Source: Muribaculum sp.
Lineage (GTDB): Bacteria; Bacillota; Clostridia; Lachnospirales; Lachnospiraceae
DNA length: 48,919 bases
Direction: 5' to 3'
Assembly (NCBI GenBank): GCA_023663735.1
Contig: JAMPGV010000012.1
Span: 1-48,919, forward strand
A program made the position numbers and the translations under genes. The notes under the pieces were generated by a model, which was not told the origin of the DNA, did no database searches, and saw only the letters and a list, made by a program, of their open reading frames with translations. Of the stretch, positions 1 through 48,919 are shown piece after piece; the first letter of the stretch is position 1; each line of letters opens with the position of its first letter.

Positions 1-730
1 AACACCCGGCGGGAACACGGGCGGCCAGACCGACCAGAACACCGATACGGACAAAGATACAGCCCCCGAGACGCCCGGACGTCCGGAAGGCACAGCGACG
101 ACCGGCGCCTTTCGGGTCCTCTCCCGGTGGAGTACCGGCTTCCAAGCGGAGATCACACTGACGAACACCACGGACCAAACCATCCGGAACTGGAGCGTAT
201 CGTTTGAGCTGCCCTACGAGATCACCAATCTGTGGAACGGCGTCATCGTCTCCCATGAAAACGGCGTCTATACGGTTCAAAACGCGGGATATAATCTGGA
301 GCTTTTGCCGGGCGGCAGTGTGACGCTGGGATTCTGCGCAAATGCGGAGACCGAGAGCCTGACGGAACCCGCCCATTACACCCTGATCCAGCCGCCCGCC
401 AAGCCCGTGGAACAGACGTATGAAGTCGTATACCGAGTACACAGCGGATGGGAGGCGGCGTTTAACGGCCAAATAGAGATCCGCAATCTGTCGTCCGAAG
501 AGCTTTGGGACTGGACGCTGGAGTTTGACAGCGACCAGAACTTTGACCGGTTCTGGAATGCGGAGCTTGTTTCCCATGAAGGCAGCCGCTATGTCATCCG
601 ACACAAGGGCTATAACGCCTCGATCGGCGCAGGGCAGACGCTGGTTTTGGGATTTGAGGCGAGCCGCAGCCGGACAGGTTTGGGCGGGGAACCGGGCAGC
701 TTCCGCCTCACTGCCACGGGCAGACGTTGA
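1..730 (+). CDS. C-terminal part of a secreted protein with two tandem cellulose-binding (CBM2-like) modules (5' truncated)
   Basis: The reading frame is open from base 2 to the TGA at 728-730, so the gene enters from outside the window; 242 residues are visible. Residues 1-32 are a Gly/Thr/Asp/Pro-rich linker typical of extracellular multi-domain proteins. Two similar modules follow, at about 35-135 and 138-242. Each shows the CBM2 pattern: S-x-W/G-(F/W)-x-A, then I-x-(L/I)-x-N, an I/L-x-x-W-x-(V/L)-x-F strand, W-N-(G/A), and a final G-Y-N...G-x-(S/Q)-x-x-L-G-F strand. These modules bind crystalline polysaccharide, so the missing N-terminal part is probably a glycoside hydrolase or adhesin acting outside the cell. 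The catalytic domain cannot be named because it is not in the window. The CBM2-like assignment rests on pattern recognition only. Confidence 0.75.
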   Translation, partial: TPGGNTGGQTDQNTDTDKDTAPETPGRPEGTATTGAFRVLSRWSTGFQAEITLTNTTDQTIRNWSVSFELPYEITNLWNGVIVSHENGVYTVQNAGYNLELLPGGSVTLGFCANAETESLTEPAHYTLIQPPAKPVEQTYEVVYRVHSGWEAAFNGQIEIRNLSSEELWDWTLEFDSDQNFDRFWNAELVSHEGSRYVIRHKGYNASIGAGQTLVLGFEASRSRTGLGGEPGSFRLTATGRR

Positions 731-748
731 GACCATGGATATGGCGTA

Positions 749-770
749 ATCGGCAGATACGGCAGCCGAT
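749..770 (+). terminator. GC-rich hairpin after the CBM gene
   Basis: ATCGGC (749-754) pairs with GCCGAT (765-770) around a 10-nt loop. There is no clear T-run after it, so it is a weak candidate terminator for the upstream gene. Confidence 0.3.
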
Positions 771-776
771 GCAAAT

Positions 777-818
777 CACAAATTTGTGGTTGAAAGTAAA
801 TAGTGACGGGTGTATAAT
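777..818 (+). promoter_or_regulatory. Promoter of the MFS carrier with abutting palindrome
   Basis: TTGAAA (790-795) and TATAAT (813-818) are spaced by 17 bp. A perfect 12-bp palindrome, CACAAATTTGTG, lies at 777-788, one base upstream of the -35 box, and could be a regulator site. Confidence 0.65.
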
Positions 819-887
819 GATACCGCTTGAAATATTTTCATTATAATAAAGAAAATATTAAAATAAACTGCAAAGGAAGAATGAGTT

Positions 888-2267
888 ATGGGAAACAACA
901 CGAAACAGGGCGGCTGGCGCGCCAACAAGTGGGTCCGCGCGGCGATCCCGGCACTATTGTTACACTGTAGTATCGGTACCGTTTACTGCTGGTCGATTTT
1001 CAGTCAGGAAATTGCGGACTACATTGGATTTTCCAAGGGAGCGACGGAATGGGCGTTCAGCTTCGCCATCTTCTTTCTGGGGATGTCCGCGGCATTTCTG
1101 GGCAATGTGGTGGAGAAGGATATCCACAAGTCCTCGCTGATCGCGGCGGTTTGTTTTGCGGCGGGCATGGCGGGTACCGGCTTCTTTATCTATTACGGCG
1201 GCCTTCACCAGCACAATATGGTGGCGCTGATCGGAATTTATGTCTGCTACGGTTTGATTATGGGAATCGGTCTGGGTACGGGGTATCTGTCCCCGGTGAA
1301 GACCCTGATGCTGTGGTTTGAGGATCGAAAAGGTCTGGCGACCGGACTGGCGGTAGCGGGATTCGGCGCGGCGAAGGCCATCGCCAGCCCTATCATGCAG
1401 GCGATGCTGGACAATCTGGGAGAAGGCGGCATCTACAAGATGTTCGTGATTCTCGCGGCGGTGTACTTTGTGATGATGTTCGCAGGTCATCTGTTGTTGA
1501 AGAAACCGGAAGGGTGGCATGAGCCGCAGACGAAGGACAAGAGCAAGAGCATGATGGCGGTCATCAAGTCCAAACCCGTGACCAACTACATCGGTATCTG
1601 GCTGATGTTCTATCTGAATATCACCTGTGGTCTGGCTTTGATCTCTCAGGAGAAGATGATCGTGAAATGTATCGGACTGGCAGGGTTTGTAGGGGTGATC
1701 TCCACGGTATCCGCGGTCTTTAACGCAGGCGGGCGGCTGGGATTCTCCGCATGGGCCGACACCATGAAGGACAGAAATACCATCTACAAGATGATCTTTG
1801 TGCTGTCCATTGTGTTCACCGGGCTGGTAATCCTCACCGGAGGCATTCAAAACGGCGAGGGGAATACGTTCCTGATTGTTCTGGTTCTGGCCTTGATCTT
1901 CGTGGTCAACGCGGGATACGGCGGCGGCTTCTCCAATGTGCCTACGCTGTTGTCCGACCATTACGGCATGGGCAACATCAGCGCCATCCACGGACTGACC
2001 CTCTCCGCATGGGGCGTGGCGGGTCTCACCGGCAATCAGATGGCCAACTGGATCGTCAACCATTTCGGTCAGGAGACAACCATAGAGCATCTGCTGGCGG
2101 ATGGAACGACCGAGATCATCAAAGTCAATCCTGTGGGCTATCAGAGCGTGCTGTACGCCACCGTTGTGCTGTATATCCTGTCGCTGCTGATCTGCCTGTT
2201 TATGGTAAGGCCGACGGACAAGGCGCTGGAGGCAAAGAAAGCCAAGAAAGCTGCCGCCCCAAAATAA
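888..2267 (+). CDS. OFA-family (oxalate/formate antiporter-like) MFS transporter
   Basis: This 459-residue polytopic membrane protein has about 12 hydrophobic segments. The N-terminus, with W-V-R-A-A-I-P-A-L then G-T-V-Y-C-W-S-I-F, is characteristic of the OxlT-like branch of the major facilitator superfamily, and a charged cytoplasmic loop around residues 205-225 separates the two halves. The start ATG at 888 follows an AAGGAAG ribosome site and a consensus promoter. The tail is Lys/Ala-rich. The substrate is probably a small organic anion, but it cannot be read from the sequence; family members exchange oxalate/formate or carry other carboxylates. The gene is monocistronic and convergent with the next gene across a strong hairpin. 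Confidence 0.85.
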   Translation: MGNNTKQGGWRANKWVRAAIPALLLHCSIGTVYCWSIFSQEIADYIGFSKGATEWAFSFAIFFLGMSAAFLGNVVEKDIHKSSLIAAVCFAAGMAGTGFFIYYGGLHQHNMVALIGIYVCYGLIMGIGLGTGYLSPVKTLMLWFEDRKGLATGLAVAGFGAAKAIASPIMQAMLDNLGEGGIYKMFVILAAVYFVMMFAGHLLLKKPEGWHEPQTKDKSKSMMAVIKSKPVTNYIGIWLMFYLNITCGLALISQEKMIVKCIGLAGFVGVISTVSAVFNAGGRLGFSAWADTMKDRNTIYKMIFVLSIVFTGLVILTGGIQNGEGNTFLIVLVLALIFVVNAGYGGGFSNVPTLLSDHYGMGNISAIHGLTLSAWGVAGLTGNQMANWIVNHFGQETTIEHLLADGTTEIIKVNPVGYQSVLYATVVLYILSLLICLFMVRPTDKALEAKKAKKAAAPK

Positions 2268-2379
2268 GATGAAAAAGCAGTTCCGGCGCGGCTGATGAAA
2301 ATATTCTGACAAAATAGTTGATAGATCACAAACAACGGATGTTAGGCTCCGCCAGACATCCTTATGTTAAATAAAAGAC

Positions 2380-2411
2380 AGGCCCCGGAAGCATCATCGC
2401 TTCCGGGGCCT
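2380..2411. terminator. Bidirectional intrinsic terminator between convergent genes
   Basis: A perfect 13-bp stem pairs AGGCCCCGGAAGC (2380-2392) with GCTTCCGGGGCCT (2399-2411) around a 6-nt loop. On the minus strand it is followed by TGTCTTTTATTT, a better U-tract than the plus side has, so it mainly terminates the minus-strand gene and secondarily the MFS gene. Confidence 0.85.
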
Positions 2412-2473
2412 ATTGACTTTATGCTGCAAGTCCGACCGGCGGAATCTCGAAACCTTGTGGAATCGCCTGCAGA

Positions 2474-4759
2474 TTACAGATCATAATAACTCCGCTCCTG
2501 TTCCAAGGTCTCCGGAACGAGGGCATTGGAATTTCTCAATTTCTGAATCTGCATGTCGATTTGATGCCGTTTCTGGGCGCTGCGCAGCCTGTGCTGAGCC
2601 AGAAGTTCGGCGTAAAGCGGGTTGCTGTCCAGCGACGCGCAGATGTCTGCGGTGAAGGGGCAGTAGGTGAAGAAGATCTTTCTTGCCACTTTGTTGAGTC
2701 TGGGAGAGCCGCTGCCCTCGAACATCACCCACTGGATATAGTCGCGCACGAACATTTCTTTAAAGCTGTTCTTAGACTGCAGAAGGCCTGTGCGTACACG
2801 GTCTTTGGCCTCCGCGCTCAGATCGCGGTTCTTTTTATAGAACTGGATATAGTCGAAATATTCGCTGGTGAGGGAACGCTCGCTGAGGTCGTTCCAGCGG
2901 CCGCCCTGCACGCGTTTGCACATTTCCCAGCGGAATTCCCCGGTCAGGCGCAGGAACGTGGTATTCAGGTCTTCCATATGGAAAATGGAAAAACACATGC
3001 GGCCGTGGGTGTTGCGCTTCCTTCCCTCGATTTCCTGCCACATCACCCCGCGGATCCCCACGTTGGGAAGCAGGATGATATCGGGTACATATTCCGTGTG
3101 GATGGGCGTTTTGCCCATGATATCAATGTGTTCCATGTCGAGGCTGTCCCGGTAGAAGGCCGAGTAGTCCGTCCTGCGGATCTGCTCCAGAGCGGCCGCC
3201 GCCTTGGAGACGGTGATATAGGAGGACTCCAGATCTTTCAGGGCGTTCTCCGCGGTAAAGAGCGGGCAGAACGAGGCGGGACGGCCGAACGTGATCTTGT
3301 TCACGGTGGGGAAGAGATTTTGCAGCTCGAAATTCACCTTGCTCATAGGGTTGCTTTCCAGCTCCATGAGATCCTTCTCCGTGACATTGCCCGCCAGCTT
3401 CTGTTTGTGGATAAAATCGGTATAGTCCTGATCGAACTCGTTGCGGCTGGGTTCCTTCTTTCCGTCGAAAATTGCCAACAGCCAGTGGTAGAACGTGTAG
3501 AGACCAAATTCGCTTGTGTCTTTTATGCCGGGAGCCAGACGGAAGAGTGCGGCGGCATTTTTGACGCCTGCCAGCTCCTCGTCCACATAACCGAAATAGA
3601 GGAACATCAGCACGGGCGCGGGAATGTCCTGCGTCTCCAGACTCTGTTCAAACACCGCGGTATACAGCACATAGAACTCTTCCGTCAGAACTCTGCGCAG
3701 CGCGCAGACGTTGTTCTCCATGGACGATTTGTCGGTGAGGAGCTTATAATCCTGCACATGTTTGCGGAAAGAGTCGGCGATTCCCAGATCTCCGCCCGCA
3801 AATTCCAGAATGGTATTTAGGGAGCCGGCCAGCGCGGAGGGCAGAGCGTCCGGATGCGCCGTGTCCGCGGGCTGCGGCTCCTGAGCGGTCAGATTCAGAT
3901 TGTTGGCAAACTGCCGCATCCGCTTTTCCACCAGTTCGCCGGAGACGGTCAGTTTGTCCTTGAACTGTCTGGGCATATTCTTGATATCGTCCAGAAGGCC
4001 GGGTTTGTCCTCACAGCTCTGATCCAGCTTATAGTAGAGCGAGATATAGAAGTCGAACAGGTCGTTGCCGGATTCGTTGAAGTAAAATGCGGAGATCTGC
4101 TGCTGGTATTGGAACTGGTTATCCAAAGCCGTCCAGATGCGCTGGAAATCGAGGCTGCCGCGCTGCAGCACGCCCAGCGAGACGGCGGATTCCTGAATGA
4201 AATCCCTGAAATGCTCTCCGGCATAAATGTGGGACAGCCCCAGATAATAGCCGTTTAACCACGGTTCTTCGCTCTCCTCCGCAAGATAGGCGATCTGTTC
4301 CTCCAGACCGTCCAGCGTGCGGGGTTTCATGCGGTAGCGCTCACAGAGAGAAGCGTATTTGGCATATTGATCCATCAGATTGCGGTAGAGGCCGCTGCAA
4401 GTCACTTCCGATACGGAAGAGTGGTTCTGCAGGGTGTTTATCTGGCGGCAGGCGGAGAGCAGGAAAAAGCGGGCCACGTCCGGATGCTTCTGCAGGATGT
4501 CGCTGAGTACGTTGACGCTGGACAGCGGATAGGAGAGAATGCTGGCGTCCTCCTGTACGGTGTAGCTTAAAAAGTGGACTTCCGAGCAGATCTCGCAGAT
4601 GCCGATGACGTCTCCGCGGCCCAGCAGATACGATCCGCCGGGATAATCCACCCGCACCTTGCCGTCTGCGATCAGGTGCAGGGCGGTCATCGGCTGCCCG
4701 GAAGTATAGATTGCTTTTCCTTTTTCGAGTGTAATTCCTGCCATAATATTTGTAACCAT
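2474..4759 (-). CDS. Large cyclic-nucleotide-binding-domain (Crp-type sensor) protein of unknown output
   Basis: The product is 761 residues. About residues 6-115 form a cNMP-binding beta-barrel: G-I-T-L-E-K-G-K, then L-H-L-I-A-D-G-K-V-R-V at the point where CRP-like proteins show 'L-x-x-I-x-x-G-x-V', then a G-R-G-D-V-I-G turn. There is no helix-turn-helix afterwards, so it is not an ordinary CRP/FNR transcription factor. The remaining ~640 residues are soluble and mostly helical, with no domain I can name and no transmembrane segments. A ligand-responsive cytosolic scaffold or enzyme is possible, but the function is unknown. The start at 4759 has a GAGAAAGG ribosome site; the methionine five codons later is an alternative. 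The gene is divergent from the 4917 gene. Confidence 0.6.
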   Translation of the reverse strand: MVTNIMAGITLEKGKAIYTSGQPMTALHLIADGKVRVDYPGGSYLLGRGDVIGICEICSEVHFLSYTVQEDASILSYPLSSVNVLSDILQKHPDVARFFLLSACRQINTLQNHSSVSEVTCSGLYRNLMDQYAKYASLCERYRMKPRTLDGLEEQIAYLAEESEEPWLNGYYLGLSHIYAGEHFRDFIQESAVSLGVLQRGSLDFQRIWTALDNQFQYQQQISAFYFNESGNDLFDFYISLYYKLDQSCEDKPGLLDDIKNMPRQFKDKLTVSGELVEKRMRQFANNLNLTAQEPQPADTAHPDALPSALAGSLNTILEFAGGDLGIADSFRKHVQDYKLLTDKSSMENNVCALRRVLTEEFYVLYTAVFEQSLETQDIPAPVLMFLYFGYVDEELAGVKNAAALFRLAPGIKDTSEFGLYTFYHWLLAIFDGKKEPSRNEFDQDYTDFIHKQKLAGNVTEKDLMELESNPMSKVNFELQNLFPTVNKITFGRPASFCPLFTAENALKDLESSYITVSKAAAALEQIRRTDYSAFYRDSLDMEHIDIMGKTPIHTEYVPDIILLPNVGIRGVMWQEIEGRKRNTHGRMCFSIFHMEDLNTTFLRLTGEFRWEMCKRVQGGRWNDLSERSLTSEYFDYIQFYKKNRDLSAEAKDRVRTGLLQSKNSFKEMFVRDYIQWVMFEGSGSPRLNKVARKIFFTYCPFTADICASLDSNPLYAELLAQHRLRSAQKRHQIDMQIQKLRNSNALVPETLEQERSYYDL

Positions 4760-4916
4760 GCCTTTCTCTTAGAATTCCTACAAAGACAATTTTCATGCCT
4801 TTCTATAGTATACTACAAACCGATATGAATTTTCTACTGTACTTTTGATAAAAATGTGATAAAATAAAAATACATATGTGTCAGTTTTGGGGACAGGGAG
4901 TCCGGAGGTGGAATCA

Positions 4917-5378
4917 ATGGAGCAGGAAACCGAATACAGACGGCAGCAGCTGCAGGAATATAAGAAGATGCTCATGCCGCTTCTACGCTATCTGCCCTGG
5001 CTGGAAAAGAGCGCGGGGACCAGCGCCAGCAGAACTTATAACGGCGCGGAGATGGGCGAACGTGTGATGGGGTTTCCGGTCTATGACAGCACCTTGCTGG
5101 GATTTGTGCGCGAGGCGGGCAAGACGGCGTTTATGGACCGCAACTACCGCTATGTCTACACGCGCAATCATATCCGGGATCATGAGGACGAGCGCAGAAT
5201 CATACAGAGCGCCGAATGGAAGGACTGGGGGATTCTCTGTGGGATTCTGTCCAAATATGTGCTGGGAGGCCAGACGAAGGGGACGCTCTGGAGCGAGGCG
5301 GTTCAGGAGCGGATTTTCTATCTGGTGATAAAAAGGATGTGCGACATCATCGAGTTTTGGGACAAACCGATGGTGTAA
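4917..5378 (+). CDS. Conserved small protein of unknown function
   Basis: The ATG at 4917 is preferred over an upstream start at 4878 because GGAGGT lies about 10 nt before it. The product is 153 residues, cytosolic, with an amphipathic helical N-terminus (E-x-R-R-Q-Q-L-Q-E-Y-K-K) and a basic/aromatic middle (R-N-Y-R-Y-V-Y-T-R-N-H-I-R-D). No signal peptide, metal motif or membrane segment is visible. I do not recognise the family. It precedes a TetR gene by 58 nt in the same direction and may be co-transcribed with it. Confidence 0.55.
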   Translation: MEQETEYRRQQLQEYKKMLMPLLRYLPWLEKSAGTSASRTYNGAEMGERVMGFPVYDSTLLGFVREAGKTAFMDRNYRYVYTRNHIRDHEDERRIIQSAEWKDWGILCGILSKYVLGGQTKGTLWSEAVQERIFYLVIKRMCDIIEFWDKPMV

Positions 5379-5436
5379 AGGGAGACGGGGATGTCCGGGC
5401 GGGTCAACGCTGCGGATTTGAGAAAGGCAAGGGTTA

Positions 5437-6021
5437 ATGGGAGAAAAGTCGGTACAGAAGAAGAGGTACATTGTGGAGACAGCCAGAAAGGTCTTTATGG
5501 AGCGGGGATTTAAGAAAGTCACCATGAAGGATATCGTGGAGGCGTGCGACATCAGCCGGGGCGGTCTCTATCTTTATTTTGAGAACACAAGCCAGATTTT
5601 TGCGGAGGTGCTAAAGCTTGAAACCGAGGAGACGGACGACGTCTTCTCCGGCAGTATTGCCGAGGACGCTACGGCCGCGGATATTCTGCTGCTGTTTTTG
5701 AAAGAGCAGAAAAAAGAGATTCTGCGCAAAAAGAACACGTTGACTCAGGCGATCTACGAATATTACTTTGAGCATAATCTGCCGAAGCGGGACAATGTTC
5801 TGAAGAGACAGTTCGACTCTGCGGTCAGGGTAATCGAGAAGCTGATTGAGACCGGGGTGGACAACGGCGAGTTCGCCTGCGAGGACTGCGCGGGGACTGC
5901 GCGGAATATTATGTTTGTGCTGGAGGGGCTTAAAATCTCCGCCCAGACTACCGGGGTCACATCGGATGCGGTGGATCAGGAATTGATGTTTATACTGCGC
6001 GGGATCGGCGCGGATGACTGA
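5437..6021 (+). CDS. TetR/AcrR-family transcriptional regulator
   Basis: This 194-residue protein carries a typical TetR N-terminal DNA-binding domain at about residues 8-55: I-V-E-T-A-R-K-V-F-M-E-R-G-F, then T-M-K-D-I-V-E-A-C-D-I-S-R-G-G-L-Y-L-Y-F. The helical C-terminal region, which binds an inducer in this family, has no recognisable ligand signature. The start at 5437 has AAAGG at 5423-5427. It lies 49 nt ahead of purL. The target may be its own operon or an exporter elsewhere; nothing here decides it. Confidence 0.85.
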   Translation: MGEKSVQKKRYIVETARKVFMERGFKKVTMKDIVEACDISRGGLYLYFENTSQIFAEVLKLETEETDDVFSGSIAEDATAADILLLFLKEQKKEILRKKNTLTQAIYEYYFEHNLPKRDNVLKRQFDSAVRVIEKLIETGVDNGEFACEDCAGTARNIMFVLEGLKISAQTTGVTSDAVDQELMFILRGIGADD

Positions 6022-6070
6022 ATGAGTCAATGAGGATTTGGCGGCGGTTTGTCAGAGAGTGGAGGAAATC

Positions 6071-9000
6071 ATGGGAAACGTAAGACGGATCTATGTGGAG
6101 AAAAAAGAGCCTTTTGCCGTGAAGGCAAAGGAACTGCATGAAGAGTTGAAGAATTATCTGGGCATCCGTGCGGACAAAGTCCGCGTCTTCATCCGCTATG
6201 ACGTGGAGAATGTGTCGGACGCGGTGTTTGAGCAGGCCTGCAGGACGGTCTTCGCGGAGCCGCCGGTGGACGATCTGTACGAGGAGGCCATCGAGATTCC
6301 GGCGGACGGCCATGTGTTCTCCGTGGAATTCCTGCCCGGACAGTTCGACCAGAGGGCGGATTCCGCCGTACAGTGCATACAGTTTCTGGATGAGAACGAG
6401 GAACCGGTCATCAAGACGGCGGTGACGTATCTGATTCAGGGACAGCTCAGTGAAGAGGAATTTGCCCATATCAAGTCCTACTGCATCAACCCCGTGGATT
6501 CCAGAGAGACCGATCTGGTCAAACCGGACACGCTGATCACGGTGTTCGACGAACCGGCGGACGTGGCGGTGTTTGAGGGATTTGCCCATATGCCGGAGGA
6601 GGAGCTTCGGAAGCTCTATGACTCGCTGGGACTTGCCATGACGTTCAAGGATTTTCTACATATTCAAAATTATTTCCAAGAAGATGAAAAACGGGATCCC
6701 ACCATGACGGAAATCCGCGTGCTGGATACCTATTGGTCGGATCACTGCCGTCATACCACGTTTTCCACGGAATTGAAGGAAGTGGAGTTTGGGGAGGGTT
6801 ACTACCGCGCCCCCATCGAGACCACCTATCAGAGTTATCTGGACACCAGAGCAGAGATTTTTGCGGGCAGGGAGGATAAATTTGTCTGCCTGATGGATCT
6901 GGCGCTGATGGCCATGCGCAAATTGAAGAAGGACGGGAAGCTTGCCGATCTGGAGGAGTCTGACGAGATCAACGCCTGCTCGGTCATCGTTCCCGTGGAG
7001 ATGGACTACGGAGATTATGTGGAGACGGAGGAGTGGCTGGTATTCTTTAAGAACGAGACGCACAACCACCCCACGGAGATTGAGCCTTTCGGCGGCGCGG
7101 CGACCTGTCTCGGCGGCGCGATCCGCGATCCGCTGTCCGGACGCGGCTATGTGTATCAGGCCATGCGCGTCACCGGCGCGGCGGATCCCACGGTTCCCGT
7201 GTCCGAGACGTTGAAGGGGAAGCTTTCCCAGAAGAAGCTCGTGCGCGGGGCGGCGGCCGGATATTCTTCCTACGGCAATCAGATCGGTCTGGCCACGGGA
7301 TTTGTCAAAGAGATCTATCATCCGGATTATGTGGCGAAGAGGATGGAGATCGGCGCCGTGATGGGCGCAGCGCCCCGCAAAAATGTGAAGCGTGAGAATT
7401 CCGATCCGGGAGACCGCATCATTTTGCTGGGCGGGCGTACCGGAAGAGACGGCTGCGGCGGAGCCACCGGATCGTCCAAGGTACACACCGAGAGTTCCAT
7501 TGAGACCTGCGGCGCGGAGGTGCAGAAGGGCAACGCGCCCACGGAGAGAAAGATTCAGCGACTGTTCCGCCGCGCGGAGGTCAGCCGCCTGATTAAGAAA
7601 TGCAACGATTTCGGCGCGGGCGGCGTGTCCGTGGCGATCGGGGAGCTGGCGGACGGGCTTGCGGTGGATCTGGATAAAGTGCCGAAGAAATATGCCGGGC
7701 TGGACGGAACGGAGCTTGCGATCTCCGAGTCGCAGGAGCGCATGGCAGTGGTGGTGTCGCCGGAGGATGTGGCGGCGTTTCTGGGCTATGCGGCGGAGGA
7801 GAATCTGGAGGCCGTGGAGGTGGCCGTGGTCACGGAGGAGCCGAGGCTGGTACTCAACTGGCGCGGCAGACCGATCGTGAATTTGAAACGGGCGTTTCTG
7901 GACACCAACGGCGCGCATCAGGAGACCGGAGTCCGGGTGGAGATCCCTGCCAAGGAAGAGAATTATTTTGACAAATGGGCGGTTCCCGCAGTGGGAGCCT
8001 GTCTGGAAAAAGGCGATGTGAAGCAGGCTTGGCTGACGCTTTTGAATGATTTGAATGTCTGCTCCCAGAAAGGCTTGGTGGAGATGTTCGACTCCTCCAT
8101 CGGCGCGGGGAGCGTACTGATGCCCTATGGCGGCAGATACCAGCTCACGGAGACGCAGTCCATGATAGCCAAACTGCCTGTGCTGCACGGAAAGACCGAC
8201 ACCGTCACCATGATGGCTCACGGTTTTGATCCCTATCTGTCCTCATGGAGTCCCTACCATGGCGCGATCTATGCGGTGGTGGAGTCCATGGCGAAGATCG
8301 TGGCGTCCGGCGGCGACTACAAGAAGATCCGGTTTACGTTTCAAGAATATTTCCGCAGGATGACGGGGGATCCCGGACGCTGGAGCCAGCCTTTTGCGGC
8401 GCTTCTGGGGGCTTATGACGCACAGATCGGGTTCGGTCTGCCCTCCATCGGCGGAAAGGACAGCATGTCGGGAACTTTTAACGATATCGATGTGCCGCCC
8501 ACGCTGGTGTCCTTTGCGGTGGATGTGGCAAAGAGCGGGGAGATCGTCACGCCCGAGCTGAAAAAGCCGGGCAATGTGCTGGTGCGCTTCCGGATAAAAA
8601 AAGACGATTTTGATATCCCGATGTACGACGATGTGGCGCAGACTTATGATTATGTTCTGAGCCTTATGAGAGAGAAAACGATTGTCTCCGCCTATGCGCC
8701 GGATGCGAGAGGCGTGGCGGCGGCCGTGTCTAAGATGGCTTTCGGCAACAGGCTGGGCGTGAGGATTTCCAAGGAACTTGCCTATGGCGCGGTATGTGCG
8801 TCGGGGAACGATCTGTTCGGAAACGCGCTGGGCGATATTCTGGCGGAAGTACTGCCGGAAAAGGCGGCAGAGCTGGCCGATTCCGCATTCGACGTGACGG
8901 TGGTCGGAACGGTCATGGAAGAACCCGCATTGATCGCGGGAGACGCAAAGATTACGATAGAGGAGGCGTTGGAGGCATGGTCTTCCCGGCTGGAGAAGGT

Positions 9001-9889
9001 GTTCCCCACCAAGGCCTCGGCGGGACGCGATGCGGTGGAGAGCAAATGTTACAAGGCGCAGAGCGTTTACCTGTGCAAGAACAAAGTGGCCAGACCCACG
9101 GTGTTCATCCCCGTGTTCCCCGGAACCAACTGCGAGTACGATTCCGCGAAAGCCTTTGAGCGGGCGGGTGCGAACGTGGTCACCAAGGTGTTCAAGAATT
9201 TGACGGCGCAGGAGATCCGCGCCTCCGTGGAAGAATATGAGAAAGCCATCGCGCAGGCTCAGATCATCATGTTCCCCGGCGGATTTTCCGCGGGCGACGA
9301 GCCGGATGGCAGCGCGAAGTTCTTTGCCACCGCATTCCGGAATGAGCGGATGAAAGAGGCGGTGACGAAGCTGTTAAACGAGAGGGACGGTCTGGCGCTG
9401 GGCATCTGTAACGGTTTTCAGGCATTGATTAAGCTGGGGCTGGTACCCTGCGGAGAGATCGTGGGGCAGACGGCGGATTCCCCCACGCTGACCTTCAATA
9501 CCATCAACCGCCATATCTCCAAGATGGCCTACACCAAGGTGGTTTCCGACAAATCGCCCTGGCTGCAGAAAGCGGCGCTGGGCGCTGTCTATTGCAACCC
9601 CGCCTCCCATGGAGAGGGGCGGTTCGTAGCTCCGAAGGAGTGGCTTGAGAAATTGTTTGCAAACGGGCAGGTCGCCACGCAGTATGCGGACGCGGAAGGC
9701 AATGTGAGCATGGACGAGGAATATAACATCAACGGTTCCTACTGCGCCATAGAGGGAATCACTTCCCCCGACGGGCGGTGCTTGGGCAAGATGGTGCATT
9801 CCGAGCGGAGAGGCAGCGCGGTGGCCATGAATATCTATGGCGAGCAGGACATGAAGATCTTTGAGTCGGGTGTGGAATATTTCCGGTAA
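6071..9889 (+). CDS. purL: Phosphoribosylformylglycinamidine synthase, single-chain (synthetase plus glutaminase)
   Basis: This enzyme catalyses the fourth step of purine synthesis: FGAR + glutamine + ATP to FGAM. The ATG at 6071 follows GGAGG at 6061-6065; an upstream TTG at 6038 is unlikely. The 1272 residues make a fused large-type enzyme rather than separate PurS/PurL/PurQ. The synthetase half has the K-N-E-T-H-N-H-P-T motif and a G-G-A-A-T glycine loop; the C-terminal class I glutaminase begins near residue 1017 (F-I-P-V-F-P-G-T-N-C-E) with the nucleophile Cys1113 in G-I-C-N-G-F and a late histidine near H-S-E-R-R-G. It resembles the streptococcal/clostridial subfamily. No purine riboswitch is visible upstream; a tetR gene lies just before it. 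Confidence 0.95.
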   Translation: MGNVRRIYVEKKEPFAVKAKELHEELKNYLGIRADKVRVFIRYDVENVSDAVFEQACRTVFAEPPVDDLYEEAIEIPADGHVFSVEFLPGQFDQRADSAVQCIQFLDENEEPVIKTAVTYLIQGQLSEEEFAHIKSYCINPVDSRETDLVKPDTLITVFDEPADVAVFEGFAHMPEEELRKLYDSLGLAMTFKDFLHIQNYFQEDEKRDPTMTEIRVLDTYWSDHCRHTTFSTELKEVEFGEGYYRAPIETTYQSYLDTRAEIFAGREDKFVCLMDLALMAMRKLKKDGKLADLEESDEINACSVIVPVEMDYGDYVETEEWLVFFKNETHNHPTEIEPFGGAATCLGGAIRDPLSGRGYVYQAMRVTGAADPTVPVSETLKGKLSQKKLVRGAAAGYSSYGNQIGLATGFVKEIYHPDYVAKRMEIGAVMGAAPRKNVKRENSDPGDRIILLGGRTGRDGCGGATGSSKVHTESSIETCGAEVQKGNAPTERKIQRLFRRAEVSRLIKKCNDFGAGGVSVAIGELADGLAVDLDKVPKKYAGLDGTELAISESQERMAVVVSPEDVAAFLGYAAEENLEAVEVAVVTEEPRLVLNWRGRPIVNLKRAFLDTNGAHQETGVRVEIPAKEENYFDKWAVPAVGACLEKGDVKQAWLTLLNDLNVCSQKGLVEMFDSSIGAGSVLMPYGGRYQLTETQSMIAKLPVLHGKTDTVTMMAHGFDPYLSSWSPYHGAIYAVVESMAKIVASGGDYKKIRFTFQEYFRRMTGDPGRWSQPFAALLGAYDAQIGFGLPSIGGKDSMSGTFNDIDVPPTLVSFAVDVAKSGEIVTPELKKPGNVLVRFRIKKDDFDIPMYDDVAQTYDYVLSLMREKTIVSAYAPDARGVAAAVSKMAFGNRLGVRISKELAYGAVCASGNDLFGNALGDILAEVLPEKAAELADSAFDVTVVGTVMEEPALIAGDAKITIEEALEAWSSRLEKVFPTKASAGRDAVESKCYKAQSVYLCKNKVARPTVFIPVFPGTNCEYDSAKAFERAGANVVTKVFKNLTAQEIRASVEEYEKAIAQAQIIMFPGGFSAGDEPDGSAKFFATAFRNERMKEAVTKLLNERDGLALGICNGFQALIKLGLVPCGEIVGQTADSPTLTFNTINRHISKMAYTKVVSDKSPWLQKAALGAVYCNPASHGEGRFVAPKEWLEKLFANGQVATQYADAEGNVSMDEEYNINGSYCAIEGITSPDGRCLGKMVHSERRGSAVAMNIYGEQDMKIFESGVEYFR

Positions 9890-9938
9890 GAGGAAGGAAA
9901 ATGATCCGGGATATGCAGGAGATTCCGGGATTTTGAAG

Positions 9939-9967
9939 CTGACAAATTTTGGCGGGCATGGTATAAT
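9939..9967 (+). promoter_or_regulatory. Promoter of the EAL/HDOD gene
   Basis: CTGACA (9939-9944) and TATAAT (9962-9967) are spaced by 17 bp, in the purL-downstream gap. Confidence 0.7.
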
Positions 9968-10057
9968 AAAGATAGCCTATGGAATCGGTTTTGAAAAGGT
10001 TCCGATTAGGATTCGTTCCAAAAGCCTTATTACTATTTATAGAGGGAAGGTGTGCGT

Positions 10058-11284
10058 ATGTTAGCAGTTTTGATTCCGCTTTTTGATGACAAGATGTCGG
10101 TGAGTGCCTACTCCATTTTTACCCAGAAGAATAATTTTCTGTTAAACCCTGCCATGCAGGGAACCGGCCAGCATGACGGCGCGGCTCAGGTGGAAGGGCT
10201 GGAGCTGATCCGCAGCGTCGGTTTGGAGACTTTGGCGGACGACAAGGAAATCTTTGTCCCTGTGACCAACATTTCTGTTTTTGCTGATCTGGAGAGCCAG
10301 TGCGACGCCGCTCCGGAGCGGATCGTCTTTCTGATCGACAACACGATCCCGCCCATCGAGATGTATATCACCCGGCTTAGGGAACTGAAAGAGAAGGGCT
10401 ATAAACTGGCGATACGCAAACTGGCGGTGGCAGAGTTTGAGAATTACCGGAATGTTTTATCCCTGATGGATTATGTGTTCCTGAACAACCGCAAAATAGC
10501 CATCGATAAAGCAAAAATTTATTTTGGAAAACTGTTCCCCAATATCAAGCTCTGCGCGGGCAATATTGACGATATGACGATTTACGAGTCGCTTCGGGAA
10601 CAGGGCGGCTACAGTCTCTATGAGGGGAATTTTTACCGTCTTCCCGTGGCGAAGGGCGACCACAAGGTGGCTCCTTTAAAGCTCAACTATATCGAGCTGC
10701 TGAACATTGTCAACGGAGAGGACTTCGACCTGCAGAATGCGGCGGATATTATCGGGCGCGACACCGCCCTGACCATCTCGCTGCTGGGTATGGTCAACCG
10801 CATGACGGTCAACTCCGGGATCGCAAGCATCCGCCACGCGGCGGCAATGCTGGGGCAGAAAGAGTTAAAGCGATGGATCAACACGGCCGTGGCGGGGCAG
10901 CTCTATGCGGATAAGCCCAGCGAGGTGACAAGGCTTTCGCTGCTGCGGGCAAGATTCGCCGAGAATCTTGCGGGTGCGTTTGAACTGGCTGTGAAGAAAG
11001 ACGAACTGTTCCTCATGGGACTGTTCTCCGTGCTGGATGTGATTCTGGAGAAGCCTATGGAGGAAGCGCTGGAGTTCATGCAAGTAACCGGAGATATCCG
11101 GGAGGCTCTGATCCGTCAGAGCGGTCCGCTGGCGCCGGTGTTTGAGTTCCTGCAGCAATATGAGTGTGCCAACTGGCAGGAGGTATCCAGACAGATGGTG
11201 CTGCAGAACCTTTCGATTGATACGGTACAACATGCCTACACGGATGCGCTGGAATGGTATAAGGCGCTGATCGTAAGCGACTAA
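10058..11284 (+). CDS. EAL-like plus HDOD domain signalling protein (YuxH type)
   Basis: The 408-residue product starts at the ATG at 10058, 7 nt after AGGGAAGG, rather than the GTG at 10052. The N-terminal half (about 1-190) follows the EAL fold order but lacks the E-A-L/E-V-L catalytic signature, so it is probably not an active c-di-GMP phosphodiesterase. The C-terminal half (about 200-400) is an HDOD domain, with Y-I-E-L-L-N-I-V-N, I-I-G-R-D-T-A-L-T-I-S-L-L and I-R-H-A-A-A-M-L-G-Q-K-E-L-K-R-W. Proteins of this architecture act in signalling through protein-protein contacts. It has its own promoter and sits 8 nt ahead of the MATE gene, which suggests co-transcription. Confidence 0.8.
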   Translation: MLAVLIPLFDDKMSVSAYSIFTQKNNFLLNPAMQGTGQHDGAAQVEGLELIRSVGLETLADDKEIFVPVTNISVFADLESQCDAAPERIVFLIDNTIPPIEMYITRLRELKEKGYKLAIRKLAVAEFENYRNVLSLMDYVFLNNRKIAIDKAKIYFGKLFPNIKLCAGNIDDMTIYESLREQGGYSLYEGNFYRLPVAKGDHKVAPLKLNYIELLNIVNGEDFDLQNAADIIGRDTALTISLLGMVNRMTVNSGIASIRHAAAMLGQKELKRWINTAVAGQLYADKPSEVTRLSLLRARFAENLAGAFELAVKKDELFLMGLFSVLDVILEKPMEEALEFMQVTGDIREALIRQSGPLAPVFEFLQQYECANWQEVSRQMVLQNLSIDTVQHAYTDALEWYKALIVSD

Positions 11285-11292
11285 GGGGAAAT

Positions 11293-12684
11293 ATGGCGGA
11301 TGTGAAAGCCGAATTAACCGGCAGAGATGCAAATTTCAGAGAAGAGAGTTTGAACGGCAGCCTGTGGAAGGTTCTTTTATCCGTGGGGCTGCCGCTTGCC
11401 TTGTATCAGAGCCTGAACCAGCTGTTTAAGATTCTGGATACCATGATGGCGTCGCACATCGGAAGCCAGTCCGTTTCCGCGGTGGCATATTTGTCCCAGA
11501 TCAGCATTTTCCTGAGTTCTATCGGCGCGGGACTTGCGGTGGGATCGGGGATCAAGATCAGCCGCGCTTACGGGGAGGGCGATTACCGGATGGTAAAGCA
11601 GCGGGTCAGCAGCCTTTATGCCATCTGCGTGGCGGTCGGACTGGCCATTTTGGTCTGCATTTTCCCGTTTGTGGAGGGGTTCCTTGCGCTGGCGGGGACG
11701 CCCGAGGCGCTGATTGCGGAGGGCAGCGCCTATTTTCGCGTGGAATTGGTATGCCTTGTGGTGCAGGTGTTTAACGGCGTCTATATCTGTGTGGAGCGGG
11801 CCAGAGGCAATTCCAAGAAGATCATGTATCTGAATTTCATGGTGATCGCGGTGAAACTGGGACTGACCGCCTTCTTTGTGTATGGGCTTGCGGGCGATTT
11901 GGTGATGATCTCGTGGGCGTCCTTGATCTCGCAGGCTCTGCTTGCGCTGTTCGGCGTGGCCGGCAGTTTGAAAGATTCGGACAATGCGTTTGGATTTTCG
12001 TGGAAGGCCGTCACGTTTCAGAGAGCGGTGGTGGGGCCGATGGTGAGCCAGTCCTTTCCCGTGATGGTGGAGAAAATGGCGTTTGCTTTCGGAAAGACCG
12101 TGGTCAATGCCATGAGCGTGGCCTATGGGGAGCTGACGGTGGGAGCGCTGGGGGTGTCCAATAATCTGGGCGGCATCAACACCAATCCCCAGAACGGGAT
12201 TCAGGAAGGCGGCGCGGCCATCATCAGCCAGAACATGGGAGCGGGCAAACCGGAGCGGGCGGTCGCTGCGTTCTGGCGCGTTTTGGCGTTAAATGTGATC
12301 ATCGGCGCTTTTTTTATGACTTTGACATTGCTTTTGCTGGATCCGCTGGCCGGGCTTTTCGACGGCGGGGATCCCGTGTTCCACAGGATGATTATGGAGG
12401 TTTACCGTTACGAAGCGCTGGGCGCGGTGACGCTGGGGATCAATTCTGCCGTCATGTCGCTGCTCTACGGGCTGGGCAGGACGAAGATGACGCTGGTCAT
12501 CAATTTCTCCCGGGTGTTCATCTTCCGGATTCCCGTGCTGTGGGCTTTGCAGCGTTTTACGGCGCTGGGGGCTGAGAGCGTGGGCATCGTGATGCTGGTG
12601 AGCAATGTGTCGGTGGGGGTGGTGGCCGCCATCGTGGGAGCCGTGGTCATCCGGGGGCTGAAGCGTCAGGTGGGGGAGGGCTGA
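11293..12684 (+). CDS. MATE-family cation-coupled efflux transporter
   Basis: The 463 residues form about 12 membrane helices in two related halves. The start of the first half reads L-S-V-G-L-P-L-A-L-Y-Q-S-L-N-Q-L-F, and the I-D/L-D-T-M-M-A-S-H-I-G-S-Q-S-V-S-A-V-A segment is the classical MATE helix 1-2 signature; the N-P-Q-N-G-I-Q-E-G segment opens the second half. It exports cationic drugs or metabolites by Na+ or H+ antiport; the substrate cannot be predicted. The start ATG follows AGGGGAAAT. It ends at an intrinsic terminator shared with the carA promoter region. Confidence 0.88.
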   Translation: MADVKAELTGRDANFREESLNGSLWKVLLSVGLPLALYQSLNQLFKILDTMMASHIGSQSVSAVAYLSQISIFLSSIGAGLAVGSGIKISRAYGEGDYRMVKQRVSSLYAICVAVGLAILVCIFPFVEGFLALAGTPEALIAEGSAYFRVELVCLVVQVFNGVYICVERARGNSKKIMYLNFMVIAVKLGLTAFFVYGLAGDLVMISWASLISQALLALFGVAGSLKDSDNAFGFSWKAVTFQRAVVGPMVSQSFPVMVEKMAFAFGKTVVNAMSVAYGELTVGALGVSNNLGGINTNPQNGIQEGGAAIISQNMGAGKPERAVAAFWRVLALNVIIGAFFMTLTLLLLDPLAGLFDGGDPVFHRMIMEVYRYEALGAVTLGINSAVMSLLYGLGRTKMTLVINFSRVFIFRIPVLWALQRFTALGAESVGIVMLVSNVSVGVVAAIVGAVVIRGLKRQVGEG

Positions 12685-12754
12685 TGAATCTGGCGCAGCG
12701 GTAGGAGGCGGGATACGGCGGTCTCCAAGAGGAGAGATTTTCCCGAAAAAATCT

Positions 12755-12779
12755 GCGGGCGCATATTGCCCGCTTTTTT
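12755..12779 (+). terminator. Intrinsic terminator after the MATE gene
   Basis: GCGGGC (12755-12760) pairs with GCCCGC (12768-12773) around a 7-nt loop and is followed by six T. Confidence 0.85.
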
Positions 12780-12794
12780 GTTTTGTGATATAAT
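12766..12794 (+). promoter_or_regulatory. carAB promoter overlapping the upstream terminator
   Basis: TTGCCC (12766-12771) lies in the 3' arm of the MATE terminator, 17 bp from TATAAT (12789-12794). The -10 box is strong and the -35 box poor. Confidence 0.6.
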
Positions 12795-12806
12795 AAATCA
12801 ATTTGA

Positions 12807-12849
12807 GCATAAATAGCTGGGCATAAAAAGTTGGGTATAAAATAGTTGG
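12807..12849 (+). repeat. Three tandem 14-15-bp repeats in the carA leader
   Basis: The units are GCATAAATAGCTGG (12807-12820), GCATAAAAAGTTGG (12821-12834) and GTATAAAATAGTTGG (12835-12849). They lie between the -10 box and a small hairpin (TGCCC 12856-12860 with GGGCA 12865-12869) just ahead of the carA ribosome site. The role is unknown; a regulator or RNA-binding site array is possible. Confidence 0.7.
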
Positions 12850-12882
12850 CCGGTATGCCCGTTTGGGCAGATAGGAGTACAC

Positions 12883-14190
12883 ATGAAAGCATTTTTGATT
12901 TTGGAGGACGGCACCGTGTTCACGGGGACGCACATCGGGGCCGACAAAGAGGTGGTCAGTGAGATCGTATTCAACACGTCCATGGCGGGATATCTGGAAG
13001 TTTTGACCGACCCGTCCTATGCGGGACAGGCCGTGTGTATGACCTATCCGCTCATCGGCAATTACGGAATCTGCAAAGACGACATGGAATCTTCGAGACC
13101 TTGGCCTGACGGTCTCATCGTAAGGGAACTCTCCCGCATTCCCAGCAATTTTAGATGTGATATGACCATTCAACAATTTTTGGAGGAACACGGGGTACCC
13201 GGGATCGCGGGGATTGACACCAGAGCGTTGACCAGAATTCTGCGGGAAAAAGGCACGATGAACGGCATGATTACCACCGATGAACATTTTGACCGGGCGC
13301 AGATTCAGCCGAGGCTTGAGGCCTATACCACGGGCAAAGTGGTGGAGAGAGTCACCTGCGGGGAGAAATACCTGATCAAAGGGACGGCGGAGCTTGCGCA
13401 GAACGGCCCGCTGTCGGGGCAGGCTTGTTTTGACAGAGAAGCTTATGAGCGGGGAGAGCGGGAACCGAAGCCCGCGCTGGTGAAGCGCTTAAACGGTTCC
13501 GGCTTAAAGATTGCGCTGCTGGATCTGGGGGCGAAGGCCAATATCGCGCGATCCTTGGCGGAGCGGGGATGCGACGTAACGGTTTACCCGGCATTTACCT
13601 CTGCGGAAGAGATCATTGCGGACAGGCCGGACGGCATCATGCTCTCCAACGGGCCGGGGGATCCCAAAGAATGTACCTCTGTCATTGCGCAGATCAAGAA
13701 GCTGTATGACACGGATATCCCGATCTTTGCAATTTGTCTGGGTCATCAACTCATGGCGCTGGCGAACGGAGCAGACACCTACAAGATGAAATACGGACAC
13801 CGGGGCGGCAACCATCCGGTCAAGGATCTTGCCACCGGGAGAGTCTATATCTCCTCCCAGAATCACGGCTATGTGGTGGACACGGACAAGCTGGATGCGG
13901 GGATTGCGACGCCCGCCTTTGTCAATGTCAACGACGGCACCAACGAGGGTCTTTCCTACACTGGGAAGAATATTTTCACGGTGCAGTTCCACCCGGAGGC
14001 ATGTCCGGGTCCGCAGGACTCGGGGTACTTGTTCGACCGGTTTCTTGAGATGATTCATGATGTAGCGGAGTCTCATCGTGATGTAGCGCAGTCTCATCGT
14101 GATGTAGCGAAGTCTCATCGTGATGCACCGGAGTCTGATCGCAATGTAGCGCAGTCTCACTGTGGGAAGGAGGAGATGCGGAATGCCTAA
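12883..14190 (+). CDS. carA: Carbamoyl-phosphate synthase small (glutaminase) subunit with repeat-bearing C-terminal extension
   Basis: CarA hydrolyses glutamine and passes ammonia to CarB for carbamoyl phosphate (arginine and pyrimidine pathways). The N-terminal CPSase_sm_chain domain is at about 1-150 (F-N-T-S-M-A-G-Y-L-E, Y-P-L-I-G-N-Y-G); the class I glutaminase follows with nucleophile Cys285 (F-A-I-C-L-G-H-Q) and His370/Glu372 (F-H-P-E-A). At 435 residues it is longer than the usual 355-385. The excess comes from a linker around 165-205 and a C-terminal tail (residues 393-427) of five 7-residue repeats, D-V-A-x-S-H-R. The start ATG has AGGAG at 12873-12877. The stop overlaps the carB start by 8 nt. 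Confidence 0.95.
   Translation: MKAFLILEDGTVFTGTHIGADKEVVSEIVFNTSMAGYLEVLTDPSYAGQAVCMTYPLIGNYGICKDDMESSRPWPDGLIVRELSRIPSNFRCDMTIQQFLEEHGVPGIAGIDTRALTRILREKGTMNGMITTDEHFDRAQIQPRLEAYTTGKVVERVTCGEKYLIKGTAELAQNGPLSGQACFDREAYERGEREPKPALVKRLNGSGLKIALLDLGAKANIARSLAERGCDVTVYPAFTSAEEIIADRPDGIMLSNGPGDPKECTSVIAQIKKLYDTDIPIFAICLGHQLMALANGADTYKMKYGHRGGNHPVKDLATGRVYISSQNHGYVVDTDKLDAGIATPAFVNVNDGTNEGLSYTGKNIFTVQFHPEACPGPQDSGYLFDRFLEMIHDVAESHRDVAQSHRDVAKSHRDAPESDRNVAQSHCGKEEMRNA
14059..14163 (+). repeat. Five in-frame 21-bp tandem repeats at the 3' end of carA
   Basis: Units start at 14059, 14080, 14101, 14122 and 14143 and encode DVAESHR, DVAQSHR, DVAKSHR, DAPESDR and NVAQSHC. The first three differ by a single base each; the last two are more diverged. 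This is a minisatellite that keeps the frame. Confidence 0.92.
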
Positions 14191-17100
14191 GAATCCCAAT
14201 GTAAAGCGTGTGATGGTGATCGGTTCCGGCCCCATTGTCATCGGACAGGCCGCAGAGTTCGACTATGCGGGTACACAGGCGTGCCGCTCGCTAAAGGAGG
14301 AGGGCGTGGAGGTCATCTTGGTGAACTCGAACCCCGCCACCATCATGACGGACAAAGATATCGCCGACAAGGTGTACATAGAGCCTCTGACCGTGCAGGT
14401 TTTGGAGCAGATTATCGAGAAGGAGAAACCCGACAGCATTCTGCCGACGCTGGGCGGACAGGCAGGGCTGAATCTGGGCATGGAGCTGGAAGAGTCCGGA
14501 TTTCTGGCCTCCCACGGCGTGAAACTTCTGGGAACCACGGCGGCAACCATCCGCAACGCGGAGGGACGTCAGGAGTTCAAAGATCTGATGGAGCGCATCG
14601 GAGAGCCTTGCGCCGCCTCCGAGGTGGTGGAGACGGTACAGGCGGGAATCGAATTTACCAATACCATCGGGTATCCGGTGGTGTTGCGGCCCGCCTATAC
14701 GCTGGGCGGTTCCGGCGGCGGCATTGCGCACAACCGGGCGGAGCTGGAGGAGATTCTGGAGAACGGCCTGCGTCTCTCACGGGTGGGACAGGTGCTGGTG
14801 GAGCGCTGTATCGCGGGCTGGAAAGAAATTGAATACGAGGTGATGCGGGACAGTGCAGGGAACTGTATTACGGTATGTAATATGGAAAATATCGACCCCG
14901 TGGGCGTACACACCGGAGACAGCATCGTGGTGGCTCCCTCCCAGACCTTGAGCGATAAAGAGTATCAGATGCTGCGCACTTCGGCATTGAAAATCATCGA
15001 CGAGCTGCAGATTACTGGAGGATGCAACGTGCAGTTTGCCCTGCATCCCACCAGCTTTGAATATTGCGTCATCGAGGTGAATCCCCGCGTGAGTCGTTCT
15101 TCCGCGCTGGCCAGCAAGGCCACCGGATATCCCATCGCAAAGGTGGCGGCCAAGATCGCGCTGGGTTATACCTTGGATGAAATCAAGAATGCCATCACGC
15201 AGAAGACCTACGCCAGCTTTGAGCCGGCGCTGGATTACTGTGTGGTGAAGCTGCCGAGACTTCCCTTCGACAAGTTTATCACCGCCAAGCGGACGCTGAC
15301 CACGCAGATGAAGGCCACGGGCGAGGTCATGAGTATCTGTGACAATTTTGAGGGGGCTTTGATGAAAGCCATCCGTTCTCTGGAACAGCATGTGGACAGC
15401 CTGATGAGCTATGATTTCTCGAATCTGTCTGCGGAGGAGCTGAAGGAGCGGCTGGCCAGAGTGGATGACCAGCGGATCTGGGTGATTGCCGAGGCTCTCC
15501 GCAAGGGCGTCGGCTACGACGAAATTCATGAGATCACGCAGATTGACAGCTGGTTTATTGACAAAATCGCCCTGCTGGTAGAGATGGAGTTCGCGCTTCG
15601 GAAAGGGCCGCTCACGGCGGAACTTCTGCGGGAGGCAAAGCGGATGGAGTTCCCGGACGGCGTGATCGCCCGCCTCACCGGGCGGAGCGAAGAGGAAATC
15701 AAGGCTCTCCGCCGCGAAAACGGCGTCCGCGCCGTCTACAAGATGGTGGATACCTGCGCGGCAGAGTTCGCCGCCTCCACCCCGTATTATTATTCGGTGT
15801 TCGGCGGGGAGTGCGAGGTGGAGAGAACTGCCGGGCGCAAGAAGGTGCTGGTGCTGGGATCCGGCCCCATCCGCATCGGACAGGGCGTGGAATTTGATTA
15901 CTGCTCCGTACATGCCACATGGGCCTTTGCCCGGGCGGGATATGAGACCATTATCGTCAACAACAATCCGGAGACCGTCAGCACGGATTTTGACATTGCG
16001 GACAAACTCTATTTCGAGCCGCTGACGCCCGAGGACGTGGAGTCCATCGTCGATATTGAGCATCCCGACGGAGCGGTGGTGCAGTTCGGCGGGCAGACGG
16101 CCATCAAACTCACGGAAAGCCTGATGAAGATGGGTGTTCCCATTCTGGGTACGAAGGCGGAGGATGTGGACGCCGCGGAGGATCGGGAACTTTTTGACAA
16201 AATTTTGGAGGAGACCCGTATCCCCCGGGCGGCTGGCGGCACGGTCTACACGGCGGAGGAGGCCAAGGAAGTCGCGAACCGGCTGGGCTATCCGGTGCTG
16301 GTGCGCCCCTCTTATGTGCTGGGCGGACAGGGAATGCAGATTGCCCTCTCCGACGGGGAAATCGAAGAATTTATGGAGATCATCAACCGCATTGCGCAGG
16401 ATCATCCCATTTTGGTGGACAAGTACCTGCAAGGCAAGGAGATCGAGGTGGATGCGGTGTGCGACGGCACGGACATTCTGATTCCGGGCATCATGGAGCA
16501 TATCGAGCGGACGGGCGTGCATTCCGGAGACAGTATCTCCGTCTATCCCGCGCCCACCATCGGCAGGCTGATCAAGGACAAAATCACGGAGTACACCAAA
16601 CGGCTGGCCAAGGCTCTGCATGTGAAAGGGCTGATTAACATTCAGTTCATCGCACAGGGGGAGGACGTCTATGTCATCGAGGTCAATCCCCGGTCTTCCC
16701 GCACGGTGCCTTATATCAGCAAGGTGACGGGGATTCCCATCGTGGATCTTGCGACACAGGTGATTCTGGGCAAGACGATCCGGGAGCTTGGATATGAGCC
16801 GGGGCTGCAGCCGGAGGCGGACTATTATGCAGTGAAAATGCCGGTATTTTCCTTCGAGAAAATCCGGGGTGCGGAGATCAGTCTGGGTCCCGAGATGAAA
16901 TCCACCGGCGAGTGTCTGGGCATTGCGAAGGATTTTCACGAGGCGCTCTACAAGGCGTTTCTGGGGGCGGGGGTCAGCCTGCCCAAATATAAGCAGATGA
17001 TTATCACCGTCAAAGACGCGGACAAAGGGGAGGCCATCGAGGTCGGCCGCCGTTTTGAAAAGCTGGGCTATACGATCTATGCCACCAGAAGCACGGCTGA

Positions 17101-17377
17101 GGCGTTAAAAGAAGCGGGGGTAAAGGCCAGAAAGGTCAATAAGATCTCTCAGGAGTCGCCCACGGTGATGGATCTGATTCTGGGACACAAAATTGATGTG
17201 GTCATCGACACGCCCACACAGGGGCGCGACAAGTCCCGGGACGGCTTTTTGATCCGGCGCACCGCCATAGAGACCGGGATTTACTGCATCACGGCCATGG
17301 ATACCGCGAGAGCGCTGGTCACCAGTCTGGAGAATGCGGGAAATGAGCTGACGCTGGTGGATGTGGCTGCGCTGTAG
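14183..17377 (+). CDS. carB: Carbamoyl-phosphate synthase large subunit
   Basis: The 1064-residue product makes carbamoyl phosphate from bicarbonate, ammonia and two ATP with CarA. The ATG at 14183 follows AAGGAGGAG by about 7 nt and is preferred over a GTG at 14162; it overlaps the carA stop by 8 nt (translational coupling). Two homologous ATP-grasp halves are clear: the first opens V-M-V-I-G-S-G-P-I-V-I-G-Q-A-A-E-F-D-Y and the second, near residue 555, V-L-V-L-G-S-G-P-I-R-I-G-Q-G-V-E-F-D-Y. Each carries E-V-N-P-R-(V/S)-S-R. The C-terminal MGS-like allosteric domain (about 935-1064) is present. The length is normal. Confidence 0.97.
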   Translation: MPKNPNVKRVMVIGSGPIVIGQAAEFDYAGTQACRSLKEEGVEVILVNSNPATIMTDKDIADKVYIEPLTVQVLEQIIEKEKPDSILPTLGGQAGLNLGMELEESGFLASHGVKLLGTTAATIRNAEGRQEFKDLMERIGEPCAASEVVETVQAGIEFTNTIGYPVVLRPAYTLGGSGGGIAHNRAELEEILENGLRLSRVGQVLVERCIAGWKEIEYEVMRDSAGNCITVCNMENIDPVGVHTGDSIVVAPSQTLSDKEYQMLRTSALKIIDELQITGGCNVQFALHPTSFEYCVIEVNPRVSRSSALASKATGYPIAKVAAKIALGYTLDEIKNAITQKTYASFEPALDYCVVKLPRLPFDKFITAKRTLTTQMKATGEVMSICDNFEGALMKAIRSLEQHVDSLMSYDFSNLSAEELKERLARVDDQRIWVIAEALRKGVGYDEIHEITQIDSWFIDKIALLVEMEFALRKGPLTAELLREAKRMEFPDGVIARLTGRSEEEIKALRRENGVRAVYKMVDTCAAEFAASTPYYYSVFGGECEVERTAGRKKVLVLGSGPIRIGQGVEFDYCSVHATWAFARAGYETIIVNNNPETVSTDFDIADKLYFEPLTPEDVESIVDIEHPDGAVVQFGGQTAIKLTESLMKMGVPILGTKAEDVDAAEDRELFDKILEETRIPRAAGGTVYTAEEAKEVANRLGYPVLVRPSYVLGGQGMQIALSDGEIEEFMEIINRIAQDHPILVDKYLQGKEIEVDAVCDGTDILIPGIMEHIERTGVHSGDSISVYPAPTIGRLIKDKITEYTKRLAKALHVKGLINIQFIAQGEDVYVIEVNPRSSRTVPYISKVTGIPIVDLATQVILGKTIRELGYEPGLQPEADYYAVKMPVFSFEKIRGAEISLGPEMKSTGECLGIAKDFHEALYKAFLGAGVSLPKYKQMIITVKDADKGEAIEVGRRFEKLGYTIYATRSTAEALKEAGVKARKVNKISQESPTVMDLILGHKIDVVIDTPTQGRDKSRDGFLIRRTAIETGIYCITAMDTARALVTSLENAGNELTLVDVAAL

Positions 17378-17403
17378 CGACGGCGGATCAAAGGATAGGA
17401 ATT

Positions 17404-17684
17404 TAGGCATTGGCAAAACTCTTACTTTAGAAAGTGTCATTGCGCAAATTGCACATTCAACGCAGACGTTCAACCTTCACCGTAAGCGGCCAAGGTGAGA
17501 AGCACTTCTAAGGCTTGCACCATAGGGTGCTTCGCCAAGAAGTGCTAAATCTCACCTCAAGGCGCTAAAATACAGCGCCAATCGTAACGAAGTTACGTTG
17601 GTACGGGCGGTTCGCTAGGGTCTGCTTATGAATATACAATCTGCACAATTCGGATTACCTAAATTGGAGTTTTGCAATCGCCTA
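17404..17684. mobile_element. 281-bp non-coding MITE with terminal inverted repeats
   Basis: The left end TAGGCATTGGCAAAACTC (17404-17421) matches the reverse complement of the right end (17667-17684) at 15 of 18 positions, and weaker inverted similarity continues inward for about 70 bp. A perfect 10-bp direct repeat, GATAGGAATT, flanks the element (17394-17403 and 17685-17694), as expected for a target-site duplication. Inside are strong stem-loops: AGCACTTCT/AGAAGTGCT (17501-17509/17537-17545), GGCGCT/AGCGCC (17561-17566/17574-17579) and CGTAAC/GTTACG (17583-17588/17592-17597). No transposase or ORF of substance is present. It sits between carB and the superoxide dismutase gene. The parent insertion sequence is not in the window. 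Confidence 0.85.
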
Positions 17685-17731
17685 GATAGGAATTGGATAA
17701 GAGGGATAGAATCGGACAGAAGGGATAGAAA

Positions 17732-17762
17732 TTGACTAGGGGAGACAAATTCTGCATATACT
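17732..17762 (+). promoter_or_regulatory. Possible promoter of the superoxide dismutase gene
   Basis: TTGACT (17732-17737) and TATACT (17757-17762) are spaced by 19 bp, longer than ideal. The preceding 17694-17731 contains imperfect GGGATAGAA repeats. Confidence 0.45.
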
Positions 17763-17832
17763 ACCAAGGGATTCCATCTGAGACGGAACCGGAGTGGAAT
17801 CACCGGAACAGAATGCGGAAGGAGAGAACGAG

Positions 17833-18453
17833 ATGAGTCCTGAGATGTATCCCTTTGTGGTGAGACCGCTGCCTTATGAATATGACGCGCTGACGCCCAT
17901 ATTAGATGAAGAGACGCTGCATTTTCACCACGACAAACATTATAAGACCTACGTGGATAATTTGAACAAGACGCTGGCGGATTATCCCGAACTGCAGAAA
18001 ATGAGCCTGCAGGAACTGCTGACCAAACCGGAGGAACTTCCGGCGGCGGTGCGCACGCCCATCCGCAACAACGGAGGCGGCGTCTACAATCATGAGCTGT
18101 ATTTTGACCGGATGAAGGGCAGCTGCGGGCAGGAGCCGACGGGTGTTCTGGCGGAGGCAATCACGCGGGACTTCGGTTCCTATAGACAGTGGAAAGAACA
18201 GATGAAACAGGCGGCGGTGTCGCAGTTTGGCTCCGGCTGGGCGTGGCTGTTGTCAGATGCGGCAGGGCAGCTGTCCATCGTGCAGACGGCCAATCAGAAC
18301 GTGCCGGATTTGCAGGTTTACAAACCCCTTTTGCTGGTGGATGTGTGGGAACACGCCTATTATCTGCAATACCAAAACCGCCGGGCGGATTATGTGGAAG
18401 GCTGGTTTGAGCTGATCCACTGGCGCAAAGTGGGAAAACACTATGAGTCCTGA
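17833..18453 (+). CDS. sodA: Superoxide dismutase, Mn/Fe family (probably Mn type)
   Basis: This cytosolic enzyme dismutates superoxide to hydrogen peroxide and oxygen. The 206-residue product from the ATG at 17833 (GGAAGGAGAG upstream) begins M-Y-P-F-V-V-R-P-L-P-Y-E-Y-D-A-L. Metal ligands by alignment are His32 (F-H-H-D-K-H-Y), the His in Y-N-H-E-L-Y-F, and Asp/His in D-V-W-E-H-A-Y-Y. The glutamine in T-A-N-Q-N occupies the position used by Mn enzymes, which argues for manganese, though cambialistic members exist. A GTG at 17794 would add 13 residues without a good ribosome site. The gene follows the MITE. Confidence 0.93.
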   Translation: MSPEMYPFVVRPLPYEYDALTPILDEETLHFHHDKHYKTYVDNLNKTLADYPELQKMSLQELLTKPEELPAAVRTPIRNNGGGVYNHELYFDRMKGSCGQEPTGVLAEAITRDFGSYRQWKEQMKQAAVSQFGSGWAWLLSDAAGQLSIVQTANQNVPDLQVYKPLLLVDVWEHAYYLQYQNRRADYVEGWFELIHWRKVGKHYES

Positions 18454-18512
18454 CAGGCGCAGGCTCCGGCTCTAGAGATGGGATCAGGGCGCAAGACTGA
18501 GCAGAGACGGAT

Positions 18513-18547
18513 CCCGGGCAGGGAATAAAGCCGGGCAGGAATAAAGC
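18513..18547 (+). repeat. Short tandem duplication ahead of queH
   Basis: The segment CGGGCAGG(G)AATAAAGC occurs twice in tandem. The whole 18454-18593 gap is otherwise purine-rich without a clear promoter or terminator. Confidence 0.5.
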
Positions 18548-18593
18548 TTGAGCAGAGCCGCAAGCCGAGGGCTTAGGCTTAGAGGAACGATCG

Positions 18594-19286
18594 ATGAATC
18601 AGGTCAATTATCAGAAAGAACTGGAAAAAATAATATCCGCATGGAAGAGCGCGCCGGGGCAGACAGGGACTGTCCCGGTCCGGCTTTTTCTGCACAGCTG
18701 CTGCGCCCCCTGCAGCAGTTATTGTCTGGAGTATCTGCGTACTTATTTTTGCATCACGGTCTTTTATTTTAATCCCAACATATCCGAGGAGCCTGAGTAC
18801 CGAAGGCGGGCGGCGGAGCAAAAGCGGCTGATTGCGGCCTACAACGCTCAGGGCGCGGGGTATCCCATTGAGATCGTGGAGGGAGATTACGAACCCCGGC
18901 TGTTTTATGAGACGGTCAAGGGATATGAGGCGTGTCCCGAGGGCGGCGAGCGGTGTTTCCGCTGTTATAACATGCGTCTGGAGGAGACGGCGAGGCGGGC
19001 GGCAGCAGGAGCCTATGATTACTTTGCCACCACGCTAACCATCAGCCCGTTGAAAAATGCACGCAAAATCAATGAGATCGGACAGGCCTTGTCCGCGGCG
19101 TATGGCGTGGCGTGGCTGCCGTCGGACTTTAAGAAAAAGGACGGATACAAGCGTTCCGTCGAGCTGTCTGCGGAGTACGGGCTGTATCGACAGGATTACT
19201 GCGGCTGCGCGTTTTCCAAGGCCGAGCGGGAGCGCGCCCGCTCGGGCGGGACGCCGGACGGCACTTTGCGGGCGGGGGAAGGATGA
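18594..19286 (+). CDS. queH: Epoxyqueuosine reductase QueH
   Basis: QueH reduces epoxyqueuosine to queuosine in tRNA, the last step of queuosine synthesis, and replaces QueG in many anaerobes. The 230-residue product has the family's paired cysteines near the start (L-F-L-H-S-C-C-A-P-C-S-S-Y), the F-Y-F-N-P-N-I motif, the second cysteine cluster C-F-R-C-Y-N-M-R-L-E, and the C-terminal Y-C-G-C segment; these carry the Fe-S cluster and a nearby metal site in characterised members. The start ATG follows GAGGAACG. The C-terminal tail (R-S-G-G-T-P-D-G-T) is weakly conserved. Confidence 0.9.
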   Translation: MNQVNYQKELEKIISAWKSAPGQTGTVPVRLFLHSCCAPCSSYCLEYLRTYFCITVFYFNPNISEEPEYRRRAAEQKRLIAAYNAQGAGYPIEIVEGDYEPRLFYETVKGYEACPEGGERCFRCYNMRLEETARRAAAGAYDYFATTLTISPLKNARKINEIGQALSAAYGVAWLPSDFKKKDGYKRSVELSAEYGLYRQDYCGCAFSKAERERARSGGTPDGTLRAGEG

Positions 19287-19389
19287 ACGGGAAGTTCTGG
19301 CGGGGCGTATTGCAAATTCCGGAAAACTATATTAAACTATAAGGAAACGCTTATCGCTAAAATTTTCATGACAGGAAAGGGATCATCAC

Positions 19390-21156
19390 ATGAAAAAACT
19401 TTTGGACATACTTTCGGAGAAGATGGGAGAGGCTTTCGCGGCGGCGGGATACGATGCATCCTTGGGCCGGGTGACCGTTTCCAACCGCCCGGACTTGTGC
19501 GAGTATCAGTGCAACGGCGCAATGGCAGGGGCAAAACAGTATAAGAAAGCGCCGCTTGCGATTGCACAGGAAGTGGCGGAGCAGCTGCAGAGCGACCGCG
19601 TTTTTGCGGAGGCTGCGGCCGTGGCGCCCGGATTCTTGAACCTAAAGCTCTCCGAGGACTTTCTGGCGCAGTATCTGGGCGGCATGGAGGCGGACGCAAA
19701 GTTCGGATTGGACATGCCCGCGCATCCTTCCAAGATTGTCGTCGATTACGGCGGTCCCAATATTGCCAAAGCGCTCCATGTGGGACATCTGCGCTCGGCC
19801 GTAATCGGGGAGAGCATCAAGCGCATCCTGCGCTACTGCGGCCATGAGGTGACCGGGGATGTGCATCTGGGAGACTGGGGACTGCAGATGGGGCTTGTCA
19901 TCACCGAGCTGCAGGAGAGAAAGCCGGATCTGGCGTATTTTGACGAAGGCTATACGGGGGAGTACCCGCAGGAAGCGCCGTTTACCATAGCGGAGCTGGA
20001 GGAGATGTATCCTGCGGCCAGCGCGCGCTCTAAGGAGGATGCGGCGTACAAGGCGAAAGCCATGGAAAATACATTCAAGATTCAGAGCGGCGTCAGGGGA
20101 TACCGCGCGCTGTGGCAGCATATTCTGGATGTGTCCGTGGCGGATTTAAAGCGCAATTACGACGGTTTGAACGTGGAATTCGATCTCTGGAAGGGCGAGT
20201 CCGACGTGCAGGATCTGATTCCCGATATGGTGGATTACATGAAGGAAGAAGGGTATGCGTATGTAAGCGACGGCGCACTGGTGGTGGATGTGAAGGAGGA
20301 GACGGACGCCAAGGAAGTCCCGCCCTGCATGATCTTAAAGTCCGACGGCGCGGCTCTCTATAATACTACGGATTTGGCCACCATTCTGGATCGGATGAAC
20401 AGAATGCATCCTAATGAGATCATCTATGTGACCGACAAGCGGCAGGAACTTTATTTTGAACAGGTATTCCGCTGTGCGCGCAAGACCAAGCTGGTGACGC
20501 CGGACACCGCGCTCAAGTGGATCGGATTCGGCACTATGAACGGAAAGGACGGCAAACCCTTTAAGACCCGGGACGGGGGCGTGATGCGTCTGGAGTATCT
20601 GATTCAGGATACGGTGGACGAGATGTATCGAAAGATCGCGGGAAACCGCGAGATCTCCTCGGCGGAGGCGGAGAAAACGGCGCGGATGATTGCGGTGGCC
20701 GCATTAAAATACGGCGATCTTTCCAATCAGGCTTCCAAGGATTATGTGTTTGATCTTGAGCGCTTTACTTCTTTTGAGGGCGATACGGGGCCTTATCTGC
20801 TGTATACGATCGTGCGGATCAAGTCGATTCTGAATAAGTATAAGGAGCAGGGCGGCAATCCGGCGGAGGCGGCTCTGCGTGCGGCGGAAAATGAGTCCGA
20901 GAAAGCGCTGATGATGCAGATCGCGCAGTTTAATGCCATGATGGCGGCGGCCTGCGAGGAACTTGCCCCCCACAGGGTCTGCGCATACTGTTACGATCTG
21001 GCCAATGCGTTTAATCATTTTTATCACGAGACCAAGATTCTGGGGGAGGAGAATTCCGGCAGGAAGAGCGGCCTGATCGCGCTGCTGGTGTTGACCCGGG
21101 ACGTGCTGGAAACCTGTATCGACGTGCTGGGATTTGCAGCGCCGGAAAAGATGTAA
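19390..21156 (+). CDS. argS: Arginyl-tRNA synthetase
   Basis: This class I synthetase charges tRNA-Arg. The 588-residue product has an N-terminal Add-1-like domain (1-110), the V-D-Y-G-G-P-N-I-A-K-A-L-H-V-G-H-L-R-S signature with H-V-G-H as the HIGH motif, a degenerate KMSKS region (G-K-P-F-K-T-R-D-G-G) as in many ArgRS, and the all-alpha anticodon-binding domain ending at M. The start follows AGGAAAGGG about 8 nt away. It is followed by a short terminator. Confidence 0.96.
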   Translation: MKKLLDILSEKMGEAFAAAGYDASLGRVTVSNRPDLCEYQCNGAMAGAKQYKKAPLAIAQEVAEQLQSDRVFAEAAAVAPGFLNLKLSEDFLAQYLGGMEADAKFGLDMPAHPSKIVVDYGGPNIAKALHVGHLRSAVIGESIKRILRYCGHEVTGDVHLGDWGLQMGLVITELQERKPDLAYFDEGYTGEYPQEAPFTIAELEEMYPAASARSKEDAAYKAKAMENTFKIQSGVRGYRALWQHILDVSVADLKRNYDGLNVEFDLWKGESDVQDLIPDMVDYMKEEGYAYVSDGALVVDVKEETDAKEVPPCMILKSDGAALYNTTDLATILDRMNRMHPNEIIYVTDKRQELYFEQVFRCARKTKLVTPDTALKWIGFGTMNGKDGKPFKTRDGGVMRLEYLIQDTVDEMYRKIAGNREISSAEAEKTARMIAVAALKYGDLSNQASKDYVFDLERFTSFEGDTGPYLLYTIVRIKSILNKYKEQGGNPAEAALRAAENESEKALMMQIAQFNAMMAAACEELAPHRVCAYCYDLANAFNHFYHETKILGEENSGRKSGLIALLVLTRDVLETCIDVLGFAAPEKM

Positions 21157-21191
21157 AGAGAACGTGTTTGCGCGACGAAGAGATCGGACAT

Positions 21192-21214
21192 AGGCGTGGG
21201 GGATGCCTGTTTTT
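21192..21214 (+). terminator. Intrinsic terminator after argS
   Basis: AGGCGT (21192-21197) pairs with ATGCCT (21203-21208), including one G-U pair, followed by GTTTTT. Confidence 0.6.
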
Positions 21215-21283
21215 AGGGGCTTCAAACGGGATTACAGTATGGTTTAAATACAATTTCGACAAGCAAAAAATCTGCAAAAAATA

Positions 21284-21312
21284 TTGACAAAGTCCCAAGC
21301 GCATTGTATACT
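21284..21312 (+). promoter_or_regulatory. tRNA operon promoter
   Basis: A consensus TTGACA (21284-21289) and TATACT (21307-21312) are spaced by 17 bp, 30 bp ahead of the tRNA genes. Confidence 0.88.
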
Positions 21313-21342
21313 AACAAAGTCGGTTGTTTTACAGCCGATTAC

Positions 21343-21415
21343 GGAAGTTTAGCTCAGCTGGGAGAGCATCTGCCTTACAAGCAGAGGGTCATAGGTTCGA
21401 GCCCTATAACTTCCA
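21343..21415 (+). tRNA. tRNA-Val (anticodon TAC)
   Basis: The acceptor stem GGAAGTT pairs with AACTTCC. The anticodon stem TCTGC/GCAGA encloses CTTACAA, giving anticodon TAC; the T-loop GGTTCGAGCCC region is canonical. The discriminator is A, and CCA is not encoded in the DNA. Confidence 0.95.
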
Positions 21416-21439
21416 TTCCGGCTTTGGCCGGAACAGCGT

Positions 21440-21513
21440 GGCGAGATAGCTCAGTTGGCTAGAGCATACGGTTCATACCCGTAGTGTCGAGGGTTCAAAT
21501 CCCCCTCTCGCTA
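21440..21513 (+). tRNA. Elongator tRNA-Met (anticodon CAT)
   Basis: The acceptor GGCGAGA pairs with TCTCGCT, with a terminal G-U as in Bacillus elongator tRNA-Met. The anticodon stem TACGG/CCGTA encloses TTCATAC. It lacks the three G-C pairs of initiator anticodon stems. A tRNA-Ile2 (lysidine-modified CAT) cannot be fully excluded but fits less well. CCA is not encoded. Confidence 0.9.
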
Positions 21514-21520
21514 CTGATAA

Positions 21521-21555
21521 AAGCCCGGAAACCTGAAAACAGGTATCCGGGCTTT
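21521..21555. terminator. Terminator of the tRNA operon, also facing the yegP-like gene
   Basis: AAGCCCGGA (21521-21529) pairs with TCCGGGCTT (21546-21554), with an inner ACCTG/CAGGT stem. T-rich sequence follows on the plus strand and A-rich sequence precedes it, so it can serve both convergent transcripts. Confidence 0.8.
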
Positions 21556-21606
21556 CTCTGTCTGCCTTTTGTGCAAGAACTCCATGGCGTTTTCCCGGGG
21601 ACGCGC

Positions 21607-21981
21607 TTATGCGGTCTCCTCCACGATTTCAGCTTCCGGAGCATTTTTGCGGACGCTCTCAATGCCGTTCATGCAGGAAGCTTTTGCCTTATAGCCCTCG
21701 GATACGGCGATGATCTCCCCGTTGCGGGCCTTCAGGCGGAAACGGTATTCGCCGGCTTTGTCCGTGTATACCTCGAATTTGGGATTGGTGACCGTCTCGT
21801 AATTCTCCACGGTCTGATCTTCCAGCTTGGCGGCGGCAGCATTTTTGCGGACGCTTTCAATGCCGTTTTTACATGCGCTCTCGGATGTGTAGACTTCGGA
21901 AGTGGCAATCACCTCGCCATTGCCAGCCTTTAAGTCAAACTTTACTCCGGTCTTGACAGTCTTTACCACGAATTTACCCAT
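21607..21981 (-). CDS. YegP/DUF1508-family protein with two tandem domains
   Basis: The 124-residue product is a duplication of a ~50-residue unit: each half has F-x-(L/V)-K-A-x-N-G-E-(V/I)-I-A-x-S-E-x-Y followed by C-x-N-G-I-E-S-V-R-K-N-A. This is the DUF1508 (YegP) pattern; the biochemical role of the family is not established. The start has an excellent AAGGAGGT ribosome site and a consensus promoter, so high expression is likely. No signal peptide is present, so it is cytosolic. Confidence 0.9.
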   Translation of the reverse strand: MGKFVVKTVKTGVKFDLKAGNGEVIATSEVYTSESACKNGIESVRKNAAAAKLEDQTVENYETVTNPKFEVYTDKAGEYRFRLKARNGEIIAVSEGYKAKASCMNGIESVRKNAPEAEIVEETA

Positions 21982-22022
21982 TTGAAAAACCTCCTTGCAG
22001 TTTGTCGATTTTTGTTAGATTC

Positions 22023-22051
22023 ATTATACTAGCAGCAATAAAACTTGTCAA
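22023..22051 (-). promoter_or_regulatory. Promoter of the yegP-like gene
   Basis: On the minus strand TTGACA (22051-22046) and TATAAT (22028-22023) are spaced by 17 bp: a full consensus. Confidence 0.88.
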
Positions 22052-22105
22052 CAAACGCAGGGAGCGCCCAAAATTCTTGTCACAAAATCTTGTGTTATTT
22101 CCCTG

Positions 22106-22134
22106 TTGCCCTATGTCCGAATCCATAGTATACT
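22106..22134 (+). promoter_or_regulatory. Promoter of the cupin gene
   Basis: TTGCCC (22106-22111) and TATACT (22129-22134) are spaced by 17 bp. Confidence 0.55.
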
Positions 22135-22206
22135 GTATTCAATGTCCGATCCGGAACGCCGCGTCGAGGGAGGCTTTCGGACGGTGGGATAGAGGGAGGA
22201 AGAGCG

Positions 22207-22536
22207 ATGATACCCTATGTGAGAATGGATGAAGTGATGGAACGGGAAGGGAACCGGATCGGCTATACGCTGCTGGACGAGCGGCACGGCTGTGTGAACG
22301 GATGCCGTCTGGGGATTTCCGTCTATATCTATGACGAGTACGGGCGGGCGTCCGCCCATGAAGATCAGGAAGGATTCTTCGTGCTGGAGGGACGCGGCAT
22401 GGCGTTGATCGACGGGGAGGAGCTGGCATTGGAGCCGGGGATGGCGTTTATGATACCTGCGGGGACGCCCCATGCCATGAAAAAAGATAAGGATTGCGGC
22501 TTTTGTAAAGTGCTTTGGTTCCACGGAGCGGTATAA
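22207..22536 (+). CDS. Small cupin-domain protein
   Basis: The 109-residue protein is a single cupin barrel: S-A-H-E-D-Q-E-G-F-F-V-L-E-G-R-G is motif 1 (G-x5-H-x-H-x3-4-E-x6-G degenerate, with one histidine) and P-G-M-A-F-M-I-P-A-G-T-P-H-A is motif 2. A metal site is plausible but reduced. The substrate is unknown; sugar isomerase, mononuclear dioxygenase and sensor roles all occur in such small cupins. The start has GGGAGGAAGAG upstream. Confidence 0.8.
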   Translation: MIPYVRMDEVMEREGNRIGYTLLDERHGCVNGCRLGISVYIYDEYGRASAHEDQEGFFVLEGRGMALIDGEELALEPGMAFMIPAGTPHAMKKDKDCGFCKVLWFHGAV

Positions 22537-22603
22537 GCTGCACAATAGAGGGCAAAATGAGTGCGAGACCGCGGAATAGAACGTAAAATCGCGGGTTGTG
22601 GGA

Positions 22604-22632
22604 TTGACTTTCCGCAGAAAACAGTTTACAAT
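22604..22632 (+). promoter_or_regulatory. Promoter of the ACT-domain gene
   Basis: TTGACT (22604-22609) and TACAAT (22627-22632) are spaced by 17 bp. Confidence 0.65.
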
Positions 22633-22707
22633 AAATTCTGTTGCGTTTTCAATCGTTTGATCATAAACCGGGCGGGGAATTGCAGACCGCGGAGAAAAGA
22701 GGTAGTT

Positions 22708-23109
22708 ATGAAACAGGTTTCCATATATGCGGAGAACAAAAAAGGCACCATGCAGAAAATCACCGGGATTCTGCTGCAGGAGGGAATCAACATTCTGGGT
22801 TCCGTCACCAACGACAGTGCGGAGTACGGCATCGTGCGGATGCTGGTGTCGGATGCGGAGGGCGCTTCTGCGGCGCTTCAGGAAGCGGGATTTATCTGTA
22901 GGCTCACGGAAGTGATCGCGGCGGAAGTGGAGGATGAGGTCGGCAATTTGAATAAGATGCTCACGCTGCTGACGGACAGCAATATCAGTGTGGATTACCT
23001 GTATCTGTCGTTTAACCGTGATTCCGGCAAGCCGATTATGGTCTTTCACTGTGAGGACGTCATGGAAGTGAAGTCCTGTCTGGAGTCTAAAGGCTATACG
23101 GTGCTATAG
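22708..23109 (+). CDS. Tandem ACT-domain protein
   Basis: The 133-residue product starts at the ATG at 22708 after AAGAGG, not at the upstream in-frame start at 22561, which precedes the promoter. Two ACT-like units are visible: residues 1-65 (Q-V-S-I-Y-A-E-N-K-K-G-T-M-Q-K-I-T-G-I-L, G-I-N-I-L-G-S-V-T) and 70-133 (E-V-G-N-L-N-K-M-L-T-L-L, N-I-S-V-D-Y-L-Y-L). Such stand-alone ACT pairs bind amino acids and are often regulatory. No catalytic domain is present. The ligand is unknown. Confidence 0.85.
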   Translation: MKQVSIYAENKKGTMQKITGILLQEGINILGSVTNDSAEYGIVRMLVSDAEGASAALQEAGFICRLTEVIAAEVEDEVGNLNKMLTLLTDSNISVDYLYLSFNRDSGKPIMVFHCEDVMEVKSCLESKGYTVL

Positions 23110-23220
23110 AGCGGAGAAGGACGTGTTGGAGGAATCACCGGCATTGTGTGGTTTCTCCATTTTCATATCGTTTCGCAAATATCTAGTCGTTTCATCGTCA
23201 GAAAGGTGGAGTAGGCATTC

Positions 23221-24885
23221 ATGAAAGAAACATACACGACAAACGTGGATCCGGAGGAAGCGGAGGTACAGGAATCGGAAAGCGGGAAAGCAAACCCGGG
23301 TGAAACGGACGCCAAATCGGTGCAGGACATCGAGCCGCTTCTGGACGAGCGGATTATCCGGGCGATCCGCGAGATGGGATTTGAGACTTTGAGTCCCATC
23401 CAGCAGCAGGCGATTCCCGTCCTGCTTATGGGCGAGGACATCATCGGTCAGGCGCAGACCGGAACGGGGAAGACGGCGGCCTTCGGCATACCGGCCATTC
23501 AAAAATGTGATCCGGAGTTGAAAAAGCTGCAGACCCTGATTCTCTGTCCGACCAGAGAGCTTGCGATTCAGGCTGCGGAGGAGCTGCGCAAGCTGGCGAA
23601 ATATATGCACGGAATCAAGGTGCTTCCCGTTTACGGCGGACAGGAGATCGGCCGCCAGATCGCGGGACTCCGCGGCACACAGATCATTGTGGGTACGCCG
23701 GGGCGCGTGATGGATCATATGCGGCGGCATACCATCCGGCTGGACGACATTAATATGGTGGTGCTGGACGAGGCGGATGAGATGCTCAACATGGGATTTC
23801 GAGAGGATATGGAGGCGATTCTGGGGGAGATTCCGGGAGAGCATCAGACCGCTCTGTTCTCCGCTACCATGCCCCGGCCGATTCTGGAGATTACGGGGCA
23901 GTTCCAGAAAGATGCAAAGCTGATCAAAGTGACCGCCAAGGAGCTGACGATTCCCTTGGTGAGCCAGAAGTTTTACCGTATCAAGCATCAGGACAAGGAT
24001 GCGGCCTGCATTCGTCTTTTGGATTATTACCAGCCGAATCTGTGTCTGATTTTCTGCAATACCAAAAAGAAGGTGGACGAGCTGTCCGAGGTTTTAAAAA
24101 AAGCCGGGTATCAGGCCGAGGGGCTGCACGGCGATCTGGCGCAGCATCAGAGGGATCTGGTGATGGGGCGTTTCCGCAACGGAAGCACCAATATCCTGAT
24201 TGCTACGGATGTGGCGGCGCGCGGTATTGATGTGGACAATGTGGAGGCGGTGATCAATTACGATATTCCGCAGGATATTGAGTATTATGTGCATCGCATC
24301 GGCAGAACGGGCCGGGCGGGCAAGACGGGGCGCTCCTTTACTTTTGTGAGCGGGAAAGAAATTTTCAAGATCCGTGACATTGAGAAAGTCTGCCGGACTA
24401 CCGTGGAGGAGAAAAAGCTGCCGGGCGCGTCGAAGGTGTTGAAGGCCAAGGCGGACAAATATCTGAATCAGGCGTGGCTGCTCCATGAACATGAGGATAT
24501 GGAACTGATGAAGAGTTTCCTGCAGCGCAAGCTGGAGCAGGAGGGATGCGACGCACTGGACCTTGCGGCGGCCATGCTCAAATATGAGGTGGGCGATAAG
24601 GGGCAGGAGATCGAGGCGGACGTCTACCGGAGCAGGCGGGAATCCGGCGGCTTCGGCGGCGGGCGCGCAGCACAGAGAAGCGGCGGCGCGGGAAGAGACC
24701 GGGGACGCAGAGTGGAGAACGGCGGCGCAGGAAGAGACCGGGGGCGCAGAGTGGAGAGCGGCGCAGGAAGAGATCGGGGACGCAGGACAGAAAACGGCGG
24801 GAAACGTTATGGCCGAGACGCCCGGAGAGCGGACAAAGGCTATGGCAGACGGGATAAGGACTTTGGCAGGAGGAGCGACGATTGA
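23221..24885 (+). CDS. DEAD-box ATP-dependent RNA helicase with Gly/Arg-rich tail
   Basis: The 554-residue product unwinds structured RNA in ribosome assembly or mRNA decay in this family (CshA/DeaD-like). Motifs in order: Q motif (F-E-T-L-S-P-I-Q-Q), A-Q-T-G-T-G-K-T, P-T-R-E-L-A-I-Q, D-E-A-D, S-A-T-M, then the helicase C domain with A-T-D-V-A-A-R-G-I-D-V and H-R-I-G-R-T-G-R-A-G. The tail (about 475-554) is basic and repetitive: three copies of G-A-G-R-D-R-G-R-R, encoded by 36-39-bp tandem repeats. A long acidic N-terminal extension (1-30) precedes the helicase core. The start follows AAAGGTGGAG. The stop overlaps the next gene. Confidence 0.92.
   Translation: MKETYTTNVDPEEAEVQESESGKANPGETDAKSVQDIEPLLDERIIRAIREMGFETLSPIQQQAIPVLLMGEDIIGQAQTGTGKTAAFGIPAIQKCDPELKKLQTLILCPTRELAIQAAEELRKLAKYMHGIKVLPVYGGQEIGRQIAGLRGTQIIVGTPGRVMDHMRRHTIRLDDINMVVLDEADEMLNMGFREDMEAILGEIPGEHQTALFSATMPRPILEITGQFQKDAKLIKVTAKELTIPLVSQKFYRIKHQDKDAACIRLLDYYQPNLCLIFCNTKKKVDELSEVLKKAGYQAEGLHGDLAQHQRDLVMGRFRNGSTNILIATDVAARGIDVDNVEAVINYDIPQDIEYYVHRIGRTGRAGKTGRSFTFVSGKEIFKIRDIEKVCRTTVEEKKLPGASKVLKAKADKYLNQAWLLHEHEDMELMKSFLQRKLEQEGCDALDLAAAMLKYEVGDKGQEIEADVYRSRRESGGFGGGRAAQRSGGAGRDRGRRVENGGAGRDRGRRVESGAGRDRGRRTENGGKRYGRDARRADKGYGRRDKDFGRRSDD
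24682..24795 (+). repeat. Three tandem 36-39-bp repeats encoding the helicase RGR tail
   Basis: Units at 24682-24720, 24721-24759 and 24760-24795 encode (G)GAGRDRGRRVEN-like segments. The third is shortened by one codon. Confidence 0.85.
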
Positions 24886-26492
24886 GAGCAAAGGCAGTAA
24901 AATATGTTCCTTATATGATATTGGGGCTGACGCTTCTTCTGCTTTTGGGGTTAAACGGATTCTGCCATGACCATTGGCTGGATTCGGATATGGCGGCAGA
25001 GATGGTCTTTTCCAGACTTTTGGCGCAGAGCGGCAGATTTTTGGCGGCGCCGGACTGGTATTATTCCACGGAATTTAGGTTTCTGTACACCCATTGGATC
25101 ATGGGGCCTCTGTTCCGGGTCTGCGGCAGCTGGCATGTGATCCGCACCGTCACGAATCTTGTGTCCTATGCGTTGACGCTTGGAGCTTATTATTACTGCA
25201 TGAGGCCGTTGCAGGTGAGAAGGGGGCTTGTCGTTGCAAGCTCGGCCATTCTCCTGCTTCCTTTTTCGGAGACCATGATGACGCATATGGTCATGGGAAA
25301 TACTTACTTATTTCATGTGATCATTCTCTATTTGTTTTTCGGATTGTATTTGCGGCTTGTGGGGATGGGCAGGGGGAACCGCGTGTGGCAGACGGCGGCG
25401 TATCTGGCGCTTGCGTTGATCTGCGGGGTGTCCGGCGTGCGGTATCTTCTGGCGATGCAATGCCCGCTGTTTGTAACGGGATGCCTTTATCTGCTGCGCT
25501 CCGCAGAGTTTGAGCGGTTCCGCAGGAATCTGACTGCGGACAATTTCAGAGAACAGGCCGGATCCGTTCTCAAATCCGCCGCCATGAAATATTGGTTCTA
25601 TGCCGTTCTGGGAGCGGCGGGCAGCGTGGCGGGGTATGCGGTGAATGTTTTGTATGTGGGCAGGAAGTATGTGTTCCAGACCTATGACGCTACCAATTTC
25701 ATCGCGGTGTATCAGGGCGTGTTTGGGGAGCGTGTGCAGAATGCGCTGGGAAGCCTGCTCATGTTTTTCGGCTATATCCCGGACAGGGGTGTGCTTTCGC
25801 TGCGAGGCGTCGTCACGCTCTCGGCGTTTGCCATGCTGGGCGTCTGGGCATACTGCAGCGTGAAGGCGGGCAGGAAGAGCCGCGGCCAGCGCGGTTTTGT
25901 AGGTCTGTTCCTCGCGGTGAGCCTGTGCGTGAACGGGTTCGTGTTTGTGTTCACCACCAGCACCATGGTACCCAGATACTATATCACGGTGTTTATCTTT
26001 GCCCTGCCCATGCTGTGCTTTTATTTGGAACAGGAAGAACGGTATTTCGACCGCATGGCGGTGTGCGCCGTCTTGGCTGCCTGTCTGCTTCTGGCGTCGG
26101 GCAAGACGGTTCTCTCTTATCTTACGGTGGACAAAAACGCCGACAGGCGGGAGGTGGCGGCGTTTCTGCAGGAGAACGGGTACGCCTTCGGCTATGCCAG
26201 ATATTGGGACGCCAACATGATAACGGAGCTTACCGACGGCGCGGTGGAGATCGCCAATGTGGGGGACGCGGAATATCTGGAATATTTTAGATGGTCTTCC
26301 CCGATGAAATATTATGAGGAGGGCTATGCCGACGGCGAGGTGTTTCTGCTGCTTGCCGCAGAGGAGGCTGCGCGGGCGGCGGACACGGAGGTTGTGCGGA
26401 GCGGAGAGAAAGTTTATGAGGACGGCGCCTACACGGTATTGGTATACGCCTCTTCAGAAGAGCTGATGCGCCATGCGGCAAAACGCCCGTAG
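24882..26492 (+). CDS. Polytopic membrane protein, possibly GT-C-type glycosyltransferase-like
   Basis: A 536-residue protein with about ten hydrophobic segments followed by a soluble C-terminal domain (about 420-536). It starts with TTG at 24882, 6 nt after AGGAGGAG and overlapping the helicase TGA by 3 nt, so translation is likely coupled. After the first membrane helix the loop reads H-D-H-W-L-D-S-D-M-A-A-E-M; acidic pairs in the first outer loop are typical of GT-C fold enzymes using polyprenyl-phosphate sugars, as is the overall layout. No firm family match can be made from reading, so a lipid-linked-sugar transferase role is only an inference. Confidence 0.6.
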   Translation: MRAKAVKYVPYMILGLTLLLLLGLNGFCHDHWLDSDMAAEMVFSRLLAQSGRFLAAPDWYYSTEFRFLYTHWIMGPLFRVCGSWHVIRTVTNLVSYALTLGAYYYCMRPLQVRRGLVVASSAILLLPFSETMMTHMVMGNTYLFHVIILYLFFGLYLRLVGMGRGNRVWQTAAYLALALICGVSGVRYLLAMQCPLFVTGCLYLLRSAEFERFRRNLTADNFREQAGSVLKSAAMKYWFYAVLGAAGSVAGYAVNVLYVGRKYVFQTYDATNFIAVYQGVFGERVQNALGSLLMFFGYIPDRGVLSLRGVVTLSAFAMLGVWAYCSVKAGRKSRGQRGFVGLFLAVSLCVNGFVFVFTTSTMVPRYYITVFIFALPMLCFYLEQEERYFDRMAVCAVLAACLLLASGKTVLSYLTVDKNADRREVAAFLQENGYAFGYARYWDANMITELTDGAVEIANVGDAEYLEYFRWSSPMKYYEEGYADGEVFLLLAAEEAARAADTEVVRSGEKVYEDGAYTVLVYASSEELMRHAAKRP

Positions 26493-26528
26493 GCGGCGCA
26501 GGGCATAGAATCAAGCGGAAAATAAATA

Positions 26529-26582
26529 TTCAAACGTTGGATTGGCGGCAGGATCGCAGGTAGAAATCTGCGATATGCAGGA
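26529..26582 (+). repeat. Structured ~53-nt leader element, copy 1 (ahead of ispF)
   Basis: It begins TTCAAACG, contains TTGGCGGC, then a hairpin CGCAGGT-AGAA-ATCTGCG (26555-26572), then ATATGCAGG. It matches 36204-36255 closely; differences in the hairpin arms preserve pairing. Confidence 0.75.
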
Positions 26583-26588
26583 GAGTAA

Positions 26589-26612
26589 GGTTGAAAGAAA
26601 TGCGTTTCAACC
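26589..26612 (+). promoter_or_regulatory. Perfect hairpin in the ispF leader
   Basis: GGTTGAAA (26589-26596) pairs with TTTCAACC (26605-26612) around an 8-nt loop, 40 nt before the ispF start. There is no T-run, so it is a leader structure rather than a terminator. Confidence 0.6.
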
Positions 26613-26652
26613 TCGGGAGTTGTGGCAGCGGAAGGACGCAGGGGGAGTCGAT

Positions 26653-27189
26653 ATGAGAATCGGAATGGGATATGACGTACACAGGCTGGCGGAAGGAAGG
26701 GATCTCATCATAGGAGGGGTAACGATTCCTTATGAGAGAGGCCTGCTAGGGCATTCGGATGCGGATGTGCTGTTGCACGCCGTCATGGACGCTCTGCTGG
26801 GAGCGGCGGCGCTGGGAGATATCGGCAAGCATTTTCCGGACACGGATCCGGCCTATGCGGGGGCGGACTCTTTAAAACTTCTCGAAAAAGTGGGAGAGCT
26901 TTTAGGGGAGGCGGGATTCTTCATTGAGAACATTGACGCCACGATCATTGCGCAGGCTCCCAAGATGCGTCCGCATATCGACGCCATGTGCGCCAATATT
27001 GCCGGAGCGCTGGAGATTGACACGGGACAAGTGAATGTGAAGGCCACCACCGAGGAGGGGCTGGGATTCACCGGAAGCGGTGAGGGAATCTCCGCACAGG
27101 CGGTCTGTATGCTCACCAGCCCCTTTGACCTGACGGCAGGAGCCGTGGGAGACTGCGGGGGATGTAACGGCTGTCGGGCGCGGGAATAA
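26653..27189 (+). CDS. ispF: 2-C-methyl-D-erythritol 2,4-cyclodiphosphate synthase with Cys-rich tail
   Basis: IspF forms MEcPP in the non-mevalonate isoprenoid pathway. The ATG at 26653 has GGGGGAG upstream and gives the usual N-terminus [11 protein letters not shown]; the upstream in-frame start at 26542 lies in the structured leader. The zinc ligands Asp8 and His10 and the H-S-D-A-D-V-L-L-H segment (His42) are present, as is [11 protein letters not shown] near the C-terminus. The core ends near residue 158; the last ~20 residues add G-D-C-G-G-C-N-G-C, an unusual three-cysteine extension. Confidence 0.95.
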
Positions 27190-27225
27190 AGGTCTGGGAA
27201 TCAAGGTGCGGCCGCCAAAAAGCAG

Positions 27226-27254
27226 TTGACAAAAGAGGGTATTTTGCATATTCT
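27226..27254 (+). promoter_or_regulatory. Promoter of the cysE operon
   Basis: A full TTGACA (27226-27231) and TATTCT (27249-27254) are spaced by 17 bp. The TTG of the -35 box is in frame with cysE and could be mistaken for its start codon. Confidence 0.8.
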
Positions 27255-27297
27255 GTTAAATAGATTTACAGGCGCGGCAAGCGGGATGGGGATCAGA

Positions 27298-28032
27298 ATG
27301 GGATTTATCGGAAATATCTGTGAGGAAATCAAAATTATCCGGGAGCGGGACCCGGCGATCCACTCTGCGATGGAGGTGTTCCTCTATCCCAGCTTTAAGG
27401 TGATGATTCATTACAGGCTGGCACACAAGCTGTATCTGCGGGGACACTACTTCTGGGCGCGTTATATCTCGCAGAGGGCCGTGCGCAAGACCGGCATTGA
27501 GATTCATCCCGGCGCGCAGATCGGGAAAGGGCTTTTTATCGACCATGGGAACGGCGTCATCATCGGGGAGACCACGGTCATCGGGGATAATGTGACGCTC
27601 TATCAGGGCGTGACGCTGGGCGGCACGGGCAAGGAACACGGAAAACGCCATCCCACCATCGGCAACAATGTGATGATCAGCGCGGGAGCCAAGGTGCTGG
27701 GTTCGTTTACCATCGGGGATAATTCCAAAATCGGCGCGGGCAGCGTGGTCTTGAGCGAGGTGCCGCCGGGATCTACGGTGGTGGGAGTGCCGGGGCGCGT
27801 GGTCAAGCGGAACAATATGATGCTGCCGCAGGAGACCATGAACCAGACGGATCTGCCGGATCCCGTGCGGGAAGATATTATGAATCTGCAGAGAGCGAAC
27901 GCGGAACTGACCAACCGTCTGTTGGACATGGAGGAGCAGATGAAGCAGCTTCGGCGCGGAGCGCGGCCAAACGGAAGCGGTTCGGACGGGGCGGAGCAAG
28001 GGGAGACAGGACATGAGCATGAAAATCTATAA
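27298..28032 (+). CDS. cysE: Serine O-acetyltransferase
   Basis: CysE makes O-acetylserine for cysteine synthesis. The ATG at 27298 is chosen because GGGG lies 6 nt upstream, the product then begins [12 protein letters not shown] as in other CysE, and the earlier in-frame TTG at 27226 is inside the promoter. The 244 residues comprise an N-terminal helical domain, a left-handed beta-helix of hexapeptide repeats (about 85-185; [24 protein letters not shown]), and a C-terminal extension with a short coiled coil ([18 protein letters not shown]). It overlaps cysS by 20 nt and heads the cysE-cysS-mrnC-rlmB-sigH run. Confidence 0.93.
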
Positions 28033-29443
28033 TACATTGACCAGAAAAAAGGAAGATTTTGTGCCGCTGGAGCCGGGCAAAGTCAAGATGTATGTGTGCG
28101 GCCCGACTGTGTACAATCTGATACATATCGGGAACGCTCGTCCGATGATCGTGTTCGACACGGTGCGGCGGTACATGGAACACAAAGGATTTGCGGTCAA
28201 TTACGTCTCTAATTTTACGGATGTGGATGACAAAATTATCAAGAAGGCCATCGAGGAGGGGGTAGACGCCTCCGTGATCTCCGAGCGGTATATCGCGGAA
28301 TGCAAAAAGGATATGGCGGCCATGAATGTGAAACCGGCCACCACGCATCCTCTGGCCACGCAGGAAATCGGCGGAATGCTGGAGATGATACAGGTCTTGA
28401 TCGAGAAAGGGTATGCCTATGCGGCGGAGGACGGCACGGTGTATTTCCGCACCAGAAGTTTCCGGGAGTACGGCAAGCTTTCCCACAAGAATCTGGACGA
28501 CCTGCGGGGCGGAAACCGTTCGCTTTTAGTGTCCGGAGAGGAGCAGAAGGAGGACGCGCTGGATTTCGTACTCTGGAAGCCCAAGAAGGAGGGGGAGCCT
28601 TACTGGGAGTCTCCCTGGTGTGACGGACGGCCCGGCTGGCATATCGAGTGTTCCGTCATGAGCAAGAAATATCTGGGGGATGAGATTGATATCCACGCCG
28701 GGGGCGAGGATCTGGTCTTTCCCCATCACGAGAATGAGATCGCACAGTCCGAGGCCGCCAATGGCAAGCCTTTTGCAAAATACTGGATGCACAATGCATT
28801 CCTCAATATCGACAATAAGAAAATGTCCAAATCCCTCGGGAATTTCTTCACGGTTCGGGATATCAGCGAAACTTACGATCTGCAGGTACTTCGCTTCTTT
28901 ATGTTGTCGGCTCATTACAGAAGCCCTCTGAATTTCAGCGCGGAGCTGATGGAGGCAGCCAAGAACGGGTATGAGCGTATCGTGACCTGTGTGGACAATC
29001 TGAAATATCTGGCGGGGCAGGCGGCGGAGGGCAAGTCCTCGGACGGAGGACTCTCAGACGGCGAGGGAACGCTTTTGGAAGAGGCGAAGGGCTTTGCGGA
29101 CAAATTTGACGCGGCCATGGACGATGACTTTAATACGGCGGACGCCATCTCCGCTATTTTTGAGTTGGTAAAGTTCGCCAACTCCCATGCGGACGGCAGT
29201 TCTTCCAAGGCATTTCTCGACGGATTAAAGGAAGAGATCGTCAAGCTGTCCGATATCTGCGGACTGATCGTGGATAAAGAGGAGACGCTTCTGGACGAGG
29301 AACTGGAGAAGCTGATCGAGGAGCGCGCGGCGGCCAAAAAGGCGAAAGATTTTGCCAGAGCGGACGCAATCCGGGATGAACTTCTGGCCAGAGGGATCGC
29401 GTTAAAGGATACCAGAGAGGGCGTAAAGATTGTCCGATTGTAG
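28013..29443 (+). CDS. cysS: Cysteinyl-tRNA synthetase
   Basis: A class I synthetase charging tRNA-Cys. The 476-residue product has [16 protein letters not shown] (zinc Cys plus HIGH motif), the zinc-site C-S-V-M and [13 protein letters not shown] segments, and K-M-S-K-S-L-G-N-F. The ATG at 28013 follows GGGGAG; a second ATG two codons on is an alternative. It sits in the conserved cys operon directly after the enzyme that initiates cysteine synthesis. Confidence 0.97.
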
Positions 29444-29489
29444 GGACGAGCGGGCAATGGAGGCGTCTGTATGGCGGAGTGAGAGAACA

Positions 29490-29915
29490 ATGCTGGATTT
29501 GATCAAGACACATTTTCATCTGAAAGAGCAGGATATCCGGGGATACTCTCCGCTGACGCTGGCCTATATCGGAGACGGCGTGTACGAGCTGGTCATCCGC
29601 ACCTTGGTGGTGCAGGAGAACCGTCCGGCAAAAGAGCTGCACAGGCGCAGCGCCAGGTATGTGAAAGCGCAGACGCAGGCGGCCATGGTTCTGGCTCTGC
29701 AGGGAGAACTTACGGAGGAGGAGACGGCAGTCTGCAAGCGGGGGCGCAATGCCCAGCCGCATAGCGTAGCTAAGAATGCGTCCCGGGCGGACTACCGCAA
29801 GGCGACGGGGTTCGAGGCGTTGATGGGATATCTGTACCTGACGGGGCAGGATGAGCGGATGCTTGCCTTGATCCGGCGCGGCATGGAACTCATAGAGAAG
29901 GAGAGCGGAACATGA
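29490..29915 (+). CDS. mrnC: Mini-ribonuclease III
   Basis: MrnC matures 23S rRNA ends. It is an RNase III catalytic domain without the dsRNA-binding domain: L-T-L-A-Y-I-G-D-G-V-Y-E-L matches the catalytic signature, and a second acidic stretch (F-E-A-L-M-G-Y-L-Y-L) completes the active site. The ATG at 29490 gives a 141-residue product aligned with the Bacillus start; an earlier in-frame start at 29430 would extend into cysS. The stop overlaps the rlmB ATG by 4 nt. Confidence 0.93.
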   Translation: MLDLIKTHFHLKEQDIRGYSPLTLAYIGDGVYELVIRTLVVQENRPAKELHRRSARYVKAQTQAAMVLALQGELTEEETAVCKRGRNAQPHSVAKNASRADYRKATGFEALMGYLYLTGQDERMLALIRRGMELIEKESGT

Positions 29916-30658
29916 GCGAGGCGCAGGAGTTGATGATCGAGGGCAGGAACGCCGTGATCGAGGCGTTCCGCGCCGGGAAAACAATCGATAAGGTATATAT
30001 TCTGGACGGCTGCAAGGACGGGCCGGTCATGACGGTCAAACGGGAGGCAGCCAAGCGGGACGTCCCGGTCAAATATGTGACGAGAGAGAGGCTGGATCAG
30101 ATGTCCTCGTCCGGCAGACATCAGGGCGTAATCGCACAGGCGGCAGCCTATGAGTATGCCGAAGTGGAGGATCTGTTACAGGCGGCGCGGGACAAGGGAG
30201 AGGATCCGTTTTTGTTTTTGTTGGACAATATAGAAGATCCCCACAATCTGGGAGCCGTGATCCGGACGGCCAATCTGGCGGGCGCCCACGGGGTCATCAT
30301 CCCCAAGAACCGGGCGGTGGGATTGACGGCTGCGGTGGCCCGCACCAGCGCGGGGGCGTTGAATTATACGCCGGTGGCCAAAGTCACCAATCTGGCCAAG
30401 ACCATAGAGGATCTCAAGCGGGAGGGTTTGTGGTTCGTCTGTGCGGATATGGGCGGAACCACTATGTACGACTTGGATTTAAAAGGGCCGATTGGTCTGG
30501 TCATCGGCAGCGAGGGGGAAGGCGTGGGACGTCTGGTGAAGGAAAAGTGCGATATGACCGCGGCCATTCCCATGAAGGGAAATATCGATTCCCTGAACGC
30601 CTCCGTGGCGGCGGGTGTGCTGGCCTATGAGATTGTGCGGCAGAGGAGTCAGCGCTGA
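29912..30658 (+). CDS. rlmB: 23S rRNA 2'-O-ribose methyltransferase, SpoU/TrmH family
   Basis: A 248-residue SPOUT methyltransferase. The N-terminal L30e-like substrate-binding domain starts I-E-G-R-N-A-V-I-E-A-F-R; the C-terminal knot has the three SpoU motifs N-I-E-D-P-H-N-L-G-A-V-I-R-T-A, I-G-S-E-G-E-G-V and I-P-M-K-G-N-I-D-S-L-N-A-S-V-A. The ATGA overlap with mrnC implies coupling. The exact target (G2251 or equivalent) is inferred from the family and synteny. Confidence 0.92.
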   Translation: MSEAQELMIEGRNAVIEAFRAGKTIDKVYILDGCKDGPVMTVKREAAKRDVPVKYVTRERLDQMSSSGRHQGVIAQAAAYEYAEVEDLLQAARDKGEDPFLFLLDNIEDPHNLGAVIRTANLAGAHGVIIPKNRAVGLTAAVARTSAGALNYTPVAKVTNLAKTIEDLKREGLWFVCADMGGTTMYDLDLKGPIGLVIGSEGEGVGRLVKEKCDMTAAIPMKGNIDSLNASVAAGVLAYEIVRQRSQR

Positions 30659-30699
30659 CCGGGCAGGGAGGGGAACCATGCATCCGGCATGGAGAGGTT

Positions 30700-31320
30700 A
30701 TGATAAAAGCGTATGAATTTTATGAACGGGCCACGGACGAGGAGCTGATCCACAGGCTGCGGGAAGGCGACGGGGCGGTCATGGATTATATCTGTGAAAA
30801 GTATAAGACCTTGGTGCGGAACAAGGCGCGTTCCATGTTTATTCTGGGCGGCGACAACGAGGATCTGATTCAGGAGGGAATGCTGGGGCTGTTCAAAGCG
30901 GTTCGGGACTATGACAGCGGGCGGGACGCAAGCTTTTTTACGTTTGCGGATCTGTGTATCAGCAGACAGATGTATACGGCGGTACAGGCGTCCCGGCGAA
31001 AGAAACACATTCCGCTCAATACTTATATTTCCCTGTACGGCGACGGCGGGGAACAGGAGGATGGGGAGGGCGCAAAGCTGGAGGATTCTCTGGCGGATCT
31101 GCAGGGACGCAACCCGGAGGAGGTGTTTTTGGACAAGGAGCGGGTGGATTATCTGGAACGCTCCATCGAGCGGGAACTCTCCGAGTTTGAGAAGCAGGTG
31201 CTGGATCTGTATCTGACAGGGATGAGCTACAGCCAGATCGCAAAAGTTCTGGGGCGGGAGGAAAAAGCCACGGACAATGCGCTGCAGCGGTTGAAAGGAA
31301 AAATTAGGAAAATGCTGTGA
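30700..31320 (+). CDS. sigH: RNA polymerase sigma-H (Spo0H-type) factor
   Basis: The 206-residue sigma-70 family factor has region 2 (Y-I-C-E-K-Y-K-T-L-V-R-N-K-A-R-S-M-F-I-L-G-G-D-N-E-D-L-I-Q-E-G-M-L-G-L-F-K-A-V-R-D-Y split over helices 2.1-2.4) and region 4 (S-E-F-E-K-Q-V-L-D-L-Y-L-T-G-M-S-Y-S-Q-I-A-K-V-L-G-R). The G-G-D-N-E-D-L-I-Q-E-G box and the gene order after rlmB match SigH, which directs stationary-phase and sporulation-initiation genes. The start has GGAGAGG upstream; the gene ends at a strong terminator. The NYN-domain gene often found between rlmB and sigH is absent. Confidence 0.92.
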   Translation: MIKAYEFYERATDEELIHRLREGDGAVMDYICEKYKTLVRNKARSMFILGGDNEDLIQEGMLGLFKAVRDYDSGRDASFFTFADLCISRQMYTAVQASRRKKHIPLNTYISLYGDGGEQEDGEGAKLEDSLADLQGRNPEEVFLDKERVDYLERSIERELSEFEKQVLDLYLTGMSYSQIAKVLGREEKATDNALQRLKGKIRKML

Positions 31321-31321
31321 A

Positions 31322-31346
31322 GGCGGCCGACAAGGCCGTCTTTTTT
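31322..31346 (+). terminator. Intrinsic terminator after sigH
   Basis: GGCGGCC (31322-31328) pairs with GGCCGTC (31334-31340), with one G-U pair, followed by six T. Confidence 0.88.
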
Positions 31347-31386
31347 GCAGTTTATACTTTTTTTATGAAAAATCACTTATATTTTA

Positions 31387-31447
31387 TTGACTTGGGAGGA
31401 GATTCGGACGTATAATCAACAAGGTAATTTCCGACTGACTGGTCGGA
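31387..31447 (+). promoter_or_regulatory. RND operon promoter with TetR-type operator
   Basis: TTGACT (31387-31392) and TATAAT (31411-31416) are spaced by 18 bp. Just downstream, an 18-bp site TCCGAC-N6-GTCGGA (31430-31447) has perfect 6-bp arms, with central TGACTG; this spacing and GAC/GTC core are typical of TetR-family operators. The TetR gene at the end of this operon is the obvious candidate ligand-responsive repressor. Confidence 0.75.
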
Positions 31448-31642
31448 CGATCATAGAGGACCATGGATCCGTGCCGCCAAGGCAGGATAGTACGAATGGA
31501 TTCGTCTTGCAAAGATTGTGCCTGCGGCTCAAATCGCAGGTTGCGGAAAGGCATGGTTATTAAAAGAAAATTAAGAAAACAAGAAATTCAGGAGACAGGA
31601 AACGGGAAGATATGCCGCGGATGCGGCGGAACGGAGGCAGAC
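31448..31642 (+). other. RND operon leader with hairpins
   Basis: This leader has an in-frame open extension upstream of the chosen start, with poor ribosome sites. It contains hairpins ACGAA/TTCGT and CCTGCG/CGCAGG (the latter around 31522-31541). No recognised riboswitch. Confidence 0.4.
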
Positions 31643-33100
31643 ATGAGAAAGGCTGGCGTAAGAGGGACTGGCATAAAAGGGATTGACATAAGAAGAACCG
31701 GCAGGAAAAAGGCTGACAGCGGCGAGAAAAAAATGTTTCTAAGTCTGATACTGTGTGCGGGACTATTGTGCGCGGGCTGCGGCAGCACGCAGCAGGAGCA
31801 GGAGGCAGTCTCCGCCGTGCTGGTAGACGCACAGGAGGCGGGAAGAGGGACGCTGGTGCTGACGAATCAATTTGTGGGGATGGTTTCCCCGGAAGAGTCC
31901 GTGTATGTGATCCCGCTGGCGCAGGGAACCGTGACGGAGACCTTTTTTGAAGTGGGCGACGAGGTACAGGCGGGCGACGTCCTGTTTCAGATTGACGACA
32001 GCGTCGCAAGGATCCAGCTGGAACAGGCGCAGCTGAGTTATAATAGTGTAAAGCAGCAGGCGGACAGCGCGCTGACCACGCAGCAGGATTCCACTAATTT
32101 ACAGTTAGACGCCAATCTAAGCAGCGCCCAGCAGTCCTATGAGACGCTGCAGCTTCAGTGGGTGAAAGCGAAAGATGCCAAGGAAGTTGCAGAGGAAGCT
32201 GTAGAGGAGTTGGAGAAGCAAATCAAAAATTATAAGAAGCAGCCGGGTTTCAGCAAGGAAGATCCGGTATATCTAAAGATGAAAGAAGGACTTGAAGAGG
32301 CGAAGAAAGCGCGCACGGAGGTGCGGGATATGTTTGATACGCTCAATGTCAATTACGAGGCAGCCGAGCGCACACTGAATACGCTCAAGGCGACCAAGGA
32401 GTTGACGCAGGGTGCGGCTTTGGAGGACACCAAGGAGCAGCTCAACACCTCCCTGCAGCTTGCGAAAGTGGGGGTGGAATCCGCAGAGCTGGCGCTTTCC
32501 TACTATCAGGTGACCACGCCCATCTCCGGCAAGGTCATCAGCAAGAATGTGACGGTGAACGGCATGGCGACTTCCAGTTCCCCGGCGTATATCATTGCGG
32601 GGGAGGACAGCATGACCGTCACTTTTCAGGTCAGCGAATCCGTCATGAACACCCTGCAGAGAGGCCAGAGCATCAAGGTGGAGCGAAACGGAGAGGAATT
32701 TGAGGGTGTGATCACCGAGGTGGGCAATGCGGTGAACGCCCAGACGGGATTGTTCCAGATCAAGGCTTCCGTCCGTGCGGACGGAGCGCAGCTTCCCAGC
32801 GGCGTCAGCGTGAAGATCACCAGCGACACTTACACGGCGGAGAATGAGATCATCATCCCTTACGACGCGGTCTATTACGAGACGGCGGGATCCTATGTAT
32901 ATACCGTGAAAGACGGCCGTGCCGTGAAAACCTATGTGACCACCGGGATTTTTGACGAAAACAGCATTCAGATTGTGGATGGTATTTCCGAGGGCGACGT
33001 GGTGATCACCACATGGTCTCCCCGTCTGCTGGACGGTGTGGAGGTGGATGCGAAAACCGCAGAACCTCAGACGGCGCAGAATGAAGGAGGCGGAAAATGA
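31643..33100 (+). CDS. RND efflux periplasmic-adaptor-like (membrane fusion) lipoprotein
   Basis: The ATG at 31643 is preferred because GGAGG lies 5 nt upstream; the in-frame start at 31463 has no good site. The 485-residue product has a long basic N-region, then a lipoprotein signal ending L-L-C-A-G-C-G-S, so it is anchored outside the membrane. A biotinyl/lipoyl-like half (G-T-V-T-E-T-F-F-E-V-G-D-E-V-Q-A-G-D-V-L-F-Q-I-D-D), a long coiled coil (about residues 130-270), and beta-barrel domains follow, the HlyD/AcrA order. It pairs with the RND pump, whose start overlaps it by 4 nt. In a Gram-positive cell there is no outer membrane channel to join, so its job differs from AcrA. Confidence 0.9.
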   Translation: MRKAGVRGTGIKGIDIRRTGRKKADSGEKKMFLSLILCAGLLCAGCGSTQQEQEAVSAVLVDAQEAGRGTLVLTNQFVGMVSPEESVYVIPLAQGTVTETFFEVGDEVQAGDVLFQIDDSVARIQLEQAQLSYNSVKQQADSALTTQQDSTNLQLDANLSSAQQSYETLQLQWVKAKDAKEVAEEAVEELEKQIKNYKKQPGFSKEDPVYLKMKEGLEEAKKARTEVRDMFDTLNVNYEAAERTLNTLKATKELTQGAALEDTKEQLNTSLQLAKVGVESAELALSYYQVTTPISGKVISKNVTVNGMATSSSPAYIIAGEDSMTVTFQVSESVMNTLQRGQSIKVERNGEEFEGVITEVGNAVNAQTGLFQIKASVRADGAQLPSGVSVKITSDTYTAENEIIIPYDAVYYETAGSYVYTVKDGRAVKTYVTTGIFDENSIQIVDGISEGDVVITTWSPRLLDGVEVDAKTAEPQTAQNEGGGK

Positions 33101-36100
33101 AGCTGACACAACTTGCATTGAAAAGGCCGGTATCCTGTATGCTGGCCATTCTGGCGCTGGCAGTCTTCGGTATTTCTTCCATCTTCGGCTTTAAGCTGCA
33201 GTTGATTCCCGATATCGAGATGCCCATGCTGATCGTGATGGCCACTTACCCCGGAGCGGATCCCCAGAGCGTGGACGAACTGGTGGTTTCCGTGATCGAA
33301 GACGCCGGTTCTTCTTTAAGCGGTGTGGATTCTACCACCACCATGTCCTATGAAAACTACGGCATGGTGCTGTTTACATACGAGTATGGCGTGGATATTA
33401 CGGAGTGCCACGACGACTTGAGGGCGGCGCTGGAGGTGGCGAGGCTTTCCATGCCCGATGATGCGGGCGATCCCACTATCATCGAGATGAATGTCAACAG
33501 CATGGAGTGTATGATGATTTCCGCGACGGAGACCGGGGACGTGGATCTGTTGAAAGTGGTCAACGAGTCCGTGGTGCCGGAGCTGGAAGCCCTTTCCGGG
33601 GTGGCGCAGGTCTCGGTCAACGGCGGCAGCGAGGAATATATCCGAATCGAATTGAACGATACGCTGATGAACCAATACGGGCTGACCATGAACAGCATCG
33701 CACAGTTTCTGGCGGCTGTGGATTTCTCCTATCCCGCGGGCAGTGTGGGACAGGGGAATCAGGAAATCAGCATTACGACCTCCATGGAGTACAATACTGT
33801 GCAGAAACTCAGGGAGGTTCCCATTATGACGGGGACGGGGCAGGTTCTCACGCTGCAGGATGTGGCCAATGTGACTATGTCCACGAAAGAGGCGGAGAGC
33901 TTGAGCCGGTATAACGGTCTGGACAATCTGAGCATCGGAATCCAGAACAAGAGCAGCTTCGGCACCGTAAACGTGTGCCGGGACGTGGAGCGGGAGCTGG
34001 AGCGGATTCAAGCGAGGGTTCCGGCCGTAGAGTTTCAGATCACTTATGACGCCAGCGAATCGATTATCGACTCGCTGACGGCGGTGTTTGAGACCCTGCT
34101 TCTGGGCGTGGCGCTGACGATGCTGGTATTGTTCCTGTTTTTCGGAGATTTCAAGGCCAGCTTGATCGTAGGCTCCTCCATGCCGATCTCCCTGCTCTTT
34201 ACGTTGATTGTCATGAGTCTTATGGGATTTTCCCTGAATATCGTAACCATGGGATCGCTGGTAATCGCCATCGGCATGATGGTGGACGCCTCCATCGTGG
34301 TGATCGAGAGCTGTTTCCGAAAGCAGCGGGAAGATCTGTCCGTGCAGGAGGCGGTGTTTGAGGGAGCCAAGGAAGTGACCGCTTCCATTGTGGCCTCCAC
34401 CATCACCACCATCGTGGTGTACCTGCCGCTTGCGCTGATGAAGGGACTGTCCGGCCAGCTGTTTTCCCAGCTGGGCATGACCATTGTGCTGGCCATGCTG
34501 GCGTCTCTGATCGCCGCACTGATGCTGGTGCCGCTGTTCTTCTGTGTCTTTAAGCCTAAGGAGAAGGAAAATCTCCCGGTGGATAAGCTGTTGAATAAAG
34601 TTACGGGTCTTTATCGGAGAAAAATGCCCGGGCTGCTTCACCGGAAGAAGACCGTCCTGTTCGTCTCGGTGCTTCTTCTGGTGGTATCGTTTGTGATCGC
34701 GGGATTTTTGAATGTGGAGATGATTCCTTCCGCCGACGAGGGAATGGTTTCCGTCTCGCTGAATTTCCGCTCCGGAACCTCTCTTGAGCGCAAAGACGCG
34801 GCTGTCAGGGAATGGGAGCAGATTGCGGCGGCACATCCCGATGTGTCGGGGTACAGTATTTCTGTGAGCAGTACGGGAGCCAGTATGTCCGCAACCCTCA
34901 AAAAAGACCGCGCCATGTCCACGGCACAGGTGGTGGATGCGTGGAACGAATTGGGCGCAGGCATGACCGGCGTGGATGTGACAGTGGCGTCCAGCGGAAG
35001 CAGCATGAGTTCCATGATGAGTACCGGAAGCTATGAGATCGATCTGCAGGGGCATTCCATGGAGGATCTGCGCACGGCCGCGGATCTGCTCTCGGAGGCC
35101 ATGCGGGGCGTGGACGGCGTGGTCAAAGTAGACAACTCGCTGGCCAATGCCTCCACGCTGGTAAAGGTGGACGTCGATCCGATGAAAGCGATGCAGTATG
35201 GCTTGACTCCCATCTCTGTGGGAATGACTTTGAACAATGTACTCAGCGGCATCAAGGCGCTGACCATCACCAATGCGGGATCCGAGTACGAGGTGCGGCT
35301 GGAGTATCCGGAGGGGCAGTACGATGACTTAAACCAGCTGATGGATCTGATGCTGCCCACCTCCGCAGGAATTAATATTCCGCTGCGCGATATCGCAGAG
35401 CTGATCTATACGGAGGGGCAGGAGAGCATTTCGCGGCAGAACGGACTCTATTTCGTGAGCGTCACGGCCACGCTAAATTCTGAGAAGACTTTTGAGGCGC
35501 AGGCGGATATCAACGCGCTTGTGGAGGCGCTGGAGTTCCCCCAGAGCGTGACCCCGGCGGACAGTATGATGACGGATATGATGAACGAGGAGCTGCTCGC
35601 TATTTTTGAGGCGATCCTGACAGCCGTTTTCTTAGTGTTTCTGGTGATGGCGATGCAGTTTGAATCGCCCAGATTCTCGATCATGGTGATGACCTGTATT
35701 CCGTTTGCCTTGATCGGTTCCTTCCTGCTGTTGTGGATCACGGGGCAGACGCTCAGCATGATCTCGCTGATGGGATTTTTGATGCTCATGGGAATCGTGG
35801 TGAACAACGGTATTTTGTTCGTGGACTCCACGAATATGCTGCGGCTGGAGATGACGGTGGAGGATGCGCTGGTGGAATCCGGCTGTATCCGTCTGCGCCC
35901 GATTCTGATGACGACGCTGACCACCATTCTGTCCATGGTGCCGTTAGGCATCGGGATCGGCACCAATGCGGTCATGATGAAGGGCATGGCCTTGGTAATC
36001 ATCGGCGGCCTGATAGCGTCCACGATTTTGACGATGCTTCTGATTCCCAGCTTCTACTTGATTCTGGATAAGAAGAGCAAGGATAAGAGGAAAGCGGGAA

Positions 36101-36153
36101 AGAACAGAAGAAGCGGAAAGGATGCGGCGGCAAATCCGGCAGCGGAGGCATAG
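33097..36153 (+). CDS. RND-family efflux pump (HAE1/AcrB-like)
   Basis: The 1018-residue pump has 12 expected membrane helices: one N-terminal (R-P-V-S-C-M-L-A-I-L-A-L-A-V-F-G), a five-helix block around residues 330-480 and the mirrored second half. The large outer loops (about 40-325 and 545-830) are typical of RND carriers, as is the G-M-M-V-D-A-S-I-V-V-I-E-S motif in the central helices (proton relay region) and M-G-I-V-V-N-N-G-I-L in the second half. Substrates may be toxic hydrophobic compounds. The ATGA overlap with the adaptor implies a fixed partnership. The C-terminus is a basic tail. Confidence 0.93.
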   Translation: MKLTQLALKRPVSCMLAILALAVFGISSIFGFKLQLIPDIEMPMLIVMATYPGADPQSVDELVVSVIEDAGSSLSGVDSTTTMSYENYGMVLFTYEYGVDITECHDDLRAALEVARLSMPDDAGDPTIIEMNVNSMECMMISATETGDVDLLKVVNESVVPELEALSGVAQVSVNGGSEEYIRIELNDTLMNQYGLTMNSIAQFLAAVDFSYPAGSVGQGNQEISITTSMEYNTVQKLREVPIMTGTGQVLTLQDVANVTMSTKEAESLSRYNGLDNLSIGIQNKSSFGTVNVCRDVERELERIQARVPAVEFQITYDASESIIDSLTAVFETLLLGVALTMLVLFLFFGDFKASLIVGSSMPISLLFTLIVMSLMGFSLNIVTMGSLVIAIGMMVDASIVVIESCFRKQREDLSVQEAVFEGAKEVTASIVASTITTIVVYLPLALMKGLSGQLFSQLGMTIVLAMLASLIAALMLVPLFFCVFKPKEKENLPVDKLLNKVTGLYRRKMPGLLHRKKTVLFVSVLLLVVSFVIAGFLNVEMIPSADEGMVSVSLNFRSGTSLERKDAAVREWEQIAAAHPDVSGYSISVSSTGASMSATLKKDRAMSTAQVVDAWNELGAGMTGVDVTVASSGSSMSSMMSTGSYEIDLQGHSMEDLRTAADLLSEAMRGVDGVVKVDNSLANASTLVKVDVDPMKAMQYGLTPISVGMTLNNVLSGIKALTITNAGSEYEVRLEYPEGQYDDLNQLMDLMLPTSAGINIPLRDIAELIYTEGQESISRQNGLYFVSVTATLNSEKTFEAQADINALVEALEFPQSVTPADSMMTDMMNEELLAIFEAILTAVFLVFLVMAMQFESPRFSIMVMTCIPFALIGSFLLLWITGQTLSMISLMGFLMLMGIVVNNGILFVDSTNMLRLEMTVEDALVESGCIRLRPILMTTLTTILSMVPLGIGIGTNAVMMKGMALVIIGGLIASTILTMLLIPSFYLILDKKSKDKRKAGKNRRSGKDAAANPAAEA

Positions 36154-36203
36154 GACGTAGCGCTTCCTGCGTGGACGTCGTGAAGGAAGTTTGAGAACGA
36201 ATT

Positions 36204-36255
36204 TTCAAACGATCGCTTGGCGGCGGTATCGCGGGTAGAACCTGCGATATGCGGG
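36204..36255 (+). repeat. Structured ~53-nt leader element, copy 2 (ahead of tetR)
   Basis: It begins TTCAAACG, contains TTGGCGGC, the hairpin CGCGGGT-AGA-ACCTGCG (36230-36246) and ATATGCGGG, whose final G-run doubles as the ribosome site of the TetR gene. It resembles 26529-26582. A stem GTTTGAGAA/TTTTCAAAC (36189-36197/36202-36210) precedes it. Confidence 0.75.
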
Positions 36256-36264
36256 GGTATAAAT

Positions 36265-36894
36265 ATGGGAAAGATGACAGGTTTGGAGCCGAGGCGGGAG
36301 ATTCCCCCCAAGGTGCTGCTGATGTACGAAGCCGTACAGCAATTAATCGGCGAGGGGATGAGCGTGAACGAGATCCGCGTTTCGTCCATCACGGAGCGGG
36401 CGGGGATCGGCAAGGGAACGGCATATGAATATTTTGATTCCAAAGAAGAGATTCTGGTGGGAGCGTTTATCTATTATCTGAGCGGGCTGGCCGAGGAACT
36501 CAACGGCACGCTCTCCAAGCTGGGGGGGCTTCGGGAGCAGATCAATTATATTTTTGACGAGCTTGACCGGGAGAGCATGAAAAAGTACTGCTTCATCCAC
36601 TTTGTCCATGAAGCGACCGACAATTCCCGGTTCGGGCAGGTGTTGAAGGAGAAAATGCGGGAGCATTCCCTAAAGGGGAATCTGGTGGAATTCCTGTTCG
36701 GGGATCTGATCCGGCAGGGCATTGCCAGAGGGGACATCAATCCGGACATTCCCATGGATTATCTGGTCTATACGGTGTTCTGCAAGGTGCTGACGTATAT
36801 GATGTGTATCTGCACGGAGGATTGTTTCCAGACGGATGTGCAGACGCTCAGGGGGCTGATTATTGAAGGGATTCTGAGGGATATGCAGGGATGA
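36265..36894 (+). CDS. TetR-family regulator of the RND operon
   Basis: The ATG at 36265 follows GGGGG by about 8 nt; the in-frame start at 36217 would lie in the structured element. The 209-residue product has a TetR HTH at about 35-75 (E-I-R-V-S-S-I-T-E-R-A-G-I-G-K-G-T-A-Y-E-Y-F) preceded by a short basic N-terminus, and a helical ligand domain with four cysteines. It lies 111 nt after the pump gene. It probably represses the operon through the 31430-31447 palindrome; that link is inferred. Confidence 0.85.
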   Translation: MGKMTGLEPRREIPPKVLLMYEAVQQLIGEGMSVNEIRVSSITERAGIGKGTAYEYFDSKEEILVGAFIYYLSGLAEELNGTLSKLGGLREQINYIFDELDRESMKKYCFIHFVHEATDNSRFGQVLKEKMREHSLKGNLVEFLFGDLIRQGIARGDINPDIPMDYLVYTVFCKVLTYMMCICTEDCFQTDVQTLRGLIIEGILRDMQG

Positions 36895-36920
36895 GACGAG
36901 GGGCGGAGACGCCCCTCGTC
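36895..36920 (+). terminator. Terminator ending the RND-tetR operon
   Basis: A perfect 11-bp stem pairs GACGAGGGGCG (36895-36905) with CGCCCCTCGTC (36910-36920) around GAGA. The T-run is short. It marks the boundary where base composition drops. Confidence 0.8.
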
Positions 36921-36959
36921 TTATGATAACATGATAAAAAGAGTGCCTTAGCCCTATCT

Positions 36960-37015
36960 CATGTTAATGTTGACATTGGTAAAATGATTGTATAAAATAT
37001 TATTATATTAACATG
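36960..37015 (+). promoter_or_regulatory. RiPP-locus promoter flanked by perfect inverted repeats
   Basis: TTGACA (36970-36975) is 17 bp from TAAAAT (36993-36998), or 15 bp from TATAAA (36991-36996). The pair is enclosed by CATGTTAAT (36960-36968) and ATTAACATG (37007-37015), a perfect 9-bp inverted repeat with one arm just upstream of -35 and one just after -10. A further TAACATG lies near 36927. This looks like a two-site operator. Confidence 0.65.
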
Positions 37016-37037
37016 TAATAATATCGGCGCGGAACGG

Positions 37038-37070
37038 ATAATTTTAATTTAAAGGAAGCATTAAAATTAT
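37038..37070 (+). promoter_or_regulatory. Start-codon hairpin of the first radical SAM gene
   Basis: ATAATTTTAAT (37038-37048) pairs perfectly with ATTAAAATTAT (37060-37070). The ribosome site AAAGGAAG lies in the 11-nt loop and the ATG (37069-37071) begins in the 3' arm, so pairing could modulate initiation. Confidence 0.6.
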
Positions 37071-38325
37071 GATAGATTTGAGAAAGAAATACCAAAAGTC
37101 AATGTTTCTTTGGCCAATTTCAAGAGCAGATAAAAGTATTCTGTGCCATATAGGAAATGGAAAAAGTGTAAGGATTCCTCTAGAATGCTGGGAAACAATT
37201 CAAAAGTATATAAATGATTATACCCCTATGGAAATTTGCCTTGCAGCAGATAAAATTGACCGCGAGTATTATAGAGATATTTTTGAACATCTGATTAATA
37301 GCAAAATCCTTGTTTTACCACACGAAGAGCATTGTCAGGTTATTGATTTATCTATTACTTGTCGGTGCAATCTTAACTGTAAACATTGTTGCGAACCCGC
37401 TCAGTCCATAGATGGAGAAGATCCGTTGTCTACAACGGATTGGAAAAATATTATTGATAAAATTACAACAGCTGGCGTAAAGTATGTGACCATAACAGGA
37501 GGAGAGCCAATGGTTAGGTCAGATTTTGTTGAGTTGACGCAGTTTTTAAAGGCGAAAAGAGATGTTCGTAAGGGTTTGATGACAAATGGTACATTGATAG
37601 ATGAGAGTAATGTGGATGTGATTATTGATACATATTCTGATATTAGCATTAGCCTTGACGGGTATGATGAAGAAACTTGTTCAAAGATTAGAGGTACAGG
37701 AATCTTTAAGATGGTAATTAGAAGTGTCAACTTATTGAAAGAAAGGGGGTTTCCACTAGTAAATCTATCAGTGTCTATGGTAGAAACTGCATATACGCAA
37801 GGAAAAAGGAAAATTTTCGAAGATTTGTGCAAAAAGCTAAATGTAAATCCCATTATACGCGATTTCAGTGAGAGTGGTCGTGGAAAAATAAATTCCTTGG
37901 AAATTAAACCGCAAGAAATAGAAAGCATATATGAGAAGACACGGAAAAACAGAGAATTAATTGATGCAATTAAGCAAATGCCGAGAAGTGTTTGCCAAAA
38001 CTGTTCGGCGGGGAGAACAAAATTAGCAATTAATCATAATGGTGATATTTTTCCATGTATGCCATTGGAGAATCCTAAATATTGTTTAGGTAATATTTTA
38101 AAAGAGGAGTCGTTGGATCAAATATTAAAGGACAATGACAATAGCGGGCGTAAAAATTTTGAACGGCTCTTAATTAGTGGGCGTTCAAAATGTGCAAACT
38201 GTGATGTCGCTCCATTTTGCATGTATTGTTTAGATGACTTTGAACAGGACGCAAGGCGAATGGGAATAGATGCGATTTGTAAGATGAGAAAGGAATATTT
38301 ATCGGAGATCATATGGGGAAGTTAA
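37069..38325 (+). CDS. Radical SAM/SPASM peptide maturase with PqqD-like N-terminal domain
   Basis: The 418-residue enzyme likely modifies the precursor peptide at 39360. Residues 1-85 look like a winged-helix RiPP recognition (PqqD-like) domain. The radical SAM core follows: C100-x3-C104-x2-C107 (C-N-L-N-C-K-H-C) binds the [4Fe-4S] cluster and T-G-G-E-P (143-147) contacts SAM. The SPASM region holds the auxiliary-cluster cysteines 309, 312, 330, 339, 375, 378, 384, 387 and 404. Enzymes of this build form thioether or carbon-carbon crosslinks in peptides; the actual bond cannot be read here. It is very AT-rich, unlike the upstream genes, and overlaps the next gene by 13 nt. Confidence 0.88.
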   Translation: MIDLRKKYQKSMFLWPISRADKSILCHIGNGKSVRIPLECWETIQKYINDYTPMEICLAADKIDREYYRDIFEHLINSKILVLPHEEHCQVIDLSITCRCNLNCKHCCEPAQSIDGEDPLSTTDWKNIIDKITTAGVKYVTITGGEPMVRSDFVELTQFLKAKRDVRKGLMTNGTLIDESNVDVIIDTYSDISISLDGYDEETCSKIRGTGIFKMVIRSVNLLKERGFPLVNLSVSMVETAYTQGKRKIFEDLCKKLNVNPIIRDFSESGRGKINSLEIKPQEIESIYEKTRKNRELIDAIKQMPRSVCQNCSAGRTKLAINHNGDIFPCMPLENPKYCLGNILKEESLDQILKDNDNSGRKNFERLLISGRSKCANCDVAPFCMYCLDDFEQDARRMGIDAICKMRKEYLSEIIWGS

Positions 38326-39311
38326 TAGGCTTTACAATATGGGTTACAGCGGCATGTAATATGGGGTGCAAGTATTGTTACGAAGGACAAGACAAATTTG
38401 GTATTAATATGAATGGGCGTATTGCAAATCAGGTGGCCAAATGGATTATTGATATGATGAGAAAAAAGAAAATGCAATATGCTATCATACGTTTTCATGG
38501 AGGTGAACCTACATTAAACATACCTATAATTAAACAGATTATAAAAACGTTTGAACATGTATCGAAATTGAATTTTTTATATTATATAACTACCAATGGA
38601 TATTCTATTTCTGATGAAGATATCTTGTATCTTTCAGAACATTTTTCGGACATTTCAATCAGTTTGGATGGCATGGAGAAAAGCCATGATACATATAGAA
38701 TGGATCAGTATGGTCGAGGCACCTTTCAAAGTGTTTTAGATACGGCGAAAAGAATGAATGCTATATTTCCTAAAATGTGGATTAGGATGACGATAAGATC
38801 AAGTGAGTGCGTTGATTTTAATGATAATATACATTTTCTTGTTAGCATAGGTTTTAAAAATATTGCGGCGGCTATTGATCTTGGCGATGAGGAATGGTCA
38901 GCTTCGACTATTGATTTGCTTCGAAATCAGTGTTTGAAAATTAAAAAAGAGTTTAAAGATAAAAAGGGGTATAGGTTGCAAATTCCTTTTGGAAATGAGG
39001 TCGCAAATCTTTGCGTTTGTGACAGTGGACTTGAGAGATTTGATATTGATCCTATGGGAAGGTTATATCCTTGTACATATGCGATTGAAGAAAAGGAGTT
39101 ATGTCTTGGCGATGTTTTTGATGGAATAAATGAAGAGGTTTTAGGAAGGGTCAGATCTATATGTGAGGAGGAACTTGCAAATTGTAAAGGGTGTGGCGGA
39201 TATAAAAGTTGCGTTTCCGTTAGATGCAAATTTATTAATAAAAAACACACAGGCGACTATTTTACGGCAATGCCGTTGGTATGTGAAGTTCACAGACGTG
39301 AACTGCAATAA
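38313..39311 (+). CDS. Second radical SAM/SPASM enzyme (anSME/sactisynthase-like)
   Basis: The 332-residue enzyme has C15-x3-C19-x2-C22 (C-N-M-G-C-K-Y-C) followed by Y-E, the F-H-G-G-E-P SAM motif and a full SPASM set (Cys 234, 236, 254, 264, 291, 294, 300, 305, 324). It lacks an N-terminal recognition domain, so it may rely on the first enzyme to hold the peptide or act after it. The C-x3-C-x2-C-Y-E form resembles anaerobic sulfatase maturases and several peptide-crosslinking enzymes. Overlap with the first enzyme's gene implies co-translation. AT-rich like its neighbour. Confidence 0.88.
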   Translation: MGKLIGFTIWVTAACNMGCKYCYEGQDKFGINMNGRIANQVAKWIIDMMRKKKMQYAIIRFHGGEPTLNIPIIKQIIKTFEHVSKLNFLYYITTNGYSISDEDILYLSEHFSDISISLDGMEKSHDTYRMDQYGRGTFQSVLDTAKRMNAIFPKMWIRMTIRSSECVDFNDNIHFLVSIGFKNIAAAIDLGDEEWSASTIDLLRNQCLKIKKEFKDKKGYRLQIPFGNEVANLCVCDSGLERFDIDPMGRLYPCTYAIEEKELCLGDVFDGINEEVLGRVRSICEEELANCKGCGGYKSCVSVRCKFINKKHTGDYFTAMPLVCEVHRRELQ

Positions 39312-39359
39312 AGATAGAAATTTGTTCTACACACATTAATATCAAGGAGGTTGGTGCAA

Positions 39360-39545
39360 ATGAAATTAGAAGTTAAAAAAATTAATAAGAAAATTGAGCT
39401 AGATACGACAGCAGAAAAATGTACTGCATGTATGCATGTAAATTTTGATGCATATAGCAAGGAGGCTTATGAAGAAGGTATAACTGCGTGCTATACTGGA
39501 GTTTCGTATGATCGGCAATATATGCCAATCGGTTCATTGGGATAA
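39360..39545 (+). CDS. Putative RiPP precursor peptide
   Basis: The ATG at 39360 lies 9 nt after a perfect AGGAGG (39345-39350), the strongest ribosome site of the locus, as expected for a precursor; a TTG at 39351 is not needed. The 61-residue peptide has a basic N-terminal leader (K-L-E-V-K-K-I-N-K-K-I-E-L-D) and three cysteines (21, 24, 44). Its C-terminal part contains two related modules: T-A-C-x4-F-D-A-Y (22-32) and T-A-C-x5-Y-D-R-Q-Y (42-54), ending M-P-I-G-S-L-G. It has no tryptophan and no hydrophobic signal. I do not recognise it as a named RiPP family. It sits between the modifying enzymes and the protease/transport genes. Confidence 0.75.
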   Translation: MKLEVKKINKKIELDTTAEKCTACMHVNFDAYSKEAYEEGITACYTGVSYDRQYMPIGSLG

Positions 39546-39580
39546 TTTGTAATTTATGATTAAATGTGTGTAGAGGAAAT

Positions 39581-39609
39581 AATTTGCAGGGCGGAATGCC
39601 CTGCAAATT
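39581..39609 (+). terminator. Hairpin between precursor and protease genes
   Basis: A perfect 12-bp stem pairs AATTTGCAGGGC (39581-39592) with GCCCTGCAAATT (39598-39609) around GGAAT. The downstream T-run is weak, so it may be a partial terminator or an RNA-stabilising 3' end that raises precursor mRNA over the downstream genes. Confidence 0.7.
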
Positions 39610-39620
39610 TATAAAGAATT

Positions 39621-41033
39621 ATGCGAAAATCAAAATATCCGTTGATAGCTGTCATTGATACTGGAATAGGTGAAAATGTTAGTTATAAGGAATCTATAGT
39701 AGGCGGCTGTTCTTTTTTTATTGAAAATCAAACCATTTTTATGGATACGGAATTTTTAGACAGGATAGGACACGGTACTTGTGTGTGTTCAATGATTCGA
39801 AGAAAATGTCCAAGTGTTAAATTCTATATTGTGAAAATATATGAAGATATGATGATCACGTCTTCATTGCTTTTATTACAAGCATTGGAACATCTGAAAA
39901 AAATACCTGTAAAATTTATTAATATATCGCTATCGGTTAATAGCGAGTCAAATAAAGAGCAAATTAAGAAGGCTTTATATAGTTTATACAAACAAGGAAA
40001 AATTATAATAGTTTCTGTAAAGAATAGAATGAAAGAGTCTTTTCCTGCAAATTGTGAGTTCTGTTATGGAGTTAAGGGACTCAAAGATCTAAATGAAAAT
40101 ATTTATATTTTTCAAGAAAAAAGTAGAATACAATTAAAAACAAATGGTTCTCCAGAATATGTTGAGTCCATTAATAGTAAAAACGAGTGGTTTTATGGAA
40201 ATAGCAAAGCGACAGCGTGTGCAACAGGCCTATTAGCCAGAATATATGCAGAACATTGCGAGATGATACCAAGAATTTCAATGGACATTATGAATGCTTG
40301 GTTGGATGAGAAGACGGGACTATTGGAAAAGCAAGAATGCGGGAGAATACAGATGGAAAAAATTGCAAAAATGATTCAGGTGTGTCGAACTTATGGAAGT
40401 GGAGACAATGCCGTAAAAGCGTTAAAAAATGTGGATGTAGAAATTGAGAGAGGAGAATTTGTGGCTGTTGTAGGGGCGTCGGGAAGCGGTAAAAGCACGT
40501 TTTTAAACATTTTAGGCGGATTAGATGTTCCGACTTCCGGAACCGTTATCATTGACGGAAAGGAATTACAAGGAATGAGCGATGAGAGTCTTACGATATT
40601 TAGGCGGGAAAATATCGGATTTGTCTTTCAAAATTATAATTTGATTCCGATGCTTACGGCGTATGAAAATATTCTTCTGCCGATTCAAATTGGCGGAAAA
40701 GATGTAGATACGGATGATATTCGCAAAATAATAGAATTTTTAAAGCTGGAGGGACTTGAAAACCGTTTGCCTTCGCAATTGTCGGGTGGACAACAGCAAC
40801 GGGTTGCTATCGCAAGGGCGCTGGCCTCCAAACCTGCTGTTATTTTGGCAGATGAACCGACTGGAAATCTGGATTCTGAAAGTGGTAAAAATGTGGTGGA
40901 ATTGTTTGAAAAACTGGTAAAAGAACTGGGACAGACTGTAGTTATGATTACACACAATGAAGCTCTTGCAGTCAAGTGCGACCGTATTTTGGTAATGAAG
41001 GACGGAGTGCTTTCGGAGGCTGAAAATGCGTAA
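39621..41033 (+). CDS. Cytosolic subtilisin-like protease fused in frame to a MacB-type ABC ATPase
   Basis: The 470-residue frame joins two domains. Residues 1-244 are an S8 (subtilisin) peptidase: Asp13 in A-V-I-D-T-G-I-G, His51 in G-H-G-T, oxyanion Asn135 in V-K-N-R, and nucleophile Ser195 in G-N-S-K-A-T. It has no signal peptide or propeptide, so it acts in the cytosol, consistent with leader removal. Residues 245-470 are a MacB/LolD-type ATPase: Walker A G-A-S-G-S-G-K-S-T (285-293), L-S-G-G-Q, Walker B I-L-A-D-E-P-T-G-N-L-D. An internal ATG at 40353, 7 nt after GGGAG, could start the ATPase separately (226 residues). Composition is AT-rich in the first half and less so in the second, which suggests a recombination join. 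The ribosome site of the full ORF is weak. Confidence 0.8.
   Translation: MRKSKYPLIAVIDTGIGENVSYKESIVGGCSFFIENQTIFMDTEFLDRIGHGTCVCSMIRRKCPSVKFYIVKIYEDMMITSSLLLLQALEHLKKIPVKFINISLSVNSESNKEQIKKALYSLYKQGKIIIVSVKNRMKESFPANCEFCYGVKGLKDLNENIYIFQEKSRIQLKTNGSPEYVESINSKNEWFYGNSKATACATGLLARIYAEHCEMIPRISMDIMNAWLDEKTGLLEKQECGRIQMEKIAKMIQVCRTYGSGDNAVKALKNVDVEIERGEFVAVVGASGSGKSTFLNILGGLDVPTSGTVIIDGKELQGMSDESLTIFRRENIGFVFQNYNLIPMLTAYENILLPIQIGGKDVDTDDIRKIIEFLKLEGLENRLPSQLSGGQQQRVAIARALASKPAVILADEPTGNLDSESGKNVVELFEKLVKELGQTVVMITHNEALAVKCDRILVMKDGVLSEAENA
40353..41033 (+). CDS. Possible independently initiated ABC ATPase (internal start within the fusion)
   Basis: The alternative product starts at the ATG at 40353 with GGGAG at 40341-40345 and would begin M-E-K-I-A-K-M-I-Q-V-C-R-T-Y-G, a natural N-terminus for the MacB-type family. 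It overlaps the FtsX permease gene by 8 nt. Whether the cell makes the fusion, the short form or both is undecided. Confidence 0.5.
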   Translation: MEKIAKMIQVCRTYGSGDNAVKALKNVDVEIERGEFVAVVGASGSGKSTFLNILGGLDVPTSGTVIIDGKELQGMSDESLTIFRRENIGFVFQNYNLIPMLTAYENILLPIQIGGKDVDTDDIRKIIEFLKLEGLENRLPSQLSGGQQQRVAIARALASKPAVILADEPTGNLDSESGKNVVELFEKLVKELGQTVVMITHNEALAVKCDRILVMKDGVLSEAENA

Positions 41034-43572
41034 AAAGACCAGAACTTTGAAGTATGTAATTCAAATTGCACGGCGTATTTACCGGGCAGATCGGAAAAGA
41101 AACGTTGCAGCCATAATTGTTTTGTCCACGGCGGTTCTAGTTCTAATGACTGCTTTTATGACGGATGATTCCTTGAAGGACATGCAGAATTGGCGGAATT
41201 TGCAAACGTTTGGAACGGTAGCGGAGGGAGAGTATCTTGGAGTCATGCCGGAGGACTATGAAAAGCTGAAAGAATCCGCGGCATTTACCGATATTTCTTA
41301 TCGTATTTACCTTGGTTCCGTGGCTGGAGAGGGCGGTGTGAGGACAGAAGTGTATTATGCGCCTGAGAAAGCTGCGGATTGGTGTTTTCATGGAATGGTG
41401 GAGGGTCAGTGGCCGATGCTGGCGGACGAGCTGGTGGTGGATGAAATTTATGCGTCCGATAGGGAGTTGAAGACCGGTGATCTTGTGGAACTGGATGTCA
41501 CGGTGGATGGCCATCGAATTCAAGAGGAATTCAGGGTGTCCGGGATTTGCAGCAGCAATCGTGTAAGTGGGATATCCAGCTTGTTTGTTTCTGAAGCATT
41601 TGCGAGAGAGGCTGTGGGGAGAAAAGCCCTTACTGTATATTGTCGGTTTCCATATACGGAATTTTCAGAAAATTTGTTATTGCAGGTCTGGAAGGCGGCA
41701 ATACCGGGGGTAGAACCCGTGTATCATTTAAATGCGGCCTATAGCGAGGGGGATAATCAAAAGATATCCGGTACAAATTTCCTTTTAGGTTTTCTATTTT
41801 TTGTGGTGGTATATCTGGCAATTTATACGCTCTATTCTATTTCACTTGCGAAGGATGTAAAATTGTTTGCATGTTTGAAGATGCAAGGGGTTACCGCTGC
41901 GCAATGCGCTACGATTCTGTGGGTGCAGTTTGCATATATTTATAGCGCTGCCTTAGCGCTGGGTGTGTGTCTGGGAGTGGGAGTGTGTAAGACCATGGTA
42001 CCATTCTTTATGAACGACCGCTTTCAATCCGCGGATGCAGTTGGTATATTTCGATGGGAAAATATTCTGTATGCGGCGGCAATCGTATTGTTTGCAGGGG
42101 TTATGGGAGTTAGGAAACCCTTGAAAATTTTAAGAAAAATGCCGCCGATTCATGCTGCAGTCTTCAGCGAATTCCAGAAGAATCAAAGAAGAAGCGGCAA
42201 AGCTGTAAAAATGTCGATTTTCCGTCTGGCTTTGCGAGGACTTGGCCGGAATCCCAGACGTTTCTGGCTTGTGTCGATGTCCACTTTTGCGGCAGTGTTT
42301 TTGTTTACCTGTATTGTCAATCTTGTGGAAACTGAGACGGCTAGTTATATTGCGTCTAGGCAACAGCCTGCGGATTTTCTAATTGGTACAAGGGAGTTTT
42401 GCAATTATTATCTGGATTCCCTTTCAGAGGATAGGATAGGTCATTCTCCTTTTTCACAGGGAGGAGATCGATGGAGCATGGGGATTGATCTGGTGAATCA
42501 GGTAGAAAGGCATTGTCCGGAGGCACAGATTCAGCCATTTTATTATACCTTCGGAATCAATCTGAACGAGGAAATCAGCGGACGGCTGGAGGCTTTGCTC
42601 AGGGATGGCAAAATAGCGGAAAGGGACAGTTTGGGAAGGAGTTATTATGAGGAACAACTGTCCGACCGCGCCAAAGCCAATTATCGTTCTTTTTGGACGG
42701 AAATGCGTTATTATGTGAATTTTGATGTGCTGGAGGAGTGCCGAGTGCTTGAGGGGACGCTTGACGAGGACAAATTTGAATCGGGTAATTATGTGGTGAT
42801 GATTTCCAATCAGACATTTGCGGGGAGCGGAACTCTTTACCATGTAGGAGAAACGGTGTGTTTGGATCATTTTCCGGAAGGCGTCAGTTATGTGCGGCAG
42901 AAGGATGGATATCTGGAGATACAGGGGGGCATTGCACAGGAGTATGAAGTTATGGCAGTTGTGGATCAGGTGCCGCTTATGTGTGCCTATCTGGGTGCGC
43001 CATTGGTGATTTTTCTGCCAGCTTGCAACATTCCAGAGGAGGACGGTATGTATCAGCTTTGCGCAATTGGAGTCAATGCGGAGGATACAGCGGCTCTGGA
43101 ACCAGTCATTAAACAGATCGTTTATGCAGCGGGGGAGGATTTGTATTACTTATCCTATGAAGTGATTCGGGAAGAGGCGGCGGAGGCAGTACGCATGATA
43201 TGGATATTGGGAGGAAGTCTGGCGTTAGTGGTGGCGGCGATGGCCGGAATCAATTTTGTGAATTATATGCTGACGGGAATCATGGAAAGAACGGAAGAGT
43301 TGACGATCTTGAGAGCGATTGGCATGACGCAAAGGCAGCTTTGTGCCATGCTCCGATGGGAAAACTTGATTGTGTCCGCAGGAGCGGCATTATGCGGCTT
43401 TGGAGTGGGAATGGCGGGGTGCGGCATTTTGTTCGGCAGCTGTTGGACGGAAGTCTTTCAAGTCTGCAAATTGAATCCGATTCCCGGGCTGATTCTGATC
43501 GTGGTTTTGGCGGTATTGGCATGTGTATGCTCCGAGCGCAATGCAAGAATGGAAATTAGGCAACATGATTGA
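41026..43572 (+). CDS. FtsX-family ABC transporter permease (immunity or export)
   Basis: An 848-residue permease with about eight membrane helices: one near residue 30-48, three around 250-365 (F-L-L-G-F-L-F-F-V-V-V-Y-L-A), one near 415-435, and three at the C-terminal end (L-A-L-V-V-A-A-M-A-G-I-N-F-V-N-Y-M, then G-A-A-L-C-G-F-G-V-G-M-A-G, then L-I-L-I-V-V-L-A-V-L-A). Large outer loops lie between, the FtsX/MacB duplication pattern. It overlaps the MacB-type ATPase by 8 nt, forming one transporter. In bacteriocin loci such pairs often give self-immunity; that is an inference. GC is higher than in the radical SAM genes. Confidence 0.82.
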   Translation: MRKKTRTLKYVIQIARRIYRADRKRNVAAIIVLSTAVLVLMTAFMTDDSLKDMQNWRNLQTFGTVAEGEYLGVMPEDYEKLKESAAFTDISYRIYLGSVAGEGGVRTEVYYAPEKAADWCFHGMVEGQWPMLADELVVDEIYASDRELKTGDLVELDVTVDGHRIQEEFRVSGICSSNRVSGISSLFVSEAFAREAVGRKALTVYCRFPYTEFSENLLLQVWKAAIPGVEPVYHLNAAYSEGDNQKISGTNFLLGFLFFVVVYLAIYTLYSISLAKDVKLFACLKMQGVTAAQCATILWVQFAYIYSAALALGVCLGVGVCKTMVPFFMNDRFQSADAVGIFRWENILYAAAIVLFAGVMGVRKPLKILRKMPPIHAAVFSEFQKNQRRSGKAVKMSIFRLALRGLGRNPRRFWLVSMSTFAAVFLFTCIVNLVETETASYIASRQQPADFLIGTREFCNYYLDSLSEDRIGHSPFSQGGDRWSMGIDLVNQVERHCPEAQIQPFYYTFGINLNEEISGRLEALLRDGKIAERDSLGRSYYEEQLSDRAKANYRSFWTEMRYYVNFDVLEECRVLEGTLDEDKFESGNYVVMISNQTFAGSGTLYHVGETVCLDHFPEGVSYVRQKDGYLEIQGGIAQEYEVMAVVDQVPLMCAYLGAPLVIFLPACNIPEEDGMYQLCAIGVNAEDTAALEPVIKQIVYAAGEDLYYLSYEVIREEAAEAVRMIWILGGSLALVVAAMAGINFVNYMLTGIMERTEELTILRAIGMTQRQLCAMLRWENLIVSAGAALCGFGVGMAGCGILFGSCWTEVFQVCKLNPIPGLILIVVLAVLACVCSERNARMEIRQHD

Positions 43573-45217
43573 ATGGTTTATACAAAATCGTAAAAATATA
43601 AAGAAATGTATATTGCAAACAGAAAAAAGTTCTATTCGGGTATTTATGTTGTGTGTAATATGTTCGATCATATCTATTTTAATGCCCATTTTTAATATGA
43701 AACTTGTAAACTTATTTGTTTATGAAAGATTTGAAATGCGGCATGGAATTTATTTCTGCTTCTATGTGGTATTAGTTGTTGTTGCCAATTGTTTGGGATA
43801 TGTTGTTCAAGTTACCCGTACAAGAGTAGAAAATTCAATGCAATCCTATATAAACAATACAATAATTGAAGATTGCATCGAAAAGAAACTTGAGAATTAT
43901 TGTGAAACGGAATCAACCAACACAGATGTTTTAATTAAAAGTGATGCATCTCTCTATCAACAATTTATATGTATTTTTCTTTTTGATTATCCATTTATGG
44001 CGTTCAAAGTAGTTGCTGTCTTTGTGATTTTAGTTTTGTTAGAACCTATTGTGGCGCTGACAGTTTTGTGTCTGGAAGTTTTAGTCACTGTATTACAGAG
44101 ACAGCTTTGCAAACCGGTAGAAATGCAGTCATGTGTAGTTAGGAATAGTTTGGTGGGGTTCTTTGGTGTGGTTAATGATATTGTTGGCAATAGTTCCGTA
44201 ATCAAGTCCATAGGGGCAGGAAGTTATCTGAAAGAGAGGGCTAAGATTCAATTTGAGCGATATGCGGAAGACAGAACCCAACAAACAAGATATTCTGCCA
44301 GAGCCAGCCTCATTATAGAAACATTGCTTAGTGTAAATATGTTGAGTGTTTTAGGAATGGGAAGTTATAAGATATATAGAGGAGCTATGTCTATTGGTGC
44401 ATTGTTATCGCTGGTGCAATATGTTGGTTTGTTTATATCGGTATTTACATCTCTTAGTGAAAATACGGTTATGCTTCACTCAGTGAAAAGCAAGCTGAAG
44501 GGGATATCAGATGTTCTTGCGAAACATGTGCGGGTAGAGCCGATATTCAAAGAGACTCCCCCGTTTGACGCAGTACGGATTTGTGGCTTGTCTTTTTGTT
44601 ATTCCGAGAAAATAATTATTTTTGACCAAGCGTCTGCCACATTTAGAAGGGGGAATTTGAATTGTATCTGTGGAGCAAGTGGAAGCGGAAAATCTACGCT
44701 AATAAAATTATTATTAGGTGAATATTCCCCAGAAGAAGGAAGTTTGGGACTCACATATAATGAGGAGTCCACAGGGAAATTGAAAGCGGATATGATTGCC
44801 TATGTTCCACAGGAGAACGTTTTTTTTTCAGATACAGTCTGGGGCAATATTGGCTTTAACGGTGTTGGATCAAAAGAAGATGCGTATGAAGTGTGCAGAC
44901 AATGTTCTATTTATGATGAAATAGAGGCATCAGAGAATGGATTTAATTCAATGGTAAATAATAGTATTAAAAATTGGTCAGGGGGGCAAATGAAACGTCT
45001 GGCTATTGCGCGCGCAATATTACAGAACAAAGAGATATTGCTATTAGATGAACCGACGGCAGGGTTAGATATGGAGAACACAGAAAAAGTGTTGGAGTGT
45101 ATCAAAAGATATGCCAGAGAAAAATTGGTGATTGTAGTTACACACGATCCATCTATTGAAAGGTGTGCGGATGTTGTGTATAATATAGAAAACCAAAAGT
45201 TAAAAAGAATTGTTTAA
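43565..45217 (+). CDS. ABC exporter half-transporter without peptidase domain
   Basis: The preferred start is the ATG at 43565 (M-I-E-W-F-I-Q-N-R-K-N), overlapping the permease stop by 8 nt; upstream in-frame starts at 43523 and 43541 are within the permease gene. The 550-residue product has a type IV membrane domain (about 1-320, six helices) and a nucleotide-binding domain with Walker A C-G-A-S-G-S-G-K-S-T, signature W-S-G-G-Q, Walker B I-L-L-L-D-E-P-T-A-G-L-D. It has no C39 peptidase, consistent with the separate subtilisin-like domain doing leader cleavage. AT-rich, like the radical SAM genes. It most likely exports the mature peptide. Confidence 0.85.
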   Translation: MIEWFIQNRKNIKKCILQTEKSSIRVFMLCVICSIISILMPIFNMKLVNLFVYERFEMRHGIYFCFYVVLVVVANCLGYVVQVTRTRVENSMQSYINNTIIEDCIEKKLENYCETESTNTDVLIKSDASLYQQFICIFLFDYPFMAFKVVAVFVILVLLEPIVALTVLCLEVLVTVLQRQLCKPVEMQSCVVRNSLVGFFGVVNDIVGNSSVIKSIGAGSYLKERAKIQFERYAEDRTQQTRYSARASLIIETLLSVNMLSVLGMGSYKIYRGAMSIGALLSLVQYVGLFISVFTSLSENTVMLHSVKSKLKGISDVLAKHVRVEPIFKETPPFDAVRICGLSFCYSEKIIIFDQASATFRRGNLNCICGASGSGKSTLIKLLLGEYSPEEGSLGLTYNEESTGKLKADMIAYVPQENVFFSDTVWGNIGFNGVGSKEDAYEVCRQCSIYDEIEASENGFNSMVNNSIKNWSGGQMKRLAIARAILQNKEILLLDEPTAGLDMENTEKVLECIKRYAREKLVIVVTHDPSIERCADVVYNIENQKLKRIV

Positions 45218-45240
45218 GTTATTGTCAGGGAGAGCAGCCA

Positions 45241-47475
45241 ATGAAAAAAGCGAAAAAAGTCGTTGCACTTGCGTTGATTTTGTGTCTGGCGTTATCAGGC
45301 TGCGGGCAGCCGCGCCAAACTCAGTCAAAAGAGGTTTCGGACATGCTGTATGCCTATCGTTCGGAACCTTGTTCCGTGGAGGGACTGGACGAGGGATTTG
45401 CCATGGAACTGACTGCGGACGGCACATGGATCTATGCGGTCATGGCGAAGTCGGATGCGGAATCGGGCGGCGTGAAAAAATGGTTTACGGGATACCGTGC
45501 AGAGGACGGGGAAACGAAGCAGGTGGAGACGGACGGAGCGGAAAAGGCCATGCTGTTGCAGGTTGCCGCAGGAGAGGACGGAGCGTTCTGGGGAGTTCTC
45601 TATCAGGTGGAGGCGGGTGTGTTTACGGAATTTTCCGTAAATCGATATGATGAAACCGGTAAAGTGCTGGAGTCCAAGGATCTGGCCGAACTTTTGATGG
45701 AGGAGACCGGCGGATATCCTTACGGGCATTGTGTACAGATTGGCCGGGACGGCAGCCTGTATCTGGGGTATGCGGACGGCGGGAATTCCGTCTTGTCTGC
45801 GATCTCGCAGGCGGGGCAGGTACTCTTCCGCACAGGCGTGGCCGGAACCGTGGAGAGAACGGTTTTGTCTGACGACGGACACCTGTATGCGGCGGTAAAG
45901 CGCGAAGAGGACACGCTGGAGCTTCTATCGGTGGACGCTCTGTCGGGCGAGTCCCGGACGCTTGTCAAGGATCTGCCGCAGAATATGTCCCGGACGCTTC
46001 TGGCCGTCTCGACAGATGGGAAGAAGCTGTATTATAACGCCTCGGGAGATTTGTACGAGTATGATGTGGCAGACGGGGAGAGCAGGAGACTGTTTGCACT
46101 GGCAGATATGCGCCTTGCAGAGGAAGAACTGGTGGGAGTGGTGCAGGTTGATGCGGAGCATTTTTATTTTCTATCGAATGTACGCAGCGATACCGGGATC
46201 AGCCGGGCGGAATTAAACTGTGTCAGCAGGGCGTCTGCGGACGAGGCAGTGCCGGTACAGGCCAAGGAGGTGCTGAAACTGGCGGTGTTTGCGGAGGATG
46301 ACGACGTGAATCAGGCCGTGGCATGGTTTAACAGACAGTCGAATGATTGTAAAATAGAGATCTGTCTGTACAGCGGGTTGGATGAGACGGACGGGGCGGA
46401 TCGTCTGCAGGCGGACATCGCATCGGGAAAGATACCGGATCTGATTGATCTGGCAGGCGTCGATGGGATGACCTATATCCGGCAGGGGATTGTGGCGGAT
46501 TTAACGCCGCTGCTGGAGCAGGATCCGGAGATCTCCGAGTCGGATTTTGTGGAAAACGCTGTCAGCACCTATCGGTATGGAGAGGGCTTGTATGCAATTC
46601 CCACCATCTTCTGGCTGGATTCGCTGGTGGGAAAGACGTCCTGTCTGGGCGGGAGAACCGGGTGGACGCTGGAGGAATTTCGGGAATACGCGGATGCGCT
46701 GCCGGATCCCGGAGCCGCCACGGCGGGAGCGTCCAAGGAGGAAATGTTCAACCGAATTATGATTCAATATGCGGAGCGTTATATCGACTGGGAGAACGGG
46801 ACTTGTTCTTTTGACAGCGGAGAGTTCTTGGAGCTTCTGGACTTTGTGAACCGATTCCCGGATCATGCGGTGGAAGACGAGGAACAGATCGTGGACAAGA
46901 TCCGCGCGGACAAGATGCTCCTGTATCCGACGACCATGAATTGTGCGATCGCGTTTCAGCTCAATCAGGCCATCTTCGGCGAGGAGACGACCTATATCGG
47001 CTTCCCGTCGGAGAGCGGCAGCGGAAGCAAGATGATGATTTTTGGCAATGCGTTCGGCATCTCACAGAATTGTAAAAATAAGGACGCCGCGTGGGCGTTT
47101 TTGAAATCTATGTATACCAGCGACTCCAAAACCATAGACGGGTTCCCGACGTACAAAGCCTCTCTGGAGAAAGCGTTTGATTTCGCTTCCATGGGAACAT
47201 ACCGCACGGATGAAAACGGAGTCCGCACGGAGGAACCGAAATATGAGCTGCCTTATGGCGGCCTGACGTTTGAGATTTATGCGGCGACCGACGAGGAGAT
47301 TGGGCAGCTTAGGAGTTTGATCGAAAATGCAGAGCCGGCAGATATTAGAACGCCGGGAATTTATGCGATTTTGCAGGAGGAGGCGTCGGCCTTCTTCGGG
47401 GGGCAGAGAAGCGCGGCGGAGGCCGCGGACATCATGCAGAGCCGTGTTTCGCTCTATATCAATGAACGCCGGTAA
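45241..47475 (+). CDS. Two-part lipoprotein: N-terminal beta-rich sensor-like domain plus solute-binding domain
   Basis: The 744-residue lipoprotein has a signal ending L-A-L-S-G-C (lipid-attached Cys21). Residues about 35-370 are rich in short beta strands with repeated D-G-x-(L/I)-Y/W-(Y/L/I) turns (D-G-T-W-I-Y, D-G-S-L-Y-L, D-G-H-L-Y-A, D-G-K-K-L-Y-Y), resembling a beta-propeller. Residues about 370-744 resemble a family 1 extracellular solute-binding protein (L-A-V-F-A-E-D-D-D-V-N-Q-A-V-A-W-F-N, I-P-D-L-I-D-L-A-G). The ligand is probably a saccharide or peptide. It starts 24 nt after the exporter, with GGGAG upstream. GC-rich again, so it is probably native to the host chromosome or has a different history from the RiPP genes. 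Membership in the RiPP system is undecided. Confidence 0.78.
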   Translation: MKKAKKVVALALILCLALSGCGQPRQTQSKEVSDMLYAYRSEPCSVEGLDEGFAMELTADGTWIYAVMAKSDAESGGVKKWFTGYRAEDGETKQVETDGAEKAMLLQVAAGEDGAFWGVLYQVEAGVFTEFSVNRYDETGKVLESKDLAELLMEETGGYPYGHCVQIGRDGSLYLGYADGGNSVLSAISQAGQVLFRTGVAGTVERTVLSDDGHLYAAVKREEDTLELLSVDALSGESRTLVKDLPQNMSRTLLAVSTDGKKLYYNASGDLYEYDVADGESRRLFALADMRLAEEELVGVVQVDAEHFYFLSNVRSDTGISRAELNCVSRASADEAVPVQAKEVLKLAVFAEDDDVNQAVAWFNRQSNDCKIEICLYSGLDETDGADRLQADIASGKIPDLIDLAGVDGMTYIRQGIVADLTPLLEQDPEISESDFVENAVSTYRYGEGLYAIPTIFWLDSLVGKTSCLGGRTGWTLEEFREYADALPDPGAATAGASKEEMFNRIMIQYAERYIDWENGTCSFDSGEFLELLDFVNRFPDHAVEDEEQIVDKIRADKMLLYPTTMNCAIAFQLNQAIFGEETTYIGFPSESGSGSKMMIFGNAFGISQNCKNKDAAWAFLKSMYTSDSKTIDGFPTYKASLEKAFDFASMGTYRTDENGVRTEEPKYELPYGGLTFEIYAATDEEIGQLRSLIENAEPADIRTPGIYAILQEEASAFFGGQRSAAEAADIMQSRVSLYINERR

Positions 47476-47487
47476 AACGCCCATTTA

Positions 47488-47616
47488 CCTTTCGTGTTGA
47501 TGACCGTTTCGTTTTTGCTTTCTCACGGCTGTATGCAGCTGATCCTGCCGCCGGATAAGATTGATGCGTGGATTGATCCCTCGCAAGGGCGGAGGCTCTG
47601 GTATCGCATGATTTGA
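47488..47616 (+). pseudogene. Decayed fragment of a SRAP (YedK/HMCES-like) domain
   Basis: In the frame of 47533, the fragment reads P-F-V-L-M-T then H-G-C-M-Q-L-I-L-P-P-D-K-I-D-A-W-I-D-P, ending at TGA 47614-47616. The H-x-x-M-x-x-I-L-P-P-x-x-x-x-x-W-(I/L)-D-P stretch is the well-known C-terminal segment of SOS-response-associated peptidases that crosslink abasic DNA. No start, no catalytic Cys2 and no upstream part remain, so it is a remnant. Confidence 0.55.
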
Positions 47617-47691
47617 CAGATATCCTTTTTCATGTAGTCATGAGCAGACAATCACGATTCTTTTCCCTAGTGCAACTTTTTTCAAAAAATA

Positions 47692-47721
47692 TTGAAATTC
47701 AAAAATTAAAAGAGCTATAAT
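47692..47721 (+). promoter_or_regulatory. Promoter of the terminal solute-binding protein gene
   Basis: TTGAAA (47692-47697) and TATAAT (47716-47721) are spaced by 18 bp. The remaining gap 47617-47780 shows no other feature. Confidence 0.7.
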
Positions 47722-47780
47722 AAAAGCGTATTTGTATTCACTATTCATTTGGTATACGCATTGCAAAGGAGTAAATTTCT

Positions 47781-48919
47781 ATGTTCAAGAAAATTTTAAG
47801 ATGTACGGCGGCGTTCGCAGCGGCGACTTTATTTCTGACCTCCTGCGGGGCGAAGACGAAACAAACCGAAATTACACAGTCAAACGGTGAAAACCAGCTC
47901 CTTGCCGACAGCTCGGCTCTCTCTTGGGTGACGTGGGGCGGATATGACGAATTTTGGGAGCTGCTCGGCGAGACCTATCCCGATATTGAAATCGACTATG
48001 TGGGTTATGATGGCTCAAATTATTTGGGCTACAGCTGGGCGCAGATGAGGGCGGACGACATCACAGACCTGTTCAGTACCTCGCAGGTACTTGACAAGGA
48101 GCTTGCCAAAGAACGGCTTATAGACCTGTCGAGCTATGACTTTATGGGAGATATTTCCACGTCCATACTCGACCAAATGTCCGTGGACGGCGGGATTTAT
48201 ATGCTGCCCGTCAACAACGGTATGTACGGAATACTCTACAACAAAACCCTTATGGAGGAGCACGGTTGGGAAGTCCCCACAAACTTCGAGGAGCTTGAAA
48301 AGCTCTGCGCCGAAATTGAAGAGGCGGGATTGATCCCCGGGATACTCGGCACACAGCTTACGGGCGCAAGTTTCGCGGCGGTGTTCAACTTGGCCAAAAC
48401 AGATTGGCTCACCACGCCGCAGGGTCTGGAATGGGAGGGGGACTTCCTTGCGGGAGACGCGACGGCACAGGACAATGACAATTGGAAAAAAACCTTAGAT
48501 TATGCTCAAAAATATATTGATATAGGTATGTTTGAGACGGTACCCGACGACCTGTCCAACTCGGCGGTTATGGCCGACTATATGTCACAGCGCAAAGCCG
48601 TGTTCTTTACAATGAGCGCGCTTTTGGACAGCCCTATGGAGAACGGCGACGAGTGGGGTATGATGCCCTATATCGGCGAGGACGGAAGCAAAAACATCTA
48701 TATGTACAGCCCCACAAGCTACATAGGCATAAGCAAAGAGCTTGCCGAGCCGGGAAACGAGGAAAAGCTGGAAAAGGCTATACGGGTGTTGTCGCTTATG
48801 TTTTCTGATGCGGGTCAGAAAGCCTTTATCGGTGACAACAAACCCTGCGTTATGGACGTTCTCACCACCACCGACCTCCCCGAGGATTCCATTATATACG
48901 ACGCTCAGCAGGCTATGCG
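47781..48919 (+). CDS. Extracellular solute-binding lipoprotein (family 1), 3' truncated by the window
   Basis: The frame is open from the ATG at 47781 to the window end (379 complete codons, no stop reached). AAAGGAG at 47765-47771 is 9 nt upstream. A lipoprotein signal ends F-L-T-S-C (Cys22). The mature part begins with A-L-S-W-V-T-W-G-G-Y-D-E-F-W-E, then contains D-L-F-S-T-S-Q-V-L-D-K-E-L and an N-N-G-M-Y-G-I-L-Y-N-K-T-L motif, the hinge-lobe pattern of sugar ABC-transporter binding proteins. The permease genes expected downstream are outside the window. Codon use differs slightly from the preceding lipoprotein (more GAC/TAC/CTT). Confidence 0.85.
   Translation, partial: MFKKILRCTAAFAAATLFLTSCGAKTKQTEITQSNGENQLLADSSALSWVTWGGYDEFWELLGETYPDIEIDYVGYDGSNYLGYSWAQMRADDITDLFSTSQVLDKELAKERLIDLSSYDFMGDISTSILDQMSVDGGIYMLPVNNGMYGILYNKTLMEEHGWEVPTNFEELEKLCAEIEEAGLIPGILGTQLTGASFAAVFNLAKTDWLTTPQGLEWEGDFLAGDATAQDNDNWKKTLDYAQKYIDIGMFETVPDDLSNSAVMADYMSQRKAVFFTMSALLDSPMENGDEWGMMPYIGEDGSKNIYMYSPTSYIGISKELAEPGNEEKLEKAIRVLSLMFSDAGQKAFIGDNKPCVMDVLTTTDLPEDSIIYDAQQAM

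Follow-up and report, generated by a model that had tools for sequence, protein, structure and literature searches.

The window, a stretch of 48,919 nucleotides from Muribaculum sp. (contig JAMPGV010000012.1), contains at positions 36960-45217 a compact cassette on the + strand in which two radical SAM enzymes (rSAM1 and rSAM2), a 61-aa ORF, a fusion of an S8 peptidase with a MacB-type ATPase, an FtsX-type permease and an ABC exporter follow one another. The cassette seems to be a branch of a family that is widespread and, apparently, unnamed. On the sequence evidence the locus is likely to encode a RiPP system belonging to this family, which is made up of rSAM1, rSAM2, a precursor with three cysteines, an S8 peptidase and usually an exporter, and for which a full pathway is proposed below. 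A first-pass annotation of this DNA had described the parts as co-directional, with overlaps or short gaps between them; every part that it named is present, on the same strand. The draft genome to which this contig belongs is 87% complete. Its features are:

36970..36998, + strand: promoter-like site TTGACA-N17-TAAAAT upstream of the cassette (11/12 consensus matches; consensus only)
37069..38325, + strand: rSAM1, radical SAM/SPASM enzyme of 418 aa (Pfam Radical_SAM 89.8 bits, SPASM 38.1 bits)
38313..39311, + strand: rSAM2, radical SAM enzyme of 332 aa, overlapping rSAM1 (Pfam Radical_SAM 58.7 bits)
39345..39350, + strand: ribosome site AGGAGG of the precursor (from the sequence)
39360..39545, + strand: precursor peptide of 61 aa, start ATG 39360 (family alignment A3; leave-out HMM)
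39581..39609, + strand: 12-bp hairpin between the precursor and the S8 gene (z -4.2 for 39546-39625 against 200 shuffles)
39621..40361, + strand: S8 (subtilisin-like) peptidase domain of the fusion (Pfam S8 44.4 bits; catalytic residues)
40362..41033, + strand: MacB-type ABC ATPase domain of the fusion (family HMM residues 248-466, 318 bits; N-terminal alignment)
41026..43572, + strand: FtsX-type permease of 848 aa that pairs with the ATPase (two stretches matching Pfam FtsX, 62.3 bits)
43565..45217, + strand: ABC exporter (Pfam ABC_membrane 28.5 and ABC_tran 90.4 bits), its start an assumed in-frame ATG in a listed ORF that begins at GTG 43523
45156..45184: promoter-like TTGAAA-N17-TATAAT, candidate own promoter of the lipoprotein gene (consensus)
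45241..47475, + strand: solute-binding lipoprotein of 744 aa (homologues beside or fused to MacB-FtsX in genome G805 and locus L017)

The precursor of the window appears to comprise a conserved leader of about residues 1-20 and a core of about residues 21-61 with Cys21, Cys24 and Cys44, the border between them being putative. The good ribosome site that the first-pass annotation had seen before the 61-residue ORF is there, with AGGAGG preceding the ATG at 39360. In an alignment of 27 family precursors the three cysteines are invariant and the leader is rich in lysine; in these 27 sequences the leader is also less variable than the core (mean column entropy 1.84 versus 2.66 bits). A model built from 37 sequences finds 75 precursors at E <=1e-3, spread over 57 loci, among which are the window and some loci not in the set of 70 counted below. 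All 75 have at least three cysteines, as do 655 of 2,223 further small ORFs of comparable length; CxxDC is present in 70 of the 75 and in 21 of the 2,223, and an aromatic residue or His stands among the last three residues in 64/75. The short gene, conserved leader, variable core and adjoining tailoring enzymes are those by which RiPP systems are generally recognised.

Among the five precursors that lack CxxDC, two have Asn and one has Glu for the Asp, while those of the window and of locus L017 are one residue shorter. The core of the window reads CTAC...C and that of L017 CKAC...C; neither has an acid or amide before the second Cys, and the CxxDC...C pattern is absent from both. As judged by alignment, the two form a divergent CxAC branch, in which the leader, the three cysteines and the genes are otherwise as in the family. 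L017 is from the same genus and is the nearest precursor relative, 51% identical to the window ORF. A model built without the window and L017 recovers the window ORF from 20,601 small ORFs (E 5.5e-5, rank 72 of the 112 with E up to 10), and one built without L018 as well still recovers it (E 5.5e-4). That the ORF belongs to the precursor family is therefore an observation beyond chance. As a single query against 392 genomes of the order the precursor, which is too short and variable for this, finds only its own ORF.

The earlier statement that the precursor matches no recognised family agrees with the scans of curated models. No cut-off is reached by the window ORF (NCBIfam and Pfam), by 10 relatives in NCBIfam or by 7 relatives in Pfam, and the highest score is that of one precursor of locus L087, with 15.9 bits to TIGR04118 (cut-off 35). 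The same annotation had called the locus a candidate new system. This holds in so far as the precursors scanned reach no curated cut-off; the word 'new' has to be qualified, since the family to which the cassette belongs is widespread. The hairpin at 39581-39609 probably acts as an attenuator or stabilises the mRNA. Of 29 precursors hand-picked from the 75, the window included, 19 are followed by a hairpin at z -4 or lower, a count that is indicative only and in which the real sequence was searched more finely than the shuffles.

The overlap of the two radical SAM genes (rSAM1 37069-38325, rSAM2 38313-39311) is as previously noted, and Pfam Radical_SAM matches both products, each of which has a CX3CX2C motif. 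Both had also been called SPASM enzymes. For rSAM1 this stands; for rSAM2 the SPASM match of 15.3 bits is below the Pfam cut-off of 21.5, though the enzyme possesses every cysteine that 19 aligned family members (window counted) all share. In rSAM1 the residues C100, C104, C107, C312, C330, C375, C378, C387 and C404 are invariant across 28 aligned sequences including that of the window. rSAM1 has an additional N-terminal region of about 90 aa, in which the sequence searches do not confirm a PqqD-like, leader-binding domain. Pfam PqqD has no match among 6 N-termini of the rSAM1 family; a PqqD family is matched weakly by one of 23 rSAM1-family members (E 0.039), which is not that of the window. 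The profile of this region, A9, finds no related solved structure, and the alignment of the rSAM1 profile to 5wgg begins at residue 21 of the 5wgg chain. For both enzymes 5wgg, which we take to be CteB, the SCIFF thioether enzyme, is the top-scoring solved structure (E 3.1e-52 for rSAM2 with profile A1). Among the NCBIfam models shown, neither enzyme reaches a curated maturase cut-off: the best for rSAM1 is the mycofactocin maturase (TIGR03962, 120.1 bits, cut-off 265) and the best for rSAM2 is the freyrasin-type ranthipeptide maturase PapB (NF047865, 146 bits, cut-off 340). In a Lachnospiraceae MAG (L068:7779-10040) rSAM1 and rSAM2 form a single 753-aa ORF, which argues that both enzymes act on one substrate. 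Plasmids L015 and L016 carry a third radical SAM gene, rSAM1-like, between the precursor or rSAM2 gene and the S8 gene.

The fusion ORF, 39621-41033, encodes 470 aa. Its peptidase had been described as an S8 enzyme with intact Asp, His, Asn and Ser, and these are found as Asp13, His51, Asn135 and Ser195; in the window and 55 relatives the four columns are conserved in 55, 56, 53 and 56 of 56 sequences, respectively. With the catalytic Asp already at residue 13, neither a signal peptide nor a pro-domain would fit ahead of it. The best NCBIfam model is QhpE (93 bits, cut-off 165), to which three relatives score 90-100. Walker A, signature and Walker B motifs can be read in the sequence of the ATPase half. 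In the 14 S8 relatives that were chosen for alignment, the peptidase runs into a tail of about 90 aa. Compared with the PDB, the profile of this tail matches 52 chains at E <=10, of which 45 are named as carrier proteins (two of them as NDUAB1), with a best E of 9.4e-4; Pfam PP-binding is matched weakly by 3/14 tail members (best E 0.0076). In the alignment, which is a weak match, the cofactor-bearing serine falls on a tail position with a non-serine consensus. The tail of the S8 relatives, for example L063:10370-10651, is probably carrier-protein-like and without the cofactor serine. In the window the MacB ATPase stands where related S8 peptidases have this tail.

The MacB/FtsX pair and the peptidase-less exporter of the first-pass annotation are both borne out, the ATPase by the family HMM (318 bits), FtsX by Pfam, and the exporter by its ABC_membrane and ABC_tran domains with no Pfam match to Peptidase_C39. 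The closest relatives of the exporter are in L041 and L068 and those of the radical SAM enzymes in L017 and L018. Since these differ, the exporter is probably a swapped part; the stretch fetched for L017 contains no ABC exporter. The operon may extend to 47475, taking in the solute-binding lipoprotein gene 24 bases 3' of the exporter gene. In G805, of the same genus (L180:874-6542), a MacB that is 75% identical stands beside a 1614-aa fusion of FtsX with a solute-binding protein, the lipoprotein part of which is 51% identical to the lipoprotein of the window, and in the 17 kb read there neither the radical SAM pair nor S8 has a homologue. This arrangement suggests that the lipoprotein is part of a MacB-FtsX module that is able to stand alone, like an immunity device, and the G805 genes are possibly an orphan immunity module. 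L017 has a lipoprotein homologue (39%) 3' of its MacB-FtsX genes. In G286 a 70% homologue lies by a different, GntR-linked ABC gene, so the link of the lipoprotein with MacB-FtsX is not exclusive. The lipoprotein at 45241-47475 probably belongs to the MacB-FtsX module, as far as gene order and similarity indicate. A search for an empty site in 61 genomes of the genus, with the lipoprotein as anchor, matched four (own included), none of them clean.

Base composition sets the cassette apart from its surroundings. In 400-base steps, G+C is about 27-38% over 36800-40200, 40-50% across the ATPase and FtsX, and 28-41% across the ABC exporter, whereas the flanks at 35000-36900 and 45200-47500 have about 49-58%. 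The drop against the flanks and the steps within suggest that the cassette is acquired and mosaic; its acquisition by the host genome is probable on this compositional evidence. Directly upstream, at 31463-36894, an RND-type efflux pair (by reading of the sequence) and a TetR-type regulator have host-like G+C. No regulator gene belonging to the cassette is seen in the window. Elsewhere in the family, agr genes are upstream in plasmids L015 and L016, and genes for a GHKL kinase and a LytTR regulator in L017 and L054. Models of anti-phage defence give superfamily-type matches only (viperin, ATPases).

Related cassettes were first met on C. difficile and P. sordellii plasmids and in Butyrivibrio sp. 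MC2013. A pattern scan of 84,980 species genomes, derived from the rSAM1 alignment, gave 67 loci, which together with three plasmids make up a set of 70. Members of the family occur in Lachnospiraceae, Ruminococcus, Clostridium, Peptostreptococcaceae and Paenibacillus. By profile, rSAM1 is found in 69/70 loci, the exception being L083, a locus that the scan picked up at 22% identity. Both enzymes are present in 63 of the 70 loci, these with a precursor (E 0.01) in 55, with S8 also in 51, with the exporter also in 49 and with MacB and FtsX also in 30. As these loci also supplied the enzyme profiles, the enzyme counts are partly circular, the precursor tests less so. Counted singly by profile, S8 and the exporter are each in 58/70 (53 and 52 in an earlier BLAST tally). 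Absence of the ORF beside homologous radical SAM pairs had been named beforehand as the outcome that would speak against the first-pass proposal; a precursor of the same family is found in 55/70 loci, counted per locus with no requirement that it adjoin the enzymes. The other such outcome, a match to an already characterised RiPP class, likewise did not occur in the curated scans. At E 0.01 there is no precursor match in 13/70 loci. Four of these 13 (L027, L048, L053, L059) are contigs of less than 6 kb, and L024 and L060 have precursor-like ORFs below the threshold; L019, L035, L050 and L057 are among those whose missing precursor match has no such explanation. More than one precursor match occurs in 10/70 loci.

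A precursor profile of 27 rows, the window and L038 among them, matches six of 391 genomes of the class at E 0.001, including its own. Of the other five, G678, G500 and G741 have a full cassette, G437 has a partial one at a contig end, and G461, the weakest match, has none. G678 is L038, which is in the profile, and G500 is L042, which is outside it; two of the four cassette genomes are new to the set. Among 72,556 plasmid records, three cover 80% of rSAM1, the same three as before. Among phage records 25 have a match, none of them covering 80%. The C. difficile precursor (L040) has no match among plasmids, and rSAM2 as a single query finds no relative among viral contigs. Alignment A1 against viral contigs gave 190 loci, and among the best 80 only L089 has precursor-like matches (E 0.5 or better). 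L087 and L089 are variant systems in which the ABC exporter is split, with three neighbouring peptides of YCxxxDCxxDC type; L089 is on a contig of a viral collection. Mirror-tree correlations, in which shared descent and co-evolution are not separable, are positive for 15/15 pairs, and 13 of these lie beyond nearly all permutations, the exceptions being S8-FtsX and FtsX-exporter. The open-access literature yielded no paper recognisably describing the cassette and no reported activity for any family member.

How does the cassette compare with known systems? CcpM (TIGR04068) and the carrier-related protein TIGR04069 presumably constitute one clostridial Cys-rich peptide system. rSAM2 scores 110.6 of the 500 bits required for TIGR04068, and the L063 S8 tail 22.8 of 70 bits for TIGR04069; unlike in that system, the carrier-like domain of the present family sits within the peptidase. 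SCIFF shares with the cassette the similarity of both enzymes to CteB and differs in having six cysteines in 45 residues rather than three conserved ones, the score to the SCIFF maturase being 106.6 bits (cut-off 425). The two-enzyme sactipeptides thuricin CD and ruminococcin C are described as having two radical SAM enzymes per pathway, as here, but rSAM2 has only 56.7 bits to the RumMC model (cut-off 720); no thuricin model is among the matches shown for the cassette enzymes. The closest parallel in logic is QhpD-QhpE-QhpF, where, as described, a small Cys-rich peptide is crosslinked by a radical SAM enzyme, cleaved by a cytoplasmic subtilisin-like enzyme and exported by an ABC transporter; QhpE cuts a 28-residue leader off QhpC, which by then has its three Cys-Asp/Glu thioethers, and ABC export follows (PMC7876137). 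As the cassette S8 resembles QhpE, the cassette follows a similar logic of crosslinking, cleavage and export. It differs from QhpDEF in its two radical SAM enzymes, its precursor and the carrier-like or ATPase tail on its peptidase, and the QhpDEF cut-offs are not reached by rSAM2 (80.9 of 453 bits to TIGR03906) any more than by S8.

PapB-type precursors have CX3D/E repeat spacing. The cassette might be a branch of an annotated kind, either these ranthipeptides or the CXXX-repeat/AC3_0185 systems, to which one more radical SAM enzyme has been added, and we regard this as possible though rather doubtful. PapB is the top NCBIfam model for rSAM2, one L087 precursor weakly matches TIGR04118, and in L186:8751-11585 (G673) a true TIGR04118 precursor lies by a 721-aa rSAM2-like protein (266 bits) that adjoins an S8 peptidase (134 bits), an adjacency seen in one of the two genomes examined. 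The scores are, however, far under the cut-offs of 340 for PapB, 350 for TIGR04115 (88.2 bits for the window rSAM2) and 35 for TIGR04118, which the window precursor does not match at all. The window precursor has neither CX3D nor CXXX repeats, and the cassette differs from PapB systems also in its second enzyme and S8 peptidase. In the two genomes examined, L186 and L187, no rSAM1 lies beside the TIGR04118 members, the L187 match being to an exporter only (L184 was left out). For PapB-type ranthipeptides Cys-Asp and Cys-Glu pairs are described (PMC9413430).

Whether the peptide is instead a cofactor precursor, like those of PQQ or mycofactocin, or a QhpC-like subunit rather than an exported effector was also considered, since the mycofactocin maturase is the top NCBIfam model for rSAM1 and the S8 peptidase resembles QhpE. 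This is quite unlikely given the variable cores, the multiple precursors in some loci, the rarity of the system (the six of 391 genomes, one without a cassette), the carriage on plasmids, the quorum-sensing-type neighbours and the two transport modules; nor is there a dehydrogenase among the annotated genes of three plasmid stretches. A different doubt concerns the S8-MacB fusion, which lies on a single contig of a draft assembly and corresponds to separate genes in most relatives. That it is an assembly or frame artefact is nevertheless very improbable. In L017:15299-16492 the S8 ORF also continues into an ABC-like half, in which Walker A is lost and beside which a separate intact MacB adjoins. 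This half is a weak match (14.6-17.3 bits to the MacB model; no Pfam match), but the L017 and window S8 ORFs give one collinear alignment over residues 10-306 at 40%, so that the S8-ATPase fusion probably predates the window genome and is no assembly error. In L077:10536-13190 S8 is fused to the ABC exporter in a single 884-aa ORF.

The favoured reading, a RiPP system with three-Cys precursors, leads to the following proposed pathway. The 61-aa precursor would be made in excess, aided by its strong ribosome site and the hairpin downstream, and both enzymes would bind its conserved N-terminal leader. The two radical SAM enzymes would act on the same core and couple its conserved cysteines to other residues, in bonds that are most likely thioethers, with a loss of 2 Da per link; thioethers are proposed because the enzymes are similar to thioether-forming ones. 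The cytoplasmic S8 domain would then cut the leader off, by analogy with QhpE, and the ABC exporter would secrete the product, while MacB-FtsX and the lipoprotein may pump it outward or protect the producer. With the peptidase and MacB ATPase in one frame, a coupling of trimming to the pump is probable. A bacteriocin-like or signalling peptide, rather than a cofactor, is the most likely product and fits the multiple precursors, rarity, plasmid carriage, agr genes and GHKL-LytTR pairs.

Which residues would the cysteines be linked to? Asn is described as the thioether acceptor for NxxcA (PMC8326336). In 73/75 precursors the residue before the second Cys is Asp, Asn or Glu, and since these are acceptor kinds of known thioether enzymes, we infer that this residue is an acceptor in the family. 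The core of the window lacks an Asp before the second Cys, and the Cys-Asp link suggested for the family may therefore not apply to it; the window branch would use another acceptor residue. More speculatively, and with only a modest chance of being right, the family could be a separate RiPP class in which two different radical SAM enzymes make two kinds of crosslink on one three-Cys core and the C-terminal domain of the leader peptidase, a carrier fold that in many members no longer has the cofactor serine, hands the product over; in the window branch this fold would be replaced by the ATPase of the MacB-FtsX pump, making cutting and pumping one machine.

The family can now be defined by two enzymes, a three-Cys precursor, a QhpE-like peptidase and an exporter in gut and soil Firmicutes, with 75 precursor sequences. 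Its natural fusions, of rSAM1 with rSAM2 in L068, of S8 with the exporter in L077 and of S8 with MacB in the window, tell which parts cooperate. In the window branch CxxDC has lost its Asp, and this offers a sharp test of the acceptor that the enzymes use. Finally, a carrier-like tail on a leader peptidase, swapped in the window for the ATPase of a pump, raises the question of how cleavage and export are coupled.
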